Virus record (IMG/VR): IMGVR_UViG_3300032304_001866
Location: 1-37,767 of that record
From: a virus
DNA length: 37,767 bases
Reading direction: 5' to 3' (one strand)
Shown piece by piece: positions 1 to 37,767 of this stretch. The notes beneath the pieces are model-generated. The model was not told where the DNA came from. It did not search any database and saw nothing but the letters and a program-made list of their open reading frames with translations. The position numbers and the translations under genes were made by a program. Positions within the stretch are counted from its first letter, which is position 1, and every line of letters starts with the position of its first letter.

Positions 1-2
1 AA

Positions 3-230
3 CTTATAACTTGCGGATATTGCTGCTCAGTATGGATAGCATTTGCGTTTGCATGGATGCTTCCTTCATTTTTCTTTAGTGATGCAAAATTTTGGAGTGA
101 TACACCAACACTTCATAATGTTATAATATTTGTTGATAAGTATTTATATTGGGCATTTAATTGGATAGTTTTACATAGATTATCCAACATGATACATATT
201 AAACTCAAACCAGTGAAAATTGAGGTGTAA
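3..230 (+). CDS. C-terminal end of a membrane protein (partial, 5' end outside window)
   Basis: This frame is open from the window edge to a TAA at 228-230, giving 75 residues with no start codon inside that is clearly the true one. It is very hydrophobic: an aromatic-rich segment (WIAFAFAWMLPSFFF) is followed by a second one (YLYWAFNWIVL), and the tail ends in a basic stretch (IHIKLKPVKIEV). Two membrane segments with a short cytoplasmic tail are likely. The next gene starts two bases downstream, so the two are probably in one operon. Function is unknown; a phage membrane or lysis-related protein is possible but nothing shows it. Confidence 0.55.
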   Translation, partial: LITCGYCCSVWIAFAFAWMLPSFFFSDAKFWSDTPTLHNVIIFVDKYLYWAFNWIVLHRLSNMIHIKLKPVKIEV

Positions 231-231
231 A

Positions 232-684
232 ATGAATAAGAAAGAATTCAAGGGTGTAGAAATCAACAGTGTTGTTGACATAAGAAAAGCTCTTATGCCA
301 TTTATTAATAATAGCAAAAAAGATGATGTTGTTTTAAATAATGAAATAGAATGGGAAGATGAGAGAGATGATGTTAAAGTGAAGATGAAGACTAGTCTTA
401 CTTCTATTAATAAAGAGCTTGGGTTAAAAGATCTTTTAATTGAAGGATTTGATCAAGTTAAAGAACAAGAGAAATCTTGGAATAATCTTCATGATGCTCT
501 TGAAGATGATGAATATTCTGTTACTTTGCCGCGTGTGAAAATTGATGATTTTCATATGCCAGTTGATAGACTTATAAAAATTAGACTTGGTGGAAAGAGA
601 GAAGGATTAACGGTAATTTGGGTACAAAATGGTAAGAAACACGTATTTGATCCTTACACATGCCAGTTTATGGAGGGTCAATGA
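232..684 (+). CDS. hypothetical protein, 150 aa, acidic
   Basis: I do not recognise this protein. I place the start at the ATG at 232 (MNKKEFKG), preceded by a GAGGTG Shine-Dalgarno-like site at 222-227; an upstream TTG at 220 would overlap the previous gene. The N-terminal two thirds is charged and probably helical. The C-terminal 40 residues look like a small beta domain (RLIKIRLGGKREGLTVIWV). The stop overlaps the next start as ATGA, which suggests translational coupling. It could be virion-associated or regulatory; no motif decides. Confidence 0.7.
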   Translation: MNKKEFKGVEINSVVDIRKALMPFINNSKKDDVVLNNEIEWEDERDDVKVKMKTSLTSINKELGLKDLLIEGFDQVKEQEKSWNNLHDALEDDEYSVTLPRVKIDDFHMPVDRLIKIRLGGKREGLTVIWVQNGKKHVFDPYTCQFMEGQ

Positions 685-962
685 GAGGTGGAGATATTGA
701 TGTTGAATTAGTTAAATATGCCGATCTTACTGGATGGAGTCCAAAGGTCGGTGATATGTTATTTCGTGATGGTTTTATTATTAGATGGTTTGCTGTTATA
801 TATGGAGTAGATGGAGATACTTTATTAGTTAAGAAATCGGGCAATTTAAGATTGTTAGTTCAGGGTGACTATGAAGAAATAAAATTAAATGTAAGAAAGA
901 TAAAGAACACCATGGTTGGATCATTTAGTGTAATCAGCAACAGTAATGTTTACTATGTATGA
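681..962 (+). CDS. hypothetical small beta-rich protein, 93 aa
   Basis: The start at ATG 681 is chosen because GGAGGG lies at 672-677 and the ATG overlaps the upstream TGA; an in-frame ATG at 660 has no comparable site. The product alternates hydrophobic and polar residues (GDMLFRDGFIIRWFAVIYGV, then DTLLVKKSGNLRLLV), as in a small all-beta fold such as an SH3-like barrel. No family is recognised. It overlaps the next gene by four bases. Confidence 0.65.
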   Translation: MRGGDIDVELVKYADLTGWSPKVGDMLFRDGFIIRWFAVIYGVDGDTLLVKKSGNLRLLVQGDYEEIKLNVRKIKNTMVGSFSVISNSNVYYV

Positions 963-1489
963 AAGAGTACATTATACCTGATTTTATTGATTATCCAGAA
1001 TTGTTTAATGTAAAAGAGTACGCCAGCTTATTTAATAATTTATATTCATATGTTATAGATCCATATCCTGTTGATGTTGGATATTCGTTATATATTGGTT
1101 TTAGAGATGAATATTTGTTTATTAGATTGGCTGATTTAAAGTCCAACAAACTTGAATTAAATAGTAATGATCACAAATCTGTGATGAAATATTCTGACAG
1201 ATTGTTTAATATTATGAAAACGTCTGGGATAAGAGAAGCATGTTATTATTTCTCTGGTGTTAACGATCCAATTTTGGTTGATGTCATGATTTCTGCAAAT
1301 AAGTTCATTGGCCCAGGAATGCTTCGTGATGTTTATTCAAAAGTTATACCTACACAAAAAATATCAGAAATAGCCATGTTGTCAGCAGACAATTTTAACA
1401 ATTTCAATGGCAAGATTGTTAAACCAAGTAGATTTAAATATGTTATAGAAGACAAATATTTTAGACCGCTATACGGTATCATTAAATGA
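959..1489 (+). CDS. hypothetical protein, 176 aa
   Basis: The start overlaps the preceding stop (ATGA at 959-962), and the end overlaps the next start in the same way, so this is an internal gene of a tightly coupled operon leading into the glycosyltransferases. The protein is rich in Tyr, Phe and Asn, with no signal peptide, membrane segment or catalytic motif that I recognise. A 79-residue frame on the opposite strand at 1333-1572 is a shadow. Confidence 0.7.
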   Translation: MKEYIIPDFIDYPELFNVKEYASLFNNLYSYVIDPYPVDVGYSLYIGFRDEYLFIRLADLKSNKLELNSNDHKSVMKYSDRLFNIMKTSGIREACYYFSGVNDPILVDVMISANKFIGPGMLRDVYSKVIPTQKISEIAMLSADNFNNFNGKIVKPSRFKYVIEDKYFRPLYGIIK

Positions 1490-3330
1490 AATATCTGTTC
1501 CTTAATCACAACAACAATACTATACAGATACCTGATAATAATGGTAAGATGGTCATTTTTACAAAAGGACAAAGAATTGTTCTAGATGAGTTTTTCAAAA
1601 AGTACGTTCCAAAATACTTATCAATTGTTAAAATAGTTGATGGAACGGAACCTAAGAAATTAGAAATTCAACAATCTAAGAATGTTGTTGAAAGCCACGT
1701 TATTAAAGTTAGTAGAGCTAGACCAATAGCTGGATATAAAATAGACAGAATTACAAATAATCATACTAAAATATCTGCAAAGTCTACAAAGAATATAGTT
1801 GGTAAAGTTGGTCATTCTGGTCACAGAGCAACCGAATTTTCAGTTTCTAAAATAAAAGAAGATGTTATCCCAATTTCTAACAATATTGGAATAGGTATAC
1901 TTAGTTATAATCGTTTAGAATCTCTTGTTGGATTGATTACATCAATAAGAAAATACACAGATTTAACAAGAACAACAGTATTTGTTAGTGATGAGAGCAC
2001 CAATCCTAAAGTGTGGGAATGGTTAAAAGAACAAAAAGATATTATTGGTATACATAATGACAGAATTGGAATAGCTGGAAATACAAATAGATTACTTAGG
2101 TGCTTGGAAAGATTTAAGTATAAACTGTTAATGAATGATGATACTGAGGTTTTAAGTGAAGGATGGGATTTGTTTTATTTTGATAAAATGGTTCAAACTA
2201 ATATAAAGCATTTCTGTTATAGACAAGTTGGTGTCTATAATGCAGCCAAAGTAGAACCAGATCGTAATGGTATTATAACTGTTACTAGTAGGCCACATGG
2301 TGCTGTTTTGGCCATACACGACGATGCATTTAAAAAAGTTGGATTTATGGACGAAGAATTTGGAATTTATGGTTATGAACATGTCGATTACAGTGATAGA
2401 ATTTCAAGATCTGGAATGGCACCTCCTGGATATCATGACGTAGTTGGATCAAACAGATACTTCAGAATTTATGATGATAAAACTTCAGATGAACAGAAGG
2501 CTGAACATTTTAAACAAGCTAGGGTGCAATATAATATTAAAAAAGATGATAAGACCAGATTGTACATCGGAACATCTAATAAGACTATAGTTCCTTCAGT
2601 ATCATATGTAATTCCTTTTAGAGATATTGGAAGAGCTAACTGCATAGAAACTGTTGTGCAGAACGTTAAAGCCCAAAGATTTCCTGTAATTCAAATAATT
2701 TTAGTTGAACAAGATTATAAAGAAATAATGGATAAGAATAAGCTTCCATGCATCGATTATGTTTTTTCAAAGAGCGATAGTGGTATACCATTTAATAAAT
2801 CACAAGCTTTTAATGATGGTGTCCACGCTTCTAAAAATAATAACATAATATTACATGATGCTGATATGTTGGTTCGTGGAAATTATACTTCAATTATGAA
2901 CAATCTTCTTAATAATAATGAGTCTGTTCATGTTGGTGCAACTGTCTGTTATATGACAAAAGAATCGACTGAAAAGATAGTGTCGTTATATAAAATAAAT
3001 GAAGAAAATATTGAGTCAGACAGAATTGTTAATTATTATGAAGGTGGATCGTTAGGAATTAGAAAAGATGTTTATGAAAGAATAGGTGGATTTAGTGAAT
3101 TGTTTATTGGTTATGGAGTTGAAGATTGCGATTTTTTCTGGAAAATAAAGACAGCTACTAAGTTATTTAATGATAGAACAATAAATCTTTTTCATTTATG
3201 GCATGGTAGAACAGATGGATGGGAAACTTATCATACCAAAAATAAATTAATTGGTGTACAGAGAACTGCTCAAGGAATAGATAGAGTAATCGCAGCAGAC
3301 GCTGAATATCTTAGGAATAAACGCAGATGA
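1486..3330 (+). CDS. two-domain GT-A (GT2-type) glycosyltransferase, 614 aa
   Basis: This protein appears to carry two glycosyltransferase domains of GT-A fold. Domain 1 (about residues 131-345) begins with IGIGILSYNR and has the acidic metal/nucleotide-sugar motif MNDDTEVL near residues 215-222. Domain 2 (about 371-600) begins VSYVIPFRD and carries HDADML near residue 456. It ends in the acceptor-side pattern GGFSELFIGYGVEDCDFFWK followed by HLWHGR, as in galactosyltransferase/chondroitin-synthase-like GT2 enzymes. The first 130 residues are of unknown nature and contain a basic low-complexity stretch. The gene is coupled by four-base overlaps to both neighbours; the downstream one is another glycosyltransferase. 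The target could be DNA, a virion protein or host envelope; the sequence does not say. Confidence 0.85.
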   Translation: MKYLFLNHNNNTIQIPDNNGKMVIFTKGQRIVLDEFFKKYVPKYLSIVKIVDGTEPKKLEIQQSKNVVESHVIKVSRARPIAGYKIDRITNNHTKISAKSTKNIVGKVGHSGHRATEFSVSKIKEDVIPISNNIGIGILSYNRLESLVGLITSIRKYTDLTRTTVFVSDESTNPKVWEWLKEQKDIIGIHNDRIGIAGNTNRLLRCLERFKYKLLMNDDTEVLSEGWDLFYFDKMVQTNIKHFCYRQVGVYNAAKVEPDRNGIITVTSRPHGAVLAIHDDAFKKVGFMDEEFGIYGYEHVDYSDRISRSGMAPPGYHDVVGSNRYFRIYDDKTSDEQKAEHFKQARVQYNIKKDDKTRLYIGTSNKTIVPSVSYVIPFRDIGRANCIETVVQNVKAQRFPVIQIILVEQDYKEIMDKNKLPCIDYVFSKSDSGIPFNKSQAFNDGVHASKNNNIILHDADMLVRGNYTSIMNNLLNNNESVHVGATVCYMTKESTEKIVSLYKINEENIESDRIVNYYEGGSLGIRKDVYERIGGFSELFIGYGVEDCDFFWKIKTATKLFNDRTINLFHLWHGRTDGWETYHTKNKLIGVQRTAQGIDRVIAADAEYLRNKRR

Positions 3331-4319
3331 AAGTTCTTGTAGCCAAACCAAATGGTGGTGCATATTTATATATAGCTCGTGGTTTTATTAATGCATTTAA
3401 CTCAATTGGATGTGACGCTAAATTTTGGGATGGTGATGCACAAACTTGGGATGCTGTTAAACCAGATTTATATATTGGATGCAGTGGACACCGTAAAATA
3501 ATTCCACAAAATCGTGGTAATGTAAAAGTAGCGATTCATGTAAATCCGTATGGTACAAAGCTTGAACCATTACACGGTGTTGATGTAAATGAACCAAAAG
3601 AAGCAATAAATTGGACTTTATCACAAAGACCTAATGTTGTGTTTGGGTATGGTCATCAAGATGATTCTTCAACATTTTGGTCTAATTGGTCTAAAATTCA
3701 TAATATTAATTTTATTGGTGTTCCAACTGCCGCTGATCATACTTTATATTGGCCATCAGAAAATAAAACTAACAACATTGTTTATCTTGGTGGTAGATGG
3801 CCATATAAAGCTAATAAAATAGACCAATGGTTACTTCCAATTATTAAAGCTACTAGTGTTAAAATAATGGGCTGGGGAGGATGGCAAGGTGTTAATGGTT
3901 ACGCTGGTGTTGTTCCTGATTCTGATAGTGGAAGAGAATTTTTGGCTAGTGGTAAAGTTGGGCCATGCATGTGCGAGCCACACACTACAAAATTTGGTAT
4001 AGATATTCCAGAAAGATTTTTTAAATTAGCGCTGTGCAAAACTTTACCGATTGTTGACTACATTCCGAATTTCGACAGATATTATAAGTCTGGATCATAT
4101 TTGATGGCCAGAAATCCAGGTGAATATTTTGATCTTGTCACAAATTATGCTAACAATCCAACTTTTGATAAAGCTCGTATTGAATATACAGAAGAAATTT
4201 TTAAACAGACAAGACTTAAACATACATACATGAATAGAATGAGAGATCTTTGTGCTGGACTTGGCATCAATAATGTGGTTGAAAAATTCGACGCTGCAAT
4301 TAAAGAATTGAACGATTAA
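3327..4319 (+). CDS. GT-B-like glycosyltransferase (CgeB/GT1-type), 330 aa
   Basis: The N-terminal half reads like the acceptor Rossmann domain of a GT-B enzyme (MKVLVAKPNGGAYLYIARGF). The C-terminal half contains VYLGGRWPYKANKID and, near residues 225-240, DIPERFFKLALCKTLPIVD. That resembles the donor-binding half of CgeB-like and GT1/GT4-type enzymes, where a conserved acidic residue and a glycine- or alanine-rich loop follow RxFE-type motifs. It overlaps the upstream GT-A gene by four bases, so the two probably act in one pathway. An alternative role is modification of phage DNA bases, as done by T4 alpha- and beta-glucosyltransferases, which are also GT-B; I see no base-hydroxymethylating enzyme in the window to support this. 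Confidence 0.75.
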   Translation: MKVLVAKPNGGAYLYIARGFINAFNSIGCDAKFWDGDAQTWDAVKPDLYIGCSGHRKIIPQNRGNVKVAIHVNPYGTKLEPLHGVDVNEPKEAINWTLSQRPNVVFGYGHQDDSSTFWSNWSKIHNINFIGVPTAADHTLYWPSENKTNNIVYLGGRWPYKANKIDQWLLPIIKATSVKIMGWGGWQGVNGYAGVVPDSDSGREFLASGKVGPCMCEPHTTKFGIDIPERFFKLALCKTLPIVDYIPNFDRYYKSGSYLMARNPGEYFDLVTNYANNPTFDKARIEYTEEIFKQTRLKHTYMNRMRDLCAGLGINNVVEKFDAAIKELND

Positions 4320-4585
4320 CCGCCTATTTTATTGATGACGCTTTCTCTGCACATTGAATGTGCATTCTTTAAAAGCTTTGTAGCTGTAACATCATCAGGA
4401 TAGAAACTTACTATCGGCTTGTCTTTTACTACGAATACGCCAGCGTATTCGACAATTTTGTGTTTCTTAATTAAAACCGATAATTCTTCAGAGAATTTAT
4501 CTAATGCTTTTTTGGTTTCAGCATCTATCGACTGCTTAGGAGCTTGTTTGGCCATATCTTTACTATTTGGGGTGCTATTTTTCAT
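4316..4585 (-). CDS. hypothetical protein on the minus strand, 89 aa
   Basis: A compact open frame fills a gap with no + strand gene. Its end overlaps the glycosyltransferase stop by four bases and its start lies 14 bases from the divergent gene at 4600. The N-terminus is lysine- and serine-rich; the rest looks like a small alpha/beta domain (KIVEYAGVFVVKDKPIVSFYPDD). Between the two divergent starts lies only TGTATTTTATATAC, AT-rich on both strands, with no Shine-Dalgarno site for this gene. A second in-frame Met at residue 11 is an alternative start. Function unknown. It is one of only two minus-strand genes here. Confidence 0.6.
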   Translation of the reverse strand: MKNSTPNSKDMAKQAPKQSIDAETKKALDKFSEELSVLIKKHKIVEYAGVFVVKDKPIVSFYPDDVTATKLLKNAHSMCRESVINKIGG

Positions 4586-4599
4586 TGTATTTTATATAC

Positions 4600-5217
4600 G
4601 TGGACAAACTTGTTCTAAAAGTTGCTCTTGAATATAAAAGAGCGTTAAATAATTTTGGCGGTGACTTTAGTTTTCCTAAAGCAGATAGTGTTGTTAATAC
4701 TTATTCGTATAGAACATTTAATGCATTTGTCAATAAATGTAAATCTTCTCGATATGATGAACCACAGATTTTAGAAATCATCAAAATAGTTGTTAAATAT
4801 ATGCATAAAAATAATTTAATGAGAAAAGGCATCGGGATTTTGTCTAGTCCAGATATTGTTGATATATGCATTGATGAATTAAAGAATCAAATAGGTAGAC
4901 ACGATAACATAACAAAATCTATTGATGAATCTAATAAATATCTTAATTCATGTGGGATGAACAAGGTTGAATTTCTTCTCAAGAAAATTAACAAAAAAGG
5001 ATTTGCTAATTTTGTAATGCTCAGGAGCAAGAATATTTTATCTGATTCATTTATATGTTGTTCAAAATCGTGTATGGCTGCTTACCATAAACTGGAAAGA
5101 GGCGATAGAGCTATGATGTTAGAATTGAAGGATTATGTAATATTGAAAATGAGAATGGTTAATGCAATTGGATCTGATAATATAAAAGAGATGCTAGGCG
5201 AAGATTCGAATGTATAA
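4600..5217 (+). CDS. possible gp59-like DNA helicase loader, 205 aa
   Basis: I choose the GTG at 4600 (MDKLVLKVALEYKRAL) because an upstream ATG at 4567 would run through the divergent gene and adds an unlikely N-terminus. The protein is almost entirely helical. It combines size, a two-half helical layout and a C-terminal segment (FVMLRSKNILSDSFI then LKDYVILKMRM) that resemble T4 gp59, the 217-residue protein that loads the gp41 helicase. It is followed with an eight-base overlap by a TOPRIM primase, which fits a replisome role. The similarity is weak and by eye, so a helical protein of other function remains possible. Confidence 0.4.
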   Translation: MDKLVLKVALEYKRALNNFGGDFSFPKADSVVNTYSYRTFNAFVNKCKSSRYDEPQILEIIKIVVKYMHKNNLMRKGIGILSSPDIVDICIDELKNQIGRHDNITKSIDESNKYLNSCGMNKVEFLLKKINKKGFANFVMLRSKNILSDSFICCSKSCMAAYHKLERGDRAMMLELKDYVILKMRMVNAIGSDNIKEMLGEDSNV

Positions 5218-6247
5218 GCTTAATAAGAACAAATATTTATTGGCCAGAAAACAACATTCTGGATTTGTTCAACCTACACCTGAGCAGATTGAGAATTGGT
5301 TGAATAGAAATTTTGAATGTAAAATTGCTAATGATGATCAGATTAGAATATGCAATCCAGATGGTGACACTGAATTTAGACTCTATATTTCAAGAGTTAA
5401 TGCTGTTGTTCATGATTTCAGACCAAATCACCAGCAATTTGACGGATCGTTTTTAAAGTTTGTATCAACATATAAGAATATAATGTTTAGTGAAGCTATC
5501 AAAGAAGTATGCGGTAATTCGCCAATAATATCAAGATATTCAGTATCAAAAGAAAATGATGAAATTCAAAATGATGATCCTATTAAACTGCCAGAAGGTT
5601 CTATTTTATTAGCTAAGCATCATGGTAAAGCAAGAGATATGTGCATGACATATCTTACTAAAGTGCGTGGATTTTCAGAAGATGTAATTTTTAAGGCTAA
5701 GATAGCAGCTTGTGGAACTAGTATGGTGGTTCCATATTATCAATATGATATGTTAGTATTTTGGCAGATGAGATCATTGATATCAAAAGTTTTCAGATTT
5801 CCAGATGAGGGTGAAACTAATAAGAAGGCTGGCGATTTCTTATATGGTTTTGATGATATAGAGCCGTGTTCTGAAGTTTCAGTAGTTGAATCGATATATA
5901 ATTGTCTTAGCATCAAACAAAATTCACTGGCTACTGGTGGAGCATCGTTAAAAGACGGTCAGCTTAAACTTTTAAGATCGCTTAATCCAAGATCTGTAAT
6001 TTTAGCACCTGATAGAGATGAAGCTGGAATAAAATCAATTCAAAAAGATTATTTTGCATTAAATAAGATGAGAACTGGTGATTTTTGTAAAGAAATTTAT
6101 TACGCTATTCCACCTTTGGAAGTAGCAAAAGCTGGTAAGAAAGATTGGAATGATATGTTGAAGATGGGATATGATGTTTATAAATATATTAATGAGAACA
6201 AGAAATTAGTGACTACAAGATTGCTGTTTGATGGTATTAAGATTTAG
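5210..6247 (+). CDS. TOPRIM-domain DNA primase, 345 aa
   Basis: The C-terminal half carries a TOPRIM fold. The conserved glutamate is E227 in VVESIYNCLS, a glycine-rich turn follows (ATGGASLKDGQ), and the metal-binding pair is D268 and D270 in LAPDRDEAG, with KDWNDML near the end, typical of DnaG/T7-type primases. The N-terminal 100 residues (FECKIANDDQIRICNPDGD) sit where a zinc-binding domain would be, but the cysteines are too few for a full zinc site; it may be a degenerate or zinc-free template-binding domain. It would synthesise RNA primers for lagging-strand replication. It is coupled to the possible helicase loader upstream and ends against a minus-strand gene (11-base overlap). Confidence 0.85.
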   Translation: MYKLNKNKYLLARKQHSGFVQPTPEQIENWLNRNFECKIANDDQIRICNPDGDTEFRLYISRVNAVVHDFRPNHQQFDGSFLKFVSTYKNIMFSEAIKEVCGNSPIISRYSVSKENDEIQNDDPIKLPEGSILLAKHHGKARDMCMTYLTKVRGFSEDVIFKAKIAACGTSMVVPYYQYDMLVFWQMRSLISKVFRFPDEGETNKKAGDFLYGFDDIEPCSEVSVVESIYNCLSIKQNSLATGGASLKDGQLKLLRSLNPRSVILAPDRDEAGIKSIQKDYFALNKMRTGDFCKEIYYAIPPLEVAKAGKKDWNDMLKMGYDVYKYINENKKLVTTRLLFDGIKI

Positions 6248-6527
6248 ATGGCACTGGTGCTTGGTATAAAACTTCTATTCTATTAAGATAAATTTCTCTG
6301 TATCCTTTTTTGTAGGCGTTAGGGACATTTTCTCTAAGCCATTTAACTCTATTTGGCAGATTATAATTATATAATTTATTCATTCCATTTCTGATAATTG
6401 CTGCGTCGTGTTCATTTACAGCATTATCTAATATGCATACCATTTTTGAATTAAACTCACCTATTTTTATAACTATTAGTTCTTTTTTCTCAGTCCCAAA
6501 CTTATAGTTTAGCTGCATTAATATCAT
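6237..6527 (-). CDS. hypothetical protein on the minus strand, 96 aa
   Basis: The frame fills the gap between the primase and the hub gene and overlaps the primase end by 11 bases. The product has a beta-rich start (LNYKFGTEKKELIVIKIG) and a helical, aromatic second half (GMNKLYNYNLPNRVKWL, YREIYLNRIEVLYQ). The start at 6527 gives MILMQL; the Met at 6518 is an alternative, and neither has a clear ribosome site. No family recognised. Like the gene at 4316-4585, it points away from the next + strand gene. Confidence 0.6.
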   Translation of the reverse strand: MILMQLNYKFGTEKKELIVIKIGEFNSKMVCILDNAVNEHDAAIIRNGMNKLYNYNLPNRVKWLRENVPNAYKKGYREIYLNRIEVLYQAPVPSKS

Positions 6528-6556
6528 ACTTTAATTATTTTTGATAGTTCTTTTAG

Positions 6557-6568
6557 ATAAATATAATT
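6557..6568 (+). promoter_or_regulatory. candidate late promoter motif ATAAATATAATT
   Basis: This AT block lies in the gap 16 bases before the hub gene start and matches the recurring intergenic motif AAATATAAT seen ahead of other structural genes. Position and T4-like TAAATA core suggest a late promoter. It is a by-eye call in AT-rich DNA. Confidence 0.35.
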
Positions 6569-6583
6569 GGGAACTTATCATAA

Positions 6584-8806
6584 ATGAAGATCAATGACAA
6601 TATTAATAAGATATATTCGAAGTTCAATCGTGAACGTTTGCAGCCATCTCTGTACACACGCTACCCTGGTTTTTACAGGGCATTAGTAGTTGAAACAAAT
6701 GATCCGTTGAATATGCATAGAATCAGATTTATTATGCCTGAGATGCACAATTTTAGTTTGAAGGATAAACCAGAAGATTGTCCGTTTGCTGTTTCTTCAT
6801 TTCAGCATGGTGGTAAGGGTGCTGGATCATGGACAAGTCCGTGCATTGGTGATTATGTGTGGATATCGTTTGAGAAACAGCATCCGTATGGTCCTATATG
6901 GACAGGACATGCTGAACCAACAAGACGCAGATTTTATAAACTGCATGCTGTTTTTCATAAGTCTAACATTTATGTTGATGATCAAGGACAACCAAAATCT
7001 GTTGATACCATAGCATGGGAAGACACATATCTTCCAAAAGATAACAGACCATATTCTCAGGGTCTTAAGGACAGATATGGTAATATGATTTTGATGGATA
7101 TGACTGGTTTCTTCCCCAAAGAACATGAGAAAGCTGCTGCTACTGCTGGATCTGATGCTATTAAGGGTTCTCCTCAAGAGTATAGAGAACAAAAAGAACA
7201 GCCTAAGAATAATGAACCAGATTTAAAAATGATATCGATGGTTTCTAAATATGGAAACTATTTCATTATTGGTGATCAAGGATACGACTGGAAAGAAGAA
7301 TTTGAAGGTGATCACGAGAAAGATCATGAGAAGGAAAAGGCCAGAACACATAATTTAAAGAAATTGTTGAATGAGAATGAACCTAAAGGCGAAGAACGTG
7401 ATCAACGTAGAATTGAATTAAGAACTAGTTATGGTCATAAACTTGAATTAAGAGATGTTGGTTGGTCATCTAAAAAAGGATGGGCTGCGGTTAGTGGTAA
7501 GACTGAATCTAAGAGCAGACCTAATGATTTATTTGAAGAATCAAAACGTCAGTCTAAATATGACAAGATGGATGAAAGATGGATTAAATTAAGCACTAAG
7601 GGTGGAATGTTGTTGCAATTCATGGACATGGGTTTTAATCCAAAAGAAGACGATTTCATCAAGCGTGAGAGAATTAAAGAAATTGGTGGCAAGGTAGACG
7701 AAGAAGAAAATAGCTGGCAAGATCGTGATGCTAGACAGATGAGATTTATAACAAGATGGGGCGTTAAGTTTGTTCTTGATGATCGTGGCAGTGATGAAAA
7801 ACAAGCTGACACTAAAGAATCGAAGCACGGAAACGGATGGCTCATAAAAGGACGTAGAAAAGCTAATTGGTCTAAATATCTTAGTAATGCAAATAACGAG
7901 AGTTCTAAATTTAGATCATTGCCAAGAACAAGTTCTGGAACACCAGCATTTACTCCGAAGCATGGTGATCAAGGCACTGAATTTGGTTTTGGAATGGATA
8001 TCAATGAGAAGAACGATCTTAATAGAATGCTTCTTTATACGCCGATGGCCAAAGCTCTTGAACTTAATGATAGATTCGGATATGTGTTTTTAACAACTGA
8101 TATGAAAAAGGCTATTAGTGAACCATGGATGTATAAGAAAGAGAATGAATTTGCTACTTCTATATGCATGGGCAATGATCCAGAAAAAGACACTTATTCA
8201 TTAAAATTAGATAGATCTAACACATATACATCATTGACCACGCCTCTTGATCAGACTTGGGAAGCTAGAGATGGCTTCGTTCCTAGTGCTGAAGGATTTA
8301 TGGAAGCGCGAGATATGGATAATCGCGCTCTTATTATGAGCAAGTATCTTAAGCTTGCTGCATTGCACGATCCAACTGTTCTTAAGTATTTGGTTCTTGA
8401 TGATAATACAACATTTATTCTGTTGCATAACCTTCAGAATAAGATTCAGCTTTATTCAAACACTGATATTGAAATAAAAGCTGCAGCTAACATCAGATTG
8501 CATTCTGGTGGAGCTACTTCTATTAAATGTTCAAGCTTCGCTGTTGAAGCTAGTGGAACTCAATTCGTGGTTGACGGAGGTGGATTTGGTAGCACTGGAC
8601 CGTTGTTCTGTCCAGAAAGTAACGCCTATCATATTGGTGTTAAAGCTGGTCCCGGTGCTGGTCCTGCATCTCCTAAGGGTGGTTCTGCTCCAGCAGTTAT
8701 TCAGGAACCAACTCCTAACCAGATACCAGCGTTTAGAAAGAATAAGTCTAATGGCCCTTATTCTGATGTTCCAATGAGCATCATCAAGGGTGAAGAACAG
8801 TCTTGA
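6584..8806 (+). CDS. gp5/VgrG-like baseplate central spike protein, 740 aa
   Basis: Residues about 28-110 form the OB-fold expected at the start of gp5-type spikes (YPGFYRALVVETNDPLNMHR, then GDYVWISFEKQHPYGPIWTG). The middle carries at least five hairpin units of the form xxxGxxhxhxDxG: RYGNMILMDMTG, SKYGNYFIIGDQG, TSYGHKLELRDVG, TKGGMLLQFMDMG and TRWGVKFVLDDRG. These are separated by highly charged insertions (HEKDHEKEKAR). Near residue 627 comes TDIEIKAAANIRLHSGG, the repetitive beta-prism style of VgrG/gp5 needles. I see no T4-type lysozyme domain. The protein would form the trimeric membrane-puncturing spike at the centre of the baseplate. It opens the baseplate gene run and is followed within 20 bases by the next gene. 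Confidence 0.8.
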   Translation: MKINDNINKIYSKFNRERLQPSLYTRYPGFYRALVVETNDPLNMHRIRFIMPEMHNFSLKDKPEDCPFAVSSFQHGGKGAGSWTSPCIGDYVWISFEKQHPYGPIWTGHAEPTRRRFYKLHAVFHKSNIYVDDQGQPKSVDTIAWEDTYLPKDNRPYSQGLKDRYGNMILMDMTGFFPKEHEKAAATAGSDAIKGSPQEYREQKEQPKNNEPDLKMISMVSKYGNYFIIGDQGYDWKEEFEGDHEKDHEKEKARTHNLKKLLNENEPKGEERDQRRIELRTSYGHKLELRDVGWSSKKGWAAVSGKTESKSRPNDLFEESKRQSKYDKMDERWIKLSTKGGMLLQFMDMGFNPKEDDFIKRERIKEIGGKVDEEENSWQDRDARQMRFITRWGVKFVLDDRGSDEKQADTKESKHGNGWLIKGRRKANWSKYLSNANNESSKFRSLPRTSSGTPAFTPKHGDQGTEFGFGMDINEKNDLNRMLLYTPMAKALELNDRFGYVFLTTDMKKAISEPWMYKKENEFATSICMGNDPEKDTYSLKLDRSNTYTSLTTPLDQTWEARDGFVPSAEGFMEARDMDNRALIMSKYLKLAALHDPTVLKYLVLDDNTTFILLHNLQNKIQLYSNTDIEIKAAANIRLHSGGATSIKCSSFAVEASGTQFVVDGGGFGSTGPLFCPESNAYHIGVKAGPGAGPASPKGGSAPAVIQEPTPNQIPAFRKNKSNGPYSDVPMSIIKGEEQS

Positions 8807-8824
8807 TGGACAAACCTAATTAAG

Positions 8825-9532
8825 ATGATTATTAATTATCCGACAGCATTATATAGATCTGTTCTGCCAGTCTCTGATGAGTCTGGTAATGTTACTTATA
8901 CTATATCAAATCAAGAACCTCCTAAATCTCTCAGTATTTTCCTACAGCTTCCTAGAAATGAAGAACTTAGAAAACAGCCGCAGAGAACATATTCAAAAGC
9001 AGATAAGCGTCAATTTTCAAGTAGTTTAATATTTAATTTAACTATTCCATCTTTATCAACTGAAGGAAGTGGATCTAAGACATTTGAAATTGGTCAATTT
9101 TTGGACTTTACAAGTGAAACTGAAGAAATTCCTGATCCTTATTCTCTTGAATCTATAGAACTTAGACAGGATACAAATGTTGTTGATTATAAGAAATTTG
9201 GTCTTGATGAAGCTGAATATACTAATATAGTTCAAATAGCTAGTAAGAGAATGGATGATATATCAAATGAAATTAATACAACTGGCACTAGATTAAATGA
9301 TAATAAAGAGAATGTTTCATCAAATCAATCTGATATTAATGAATCAACTAAATTATATGACAACATTGTATTGATACTTGGTGCTGATAGTGAACAGGCT
9401 AAAAAAGTTCAATCTAAGATTGATGGATATAACGCATATAAAGTTCAATTGCTTGCTGAAAGAGATACTTTATTAGCAACTCTTGATTCATTGAGAAGCG
9501 ACCTTTCTAAGGTTCGTGAGGTGGTGAGATAA
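8825..9532 (+). CDS. putative baseplate-associated structural protein, 235 aa
   Basis: The N-terminal 110 residues look beta-rich (YPTALYRSVLPVSDESGNVT, SSLIFNLTIPSLS). The C-terminal 100 residues, from about AEYTNIVQIASKRM, form a long helical, probably coiled-coil segment ending in LDSLRSDLSKVREVVR. It lies between the spike and the gp25-like wedge gene and overlaps the latter by one base, so a baseplate or hub role is likely. No named T4 counterpart is recognisable. No Shine-Dalgarno precedes the ATG (CCTAATTAAGATG). Confidence 0.6.
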   Translation: MIINYPTALYRSVLPVSDESGNVTYTISNQEPPKSLSIFLQLPRNEELRKQPQRTYSKADKRQFSSSLIFNLTIPSLSTEGSGSKTFEIGQFLDFTSETEEIPDPYSLESIELRQDTNVVDYKKFGLDEAEYTNIVQIASKRMDDISNEINTTGTRLNDNKENVSSNQSDINESTKLYDNIVLILGADSEQAKKVQSKIDGYNAYKVQLLAERDTLLATLDSLRSDLSKVREVVR

Positions 9533-9942
9533 TGGCTAAATTATGGGGTACTAATTTTCCATTTTACAAGGGCAATTCATTGCTTGGGACAACTAGTAAA
9601 GTGTTACCAAGACAAGAAGATTATAGATTAATTAGAAATGATTATCTTCAAGGATTGATGACTATTAAAGGTGAGAGATGGTACAGACCAGATTTTGGTG
9701 GTGATATTCCTAGACTTCAGTTTGATCCAAATGATATAAGCAGTAAGACTTCGATAGAAGATATTATAAGAGAATACACAATAAGATATCATCCAATGAT
9801 AAGAATATCAAATATTGAAATTGTTGATGACTCAAACACTCCAAACAAAGTAAGTATTAAAATATACGGTAAGTGGGAAGTAACATCTGCCATGAGTGAT
9901 CAGCTTTTGGCCAGTATAGTTATTCCTGCTACGGGGGTATGA
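9532..9942 (+). CDS. gp25-like baseplate wedge protein, 136 aa
   Basis: The length matches T4 gp25 (132 residues). The family features are present: a start-proximal hydrophobic strand, GERWYRPDFGGDIPRL in the middle, a helix SIEDIIREYTIRYHPMIRI, then NIEIVDDSNTPNKVSIKIYG. These are the GPW/gp25 lysozyme-like fold without catalytic function. It forms part of the wedge that nucleates the baseplate inner ring and sheath polymerisation. The ATG has GAGGTGGTGAG upstream. The end overlaps the gp6-like gene. Confidence 0.9.
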   Translation: MAKLWGTNFPFYKGNSLLGTTSKVLPRQEDYRLIRNDYLQGLMTIKGERWYRPDFGGDIPRLQFDPNDISSKTSIEDIIREYTIRYHPMIRISNIEIVDDSNTPNKVSIKIYGKWEVTSAMSDQLLASIVIPATGV

Positions 9943-11663
9943 TGACGACAGTTCCAGATACAACCAACGTTATAGTTAAACTTCCAGATTCTCCGGAAGA
10001 AGTTGGAGTTGTATTACCATCAGCTGAATTACGTCGTATTGATTTTTCTGCTCTTGAATTTGAAACTGCTAGAAGAATGGCTATTGAATATATTAAAACT
10101 TATTTCAAAGAAGATTTTAATGATTTCGTTCTTAGTAATGGTACGATTATGTTCGTTGAATTGGTATCTGCTTTAACTGGTTTACTGTCTGAACGTTCCG
10201 ACATAGTTGCAGATGAATCGTTCTTACCAACTGCTCAATCAAGAACTGCAGTATCGCAGCATTTAGAGTTAATTGGTCAGAAGTTAACAAAAGCATCTCC
10301 AGCTGTAGCTGATATTGAATGTGTTATTAATGTTCCTGCTTCGTTTGATATAATAATTCCTGCTGGATTGATATTCTCATTAACTGGTCCAGATGGCGGG
10401 GTTTTAACATATGAATTGTTTAAGACTCCTGGTGATTACACTGGTGACATTGTAATACCTCGTGGCAAGAGAGGTATCATAGCATATGCGGTAGAAGGAA
10501 AGTTTGGTAGTGATATAACCATAGTTTCAGATGGTTCTGCTGGACAATATATTGATATAATGAAGACTGATGTTATTGATGATCCAATAATTGTATTTAT
10601 AGAAACTGGATCTAATTCTACTGAATGGAGTAGAATTGATTTCTTAGAACAAGCAGATGCTAATTCTGAAGTGTTCGAAGTTGATCATCTCGATGATCGT
10701 ACAAGAGTGTCTTTTGGTGATAATAAAAATGGAAAAGCTCCGATAGATGGTCAATTAATAAGAGTTAGATATAGAAATGGTGGCGGTATAAGAGGAAGAA
10801 TTGGAAGATATTCAATTAATGAAAGTAGAACTGTCGGTGGTGGACAGTCAGCAGCAACTGCTGTTACATTCAGAAATCCATCACCATCTCGTGGTGGATA
10901 TGATAATGAAAGTTTAGATGACGCTAAGAAGCGTGCTCCAAGAGAATTTTCTACTCATAAGAACATTGCAACTTCTGATGATTATTCTATTATATCGTCA
11001 ACATTTAAACATCCTGTATATGGATCAGTTTCAAAATCAGTAGCTGTTGTAAGAACGGGTATTGAATATGGTGATCCAGCTGATGGTAGCAACAATTTAG
11101 ATTATATCATTAAACAGATACGTGCAGCTCCAACTGAGGAAGACGCCAAACAGTATTTGTTAGCCAATTATGTCAACAAGAATGTTGTTGACATGTATTT
11201 GTTACAAGAAGGCGAGACAATGCCAATTGCTCCAAGCAATGGCCTTAAGACTGCTTTGAGCAATTACATTGTTCAACTTAATGTCTTTACTGATGAACTT
11301 AGAATATATGATGGATCACTGCTTCCAGTGAATCTTGAAGCTACTGTTGTATTAACAAGAAACGCAGATGCTGCAACAGTTAAAGAACAAGTTTTATTTG
11401 CTGTAAAGAATGTGTTCAATATAACCAATAGGAACATGGGACAAGACTTTAATAGAAGTGATTTAATTTATGCTATGAAGAGTGTTGACGGTGTTAAATC
11501 TGTTGATGTGTACAAGCCTACAGATGATTATCCTTCTCTTAGAAGAATTGTCACTAAGAGCGAAAGAGCAGCTGGTATTCAAGGAGTTGGTGTTAACGAA
11601 TTAATAGTTCTTGGATCTCAAAATATTCAATTCTATCTTGAACAAGGCAATATTAACATTTAA
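9939..11663 (+). CDS. gp6-like (baseplate J family) baseplate wedge protein, 574 aa
   Basis: The protein has the baseplate-J/gp6 signature. An N-terminal helical segment (ALEFETARRMAIEYIKTYF) leads into VELVSALTGLLSERSDIVADESFLP and HLELIGQKLTKASPA, followed by beta domains and a C-terminal part with FNITNRNMGQDFNRSDLIYAMKSVDGVKSVDV. T4 gp6 is 660 residues, so this is slightly shorter. In T4, gp6 dimers and gp25 form the wedge core ring, and the same gene pair is adjacent here with an ATGA overlap. The second ATG at 9942 is an equally possible start after GGGGGT. Confidence 0.88.
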   Translation: MMTTVPDTTNVIVKLPDSPEEVGVVLPSAELRRIDFSALEFETARRMAIEYIKTYFKEDFNDFVLSNGTIMFVELVSALTGLLSERSDIVADESFLPTAQSRTAVSQHLELIGQKLTKASPAVADIECVINVPASFDIIIPAGLIFSLTGPDGGVLTYELFKTPGDYTGDIVIPRGKRGIIAYAVEGKFGSDITIVSDGSAGQYIDIMKTDVIDDPIIVFIETGSNSTEWSRIDFLEQADANSEVFEVDHLDDRTRVSFGDNKNGKAPIDGQLIRVRYRNGGGIRGRIGRYSINESRTVGGGQSAATAVTFRNPSPSRGGYDNESLDDAKKRAPREFSTHKNIATSDDYSIISSTFKHPVYGSVSKSVAVVRTGIEYGDPADGSNNLDYIIKQIRAAPTEEDAKQYLLANYVNKNVVDMYLLQEGETMPIAPSNGLKTALSNYIVQLNVFTDELRIYDGSLLPVNLEATVVLTRNADAATVKEQVLFAVKNVFNITNRNMGQDFNRSDLIYAMKSVDGVKSVDVYKPTDDYPSLRRIVTKSERAAGIQGVGVNELIVLGSQNIQFYLEQGNINI

Positions 11664-11664
11664 T

Positions 11665-14511
11665 ATGTCTATAACACCAATAGTAACTTCTGAATCAGAT
11701 AATGTCGGAAGATATATTAATATATCTTTTGATGATTTTCCAACTGTAGTTGATATTAAGAAGATTTCTATAATATCTCAATTTTATAGCTATGTGATAA
11801 TTGGATTTAAAATAAATGGTAAAATTTTAACGTTGAGAATACAAGATAGAATGATTAAAGGAGACATTATTGAAATTGTTAGTGAATTTGGATCAATTAA
11901 ATATGGAGATAGTTTTTTAGACCAATTTACTGTTTCAGTTAGTAATATAAGTCAATATAGCCACTGCAACGTAATAAAGAATATTGACTTTGTTAATGCT
12001 AGAACACCATTAGCTAAACCGACAATAAGAAAACAAATTGATTATTTCGATGTTTTCCCTGAGATGAATTCTGCAATTAGTAAAAATATTGATAATAGCG
12101 TATTTCCAGAGCTTCTTTATACTACTGATACAATGTCATGCATTGGTAAAGAATATCAAGCTTTAGGATTGATGAACCAATATAATAAAGAACAACTGTT
12201 TATTACAGATATTGATAATAGTTCAAGTTCAAAATCTGATGGAATGTCTCGTTCATCAGATACTTCTGAAATGTCATCTGAATCAACTGAATCATTGGAA
12301 TCGGTAAGTAGTGTTTCTTCAGAATCGGTAAGTAGTGTCTCTTCAGAATCAACGGACAGTTCTTCTTCAGAATCATCTGATAGCACATCTTCAGAATCAT
12401 CTGATAGTTCAAAATCTTCAGAATCATCGCAGTCAACAAATGTTTCTGACGTTTCTTCTGATAGTTCATCGGTATCATCAAACAGTTCATTATCAACTAT
12501 ATCAACAGGATCTACTGATAATTCAACCTTGTCATCAAAATCGTTATCTAGCGAATCGTCGCAATCAACTAAATTATCTGATAGCTCACCATCTTCTTCA
12601 AAATCATTGTCATCATTTGGATTATCAGAATCATCTAGTTATTCTTCATCATCATCTAAATCAACATTATCATCTGAAGTTTCTTCATCATCATCAAAAT
12701 CTGCTTCTATAGATTGTATAAAACTTAGCTTCATAATGCAGCGTGATTACTTACCTTATGTTCCTGGTGGTGTTCAACAGTTTATAACTTTAAATAGAAG
12801 TGGCAGTAACTTCACTGGTGGTTTCTCATATCTTGGTGACAATTATGGAATAAATCTAAATGAAACAACAAAATTATTAACAATTAGTATACTTACTGGT
12901 GGTGAATGCTTCGCTGGAAGATCAATTTCATCAATTGGTTCATCTTTATTAGGATCATACCCTGATCAATATGATCAATGGGCCGGGTGCACACTTGGAA
13001 CTGGATTATTATCAGCACGTAATATAATATCATACGATTGTAGTGCTGCACCAGTTAGTTCGTTGTCATCAGATTCTACATTTAGTTCAGAATCAACACC
13101 AAGTTCAGAACCTATTCCACAATCATTTGATATTAACGTAGTGTCATGGGTTAGTAGAATAGATGAGTCTACTTTATGCTATGGTAATGGGTCTGGTCAT
13201 GCAACAATGACCTTACAATCATCTGTAAATGGTGTGCATACATATTCAGGAATTGGACCGTACGCTAATGAAAATCCACAAGCTGGTAGTGGATCAACAA
13301 CATATACATTGATTTGGGATACTGTTGCAGGTACAGTCAGCTTAAATTCTGGTGCATTTATGTTTAGTCCAATAGTTGTGGTGGCATCTACACCTGCTGG
13401 AACATACAATCAAAATGAAAATGGTAGTTCATCAGGTTGTGGTCCAGTAACACTTATAGGTCAATATGTAGTAACAGAAACACTTATTGAGTCAAGTTCA
13501 AGTTCATCGCAAAGTGCAGTGCCATCAGTTCCTCAGTTATATCATGGTACTGCTGCTGAATATGGTCTTACAACTGATACTGATTACACATTCTCTGGAT
13601 ATGGTTATTTTGATGGTAACACTGGTACCATAGTTGCTGGTGGCACACGTCCATATTACACAGCAACTGACAGTAGTGGTAACTGGATAGCGTATGCTCC
13701 AGCATATTTCGATTGGAATATGTATGTTGATGTTGCTGAACAATGGTTAGTGATTGGTCATTATTATGGTTACGCATATCCGTTTGCTGGTGGTGGAACT
13801 GGTCAAGCACCATTAGAAACAACTTATTCGTTCCAGGGCTATTATTTCACAATTATCACTCGTCCAGCAGTTCCTGAATCATCGTCATCGTCAAGTACAG
13901 CTATTCAATCATCTGACAGTACAAATTCTTCAGATAATTCATCGTCTTCATCTCGCAGCACTGAAAATTGGTCATCTCATAGCACTGAATCATCTCAATC
14001 ATCTGATAGCACTGAATCATCATCTTCATCGTTATCAACATTGAGTTCTGATTCTAGTTCATCTCGCAGCACTGAAATATTATCATCTCACAGCACTGAA
14101 TCATCACAGTCTTCTGATAGTAGTGAATCATCATCATTAAGCACTGAATTGATGTCATCTAACAGTACATCATCAGAGAGTGTATCATCTCAATCAGCGC
14201 AGCCACTTGTTGGCTTCGTAGTAACTGGATCATATGGATTTGATGGTCAATATGTGCTTGTTGGTAATTTTATAATTCCTGATGGTGGTGGACTAATCCC
14301 TGACGCAACTCATGGTCTTTATAGAAATACATTAGATTCAACAAAAGTTATAGCGTTTGTTACTTATGGATATTGGGTTCTTGAATATGAAACATACAAT
14401 ACATATGACTGCCCATATAATGGTGGATATTACTTTATTAGCACTGATATACCACCACTTGGAGAATGGAGTGCATGTGGTGGACCTGGCCCAACAATAA
14501 CTGCGATATAA
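11665..14511 (+). CDS. serine-rich mosaic virion protein, probable fibre/adhesin, 948 aa
   Basis: The start is placed at ATG 11665, two bases after the gp6-like stop; an upstream TTG at 11611 would overlap that gene. The layout is an N-terminal domain (residues 1-185), a roughly 160-residue linker made almost entirely of Ser with Glu, Asp, Thr and Lys, then four globular beta- and aromatic-rich domains (about 352-460, 485-605, 620-735, 845-948) separated by short or long Ser-rich linkers. The last two globular domains share a pattern of YGYFDG/YGFDGQY, a central aromatic strand, and a final GYYF segment. Position after gp6 is where T4 carries its baseplate periphery and short-fibre genes (gp7-gp12). 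I infer a surface-exposed attachment protein; the N-terminal domain would anchor it. Confidence 0.65.
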   Translation: MSITPIVTSESDNVGRYINISFDDFPTVVDIKKISIISQFYSYVIIGFKINGKILTLRIQDRMIKGDIIEIVSEFGSIKYGDSFLDQFTVSVSNISQYSHCNVIKNIDFVNARTPLAKPTIRKQIDYFDVFPEMNSAISKNIDNSVFPELLYTTDTMSCIGKEYQALGLMNQYNKEQLFITDIDNSSSSKSDGMSRSSDTSEMSSESTESLESVSSVSSESVSSVSSESTDSSSSESSDSTSSESSDSSKSSESSQSTNVSDVSSDSSSVSSNSSLSTISTGSTDNSTLSSKSLSSESSQSTKLSDSSPSSSKSLSSFGLSESSSYSSSSSKSTLSSEVSSSSSKSASIDCIKLSFIMQRDYLPYVPGGVQQFITLNRSGSNFTGGFSYLGDNYGINLNETTKLLTISILTGGECFAGRSISSIGSSLLGSYPDQYDQWAGCTLGTGLLSARNIISYDCSAAPVSSLSSDSTFSSESTPSSEPIPQSFDINVVSWVSRIDESTLCYGNGSGHATMTLQSSVNGVHTYSGIGPYANENPQAGSGSTTYTLIWDTVAGTVSLNSGAFMFSPIVVVASTPAGTYNQNENGSSSGCGPVTLIGQYVVTETLIESSSSSSQSAVPSVPQLYHGTAAEYGLTTDTDYTFSGYGYFDGNTGTIVAGGTRPYYTATDSSGNWIAYAPAYFDWNMYVDVAEQWLVIGHYYGYAYPFAGGGTGQAPLETTYSFQGYYFTIITRPAVPESSSSSSTAIQSSDSTNSSDNSSSSSRSTENWSSHSTESSQSSDSTESSSSSLSTLSSDSSSSRSTEILSSHSTESSQSSDSSESSSLSTELMSSNSTSSESVSSQSAQPLVGFVVTGSYGFDGQYVLVGNFIIPDGGGLIPDATHGLYRNTLDSTKVIAFVTYGYWVLEYETYNTYDCPYNGGYYFISTDIPPLGEWSACGGPGPTITAI
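12218..12709 (+). repeat. serine-rich low-complexity repeat (first long linker)
   Basis: Within the fibre-like gene, this stretch encodes runs of Ser punctuated by Glu, Asp, Thr and Lys. Short nucleotide words such as TCTTCAGAATCATCTGATAG recur. The serine codons are mixed (TCA, TCT, AGT, TCG), which argues for protein-level selection for serine and not simple slippage of one codon. Confidence 0.85.
13875..14200 (+). repeat. serine-rich low-complexity repeat (second long linker)
   Basis: A second long Ser/Thr/Glu linker, with the recurring word AGCACTGAATCATCTCA, separates the fourth and fifth folded domains of the fibre-like protein. Shorter Ser linkers lie near 13054-13117 and 13490-13525. 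Confidence 0.8.
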
Positions 14512-14528
14512 AGGTTCAAAAATAACAT

Positions 14529-15266
14529 ATGGCTATAATGGGTCCATCTGAAGGTCCGACAGTTTTAAAACTTGATAGTAATCCTATCAAAGCTGAAGTG
14601 ATGTCTCATTTTGGCCATCCAACTATTCGTGTTGAACTGGATGAAACAGCATTTGAAATGATTTTGAGAACTGCTGGTGATTTTATGGCTGGATATTTTC
14701 CATTCGAAGAGAAGAGAGCTTATTTTTACACCAAGCCACTTGTTGATGAATATCCATTGCCGCCAGATGCTTATTGGATTAAAGATGTTAAATGGGATCC
14801 ATCAATAACAAGAGTTGGTGATATTTTTGGCGCTGAATCTTACTTGTTCAATGTTGGTAACGTAACAGGAATTCAGAATCTTCTTCTTGATTTCCATCTT
14901 CTTCAATCATATCGTAAGTTTAGTCAGAGAATGTTAGCTACTGAAGGACAATGGGAAGTTAAAGGAGACAATTTAATTAAAGTTGTTCCAATTCCAAGAG
15001 GTAGCTTCCCGGTATTCGTTGAATACTTCCCATCAATAAATCGTTGGCGTACTCCAGTAGCTAGAGAATTGATGAGAAGATTGGTCATAGCTGAAGCTTC
15101 GATTGTGCTTGGTAACATAAGAACTAAGCGTGCTCTTCCGCTTCCAGATGGTGGTACTACAACTTTTGGTGGAGAAGCGTTAATTGCTAAAGGATATGAG
15201 GAAAGAGAAAAGGTTTATAAGGATGCTCTATTATTGGGTGAGCCTCCTGGCATTTATGCGATGTAA
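14529..15266 (+). CDS. putative neck protein (gp13 position), 245 aa
   Basis: After a short leader, the protein has a helical N-terminal pattern IRVELDETAFEMILRTAGDF followed by KPLVDEYPLPPDAYWIKDV, an arrangement common in T4-like neck/connector proteins. The C-terminal half contains FVEYFPSINRWRTP and a helical segment (RELMRRLVIAEASIVLG). It precedes the genes in the T4 gp14 and gp15 positions, so gp13 is the natural guess, but I cannot confirm by alignment. The start has no Shine-Dalgarno (AAAAATAACATATGG). Confidence 0.5.
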   Translation: MAIMGPSEGPTVLKLDSNPIKAEVMSHFGHPTIRVELDETAFEMILRTAGDFMAGYFPFEEKRAYFYTKPLVDEYPLPPDAYWIKDVKWDPSITRVGDIFGAESYLFNVGNVTGIQNLLLDFHLLQSYRKFSQRMLATEGQWEVKGDNLIKVVPIPRGSFPVFVEYFPSINRWRTPVARELMRRLVIAEASIVLGNIRTKRALPLPDGGTTTFGGEALIAKGYEEREKVYKDALLLGEPPGIYAM

Positions 15267-15268
15267 TC

Positions 15269-15355
15269 ATGATTAATATATTAATATTCATTGGCGGATT
15301 TGCATTATTAGCTGGATTTTGGGTATGGACAACTAGACGAAATAATAAGAAGTAA
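15269..15355 (+). CDS. possible 28-aa single-span membrane microprotein
   Basis: A short frame (MINILIFIGGFALLAGFWVW followed by TTRRNNKK) fills most of the gap between two structural genes. One hydrophobic span of about 19 residues is followed by a positive tail, consistent with the positive-inside rule. It starts three bases after the upstream stop and has no clear ribosome site; translation would depend on reinitiation. It could be a holin-like or accessory membrane peptide, or a chance frame. Confidence 0.4.
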   Translation: MINILIFIGGFALLAGFWVWTTRRNNKK

Positions 15356-15371
15356 TGTTCAAATTTAATTT

Positions 15372-15788
15372 GTGGCAGTAACAATTAAGAATAAACTTGT
15401 TGTGATAGGTAACCAAGTATTGGTTCCTGGTCATGAACCATTGTCAGAACAAACGACTAATAATCTTACTATAGCTCTCCAAGGAATTAATTCATATCTG
15501 CCAATAGCAATTGCCCTTGAATTAATACCAGGATCAAGAGTTGTAAAAGATCAACTTAGTTTTGGAACATATGGTAGTTATAAATATTTTGAACTTCCTG
15601 ATGGTCCACCTCCTACTGGAGAATGCCCAAGTAAGTGTATGGAAGATTGGTATAAAATATTGAGAGATGCAGCTAGAAATGTTCCAAGTTCAGCATCTGG
15701 TGATTATGAATGTGATGCATATAACACTTCAAAATGTGATAGTGATGATTACTTTGCGGACTTAGATCCAGAGAAGAGGCCAGAATGA
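15372..15788 (+). CDS. hypothetical structural-cluster protein, 138 aa
   Basis: The GTG at 15372 begins MAVTIKNKLVVIGNQVLVPG. The N-terminal 80 residues look like a beta-rich domain. The C-terminal part has four cysteines (two in CPSKC and two in ECDAYNTSKC) and an acidic tail, so a metal site is possible. It lies in the neck region and overlaps the next gene as ATGATG. No named counterpart. Confidence 0.6.
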   Translation: MAVTIKNKLVVIGNQVLVPGHEPLSEQTTNNLTIALQGINSYLPIAIALELIPGSRVVKDQLSFGTYGSYKYFELPDGPPPTGECPSKCMEDWYKILRDAARNVPSSASGDYECDAYNTSKCDSDDYFADLDPEKRPE

Positions 15789-16393
15789 TGAATCATCGAT
15801 TTGATTTTGACGATGAACTGCAGCAGGCATATTCATCGTTGCAAGACGCTAAAGATAATAGAACCGATGCTGAGAAGAATAGTAGTAAAATTGCTATTTA
15901 TGATCATTCCAATCCAGAAATAGCTAATATGGAGATGGAAGCTCTGAATTTGGTTAATGATTCAGGCGCTCCAACTATGGTTTTCCGTCGTTCTGATGAT
16001 ACTGGTCAAACTGATGAAACTTATAACGAAACTGCTAATCCAATATATCTTCCACCTGATATTATCAAAGGGATGTTTAAGCCAGAAAGTGTGTCTCTTC
16101 TCAAGGTTAAATGGGGTGTTGATTCAGATGTTAAATTTAAGATTCATTATTCAAGAGCTTATCTGCTCGGGCTGTATGGATCTAGACTTATAAGAACTGG
16201 TGATGTAATAAGTGTTCCACACAACACACTTATTCAAACTCAATCAACTGAATTTTTAGAAGGTAAAATAAATCGTTTGGATAAGTTTAGAGTCACACAC
16301 GCTACTGACACTGGAAATTACAACTATAGATGGTTATATTGGACTGTTGACGTTGAACCTCTTTCTGGTGACATTGCTATTAGGCCGAAATAA
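15785..16393 (+). CDS. putative neck/head-closure protein (gp14 position), 202 aa
   Basis: The start is a double ATG at 15785/15788 overlapping the previous stop. The N-terminal 60 residues are helical and charged. From about residue 60 comes a beta-rich domain: TMVFRRSDDTG, a hydrophobic strand SVSLLKVKWGVDSD, then RLIRTGDVISVPHNTL and RWLYWTVDVEPLSGD. Alternating strands with a GDVI turn are common in head-closure and neck proteins, and gene order (13-14-15) fits T4 gp14. The assignment is by position and general fold only. Confidence 0.45.
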   Translation: MMNHRFDFDDELQQAYSSLQDAKDNRTDAEKNSSKIAIYDHSNPEIANMEMEALNLVNDSGAPTMVFRRSDDTGQTDETYNETANPIYLPPDIIKGMFKPESVSLLKVKWGVDSDVKFKIHYSRAYLLGLYGSRLIRTGDVISVPHNTLIQTQSTEFLEGKINRLDKFRVTHATDTGNYNYRWLYWTVDVEPLSGDIAIRPK

Positions 16394-16647
16394 TGCCAGT
16401 AACGTCAAACTGGAACAGTGTTAAACAAGGCGTCATAGATGCTATGTCTAAACATGCAAAAGAATTTAAGAAGGAAGCTCTTGTTGATATCAAGAGTAGA
16501 TTAGATTCAAAAGGAATTAGTACAGCGATTGTAAAAAATGGTGTTGAGAAAACTGCCATGACAGCATCTGAATATGGTACTGGTAAAGTTTATTTCGATG
16601 AGGTATTCAAAGATATTGATAACCAACCATGGGTTGACAGCATATGA
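16393..16647 (+). CDS. hypothetical protein, 84 aa
   Basis: A short helical, lysine-rich N-terminal half (AMSKHAKEFKKEALVDIKSR) is followed by a less regular tail ending PWVDSI. It overlaps the upstream gene by one base and the gp15-like gene by four. Its place in the neck operon suggests a tail-completion or head-tail joining accessory role, but nothing in the sequence identifies it. Confidence 0.6.
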   Translation: MPVTSNWNSVKQGVIDAMSKHAKEFKKEALVDIKSRLDSKGISTAIVKNGVEKTAMTASEYGTGKVYFDEVFKDIDNQPWVDSI

Positions 16648-17567
16648 CAATATATCAATTTAATTTTAATCAAGGACAAGAGAAGTTAGATGGCTTTTCT
16701 CCCATAACTTCTGATGATAAAAATCAAGCTACAAAGAGTGCCGGAAGCCCTGTTGGACAAGACGATAGAGATGACTTGTATTATGGTAAGGGAGAACCTC
16801 AATTAGCTGGAAATTTAATTGATGACCCTATTGATGTTAATTATGTTGAAGAAGTAAGAGAAATTCAGCAACCTGGTTTTCATTTTATTGATACAGCAAT
16901 AAAGAATTATTTCAGTGGTATAAGAATACCAGTTAATAAAGGAACTGAAGCATATAGAATGATGAATGTTAAAATATCTGGCGGTGAGGCATCTACATTG
17001 ATTAAAACTGATAAAGATTTACGTGGTGCTAGATTAGCATTGCCTATAATGGCTATCACTAGAACTGCTGAGAATCCAGACCCTAAGAGATATTCTCCGC
17101 CTTATATGCCAATAGGTAGAAAATATCACAACAATGGCAGGAGAGTTGAATTAATTTATAGACCAGTTCCATATTTATTGGATTATACTCTTGAGATATG
17201 GACTGAATATAAAAATGATGCGGAACATGCTGTTTATTCTATCGCTTCAAGATTTAATCCGCTGGCGTCATTTTTCTTAGTTGATGTAACTGGAATGTCA
17301 TATGAATTAGTGATGAAAATGACTAGTAGCTCTGATACTAGTGAGCTTGAAGCTGATCAAGCTACCCATGCTAAAGTCAAGAAAAACATAAATATTCAAG
17401 TAGAAGGTTGGTTACCAATTTCAACCAAGGTTACACCTACTGTTTTGTCCAATCCTATATCAGTTAAAGAAGGTGTTGGATCTATTGGTGGTGGAAATCT
17501 ATTGGTGTCAGGAAATGACGTTCTGTATGGCGGAGAAACGTACATAGTTAACAGAGATAGGACCTAA
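16644..17567 (+). CDS. gp15-like tail terminator / sheath-stabilising protein, 307 aa
   Basis: After about 75 disordered residues the protein follows T4 gp15 (272 residues). FHFIDTAIKNYFSGIRIPV precedes a conserved strand (RGARLALPIMAITRTA). Next is RVELIYRPVPYLLDYTLEIW with the helix FNPLASFFLVDV, equivalent to the MIYELSIFTRYEDD region of T4. KKNINIQVEGWLPIS matches the EWSLTFEVNGW motif. gp15 caps the tube and sheath before head joining. The gene lies two upstream of the sheath gene, as expected for this module. Confidence 0.75.
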   Translation: MTIYQFNFNQGQEKLDGFSPITSDDKNQATKSAGSPVGQDDRDDLYYGKGEPQLAGNLIDDPIDVNYVEEVREIQQPGFHFIDTAIKNYFSGIRIPVNKGTEAYRMMNVKISGGEASTLIKTDKDLRGARLALPIMAITRTAENPDPKRYSPPYMPIGRKYHNNGRRVELIYRPVPYLLDYTLEIWTEYKNDAEHAVYSIASRFNPLASFFLVDVTGMSYELVMKMTSSSDTSELEADQATHAKVKKNINIQVEGWLPISTKVTPTVLSNPISVKEGVGSIGGGNLLVSGNDVLYGGETYIVNRDRT

Positions 17568-17568
17568 C

Positions 17569-17949
17569 ATGACCGACATGGCAACCCCTTCTAAGAAGCC
17601 TCTTTCTATAAAAGAGATTCGTAAGATGAAGGATGAGAAGCGTAAGTCTGAGATTGATAAACTCAGAATTTATAATATTTCAAGACTTCAGACTGTTAAT
17701 ATTCAGATATATGGCAAAAATTCAAAACTGGTACCACATCAGCAGTCAATACGAATTGCCCCAGGACGTCACGTTGACCTTCCTGTGTCAAGGCTGATCG
17801 CTGAACAAATTGTCAATTTGAAGAAGACTGGATTTATTCGTACAGTTAAAGTTGATACTACTACAAAGATCACTGAAAATACTGAAACTCTGTTGAGCAT
17901 TCCGACTGAAGTAAAGCCAAATAAGATCAAAGCCAAAAATACTAAGTGA
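17569..17949 (+). CDS. hypothetical basic protein upstream of the sheath gene, 126 aa
   Basis: The first 40 residues are highly basic and helical (SIKEIRKMKDEKRKSEIDK). The rest is a small beta-rich domain (QTVNIQIYGKNSKLVPHQQS, RIAPGRHVDLPVSRL) and a lysine-rich tail. The start at 17569 has AGGA nearby; a second Met four codons in is possible. It is the last gene before a terminator, so it ends the neck operon. No family recognised. Confidence 0.65.
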   Translation: MTDMATPSKKPLSIKEIRKMKDEKRKSEIDKLRIYNISRLQTVNIQIYGKNSKLVPHQQSIRIAPGRHVDLPVSRLIAEQIVNLKKTGFIRTVKVDTTTKITENTETLLSIPTEVKPNKIKAKNTK

Positions 17950-17975
17950 TAAAACCATTTAGTGCTGATCAGAAC

Positions 17976-18009
17976 TCAACCCTGGCGCTATCGTCAGGGT
18001 TGAATTGTT
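17976..18009 (+). terminator. hairpin terminator before the sheath gene
   Basis: TCAACCCTG at 17976-17984 pairs with CAGGGTTGA at 17995-18003, a perfect nine-base-pair stem with a ten-base loop, followed by ATTGTT. The T tract is short, so termination may be partial. It separates the neck operon from the sheath-tube unit. Confidence 0.7.
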
Positions 18010-18025
18010 AATGGTACTATTCCGA

Positions 18026-18040
18026 CAAAAATATTATAGG
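18026..18040 (+). promoter_or_regulatory. candidate promoter of the sheath-tube unit (CAAAAATATTATAGG)
   Basis: The motif sits just after a terminator hairpin and 40 bases before the sheath start, the expected place for a promoter of a highly expressed gene. It matches the recurring CAAA-TATA-TA motif, and the preceding CCGA is close to the CGGA that precedes the same motif at 37712. Confidence 0.5.
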
Positions 18041-18080
18041 CAAAGATACACTAACTTAATCAGACCATACGGAGTAAATA

Positions 18081-21008
18081 ATGGCCACTTTCCTCTCGCC
18101 TGCAGTTTTCGTCAATGAGATTGATCTCTCAGCGCTTCCTGCAGGATCATCGGGGATAATTCCGGCTTTCTTAGGTGCTGCTAAGAAAGGATTGTTAAAT
18201 AAAGTCTATGCGATAACTAACGCGCAACAGTATATTGATACTTTTGGCGAGCCTTTCTCAGAAAGCTTCCTTGGCTACGCAGTTCTGGCCTACATGGAAG
18301 AAGGCAATCTGGCCTATGTAATGCGTGTTGGTGTTGAATGTGAGCAGGATCAGCCAGCCGAACTCTCAAGTGTTTGCATCGATACCACTGGCAACCGTGA
18401 AAAAGGCTGGGGCAGAATCCCGCTGTTCCGTGGTATTGATTTCGGTGGCATCAATACTCGTGTTGCTGGCAGTAATGGATGGACCTTCCACGATGCAGCT
18501 ATCACCTTCACTGAGTTCAATGACTCAGTAGTTGATCCTGGCACCGCTGGACCAACCTCAGCTTCTCTGACCTTCACTGGTTCTAACTACATAGGATCAG
18601 CTGACGATAGCTTCCTGCTCCTCATCACTGGCAAGCCGACCGTAACTGGTGGCATCCCAATGACTGGCGCAACCTACGTTGTGATCAGAACCTCTGATGG
18701 CGCAACGGTTGCTAGCGGAACCCTCCAGGAAAGCGGCACCCCAGGAACCAGTGAGAATATCACTCTTCCTGATGGCATCGAAGTTCAGGTCGTGATGGGC
18801 GCTGGTGGGCCAGATCAGACCCTGGATGTCAACGATTCATTCAGATTCTCAGTCCAGCCAAACAACCGTAACTTCGCATTCCGTGTTGACAACGAAGATC
18901 CTTCGGCTGTCAACATCTACACGATGCCGGTTGGTACCATACCTGACGCTGCAACCCTTGCCTCTACTGTTTTCGCTCTTAGCGGGTTCCAGTCTGAGAA
19001 TTACTTCGTGTCTGACAATGGTGATGGAAGTGCGAAGTTCCGTACTGAAATTCCTGGTCAGATGATCCAGCTGTGGAACTACGCTGATGGAACTGGCACG
19101 ACTTCTGTTCCGGCCTATCCGGCTGAAGCATTCGCCATCGAAATCGGCCAGAGTCTCTACGCTTTCGACATTCCTCGCTCAAATCTGATCGGCCTTGAGA
19201 CTGGTGTTTTCAACATCACCAGTTCAAACAACATCGTTGTGATCGAACTGAATGATACCGTAATCACTCAGTTCACCGCAACCTTGCCGGTTGGATACAA
19301 CCTGCCTGCATCGACCATCGCATCGGCCATCAATGCTGCCGCGACTGTCCTTGGCGACACCCTCATCAGATCATTCGCTCTGGCCATTCCTGGCGGTGAA
19401 AAGGTTCTCGTAATCGAGTCAACCGATGCCCACCGTTTCGGCACCGTCAAGATGCTGGCTGATGGTTCTCATCCAAAGACCCTGCGCTTTGCTGAGACTG
19501 TCGGAATCGGATACCCCTACACCGAATCATATCGTGGGTACCGTGATCTGCGCGTCACCCTTCCTCCTGGCGGTGAAGTAACTGAGCAGATGCCTCTCTC
19601 ATGCGAGCAATATGGCAACGGAGACGTTACCAAGGCTGCTCAGTGCATGATCGATCAGGCTTACTATGGCAACATAGTTGGATGGTTTGTTGCTCCTTCA
19701 CCCGGCACTTGGGTTGAGGGGTACAAGCTCGATATCGATATCTTTAAGGGAGCAAACGTCCCGGCTGGACGTTATGAAATCACCCTTACTGATGCCAATG
19801 GTGTTCTGCTGACCAGAATCCAGAACGTCTCGTTTGATCCAAGAGAGACTGCAAACTACATCGGAAACCTTGTCAACCCGATTGACAACACCGATGACGT
19901 GCGCGGCAACGAGTTCATTCGCTGGATCGATCGTCCAAGCTTCCTGAATAACGACATCAATGATCCAGGAACCTTTGAGGTTCGTCAGCCAGCGCAGTTC
20001 TTCGATCGTGAGTTCGATGGTCAGGCCAATGGCATTCCGACCGATCCGATCTTCTCGACCGAACTTGACCGCGCTGTGATCGGCAACCCTGCTGAACTGA
20101 CCGGTATCTACAAGTTCTCTAGTCCAGAGACTTATGATATCTCACTGCTCGTTACCCCAGGGTTCAGCAGTGGTGCAGTCATCACGACTGCTCTCTCGGT
20201 CTGCACTCAGCGTGGCGATGCCTTCTACATCGTCGATCCTCCGTTCGGCCTCAACGCCCAGCAGGTTGTTGACTGGCATAACGGTCTGCTCTTCACTGAC
20301 CTGCGCGTGGCTCTTGATAGCAGTTACGGTGGTCTGTACCACCCCTGGATCAAGATTTACGATCAGTTCAATGGTGGTGATATCTGGGTACCACCAGCTG
20401 GTCACGTTGCTGCAGTCTTTGCACGCACCGATCGTGTTGCGGAAATGTGGTTCGCTCCTGCTGGCTTGAACCGTGGTAAGTTCATCACCGCTCTTGATGT
20501 CGAAGTCGAGCATACTCGCGGCGAACGCGATTTGCTCTATGGGTACAACAACGCGGTTAACCCGATCATCAAGTACCCACAGCGCGGAATCCACATTTGG
20601 GGTCAGAGAACCTTGCAGCGCAAGGACAGTGCTCTCGACCGCATCAACGTCCGCATGCTGCTCATCGCCATCAAGAAAGCTCTTGCTGGCCCTCAGGGAC
20701 TTCTCAACGAGTACCTGTTTGAGCCGAATGACAGAATCACCCGTCAGCTGGTGACCGGTTCTATCAACAACTACATGGCTGATATCGCTGCTCGTCGCGG
20801 CGTAACTGCCTGGAAAGTTGTTTGCGATGAATCGAACAACACCCCGATCAGAATCGATCGCAATGAACTCTGGATTGCGCTGCTGCTCAAGCCGACACGC
20901 GCAATCGAATTCATCGTGCTGAACGTGGGCATTCTCCGTACCGATCAGAGCTTCGTCGCGGAAGAGGTTCTTGCCGCTGTCGGCGTCACGACTGCGACTG
21001 CGGCCTAA
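18081..21008 (+). CDS. tail sheath protein (gp18-like), 975 aa
   Basis: The N-terminus (MATFLSPAVFVNEIDLS, then IIPAFLGAAKKGLLNK) and C-terminus (VEHTRGERDLLYGYNNAVNP, IWGQRTLQRKDSALDRINVR, LNEYLFEPNDRITRQLVTGS) are typical contractile sheath sequence. The protein forms the helical sleeve that contracts during infection. At 975 residues it is much longer than T4 gp18 (659); the extra mass lies in the middle, about residues 95-640, which probably holds surface-exposed beta domains (TSASLTFTGSNYIGSADDSF is an example). A strong CGGAG ribosome site at 18070-18074 precedes the ATG. Codon use is C-ending and G/C-rich, unlike most neighbours, consistent with very high expression. Confidence 0.95.
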   Translation: MATFLSPAVFVNEIDLSALPAGSSGIIPAFLGAAKKGLLNKVYAITNAQQYIDTFGEPFSESFLGYAVLAYMEEGNLAYVMRVGVECEQDQPAELSSVCIDTTGNREKGWGRIPLFRGIDFGGINTRVAGSNGWTFHDAAITFTEFNDSVVDPGTAGPTSASLTFTGSNYIGSADDSFLLLITGKPTVTGGIPMTGATYVVIRTSDGATVASGTLQESGTPGTSENITLPDGIEVQVVMGAGGPDQTLDVNDSFRFSVQPNNRNFAFRVDNEDPSAVNIYTMPVGTIPDAATLASTVFALSGFQSENYFVSDNGDGSAKFRTEIPGQMIQLWNYADGTGTTSVPAYPAEAFAIEIGQSLYAFDIPRSNLIGLETGVFNITSSNNIVVIELNDTVITQFTATLPVGYNLPASTIASAINAAATVLGDTLIRSFALAIPGGEKVLVIESTDAHRFGTVKMLADGSHPKTLRFAETVGIGYPYTESYRGYRDLRVTLPPGGEVTEQMPLSCEQYGNGDVTKAAQCMIDQAYYGNIVGWFVAPSPGTWVEGYKLDIDIFKGANVPAGRYEITLTDANGVLLTRIQNVSFDPRETANYIGNLVNPIDNTDDVRGNEFIRWIDRPSFLNNDINDPGTFEVRQPAQFFDREFDGQANGIPTDPIFSTELDRAVIGNPAELTGIYKFSSPETYDISLLVTPGFSSGAVITTALSVCTQRGDAFYIVDPPFGLNAQQVVDWHNGLLFTDLRVALDSSYGGLYHPWIKIYDQFNGGDIWVPPAGHVAAVFARTDRVAEMWFAPAGLNRGKFITALDVEVEHTRGERDLLYGYNNAVNPIIKYPQRGIHIWGQRTLQRKDSALDRINVRMLLIAIKKALAGPQGLLNEYLFEPNDRITRQLVTGSINNYMADIAARRGVTAWKVVCDESNNTPIRIDRNELWIALLLKPTRAIEFIVLNVGILRTDQSFVAEEVLAAVGVTTATAA

Positions 21009-21022
21009 GCCTAGTCCAAAAC

Positions 21023-21033
21023 CAAATATAATA
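21023..21033 (+). promoter_or_regulatory. candidate promoter motif CAAATATAATA before the tube gene
   Basis: The motif lies in the 38-base gap between sheath and tube, followed directly by CGGAG (21034-21038), the tube ribosome site. A separate late promoter for the tube would let it be made in excess of sheath message. Confidence 0.4.
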
Positions 21034-21046
21034 CGGAGAATTTCAC

Positions 21047-21553
21047 ATGCCAGGGTTCAAAATAAATGGTCAGGGCGGAGAGGCCGATGCCAAGATCGAG
21101 TCAAACCGCAAGCACCGCTGGAAATTCACCATCATTTCTGGCGGGTTGAACAAAGAGGCAGTTTATCTGTCTAATGCTCAACGACCACACGTGATCATCG
21201 AAGAAGCGAAGATGGAGCATGACCAGGAAACGGCATACTTCGCTGGTAAGCACCATTGGGAACCGATCACCCTGGTGTTCTATGACGTCTATGGTGACGC
21301 CAAGACCAGTAGTGAAGTATGGAACTGGTTCAACAAGGCTGTCAAGGTCAGATCAGCCAGTGCTGATGTGCCATCAGCCTACAAGAAAGATTCTAAGCTT
21401 GAAATGACCAAAGCTGATGGTGGAACCCAAGAGACTTGGGATATTTACAACAGCTGGGCCATAGACGCCAACTGGAATGATCTCGACTATAGTAACAGTG
21501 AGATCGCAACCATTGACGTGTCGATGAAGTACGACAGAGCAGTAAGATCTTAA
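21047..21553 (+). CDS. tail tube protein (gp19-like), 168 aa
   Basis: The length matches T4 gp19 (163 residues) and the gene directly follows the sheath. Recognisable features are an N-terminal strand region (HRWKFTIISGGL), HHWEPITLVFYDVYGD with the central tube-protein strand, and a C-terminal WAIDANWNDLDYSNSEI then TIDVSMKYDRA. The protein stacks as hexameric rings to form the DNA channel. It has a clear CGGAG ribosome site and the same G/C-rich codon use as the sheath; a perfect terminator follows. Confidence 0.92.
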   Translation: MPGFKINGQGGEADAKIESNRKHRWKFTIISGGLNKEAVYLSNAQRPHVIIEEAKMEHDQETAYFAGKHHWEPITLVFYDVYGDAKTSSEVWNWFNKAVKVRSASADVPSAYKKDSKLEMTKADGGTQETWDIYNSWAIDANWNDLDYSNSEIATIDVSMKYDRAVRS

Positions 21554-21570
21554 TAAAATAATATTGCAAT

Positions 21571-21610
21571 GTGAGGCCAGCCTTATTTTTAGGGCTGGCT
21601 TCACTGTTTT
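21571..21610 (+). terminator. strong intrinsic terminator after the tube gene
   Basis: GTGAGGCCAGCC (21571-21582) pairs with GGCTGGCTTCAC (21593-21604) over 12 base pairs with one G-T wobble and a ten-base loop, followed by TGTTTTT. It closes the sheath-tube transcription unit. Confidence 0.88.
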
Positions 21611-21639
21611 TCAGATTTTCTCTTGCGAGTAATTATAAT

Positions 21640-22587
21640 ATGAGCAAGAATGACGAATTACCTGATCAGGTTATAGAGAATGCTGCCAAAATGGCAAAGG
21701 GAGAACAGGCTCAGCCAAAAACTGACCTGTTTGACGAACTTTTAGGTAAATCAGATGATTATTTCATGCCATGGGAGACTGTAGAACTCCCAAGTAAAGG
21801 CCAGTATTACGATAATATGCCTAATGGTACTGTTAGAATTCGTCCAATGGGTATAGATGTTGATAAAATGATGGCTAACCAGAGAATAGCCCAGAGTGGT
21901 GAACTTCTCAATAAGATCACCGAAGCGTGCATTCAATTACCAGAAGGTATGACTGTTCATGATCTGATTGCTGGTGATCAATTCTTCCTTCTGTACTATC
22001 TCCGTGGTATCACCCATGGTCCTGAATATGAGTTCGTAACTGATTGCCCGCACTGTGGCACCAAGAGCACTTATGATTATGATTTAAGAGATCTTTCTAA
22101 AACCATTAAAGGGCCACATCCAGATCATCCAGTTGAGCCGATGTCTGTGGAACTTCCGTTTATTAGTGGCAAGTTGAACAAGAAGATTGAAGCATTAGTA
22201 AGATTGATCAGAGTTAAGGACATAAGTGCTATGTCCAAGGGTACTGCTGCTGTTATAGATCCTCTCAAGAGAGGTAAGGCACGTTCTCGCGGTCAGAATG
22301 GTTCAAAGGTTATCAAACAGGATTCTGAAGATCTTTACACAAAGAATATTTCTATGACCATTGTTGGATTTAGAGTTGATGGTGTCGAGTTCCATGATGA
22401 CAGAAAATTCAAATTGATGGATAAGTTACATCAGCGTGACTCTGCTACCATCCGTGAATTCGTAGATTCAATCACTCCTGGTATTGATACTACTGTTGAA
22501 GTGACGTGCCAGAATGATGAATGCAAGAAGGATTATAGTATCAGTTTACCGTTTGGTGAGAACTTTTTTCGCTCAACTAAGAGGTGA
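21640..22587 (+). CDS. gp26-like baseplate hub / tail assembly chaperone, 315 aa
   Basis: I start at ATG 21640 (MSKNDELPDQ), since an in-frame ATG at 21571 would translate the terminator hairpin. After a disordered N-terminus come FMPWETVELPSKGQYYD and VRIRPMGIDVDKMMAN, typical of the T4 gp26 family. There is a putative zinc site with two cysteine pairs: CPHC near residue 151 and CQNDEC near 298. T4 gp26 is 208 residues. The family is annotated as hub protein and is often placed as a tape-measure chaperone next to the tube gene, as here. No Shine-Dalgarno; TATAAT directly precedes the ATG. Confidence 0.75.
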   Translation: MSKNDELPDQVIENAAKMAKGEQAQPKTDLFDELLGKSDDYFMPWETVELPSKGQYYDNMPNGTVRIRPMGIDVDKMMANQRIAQSGELLNKITEACIQLPEGMTVHDLIAGDQFFLLYYLRGITHGPEYEFVTDCPHCGTKSTYDYDLRDLSKTIKGPHPDHPVEPMSVELPFISGKLNKKIEALVRLIRVKDISAMSKGTAAVIDPLKRGKARSRGQNGSKVIKQDSEDLYTKNISMTIVGFRVDGVEFHDDRKFKLMDKLHQRDSATIREFVDSITPGIDTTVEVTCQNDECKKDYSISLPFGENFFRSTKR

Positions 22588-22591
22588 TTCG

Positions 22592-22792
22592 TTGGAAGCC
22601 CAATATTGGGCTATCTGGGGACAAATCTTCCTGCTTAAAGAATACTGTAAGTTCAGTTTATTTGAACTTAAAATAATGACTGGTGAAGAACGGGTATGGT
22701 ATATCGAGAGATATAAGGAAGAGCAGGAGAGGAAGCAGAAGGAAGAACAAAAAGCTAGTAAGCGTTCTGCTCCCAATGTAAGACGAAGATAG
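22592..22792 (+). CDS. small partner of the gp26-like protein (possible tail chaperone), 66 aa
   Basis: I place the start at TTG 22592 because GAGGTG lies at 22581-22586; the frame is open further upstream inside the gp26-like gene. The protein (YWAIWGQIFLLKEYCKFSLF, then MTGEERVWYIERYKEEQERK) has the aromatic helix, M-x-x-x-ER-W and charged tail seen in small proteins following gp26-type genes and in the second parts of tape-measure chaperone pairs. It is in the +1 frame relative to the upstream gene, so a frameshift product is an alternative. Confidence 0.6.
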   Translation: MEAQYWAIWGQIFLLKEYCKFSLFELKIMTGEERVWYIERYKEEQERKQKEEQKASKRSAPNVRRR

Positions 22793-22794
22793 TG

Positions 22795-22809
22795 CAAATA
22801 TATAATATG
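22795..22809 (+). promoter_or_regulatory. candidate late promoter motif CAAATATATAATATG
   Basis: The recurring motif here runs into the ATG at 22807. If it works as a T4-type late promoter the transcript would begin at or after this ATG. It would therefore drive a later start, give a leaderless message, or only serve as an AT-rich translation enhancer. Confidence 0.35.
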
Positions 22810-23646
22810 AGTGATAGACTTAATTCATCTGTTGGTGGGAGCGTGGCATTGAATGCGACGTTTCTTAAAGATGGTGTTCCTACCGACCCGTATGCTATTC
22901 GTGTAGTAAGAATTTATAAGCAATCTGTACGTGAAGAAAATAAAGTGATGGAGATAATTATTCCTGCTCCAGGATCAACTGACTATCAAACAATTTTCGA
23001 TTCAGTATTTCAACGTACACCAAAACCTTTAACTGATCAGACTGGAATTTGTGGCACTGATTTACCTCCACAATATCTTCCAGGTTCCTATACTTTAAAT
23101 CTCAATCTTGATTGCAAGACGTTCCAAGAGGGAACATATTTTGATGTTTGGTGTTTCATTGGTGATCTGGCTTGCTATCCGAATCCTAGTGAAATAGATT
23201 GGGATGATGAATCACTTTGGACATGCCAATGCAATAAATTCTATGTTGGTGCTGCAAATGGCTGGGCGATGGATGATGATTTAACCAATATAAGACTTGG
23301 ATTTGAACCTCTTGATTCTAAGTTCATGCAGCCAGAAAAGCGGATGCTTGAAGTTGGAATGATGCCGTTACCGTTGTATGATTATGATTACAAGAAGTTG
23401 GCGGCTATAATGCCAGCTTTAAAGGGTAAAATAACTATTGAAACTCAAAATTGTGAAGTGATGATTAGTGATGCTGATATGAAAATAGGTCTTAGATCTG
23501 GATCATATAGATCTAATCCATATGTTTTGAAATATTTAATTGATACTTCTAAGTTCCTTAAGGGGACTTATAAATATAAAGTAAGTGTTGATCTTCCTAA
23601 TGGTGAATCTCGTGTTTCTGATTACTTCTACCTGACGGTGCGCTAA
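22807..23646 (+). CDS. putative virion structural protein, 279 aa
   Basis: The start is ATG 22807; a GTG at 22792 overlaps the previous stop and is less likely. The protein is beta-rich with two similar halves. GGSVALNATFLKDGVPTDPY followed by IRVVRIYKQ, and later SYTLNLNLDCKTFQEGTYFD and KGTYKYKVSVDLPNGESRVS, look like immunoglobulin-like strands. Cysteines are frequent in the middle (WTCQCNKFY). A decoration, tail or baseplate role is likely from position. No named family. Confidence 0.6.
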   Translation: MSDRLNSSVGGSVALNATFLKDGVPTDPYAIRVVRIYKQSVREENKVMEIIIPAPGSTDYQTIFDSVFQRTPKPLTDQTGICGTDLPPQYLPGSYTLNLNLDCKTFQEGTYFDVWCFIGDLACYPNPSEIDWDDESLWTCQCNKFYVGAANGWAMDDDLTNIRLGFEPLDSKFMQPEKRMLEVGMMPLPLYDYDYKKLAAIMPALKGKITIETQNCEVMISDADMKIGLRSGSYRSNPYVLKYLIDTSKFLKGTYKYKVSVDLPNGESRVSDYFYLTVR

Positions 23647-24125
23647 TGAAAATGCTCAATAAAAGTGGTGTCAAGAAGTTAAATGATTATATCAATATAA
23701 CTTATGGGAAAGTATTTGAAGCTCATGATGATGTATTAGTTGGTCCAAAATCTGATGAAGTTTTTGAAGATTTGAAGAAACATGGTATTATAATTGAAGA
23801 AGTTGTAAAATCTGAATCTAATAGTGGTCTATATAGAGTGATGGTTGAAGATATGCCTACTCCTACTGTTCCTGAACCTGTAGTTGCCAAAGCTTCTCAA
23901 GTTGATGCTGTTGACGCTACTGGTGATAAAGAAGATGTTGAAAAAGTTAAAAATTTAGCTAAACAGTTAATGCCATATTTTGCTCCACATTTTGCTACTA
24001 AATCTGAAATAAATGACGCTTTAAATGTTTTGCGTACTCAATTAATAGATCCAGAAGAGCTTACTAAATTATTTAAAGATATATCTGTTAAGGTAAAGCA
24101 GACTCAGGGTAAGATGGCTAAATAA
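23646..24125 (+). CDS. hypothetical protein with C-terminal coiled coil, 159 aa
   Basis: The N-terminal 60 residues form a small alpha/beta region (SGVKKLNDYINITYGKVFEA). A Pro/Val/Ala linker follows (PTPTVPEPVVAKA), then a helical tail (KNLAKQLMPYFAPHF, LTKLFKDISVKVKQTQ). It overlaps both neighbours by one base, so it is in the same operon. Function unknown; a structural or chaperone role is plausible. Confidence 0.6.
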   Translation: MKMLNKSGVKKLNDYINITYGKVFEAHDDVLVGPKSDEVFEDLKKHGIIIEEVVKSESNSGLYRVMVEDMPTPTVPEPVVAKASQVDAVDATGDKEDVEKVKNLAKQLMPYFAPHFATKSEINDALNVLRTQLIDPEELTKLFKDISVKVKQTQGKMAK

Positions 24126-24373
24126 TGAAGTTAAGTAGTCTAAATAATGGAAATGTTGGAGGTTTAAAAAGGACTAATCCAGAGTTGGGAACTCCAACAT
24201 CTAATAGTATGATTTCTAGAAATAAAATGGAAGATGATACTGAAAATGATATTTCTACAGCAGACCAAGCTTTAAAAACTCAAGAAATAATGGACACTCA
24301 GAAGATTAGTGCTCCCAATAGAAATGTTGCTGATATAAGAAGACCACCAAATATTAATAATATACCAGCTTAA
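24125..24373 (+). CDS. hypothetical disordered protein, 82 aa
   Basis: The product is rich in Asn, Asp, Pro and Thr, with no predicted fold beyond a short helix (TADQALKTQEIMDTQK). It starts at an overlapping ATG (TAATG) and ends 41 bases before the sigma-like gene. It may be a small virion or linker protein. No recognised motif. Confidence 0.55.
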   Translation: MKLSSLNNGNVGGLKRTNPELGTPTSNSMISRNKMEDDTENDISTADQALKTQEIMDTQKISAPNRNVADIRRPPNINNIPA

Positions 24374-24414
24374 TACCCAACATCAAATTTAAACAAGCAT
24401 CAGGAGATATTAAA

Positions 24415-26028
24415 ATGGAATTAATCGAACGCCTTAAAGTTATCCTGGAAGCTCCAGGAGATGACGAAGATATTGATCAGACAATCGATTCAGAACCAGA
24501 AATTGATACTGGTGAAGATGCTGATGTACAGGTAGATGATGATGCTGAAAAAGCAGCTTCTGAAGGAGAATCTGAAGCTGAACAATTGGTTGACAAAGAG
24601 AAGGGTTTAACTGACTGGACTGGTATTGCTAACCCTCTCCCTGGCAAGACTCTTACAAATCTTAAGGGTGTTAAAAAGCCACTTGAAAATGGCTGGACTA
24701 CTGAGGAAGTTATTTCCGCTCTTAAGCCAACTATCATCCATTTCGCCAAGAAGTATTCTACCCCCACTTTTAGTGTTGAAGAGGGAATTGCTGAATGCAT
24801 GACTGGCGTTCTGACTGCGATGAAGAATGATAAGGGCATAGCCCCATTCACATCTCACGTCTTCCGTTATCTGTCAACTTCAGTGCAGAGAGGTGCTGGT
24901 AAAGCATCAAACGTTTCTGGCGTCCCTCAGACGAAGGGTGGAAAATATGACCACCTTGCGGCTTCACGTGCTGCAGTAAGTGCTGATGCTCCAATGCCTG
25001 GAGAGGCTGAAGAGACTTATTCAAGTCAGATTTCAAGCCACTACGACAATGCTGCCGATGCAGCCAGCAGACAGAAATCAATGCCTAAATTGATAGGGCA
25101 TTTCCTTAATGCTCCATCTGTTGGACTTACTGAGCCAGAGAAACTTGTGTTAATGGCTACTTATGGAATCAAGAAAGACGGCAGCACTGGAGAACCAAAA
25201 ACCAGTAAAGAACTGGCCGACGCTCTCAAGGTGTCTGTTGTTAGAATTAGTCAAATAAGAACAACAGCAGTTGCTAAAATTCAGGAATATGTTAAGGCTC
25301 GTAGATTTGACAGTCCAGATAAGGCTGCTCAGACTCTCGGACTTGAAGAATCTAAGTTGCTGGCTATTGCTGAGTCATTTATCAGAATTATTAAAGAGAC
25401 AATGCAAATTGAACTTGAAATGTTTGCTGGCAAGCAGATTGTTGAGGTTAAGTCAAATTACCGTGGAACCTCTGAATCAATTATGGTTCACGTTAATTCA
25501 GACACGTATGAAGTTGAAAGCGTGGTGAATGAAGAAAATGAGAGCGTTCTTGGATACATACCGCAGAATTTAATAGACGATGCTGTTGAGACTGCCAAGG
25601 CCAAGACAACTAAGCAATATTTCTCTGAGATGGTAAACAATGTGATAGGGATGCAGTCTCAGCCTGTCTTTGCCACTATCAATAATGGTTTGTCTAAACC
25701 AGTATCTAGCGGAATGGATGGACGTGCTCTTAAGCCGGGAACCTACCGTGCTGAGATTAACGCTCCTTACAAGGACGGTAACGGCAATACCACATACAGA
25801 ATTACTTTCGAAATATATGGTCAGAACCTGGAAGAGACTGCGATTAGTAGAATAGATGATGTTGATACTGGTGCAAATGATGTAAGCCCAGATGATGTCA
25901 ACATGGAAGTAATTGATATGCTTTTGGATCAGACAATCAGAAAAGGTGATATAGAACCAATTGGAACGATGGATGATGAAGTCGATCCAAGAGATGGCGA
26001 CTATCCGATCAATCATCCAGCGGGATGA
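24415..26028 (+). CDS. sigma-70-like protein with long C-terminal extension, 537 aa
   Basis: Residues about 237-295 match sigma region 4. LTEPEKLVLMATYGI is followed by TSKELADALKVSVVRISQIR and AVAKIQEYV, a helix-turn-helix of the kind that reads a -35 element. Residues about 88-165 resemble region 2. SVEEGIAECMTGVLTAMKND corresponds to the segment ending in F-x-P-x-x-G, and APFTSHVFRYLSTSVQRG to the FSTYAxxxIRxAIxR core. The first 70 residues are acidic and disordered. Residues 300-537 are of unknown type and beta-rich. The ATG has a strong AGGAG site (24401-24405). It may direct host polymerase to phage promoters or be carried in the virion. Confidence 0.65.
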   Translation: MELIERLKVILEAPGDDEDIDQTIDSEPEIDTGEDADVQVDDDAEKAASEGESEAEQLVDKEKGLTDWTGIANPLPGKTLTNLKGVKKPLENGWTTEEVISALKPTIIHFAKKYSTPTFSVEEGIAECMTGVLTAMKNDKGIAPFTSHVFRYLSTSVQRGAGKASNVSGVPQTKGGKYDHLAASRAAVSADAPMPGEAEETYSSQISSHYDNAADAASRQKSMPKLIGHFLNAPSVGLTEPEKLVLMATYGIKKDGSTGEPKTSKELADALKVSVVRISQIRTTAVAKIQEYVKARRFDSPDKAAQTLGLEESKLLAIAESFIRIIKETMQIELEMFAGKQIVEVKSNYRGTSESIMVHVNSDTYEVESVVNEENESVLGYIPQNLIDDAVETAKAKTTKQYFSEMVNNVIGMQSQPVFATINNGLSKPVSSGMDGRALKPGTYRAEINAPYKDGNGNTTYRITFEIYGQNLEETAISRIDDVDTGANDVSPDDVNMEVIDMLLDQTIRKGDIEPIGTMDDEVDPRDGDYPINHPAG

Positions 26029-26042
26029 TGTATTTTATTTAA

Positions 26043-27980
26043 GTGTTAATAACTTTACTAGATAATCATAAAATTCAGCTGTCCCAAGTATTTCCTCAAC
26101 AAGAGGAAGTGTTTAGCAAGCATTTTAGTGTTCGTGATCCAAAAGCGGTATATTCAAGATCAGCTGTAAGAGGTGGTGGCGGTTGGGATGGTGTCTGGCG
26201 TAAGTATAACAAGAATACTCAGACTTTAAGACGGCCATTTTTAAGTGAACTTATTGATCTGTGTAAAGCTAATAATTTTCCATATGAGATAATTGATGGT
26301 AGAGATAAGTCTAAATTTCCAAGACCATCAGCCGGATCATTTGATAATTCATTGATTGATGGTATCACTTTACGTGATAACCAAATGGATGCGCTTAATG
26401 CTGTTTCTATATCAAATGATGCAGAGAAAGATTTAATTTCAGAAGTTGGGATGATGCACCATGTGACAGGTGCTGGTAAGACTGAAGTAATGGCTGGTAT
26501 CATCAAATTGTTCAGATGTCCGACTGTAATAATAACAGAACAGGTAGTAGTTCTTGACCAGATAATGGCAAGAATAGTATTAAGAAATGTTGTTCATAAT
26601 AATGATATAGGTCTATTCACTTCTGGTTTTACACCAGACAACAACTTAGTGATTATTGGATCAGTACAAGCACTTCAAACCCCAAAGAAGCCACTGTGGG
26701 CTGAGTTCAATGTTAAGTTGAGTACAATTGAATCAGATTTTAAAAAGATAATATTATCTGATTATGATAAAGCAATTAAATTGATTGGTAAAGAAAACGC
26801 TGAATATTGGTTTATATCAATACTAGTTGATAAATTTAAAGATAAATTTATTAAGGATAAGTCAATATTTAAAAACTATGTTAGTTGGGAAAAAGATGAA
26901 CATTGGGATGATTTTGATTTTATCGGAATAATTCGTGATAATAGTGCTCTTATTGATATGATTAAAGATGAAGAAGTTGAATTGTTTAAGTCATTTAGTG
27001 ATAAAATTAATAAAGATGAATATGTAGGATGTGTAACTAAGGCTGTACAAATATTTCATCCATTGATGAAGGCTAAATATTTTGAAGCTGCTATAAAAGG
27101 TTATCACTCAAGATTTGAAAAATCTCAAGTTCTTCAAAAACTTGTTAGTAAGTGTGAATTATTGATGGTGGATGAAGCTGATAGAGGATCATCTAAATAT
27201 TACGAGCCATTATTTAATACGTGGTTTAATGGCAGATATGTTTATGGGTTTAGTGGTACCCCATATGATAGAAGTAAACCAGTTGAGAATATGATTATTA
27301 GGGAACGTTTTGGATCTATTTTGTCTGTTGCTAATAGAAAAGACATGACTGCGATAGGTGCTATTCAACCTATTAAATATTACATGATTCAGCATGGTAA
27401 AGAGGATCATCTTGATAAGACTGCTTTTGATATTGCTGAAAAGAGAGAAATTATCAATAATGATGAATTTCACCAGAAAGTAAAAAAGATCACGACTTCT
27501 TTTTCAACTGAGAAATTCTTAATATTAATTGATACTGCTGCAGTTGAAGAATTGGGAGATATTTTAGAAAGTAAGATTGAGGGATCTGTATTTATATCTG
27601 GTACAAAATCTCGTTCTAAACGTAATTCTTCATTGAAGGCATTTGAAGAAGGTAAGCTAAGGATTCTTATAGGTAGTAAGATATTGAAACGCGGACTTGA
27701 TTTATCTGGTGGTGCTGACAATGTTATAGTTATAGGTGCTGGTAAAATGGAATCAAATTTTGACCAAATAATCGGAAGAGCGGTAAGAAAAACAAAAAGA
27801 GGTTGGAGTAGAGTATTTGGATTTTATATGACTGGAAATAGTTATTTATTAACTCATTCAAGAAGACAGCTTAAATTCATAGTTGGATTGAAGGAGTATC
27901 CGGTTACTATGATTTATGGTAATAAACAAGTATCTGGAGAAAAATTCTTGAGTAAGAGATATAATATCAGAACGTGTTAA
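26043..27980 (+). CDS. UvsW-like SF2 DNA/RNA helicase, 645 aa
   Basis: SF2 helicase motifs are in order: HHVTGAGKTEV (motif I, about residues 139-149), LLMVDEADRG (II, about 373-382), YGFSGTP (III, about 401-407), a domain-2 segment ILIGSKILKRGLDLSGGADN (IV-V region) and QIIGRAVRKTKRG (VI, about 575-587). Overall length and layout match T4 UvsW (587 residues), which unwinds branched DNA and origin R-loops and promotes the switch to recombination-dependent replication. An insertion of about 150 residues lies between motifs I and II. The GTG start has no clear ribosome site and follows the upstream stop by 14 bases. Confidence 0.8.
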   Translation: MLITLLDNHKIQLSQVFPQQEEVFSKHFSVRDPKAVYSRSAVRGGGGWDGVWRKYNKNTQTLRRPFLSELIDLCKANNFPYEIIDGRDKSKFPRPSAGSFDNSLIDGITLRDNQMDALNAVSISNDAEKDLISEVGMMHHVTGAGKTEVMAGIIKLFRCPTVIITEQVVVLDQIMARIVLRNVVHNNDIGLFTSGFTPDNNLVIIGSVQALQTPKKPLWAEFNVKLSTIESDFKKIILSDYDKAIKLIGKENAEYWFISILVDKFKDKFIKDKSIFKNYVSWEKDEHWDDFDFIGIIRDNSALIDMIKDEEVELFKSFSDKINKDEYVGCVTKAVQIFHPLMKAKYFEAAIKGYHSRFEKSQVLQKLVSKCELLMVDEADRGSSKYYEPLFNTWFNGRYVYGFSGTPYDRSKPVENMIIRERFGSILSVANRKDMTAIGAIQPIKYYMIQHGKEDHLDKTAFDIAEKREIINNDEFHQKVKKITTSFSTEKFLILIDTAAVEELGDILESKIEGSVFISGTKSRSKRNSSLKAFEEGKLRILIGSKILKRGLDLSGGADNVIVIGAGKMESNFDQIIGRAVRKTKRGWSRVFGFYMTGNSYLLTHSRRQLKFIVGLKEYPVTMIYGNKQVSGEKFLSKRYNIRTC

Positions 27981-28039
27981 CCGATATATTTTCTTTAATT
28001 AATATGATGTAAAATTATGTATTGATAGTAAATAAATTT

Positions 28040-28804
28040 ATGCTCCCCTTAGACAACGCACCTAAGGAGACTATTTCTCCTACAGCAGTAACACCAGAAG
28101 TAAAAGTAAAACCAAAAAATCATTATTTTGATAATGACTTGGTTCAAGAAATTTTAAAGAGGTACGTTGCTCGCGGGTGTGTTGATATTGAGTTGCGTGA
28201 TGAGATAATGCATCATTCTGAAGAATTGATAAGACAAGTAATCAGAGCGCACAACTTCGAACATATCTTTCCAAATAGAGATGCGTCATCAGCAACTGAA
28301 TTGTTCCAAGTTGCTTATTGTCAAATAGAAAAAGTTCTTTATAAATATGACCCTCAACCGGGATCGCCAAAATTATTTAATTTATGGTCCCAAGTCGCAA
28401 AAACACGAATCCTGGCATATTTGAAAAAAGAGAAGAGAGATAAAAAGAACGTAGTCAGCTACAAAGATTTCTTAAGCAGAAAGCACAAAACCAAGTTAAA
28501 AGGATCGACAGACATAGATTTGTGGCTTAAAGAAGCCAGAGAAATGATGGATTATAATGAAGACTTCCTTGAAATATTAAAATCATTAGAAGAGATCTGG
28601 TACAATGATGAAAAGCCATATGATGGTTTAATCTCAAAACTGGAAAAAGCTAGCAGTAAGAATAGAAATATAATAAGCCACTTTTTCAAGACATTAAGAA
28701 TTAGAAGAGATGAGTTTACGGTTAATCTAATGGAAACTAAAGATCATAAAGAAGTTGATTTGGGTGATTCAGAAGACTTTTTCTATGTTGATCAAGATCA
28801 ATAA
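28040..28804 (+). CDS. gp55-like late sigma factor, 254 aa
   Basis: I choose ATG 28040 (MLPLDNAPKE); a TTG at 28022 is in frame. The central part resembles the single region 2 of T4 gp55 (185 residues). SSATELFQVAYCQIEKVLYK is followed by YDPQPGSPKLFNLWSQVAKT and RILAYLKKEKRDKKN (about residues 83-137), equivalent to the IKGLHNFDETK...[20 protein letters not shown] run of gp55. A helical acidic C-terminal part may contact a sliding clamp or coactivator. It would recognise a short -10 type late promoter. It follows the UvsW-like gene and precedes the terminase genes. Confidence 0.65.
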   Translation: MLPLDNAPKETISPTAVTPEVKVKPKNHYFDNDLVQEILKRYVARGCVDIELRDEIMHHSEELIRQVIRAHNFEHIFPNRDASSATELFQVAYCQIEKVLYKYDPQPGSPKLFNLWSQVAKTRILAYLKKEKRDKKNVVSYKDFLSRKHKTKLKGSTDIDLWLKEAREMMDYNEDFLEILKSLEEIWYNDEKPYDGLISKLEKASSKNRNIISHFFKTLRIRRDEFTVNLMETKDHKEVDLGDSEDFFYVDQDQ

Positions 28805-28812
28805 AATATAGT
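28803..28812 (+). promoter_or_regulatory. candidate late promoter motif AAAATATAGT
   Basis: A weaker copy of the AT motif lies immediately before the ATG of the gene at 28815 and overlaps the stop of the gp55-like gene. Confidence 0.25.
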
Positions 28813-28814
28813 TT

Positions 28815-29405
28815 ATGGCCATTCCAAAGTCAGTTCGTGAGCGAATTCATCGCAAGACTAGGGGTAAAAAAGTAACCCCAGGTGGTATAGATTTACCTGG
28901 AAGAATAGCTGTTAAAAAGACTGCTGATAATGATCCAGGAACTAGTGATCTGGACGAAAAGAAATTCGCTGAAGATCTGGTTAAATTCTACAAAGGTGGT
29001 GAACCAATAATTGATGAAGATGTGATTGAATTCATAGATCTGTTAATAGATGAATCTATAGGTATGGAAGGTAAGCATCCATTAAAGGTAGAACGCCTTA
29101 GTGAGATGAAAGAAATAATCAAGAGTAAACTGGTAAAAGAATCTGAAGATAAACCAGAAATAGAGTTAATTTTCAAGATAACCACAAAAGATCAATCTAC
29201 TGCTCAGGGTATTAAAGACCTGATCTATGCTTTGTCTAAACTTGGCGGGGCTGGATGCAGTAGAGAAGTGAAGTTATATTTCGATGGTGATGGACATAAT
29301 AGATTTAAAATTTCTGAATTTTCGGCAACTGGTGTTGAATTGGCCGACAATAATGATAAATGCGATATGGATAAAGATATAATTGATATTGGATCATTTG
29401 GTTAA
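28815..29405 (+). CDS. hypothetical protein between sigma and terminase genes, 196 aa
   Basis: The N-terminus is basic (KSVRERIHRKTRGKKVTPGG), the middle helical and acidic (EDVIEFIDLLIDESIGMEG), and the C-terminus alpha/beta (SREVKLYFDGDGHNRFKISE). The last 80 residues could form a small ferredoxin-like domain. I know no matching family. Position next to a gp55-like factor leaves open a transcription coactivator role (the gp33 function in T4), but the length and sequence give no direct support. Confidence 0.55.
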   Translation: MAIPKSVRERIHRKTRGKKVTPGGIDLPGRIAVKKTADNDPGTSDLDEKKFAEDLVKFYKGGEPIIDEDVIEFIDLLIDESIGMEGKHPLKVERLSEMKEIIKSKLVKESEDKPEIELIFKITTKDQSTAQGIKDLIYALSKLGGAGCSREVKLYFDGDGHNRFKISEFSATGVELADNNDKCDMDKDIIDIGSFG

Positions 29406-29409
29406 TTGG

Positions 29410-29418
29410 TATATAATA
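29410..29418 (+). promoter_or_regulatory. candidate motif TATATAATA before the small terminase gene
   Basis: The motif ends two bases before the ATG at 29420, in a 14-base gap with no Shine-Dalgarno site. As at 22795 and 37712 it is very close to the start codon. Confidence 0.3.
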
Positions 29419-29419
29419 T

Positions 29420-29986
29420 ATGGCAGAAGAAGAACTTGATCCTGATCTTCAGGTATTGATGAGCGAACTTGAAAAAGTTGAAGGGGAAGTTGTAGCATCA
29501 GTAAAAGAAGAACCTAAACCGGAGTCTAAGCCGGAAGAGCCTAAATTAGCTGAAGTGATATTGGAAGAACCTAAACTGGAAGAACCTAAAAAAGAACTTA
29601 AGATTTTAGAAACTGAGCAGCAGCCTAGCGAATTTGATTTAAAGAAAGCTCAAATTCAGAATAAATTGATAGGATTAATTGATGTTCATTGTGATAGTGC
29701 TGTAAAGATCATAGAAGACGTTGAAGCAGATAGAAATAAATGCGATGATGTTTATAATATATTGTTTGCAAAACTTCAAGCTAATGATTATCGTGCATCT
29801 GATACAATGGCTATAGTTGCAACTCTTCAGACTAAAGCTGATATAACTAAGACCAGAGCTAATATGATGGACTCTGTGGCTAAGTTATTGGCATCTCTTA
29901 AGAATAACAATACTGTTAATACAGGAGAAGGCGCTGGTTCTGGTGATCTTTCTCCAGAAGAAGTTAAAAAGTTGCTTGAAAGATGA
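29420..29986 (+). CDS. putative small terminase subunit (gp16-like), 188 aa
   Basis: The gene directly precedes and overlaps (ATGATT at 29983) the large terminase gene, the normal place for gp16. The N-terminal 75 residues are disordered, with repeated EEPK units. Residues about 80-160 are helical (DLKKAQIQNKLIGLIDVHCD, then TQTKAD-type helices), as in the central coiled coil of T4 gp16 (164 residues). No DNA-binding helix-turn-helix is obvious, which is also true of T4 gp16. Confidence 0.65.
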   Translation: MAEEELDPDLQVLMSELEKVEGEVVASVKEEPKPESKPEEPKLAEVILEEPKLEEPKKELKILETEQQPSEFDLKKAQIQNKLIGLIDVHCDSAVKIIEDVEADRNKCDDVYNILFAKLQANDYRASDTMAIVATLQTKADITKTRANMMDSVAKLLASLKNNNTVNTGEGAGSGDLSPEEVKKLLER

Positions 29987-31902
29987 TTACTAAAGAACAA
30001 AAGAAAGAGATTTTAAGGAGATGTAAAGAGTCGTTCATCTACTTCTGTACTAATTTTTGTAAAATTAAACATCCTAACGCTGGTATTATTCCTTTTAAAT
30101 TATTTAAATATCAGATAGAATCAGTAAGAGAATTCCAAGAGTCAGATAGAATAATTTATTTGAAATGCCGTCAGTCTGGCATTTCAACACTTAGTGGTGC
30201 ATACGCTCTGTGGATAGCGATGTTCCACCCGAATAAGAAGGTTCTGATTGTCAGTAAGAGAGATGAAGACGCTATTGCTTACCTCGATAGAAACATCAAA
30301 TTCGTTTACGAGAATCTTCCTTCAGAAATATTCCATAGCGTCTGGGGTGATCCACGTTCTGGGATGAATAGAAAATATGCTCCACCTAAATTGTGGAATG
30401 AGCATACTGTTGGATTCTTCCAAGGTTCAGAAATTAAATCTCTTACAAGTTCTAAAGACACTCTCCGTTCTAACACTGCTTCTTTGGTTATCATAGACGA
30501 AGCTGCATTCATCGCAGAAATGGAAGCGATGTGGCTTGCTGGTCAACCGACCTTGATGCACGGTGGTCGTGTTATAGTTATTAGTACAACTAACGGACGT
30601 GGTGGTTGGTATTATAACACAATTGAAGATGCTAAAGAAGGAAAGAACTCGTTTAAAGTAATAGAAATTCCTTGGAGTAAGATGGATTGGGTAATTGAAT
30701 TTACAGATGACGTTACCAAACGACCAGTTAGAATTGCTCCATGTGATGGAATAGTTGAATGTACTACTGAAGAAGATAAAGCTAAATTTGGTAAGTATAA
30801 GAGTCCATGGCTGGTAAAACAGTATAGAGAACTTCAAGAAAAGGGTGAATCTTGGAAGTTTAGACAAGAAATATTGATGGAATTCATTGGTGCAGGTAAC
30901 ACTGTTCTAGATAAAGATGCTATAACTAAAGTATCAGAAGAAGTGGATGAAACTTTTAAAATAGTTAGTAAGCCTGTAGCATATATCAACCCAAATCTTA
31001 ATGAACGTTATTATTTAGATTTCGCTAAGTGTTTGTGGATATGGAATATGCCTGTTAGAAGGCGTTCAGCTATAGTTGATGCCTCAAGTAGAATAATTAA
31101 GCCAGGTGATGGTGGACATAGATACGCAATAGGTGCCGACGTATCGACTGGTGAATCTACCGACTTTCACACTGCTCAAATAGTCGATGTAACTGATTCT
31201 GAGCAAGCTGCAGAAATACAAATCAAGTGTTCAATTGATGAATTTTCTAAGATGTTGGATTATCTTGGCAGGTTCTATAATGATGCTCTTCTGATAGTGG
31301 AACGTACTGGTATCGGTGAAGCTGTAATTCAAGATCTTAAAAACACATTATTCTATCCTAATCTGTTTTATAGAAGATTACCTAATGGTAAGAAGGATAA
31401 GAAACCTGGATTCCCAACTGGTGCAACAACCAAGGGCTATTTGGTTAAATCATTAACTGATAATATAGGTGTTGGTGATAAGGGTATTAAGTTTAAATCA
31501 TCTAGACTTGTTAGAGAATTAAACTGCTTTATTCACTTGGGTAATGGTAGAATAGGAAACGAATCTGGCGCTGGTAATAACGATGACTTGGTTATAGCCA
31601 CTGGCCTTTCATGCATGGGGATAGTCGAAGCGTTGCAGACCCCAGATGGTTTATTGCCGATGAGTTCTCAGAGTATGGATGGAATGGATGAGAGGATAGA
31701 TGTAACATTGGATGATATGATTCAGAAGGGTGGACATAATTTAATGTATCCGATAATGACAACTACGGAAACCACTGTTGAGAAGACAACAGAAGAGATG
31801 TTGATGCAGTTTACTACTCAACTTGGTGGTGTCACAATGGAGATGGTTGATAAAAAGAGGGCATTGCTTCCAACTAGAAATAAGAAGCAATACTTCAATT
31901 AG
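29983..31902 (+). CDS. large terminase subunit (gp17-like), 639 aa
   Basis: The ATPase domain has LKCRQSGISTLSG (about residues 58-70) in the Walker A position and SLVIIDEAAF (about 167-176) as Walker B with the catalytic Glu. The nuclease domain has IGADVSTGESTDFHTA (about 383-398), LLIVERTGIGEAV and NNDDLVIATGLS (about 530-542), which supply the acidic metal ligands of the RNase H-like fold. T4 gp17 is 610 residues. The protein pumps DNA into the prohead and cuts it. The Walker A lacks the usual lysine before Thr/Ser (GIST instead of GKT). Confidence 0.93.
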   Translation: MITKEQKKEILRRCKESFIYFCTNFCKIKHPNAGIIPFKLFKYQIESVREFQESDRIIYLKCRQSGISTLSGAYALWIAMFHPNKKVLIVSKRDEDAIAYLDRNIKFVYENLPSEIFHSVWGDPRSGMNRKYAPPKLWNEHTVGFFQGSEIKSLTSSKDTLRSNTASLVIIDEAAFIAEMEAMWLAGQPTLMHGGRVIVISTTNGRGGWYYNTIEDAKEGKNSFKVIEIPWSKMDWVIEFTDDVTKRPVRIAPCDGIVECTTEEDKAKFGKYKSPWLVKQYRELQEKGESWKFRQEILMEFIGAGNTVLDKDAITKVSEEVDETFKIVSKPVAYINPNLNERYYLDFAKCLWIWNMPVRRRSAIVDASSRIIKPGDGGHRYAIGADVSTGESTDFHTAQIVDVTDSEQAAEIQIKCSIDEFSKMLDYLGRFYNDALLIVERTGIGEAVIQDLKNTLFYPNLFYRRLPNGKKDKKPGFPTGATTKGYLVKSLTDNIGVGDKGIKFKSSRLVRELNCFIHLGNGRIGNESGAGNNDDLVIATGLSCMGIVEALQTPDGLLPMSSQSMDGMDERIDVTLDDMIQKGGHNLMYPIMTTTETTVEKTTEEMLMQFTTQLGGVTMEMVDKKRALLPTRNKKQYFN

Positions 31903-31913
31903 AAGTAATCTAA

Positions 31914-31925
31914 GTAAATATAAAG
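31914..31925 (+). promoter_or_regulatory. candidate late promoter motif GTAAATATAAAG before the portal gene
   Basis: The motif ends one base before the ATG at 31927 in a 24-base gap. TAAATATAA resembles the motif at 6557. No Shine-Dalgarno site is present. Confidence 0.3.
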
Positions 31926-31926
31926 C

Positions 31927-33645
31927 ATGAGTTTTGTATTATTTGATAAGATTAGGTTACTATTCAAGCGTAATAATATATTCTCGCACGAGAATATTCT
32001 CCAGAATCAGGCTGATGTTTCTAAAGTTTATACCAACCCAAATGGTATAATTGATATTAATGATCCTTCGTTTTTTATCGAACAAAGTAATGTTCAAATT
32101 AATAGATTAGAGAGAATGAAAGATTATGACCAGATGGATGAGGTTGGTGAGATAACTTTAGCTCTTGATCTTTATGCTGATGAATGTTCATTAAGAGATC
32201 CTGAGAGAAACCATTCAATATTTGTAAAAACTGCCAGTATAAGACTTAAGACCGAAATTGAAGATTTATTATATAATGTTCTTAATATCGACGCTCAAAT
32301 AAGACCAATAGCCAGATACTTATGCAAGCACGGTGATTATGCTTGTGAAATAGTTCCTACATCTAATAGAGATGGTGTTGCATCTATTAAAACGATGTAT
32401 ATGTATAACTTTACAAGAGTTGAAACAAAGTTTGGTGATCTGGTTGGTTTCTTTTATCAGCTTCCTGGTGAACAGCCAGTTTATTATCACCCATGGCAGG
32501 TAGCTCACGTTAGACTTGTTAGTTTCGAACAGCTTTATGTTCCATATGGTAGATCAATTCTTGATGGTGCACGTCGCGATTGGCGCAGACTGCGCCTCAT
32601 GGAAGATGCTGCATTAATCTATCGTTTGGTACGTGCTCCTGAGAAGAGAATATTCAAGGTACCGGTTGGAAATCTGCCTCCGAAAGAGCGTGAGCAGTAC
32701 ATCCAGATTATCGCAAGACGGTTTAAGAAGCATAAGTTCATTGATCCAGCTACTGGTGCAATGAATGAGAAGTATGCACCACATATTCAAGATGATGATT
32801 ATTGGGTGCCGGTTGCTTCGGATGGAACCGGTGTTGAGATTGATACATTAAAGGGTGCTGAGAACCTTGATGCTATTGCTGATATTGAATACTTCAAGAA
32901 GAAGATGATTTCTGCGCTTAAGATACCGTTCAATAGAGTTGGCCTTGCTCAAGAGGGTTCTGATACCGGCAAGACGGTAGCTCAGCAGTCTCCAGAATTT
33001 GCAAAAGCTATTCAATGGATACAGGATCAATTAATTGTTGGAATTAAGAAAATAATATTAGTACACCTTGCTTTAAGAGGATTTAGTGTTGATGATATGA
33101 AGGGTTTTGAACTTAGTATGACATCTGCTAGTGCTATTGATGAATTATATAGAATAGAGACTTGGGCTAGTAGAGTTGAAATAATGGGTGGACTTAAAGA
33201 ACTTGGCATATTCCCCGATGAATGGATTGTTGAGAAATTCACTGATCTGACTAAAGATGAACTTAGTGTGATTAAGAGAACGATGGAGATGAAGCAATCT
33301 GAAGGTGGGGGTGGTGATGAAGAGGGCGGCGGAGATGCTGGAGGTGAAGAAGATTTCTTTGAAGATGTTAATGTTAAATCATTAATAATTAATGAAAAGA
33401 AGGAACAGCTTAAAGAGGCTGTTGCTAAAGTTGACGCTGCCAAGATCAAGTTTGGACCACATGCTTCATTCTTTAAACTGTTAAATGAGAATGAATTAGA
33501 TGGTATTACTCATAAGAATAAAGAATTAAAGTCTAATGTTGAGGATAAGGATAAGGTTGTTTTAGAAATGGAAAGATTCCTCAAGTCAGTAGAATCAGAA
33601 GTATTGACTGAAGATGCTAGTATTAGTGCTGCGGACATGCCATAA
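31927..33645 (+). CDS. portal protein (gp20-like), 572 aa
   Basis: The gene follows the large terminase and matches T4 gp20 (524 residues) in layout. An N-terminal region has RLERMKDYDQMDEVGEITLA and DLYADECSLRDPE, typical of T4-like portals. A core includes YYHPWQVAHVRLVS and YGRSILDGARRDWRRLRLME, then APEKRIFKVPVGNLPP. The stem/crown helix EYFKKKMISALKIPFNRVGL is followed by GSDTGKTVAQQSPEFAKAIQ. A Gly/Glu-rich loop (EGGGGDEEGGGDAGGEED) precedes a helical C-terminus. The dodecameric ring forms the DNA entry vertex. The middle of the gene (about 32560-32960) is richer in G/C than its ends. Confidence 0.93.
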   Translation: MSFVLFDKIRLLFKRNNIFSHENILQNQADVSKVYTNPNGIIDINDPSFFIEQSNVQINRLERMKDYDQMDEVGEITLALDLYADECSLRDPERNHSIFVKTASIRLKTEIEDLLYNVLNIDAQIRPIARYLCKHGDYACEIVPTSNRDGVASIKTMYMYNFTRVETKFGDLVGFFYQLPGEQPVYYHPWQVAHVRLVSFEQLYVPYGRSILDGARRDWRRLRLMEDAALIYRLVRAPEKRIFKVPVGNLPPKEREQYIQIIARRFKKHKFIDPATGAMNEKYAPHIQDDDYWVPVASDGTGVEIDTLKGAENLDAIADIEYFKKKMISALKIPFNRVGLAQEGSDTGKTVAQQSPEFAKAIQWIQDQLIVGIKKIILVHLALRGFSVDDMKGFELSMTSASAIDELYRIETWASRVEIMGGLKELGIFPDEWIVEKFTDLTKDELSVIKRTMEMKQSEGGGGDEEGGGDAGGEEDFFEDVNVKSLIINEKKEQLKEAVAKVDAAKIKFGPHASFFKLLNENELDGITHKNKELKSNVEDKDKVVLEMERFLKSVESEVLTEDASISAADMP

Positions 33646-33660
33646 CCGCCCATATCAACG

Positions 33661-33673
33661 CAAAAATACCCTA
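33661..33673 (+). promoter_or_regulatory. candidate late promoter motif CAAAAATACCCTA
   Basis: A partial match to the CAAA-TATA-TA motif lies in the 44-base gap before the prohead core gene, 17 bases upstream of its start. AAGG at 33678-33681 may serve as its ribosome site. Confidence 0.3.
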
Positions 33674-33689
33674 AATTAAGGTAATAAGC

Positions 33690-35951
33690 ATGAATAATCA
33701 CCAGAGTCTTGCCATTTCCAAGGTCACAATGGACGCTCGCAAGTTGCTGAGTGCCATTAACCAAGGTTTCTCTGGTCAACTCTCTGTGATGGAGAATAGA
33801 CTGCAGAAGTTAGGTACGGAACTTAATAGAAAGTTCCGTCTGGTATCTCTCAATGCCAGTTCATTAATGTTTGAAGATATCAAGTCCAACAACTACTACC
33901 GTGCTGATTACAAAATTGCTGACCATCAGGTTACTCTGGAAGACATCAAGCAGATAGTTGTTGTCGATGAGAAGAAGCCAGAAATCTTCAGCAAGGCATG
34001 CACTGAACTGGTAGAAGCCATTGAGGATGAAGATACCTCAAGAGCAGACAAAATATTTGGCCAAATCGAAAAAGGCTACTGCACCCCCAAGGTCATACCT
34101 GAGAGCGGCATAGTCAAGACCCGCGACGGATCTATTCAGAAGATCAATGTTTCTGAGTCGATTATCTCAGAAGCCATGTTCCCGGTTGTGGCCAAAGTAA
34201 TCAAGGAGTCTATTGTTGCCTCCAAGATGACCATCAAAGAAGGTGTTCTGAGTTATAGTGACAAGAATGTTAAGATGCCGATTTCTAAGTTAACCCTGCG
34301 TCAGGTTAACGCTCGTCACATGAAGAATGTGGCTGAGTCGGCATACAAGAGCGAAAACTTTGGTAAGCTCTTGAAGGCATGCGCTGCTCACGTGTCGAAT
34401 AGCAATATACGTGAAGCCGTCAAACTGTCTAAGGATTTCTTCGCTGCTGAACAGGAATTCACCCTCCTGAATAAGAGCGAATTCAAGACCCTGGTTGAGA
34501 ATACCCTGTACTCTCAGGGTATCTTCAATTACAAGGTTGTTGACGATACTTCGTCAACCCTGTGGGAAACCAATTGTTTCATCAATAAAGACGAAATTAT
34601 TAAGGAATGGAAGATAGCTGCTGAAGATACCAAGTCTAAGAATCTTCAGAGTAATGTTAAGCTGCTTGAGGACGTATCTGGGAATCCGAAGAAATTCTCG
34701 GAAGCCTATGATTCGTTCATCAAGTCGATCCTGTCTGAGGATATGTCTTCGAAGGCTGTAAAAGCCCAAGCATATCTGAACATGCTCAAGCTGGTCAAGA
34801 ATGTTGTTGGTGGATCTGATGCAGACGCTGCTGTGCAGGGTGCGGTCGATGATCTCGTAATCCGTCTTGAGAGTGACATCAATAACATTGATGACGCGAC
34901 TCTCTACGAGGTTGAAGATCTGCTCGCCACTGTCGGTTCTGATCTGATCACTGACGTCCAGACCCTGGGCGACTTCGACAAGATTCCTGAGCCTCAGGCA
35001 ATCGACGAATTCGGCGCTCCTTCTGATCTTGAAGGTGACTTCGCTGGCGATATGGGCGAAGACTTCACCGCTCCTTCAATGGGTGGTGCAGCTGGTGGCG
35101 GCGATATGGGCGGTGCTGATCTTGGCGGCGGTGCTGACGCTGGCGGTGCTGACCTGGGCGGCGGTGCCGACCTTGGTGGTGGCGCTGATCTTGGCGGCGG
35201 TGCCGACCTGGGCGGCGGTGCTGCTCCTGACCTCGGCGCTGAAAAGCTCCCTGGTGAGGAAGAAGAGCCAGTTCTCGACAGTAAGAAAGTCGATGGAGAT
35301 GCCATTGTTGAGAATTCAGACTACAAGACCCCAAAGGTTGATGATGGTCTGAAGGTCAATGAGTCTTATGGCGAAGGCGAGAAGCCTTGGGAAAAGAAGA
35401 AGGAAGGCGACAAGGAAGAAGACAAGAATGGTGATAAGAAGGACGACAAGAAGGAAGATAGTCCTGTAGTCGCTGCTGAAGGAAAGGGTCTGCCTCAGAC
35501 ACCAGAATCTTTGGCCAAAGATGAAGCCGACAGAAAGGCTACTGCCAAGGCTTATCCTCCTAAGAAGGATGAGAAGAAAGTAGAAGAATCAATGATCGCT
35601 GTCGCAGACAGTGATGGTGCTTTGATCGATCTGATCAGCAAAGCAATGGATTCTGGCGAACTCAGTAAGGGAGAAGGCGAAGTCAAGAAAGCCGATCCTG
35701 CTCCTGGTGCCGACAAGCCGGAAGGCGAACTGATCCAGGACTGCGACGAGCCAATCGTCAAAGAAGATAATGATATTACTGACCCTGACAGCAAAAAGTT
35801 CGCTGATCATCAGGATGATAAGAAGGATCATGAGGGCAAGAAGAGAAATAATCCGCCCAAGTTCAGTGATGAAGACTTCAATGGCACCGAAAAAGCCAAA
35901 ACTGGCAAGGATAAGCCGGATGCCGGTTTAGCCAGTGCGACTAAGGAATAA
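33690..35951 (+). CDS. putative prohead core / internal head protein, 753 aa
   Basis: The gene sits between portal and protease, where T4 has the core genes 67 and 68. The first 380 residues are helical and lysine/serine-rich (QSLAISKVTMDARKLLSAIN, VFPVVAKVIKESIVASKMT-type helices). Residues about 445-515 are a Gly/Ala/Asp repeat (GGADLGG units), and the rest is a long, highly charged disordered tail (Lys, Asp, Glu). Size, charge and location suggest a scaffold-core or internal protein cleaved by the adjacent protease. Codon use is G/C-rich in the second half. T4 core proteins are much shorter, so the name is by position. Confidence 0.6.
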   Translation: MNNHQSLAISKVTMDARKLLSAINQGFSGQLSVMENRLQKLGTELNRKFRLVSLNASSLMFEDIKSNNYYRADYKIADHQVTLEDIKQIVVVDEKKPEIFSKACTELVEAIEDEDTSRADKIFGQIEKGYCTPKVIPESGIVKTRDGSIQKINVSESIISEAMFPVVAKVIKESIVASKMTIKEGVLSYSDKNVKMPISKLTLRQVNARHMKNVAESAYKSENFGKLLKACAAHVSNSNIREAVKLSKDFFAAEQEFTLLNKSEFKTLVENTLYSQGIFNYKVVDDTSSTLWETNCFINKDEIIKEWKIAAEDTKSKNLQSNVKLLEDVSGNPKKFSEAYDSFIKSILSEDMSSKAVKAQAYLNMLKLVKNVVGGSDADAAVQGAVDDLVIRLESDINNIDDATLYEVEDLLATVGSDLITDVQTLGDFDKIPEPQAIDEFGAPSDLEGDFAGDMGEDFTAPSMGGAAGGGDMGGADLGGGADAGGADLGGGADLGGGADLGGGADLGGGAAPDLGAEKLPGEEEEPVLDSKKVDGDAIVENSDYKTPKVDDGLKVNESYGEGEKPWEKKKEGDKEEDKNGDKKDDKKEDSPVVAAEGKGLPQTPESLAKDEADRKATAKAYPPKKDEKKVEESMIAVADSDGALIDLISKAMDSGELSKGEGEVKKADPAPGADKPEGELIQDCDEPIVKEDNDITDPDSKKFADHQDDKKDHEGKKRNNPPKFSDEDFNGTEKAKTGKDKPDAGLASATKE
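35091..35228 (+). repeat. Gly-Ala-Asp-Leu tandem repeat in the core protein gene
   Basis: About seven near-copies of an 18-base unit of the type GGCGGTGCTGACCTGGGC encode GGADLG. Copies differ at third positions (GAT/GAC, CTT/CTG, GGT/GGC), so the protein repeat is maintained. Such DNA is prone to unequal recombination and length change. Confidence 0.8.
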
Positions 35952-35956
35952 GTGTC

Positions 35957-36607
35957 ATGCAGGTCCTGTCCAACAGCGTGATTACAAAAAATCAGGTAAT
36001 CCGGGACTATTACCCTCTCAAGGTAATAAAGCGGGATAGTGTCATTGCCGAATCGGCAAACGGCAAGCGTCCCGTACTGCGCCTGACCAGCCTTGTTCAG
36101 AAGTCAGACACTCCAAACGAGAATGGTAGAATCTATCCTCACGAAGTGATGATGGAGTCAATAGCTGCCATTCAATCTGCTGTTAAAGAGAGAATGGTTC
36201 TTGGCGAGCTTGACCATCCAGATGATGCCAAGATTCACACTGAAAATGCTGCTATTCTTCTGACCAAGTTATGGATGGAAGGCAAGAATGTTTATGGTCA
36301 ATTTGAAGTCCTTGAAGGAATGCCCAAGGGGCAGATGGTCAAGGCTCTGATTGAACAGGATGTTAGAGTTTGCATCAGTAGTCGCGGTGTTGGCGACCTT
36401 GAATCATACCTCAGTGAAGATGGTAATGAGTTCAACAGAGTTCTTCCAGGCTTCAAGTTCGTTACATTCGATGCTGTTAACGAGCCATCTGTTAATGGTA
36501 CTCAATTGAATGTGATGGAAAGCAAGATCCGCGTTGCTCGTGATAAGTCACGTGTGGAGCTTGAGAAGCAGTTCCTGGCTGAAACCAAAGCAACCTTCAG
36601 AAACTAA
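35957..36607 (+). CDS. prohead maturation protease (gp21-like), 216 aa
   Basis: Length matches T4 gp21 (212). Family motifs are visible: NENGRIYP near residue 54, GELDHPDD with the catalytic His at 87, and VCISSRGVGDLE with the catalytic Ser at 141 or 142. T4 uses H85 and S140. The C-terminal segment KFVTFDAVNEPSVNG is also conserved. The enzyme cleaves core, scaffold and capsid proteins in the prohead. It begins six bases after the core gene stop with AAGGA as ribosome site. Confidence 0.93.
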   Translation: MQVLSNSVITKNQVIRDYYPLKVIKRDSVIAESANGKRPVLRLTSLVQKSDTPNENGRIYPHEVMMESIAAIQSAVKERMVLGELDHPDDAKIHTENAAILLTKLWMEGKNVYGQFEVLEGMPKGQMVKALIEQDVRVCISSRGVGDLESYLSEDGNEFNRVLPGFKFVTFDAVNEPSVNGTQLNVMESKIRVARDKSRVELEKQFLAETKATFRN

Positions 36608-36617
36608 TCTGAAGCGT

Positions 36618-36628
36618 CAAATATACTA
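36618..36628 (+). promoter_or_regulatory. candidate late promoter motif CAAATATACTA
   Basis: One of the best copies of the recurring motif, in the 62-base gap between protease and scaffold genes, 41 bases before the ATG and upstream of the AAGGA ribosome site at 36655-36659. Spacing here is that of a normal promoter. Confidence 0.45.
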
Positions 36629-36669
36629 CAACCCTCTGATACAAACCTAGATTCAAGGAATATAATCAA

Positions 36670-37647
36670 ATGGCCACTGCTCCTCGTACCGATCGTGATG
36701 ACATCCTCAAGGCTCTTAAGGAAGAGATTGAAGCTGTTGATAAAGCTGATGGCAAGGGCGTTGCCTCAAAGGACCCGAAAGAGATTTCTGGTCTTGATGA
36801 TGCTGGCAAGTCGTCCAAAGTCAAGCTCAGTGGCGGCGGCGGGACAGTTGGCGGCGAAGGTGGCGGCGGCGGCAAGGCTGGAAAGCCTGCTGAAGGCGCT
36901 GAGAAGCCAGCCATCGATAAGGCTGATGGCAAATCAGTAGCATCGGCCAAGACCGGCGATGCCAAGGTCACTGGTGGCACTGACGGCAAGGCTCTTGAGA
37001 AGGCCGATGGCAAGTCAGTCGCTGCTGCTACCAGCAAGATCAGTCCAGACCTCAAGGGCATGGACAATGCCGTTGGCGAAAGCATCACTCTCCCACATGA
37101 TGTTCTGGTTGAAATGGACGGCAAGCAGACCACCCTCAAGGCTGGCACCAAAGTCAGAGTTGTGAAGGAAGAGGAAGAGTGCAAGGAAGAGGAAAAGGAA
37201 GAGAAGGAAGAGAAGAAAGAGAAGAAAGTTGATGAGTCCAAAGTTGTCAAGGAAGACGAGCTTCCTGGCTTCATGAAGGGCGAAGAGGAAGAGGGCGAAG
37301 AGGCTGCTCCTGCCGCTCCAGCCGAAGGCGAAGAGGCTGCCGAAGGTGGAGAGGGCGGCGAGGGTCTGTTTGGTGAAGACGATATCCCAGCTGAAGTCAG
37401 CAAGATCGAATCACCAGAAGGAGTTGGTGAAATCGAGAAGTCATCACTGGACAAGATAGTTGACTCTCTCGACAATCTGGCAAGTGGATTCGCTGAATTC
37501 GCTGCTGAAGAGCAGGGCGAACCTCAGCATGGTGGCGAAGGTGAAGCTGCGCCTCCGGTTCCCGCTCCTGAGAAGGAGATGGGTGAAGGTGAGTTCGCGA
37601 CCCAACTGGAATCGATCATCAAGCGTGCTGGCAAGACGATCAAGTAA
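36670..37647 (+). CDS. putative prohead scaffold protein (gp22 position), 325 aa
   Basis: The gene follows the protease as gp22 does in T4. The protein is low-complexity and highly charged: three copies of a KADGKSVA-type unit, a Gly-rich linker (SGGGGTVGGEGGGGGK), a folded-looking segment (VGESITLPHDVLVEMDGKQT), then acidic Glu/Lys and Ala/Glu/Gly runs. A helical end (SSLDKIVDSLDNLASGFAEF, then FATQLESIIKRAGKTIK) could bind capsid protein. T4 gp22 is 269 residues and acidic. AAGGA precedes the ATG and the codon use is strongly G/C-ending. A 269-residue frame on the other strand is a shadow. Confidence 0.65.
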   Translation: MATAPRTDRDDILKALKEEIEAVDKADGKGVASKDPKEISGLDDAGKSSKVKLSGGGGTVGGEGGGGGKAGKPAEGAEKPAIDKADGKSVASAKTGDAKVTGGTDGKALEKADGKSVAAATSKISPDLKGMDNAVGESITLPHDVLVEMDGKQTTLKAGTKVRVVKEEEECKEEEKEEKEEKKEKKVDESKVVKEDELPGFMKGEEEEGEEAAPAAPAEGEEAAEGGEGGEGLFGEDDIPAEVSKIESPEGVGEIEKSSLDKIVDSLDNLASGFAEFAAEEQGEPQHGGEGEAAPPVPAPEKEMGEGEFATQLESIIKRAGKTIK

Positions 37648-37670
37648 TATCCAGTAAATCTGGAATTACC

Positions 37671-37707
37671 TTCACCCCAGGGCAGATGCTCTGGGGTGAA
37701 TCGTTTT
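37671..37707 (+). terminator. strong intrinsic terminator after the scaffold gene
   Basis: TTCACCCCAG (37671-37680) pairs perfectly with CTGGGGTGAA (37691-37700). The loop GGCAGATGCT can add three more pairs, and TCGTTTT follows. A small hairpin CCAGTAAATCTGG lies just upstream at 37651-37663. Confidence 0.88.
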
Positions 37708-37711
37708 CGGA

Positions 37712-37726
37712 CAAAACTATACTATG
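37712..37726 (+). promoter_or_regulatory. candidate promoter motif CAAAACTATACTATG
   Basis: The motif follows a terminator directly, as at 18026, and is preceded by CGGA. It ends in the ATG at 37724, so either the real start of the next gene lies further downstream or the message is leaderless. Confidence 0.45.
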
Positions 37727-37767
37727 GGCGATTCACAATTTGATAAGAAATTGAATGCAATTAGAAG
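37724..37767 (+). CDS. start of a gene running off the window (possible next head gene)
   Basis: The frame begins MGDSQFDKKLNAIR and is open to the window edge. There is no Shine-Dalgarno site and the ATG overlaps a candidate promoter motif. T4 order would put the major capsid gene here, but 14 residues do not show it, and their A/T-rich codons differ from the G/C-rich style of the other highly expressed genes. Confidence 0.4.
   Translation, partial: MGDSQFDKKLNAIR

Follow-up and report, generated by a model that had tools for sequence, protein, structure and literature searches.

A sigma-70-family protein with a propeptide-like leader in the virion gene cluster of an uncultivated T4-superfamily phage

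Why would a phage keep, among the genes for its virion, a sigma factor that has both regions 2 and 4 and a long C-terminal extension? The question is raised by the gene at 24415-26028 (plus strand, ATG start, 537 aa; P0001) of a 37,767-base fragment from an uncultivated virus (IMG/VR record IMGVR_UViG_3300032304_001866), the whole of which we call the window. Injection of whole RNA polymerases (N4 and phiKZ types) or of polymerase-modifying enzymes (T4 Alt) is known from other phages, and the initial annotation had suggested either a virion-carried transcription factor or a different route to late promoters. Why sigma domains 2 and 4 are encoded by separate genes in T4-type phages has been asked before (PMC2988020), and the locus is relevant to that question as well.

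Besides one near-identical record, scans of IMG/VR returned four distinct homologues of 39-74% identity, all from uncultivated T4-superfamily phages: G001 (169.6 kb, 74% identity over the best segment), G002 (67.8 kb, 45%), G004 (153 kb, 43%) and G006 (14.5 kb, 39%). In the search of cultured phages, which covered 50,697 phage records, P0001 gave no homologue at E≤0.01, and with two of the relatives as queries the best E-value was only 0.004 or worse; two scans of GTDB genome contigs also gave no homologue. One weak match, INPHARED MT835471.1 (L059), an 'unverified' faecal 'Bacteriophage sp.', was rejected; it carries bacterial-looking genes, a SigE-like sigma among them, and is probably a misclassified contig.

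We conclude that P0001 is almost certainly a true sigma-70-family factor, which would bind the host RNA polymerase core. Region 4 had been placed at residues 237-295 (25123-25299, plus strand), and we observed a Pfam Sigma70_r4 (PF04545) match over residues 237-290 with an E-value of 8.7e-7, over the cut-off; the pLDDT of the AlphaFold (AF2) model in this block is mostly 74-86. Region 2 had been placed at residues 88-165, and Pfam, the AF2 helices and hhalign together put it at residues 96-165 (24700-24909, plus strand). Its Pfam Sigma70_r2 match is weak and below the cut-off in P0001 (residues 100-151, E = 0.19) and is found again at the corresponding position of each of the four relatives (E = 0.12, 0.0074, 0.01 and 0.0014). 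The boundaries first drawn for the two regions were good. Profile searches against the PDB also located a sigma finger (region 3.2) at residues 186-210 (AVSADAPMPGEAEETYSSQIS...; 24970-25044, plus strand), where VSADAP of P0001 was aligned with VSxDxP(xG) of SigB/SigA. This finger had been overlooked, together with a targeting-type leader and a second sigma-like gene two genes downstream.

These assignments were consistent across the profile and structure comparisons, which matched sigma factors and gave no match to an unrelated structural family. PHROGs annotates P0001 as a sigma (phrog_351, E = 1.2e-5), and the same family matches three of its relatives with E-values of 1e-11 to 1e-13. A four-homologue profile with its columns fixed to P0001 was collinear with bacterial sigmas of the SigE/RpoD/RpoS type over residues 97-295, as was a five-homologue profile (hhalign); against a small bacterial sigma set, the four-homologue profile reached a probability of 96.8% and an E-value of 2.2e-10. 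When it was compared with PDB profiles, solved SigB and SigA were matched on the finger and region 4 (E = 3e-4). The best 50 PDB rows from Foldseek were all chains of RNA-polymerase complexes matched on sigma, two of them at E <0.001. The AF2 model of P0001 is weak overall, and since the mean pLDDT of the structural models is only 60 (P0001) and 54, we used local matches and left out superpositions.

The remainder of the protein comprises an acidic N-terminus and the extension, both of which had been noted before. The acidic character of the N-terminus is real: after a leader of 12 residues, an acidic linker (residues 13-66; 24451-24612, plus strand) varies in length between the aligned relatives and is ~66-69% identical to that of G001. 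The extension is indeed about 240 residues long (242 aa), and its description as beta-rich is half right, as helices and strands alternate in the model (helix 301-337, strands 340-372, helices 384-424 and strands 442-482). We consider it to be two parts rather than one beta-rich domain, because residues 296-425 are kept and residues 426-537 are variable. The former (25300-25689, plus strand; a helix, three strands and two helices) is mixed alpha/beta in the model and alignable in the relatives, and our search for a family match to it found none. The latter (25690-26025, plus strand; three strands and one helix) is a fast-evolving tail common only to G001 (40% identity) and missing in three of the five proteins, those of G002, G004 and G006. 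Comparisons gave no support for a domain shared between the extension and a 753-aa putative head-core protein, nor for an origin of residues 296-425 and 426-537 by duplication.

We next consider the surroundings of the gene. That it lies inside a virion gene cluster proved to be real: by PHROGs profiles, the plus strand of the window has a virion cluster of T4-superfamily type, with the baseplate (9532-11663), sheath (18081-21008), tube (21047-21553) and hub (21571-22587) genes upstream, and with a helicase (26043-27980), the terminase (29983-31902), the portal (31927-33645) and the prohead (head maturation) protease (35957-36607; phrog_207, E = 6e-44) downstream. The last is a candidate for removing the leader. 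In the homologues the sigma gene occupies a common slot, following a gene of 82-95 aa and followed by the helicase and a gp55-like gene where the contig extends far enough. Two genes flanking the head protease, 33690-35951 and 36670-37647, are without a family match and have high GC3 and head-core-like features, and the first of them has many [LIV]xE[AGS] sites; both are candidate prohead core or scaffold proteins.

The strong ribosome site that had been claimed for the gene is also borne out. The Shine-Dalgarno sequence AGGAGA (24402-24407, plus strand) forms the second best anti-SD duplex among 26 genes of the window, alongside those of tube and sheath, and a strong site of the GGAG/GGGAG type precedes the sigma gene in the four distinct homologues too (5/5 overall). 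GC3 is 0.47-0.57 in the sheath, tube, head-core and protease genes of the window (18081-21553 and 33690-37647) as against ~0.2 elsewhere, which suggests codon adaptation of abundant virion proteins. For the sigma gene we did not use GC3 as a sign of expression, because its value is raised in the window (0.34) and not in G001 or G002. A search of upstream regions for the T4 late promoter TATAAATA, or for any other motif enriched there, gave nothing convincing.

Some further features were seen in the relatives. G001 encodes another sigma at 150646-151461 (L028:13646-14461), which has a region 4 (E = 5e-9) preceded by a CxxC...CxxC zinc-ribbon-like insert; a search of G004 for a second sigma with a full region 4 found none. 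In G001 a frameshift, either a sequencing error or a programmed one, divides the gene for the major capsid protein into the overlapping ORFs 97928-98839 and 98799-99422 (L006:19720-21214), while the G002 gene is intact (505 aa). In two relatives, ORFs with Cys-pair motifs lie between terminase and portal (L007:11917-13224 and L048:11908-13221); these are absent from the window and are perhaps homing endonucleases.

The N-terminal leader bears on whether the sigma could travel in the virion. In T4, internal proteins reach the head core by means of N-terminal propeptides of 10-19 residues, which gp21 cuts after L/I-x-E; the first 10 residues of IPIII are enough for targeting, and a changed residue 10 blocks cleavage and not targeting (PMC9026906). 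Residues 1-12 of P0001, MELIERLKVILE (24415-24450, plus strand), resemble such a propeptide and end in I-L-E before an alanine. With a slash marking the candidate cut site, the five homologous proteins start MELIERLKVILE/APGDD, MELIDRLKIILE/APGDN, MPFNFNDKMNKIFE/EVEDE, MGFLKKLDKLLSE/DVEET and MFGFDDKMTSLFSVNDEIIVE/Q, and four of the five have [L/I]xE with its glutamate at position 12-14. The exception is G004, which has LFS in that place and a weaker IVE/Q at residue 21; this alone does not exclude packaging, because the change of residue 10 in T4 stops cleavage and leaves targeting intact. In a comparison of G000 (the window) with G001, identity is 86% in the leader, on a par with the sigma core, and 66-69% in the linker behind it.

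How much weight can so short a motif carry? In the background, 12% of proteins have the motif with its glutamate at position 10-16, and its occurrence in three of four independent leaders (G000 and G001 counted once) has a P value of 0.006, or 0.02 by shuffling, both being lower bounds because the motif and the position window were chosen after the sequences had been viewed. Across G000, G001 and G002, protein starts show no clear enrichment of the short gp21 motif, which about one protein in eight has by chance, and we therefore let it count only through its conservation. The likely head substrates do obey the rule. The capsid protein sites read RILFE/D and SLLTE/G, and the proteases of G002 and G004 start MELSKAKLLLE/N and MDLGTAKLILE/D. 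As a control in T4, an early site (within ~22 residues) was present in most of the head and internal proteins selected, compared with ~1 in 8 of the others, a likelihood ratio of ~6. Several small G001 proteins (101386, 111031, 112069, 112967, 95799 and 156097) also have leaders ending in LxE or IxE, for example MRSKLVLLFEAS and MSKINTKLGVLLED, and are possible further internal head proteins.

The leader and the strong ribosome site together make packaging of P0001 plausible, as far as sequence can tell. We tentatively, and only narrowly, favour over any single alternative the explanation that P0001 is a sigma packaged in the head by means of a protease-removed leader and injected with the DNA, a separate gp55-type sigma serving the late genes. 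P0001 would be synthesised at a high level alongside the virion proteins, its leader would take it into the prohead core, and the prohead protease would cut after I-L-E(12). Ejected with the DNA, it would start transcription of the first phage genes of the next infection. On the RNA polymerase, region 2 would contact the beta-prime coiled coil and recognise a -10 element, region 4 would sit on the beta flap and recognise a -35 element, and the finger would enter the active-site channel. T4 Alt, which helps early phage transcription by other chemistry, would be a parallel. Our literature search turned up no injected sigma that was regarded as a genuine part of the virion; for the only phage we found in whose particles mass spectrometry had detected a sigma, the authors considered the protein co-isolated (PMC5618024).

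It is almost as likely that P0001 is an ordinary intracellular sigma, never packaged, which directs the host RNA polymerase to middle or late phage promoters beside gp55. The leader would then simply open a flexible and acidic N-terminus, for which the acidic region 1.1 of primary sigmas offers a parallel. Cytoplasmic sigmas are encoded by many phages, and Aeromonas phage phiA8-29 has, besides gp55, a 433-aa sigma with a C-terminal extension encoded in a non-structural region. The cleavage motif is short and not rare, and the location among virion genes does not prove a virion function, because the cluster also holds the helicase and the gp55-like gene and is thus of mixed functions. However, the leader is conserved while the linker drifts, and the fixed slot in the virion cluster together with the strong ribosome site in all homologues suggests that the protein is made abundantly and at a late stage, a late point for a sigma meant to act on late genes.

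The argument also turns on the second sigma-like gene, at 28022-28804 (plus strand), two genes downstream. Its product, a separate protein, was aligned by hhalign with a gp55 set collinearly from the N-terminal YVNN motif through region 2, with a weak E-value of 0.03, and its C-terminus, EDFFYVDQDQ, resembles the clamp-binding end of T4 gp55, LDFLYEAND. The strict clamp motif occurs in 1 of 194 G001 proteins and 1 of 83 G002 proteins, in each case the gp55-like one, and in 2 of 37 proteins in the window. Pfam, PHROGs, a PDB sequence search and Foldseek all left this protein without a name; because the sequence and fold libraries did not name it, we infer its class from the alignment and the C-terminus, which make it probably a gp55-type late sigma with a T4-like clamp-binding end. 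The gp55-like homologues of three relatives are interrupted by inteins (L006:6736-8811, L007:5655-7619 and L048:5349-7403), which were confirmed as LAGLIDADG type in two of the three. Two insertion sites are used, both within the part that resembles region 2: the intein follows QVAY in G001 and FNMW in G002 and G004. The gene is intein-free in the window and in G005.

With a probable gp55-type sigma downstream, P0001 is an additional sigma and probably not the late sigma. The first reading of this locus, as a sigma with regions 2 and 4 and an extension, thus stands, while its different route to late promoters is weakened and its virion-carried factor gains indirect support from the leader and the ribosome site. 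A form of that route, in which regions 2 and 4 fused in one chain replace or back up the split gp55+gp33 sigma of T4, is unlikely. PMC2988020 asks why no such fused late sigma exists, and Pfam PF02916 found no T4-type gp45 clamp in G001, G004 and G002, with a positive T4 control; a divergent clamp would, however, be easily missed by PF02916, the gp55-like protein has a C-terminus of the clamp-binding type, and the C-termini of the P0001 family are acidic and without a DFLY-type motif. It is very improbable that P0001 derives from a sigma and has lost the ability to initiate, acting instead as a decoy, against the host (as an RNA polymerase inhibitor, for example) or as a structural protein with a sigma fold. 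The low region 2 scores and the large domain at 296-425 without a family match would suit this reading, but conservation within the protein is highest in region 2, the finger and region 4 (81-86% identity between G000 and G001), and the strongest matches are whole promoter-binding sigmas.

If P0001 is indeed carried in the virion, a promoter-recognition subunit brought in by the virus would redirect the host RNA polymerase from the first minute on, and an injected sigma would be a very economical means of immediate takeover of transcription. It would also account for the placing of a two-region sigma in the virion cluster, close to a late sigma encoded separately. In this case one phage apparently combines a gp55 of the split type with a sigma made as a single chain. 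What appears to be new is the propeptide-like leader with a gp21-type site on a phage sigma whose C-terminal domain lacks a family match, and the clade with this combination has a probable gp55-type sigma as well.

Finally, we compared P0001 with known systems. It shares with the alternative sigmas of the bacterial sigma-70 family (SigB/SigA profile, SigE-type) the same collinear region 2, finger and region 4, and differs from them in its leader, acidic linker, shortened region 3, very divergent region 2 and the 240 residues after region 4. The phrog_351 sigmas, such as phiA8-29 ORF006 (ARK07826.1), likewise have regions 2 and 4 and a C-terminal extension, and phiA8-29 encodes gp55 as well. 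The phiA8-29 gene, however, lies outside the structural genes and is without a targeting-type leader, and only its region 4 aligns with P0001. T4 gp55 is also a phage-encoded sigma-70 relative of the T4 superfamily, but it lacks a region 4 of its own and has the C-terminal clamp motif, P0001 being the opposite on both counts; the P0001 profile gave no match to six gp55 proteins (hhalign E = 0.14). The mature parts of the T4 internal head proteins and of Alt, which acts on the host RNA polymerase, have no sequence relation to P0001, but these proteins have an N-terminal hydrophobic leader of 10-14 residues ending in L/I-x-E, to which the start of P0001 may correspond. As in T4, a gp21-type protease is encoded along with it (phrog_207 at 35957-36607).
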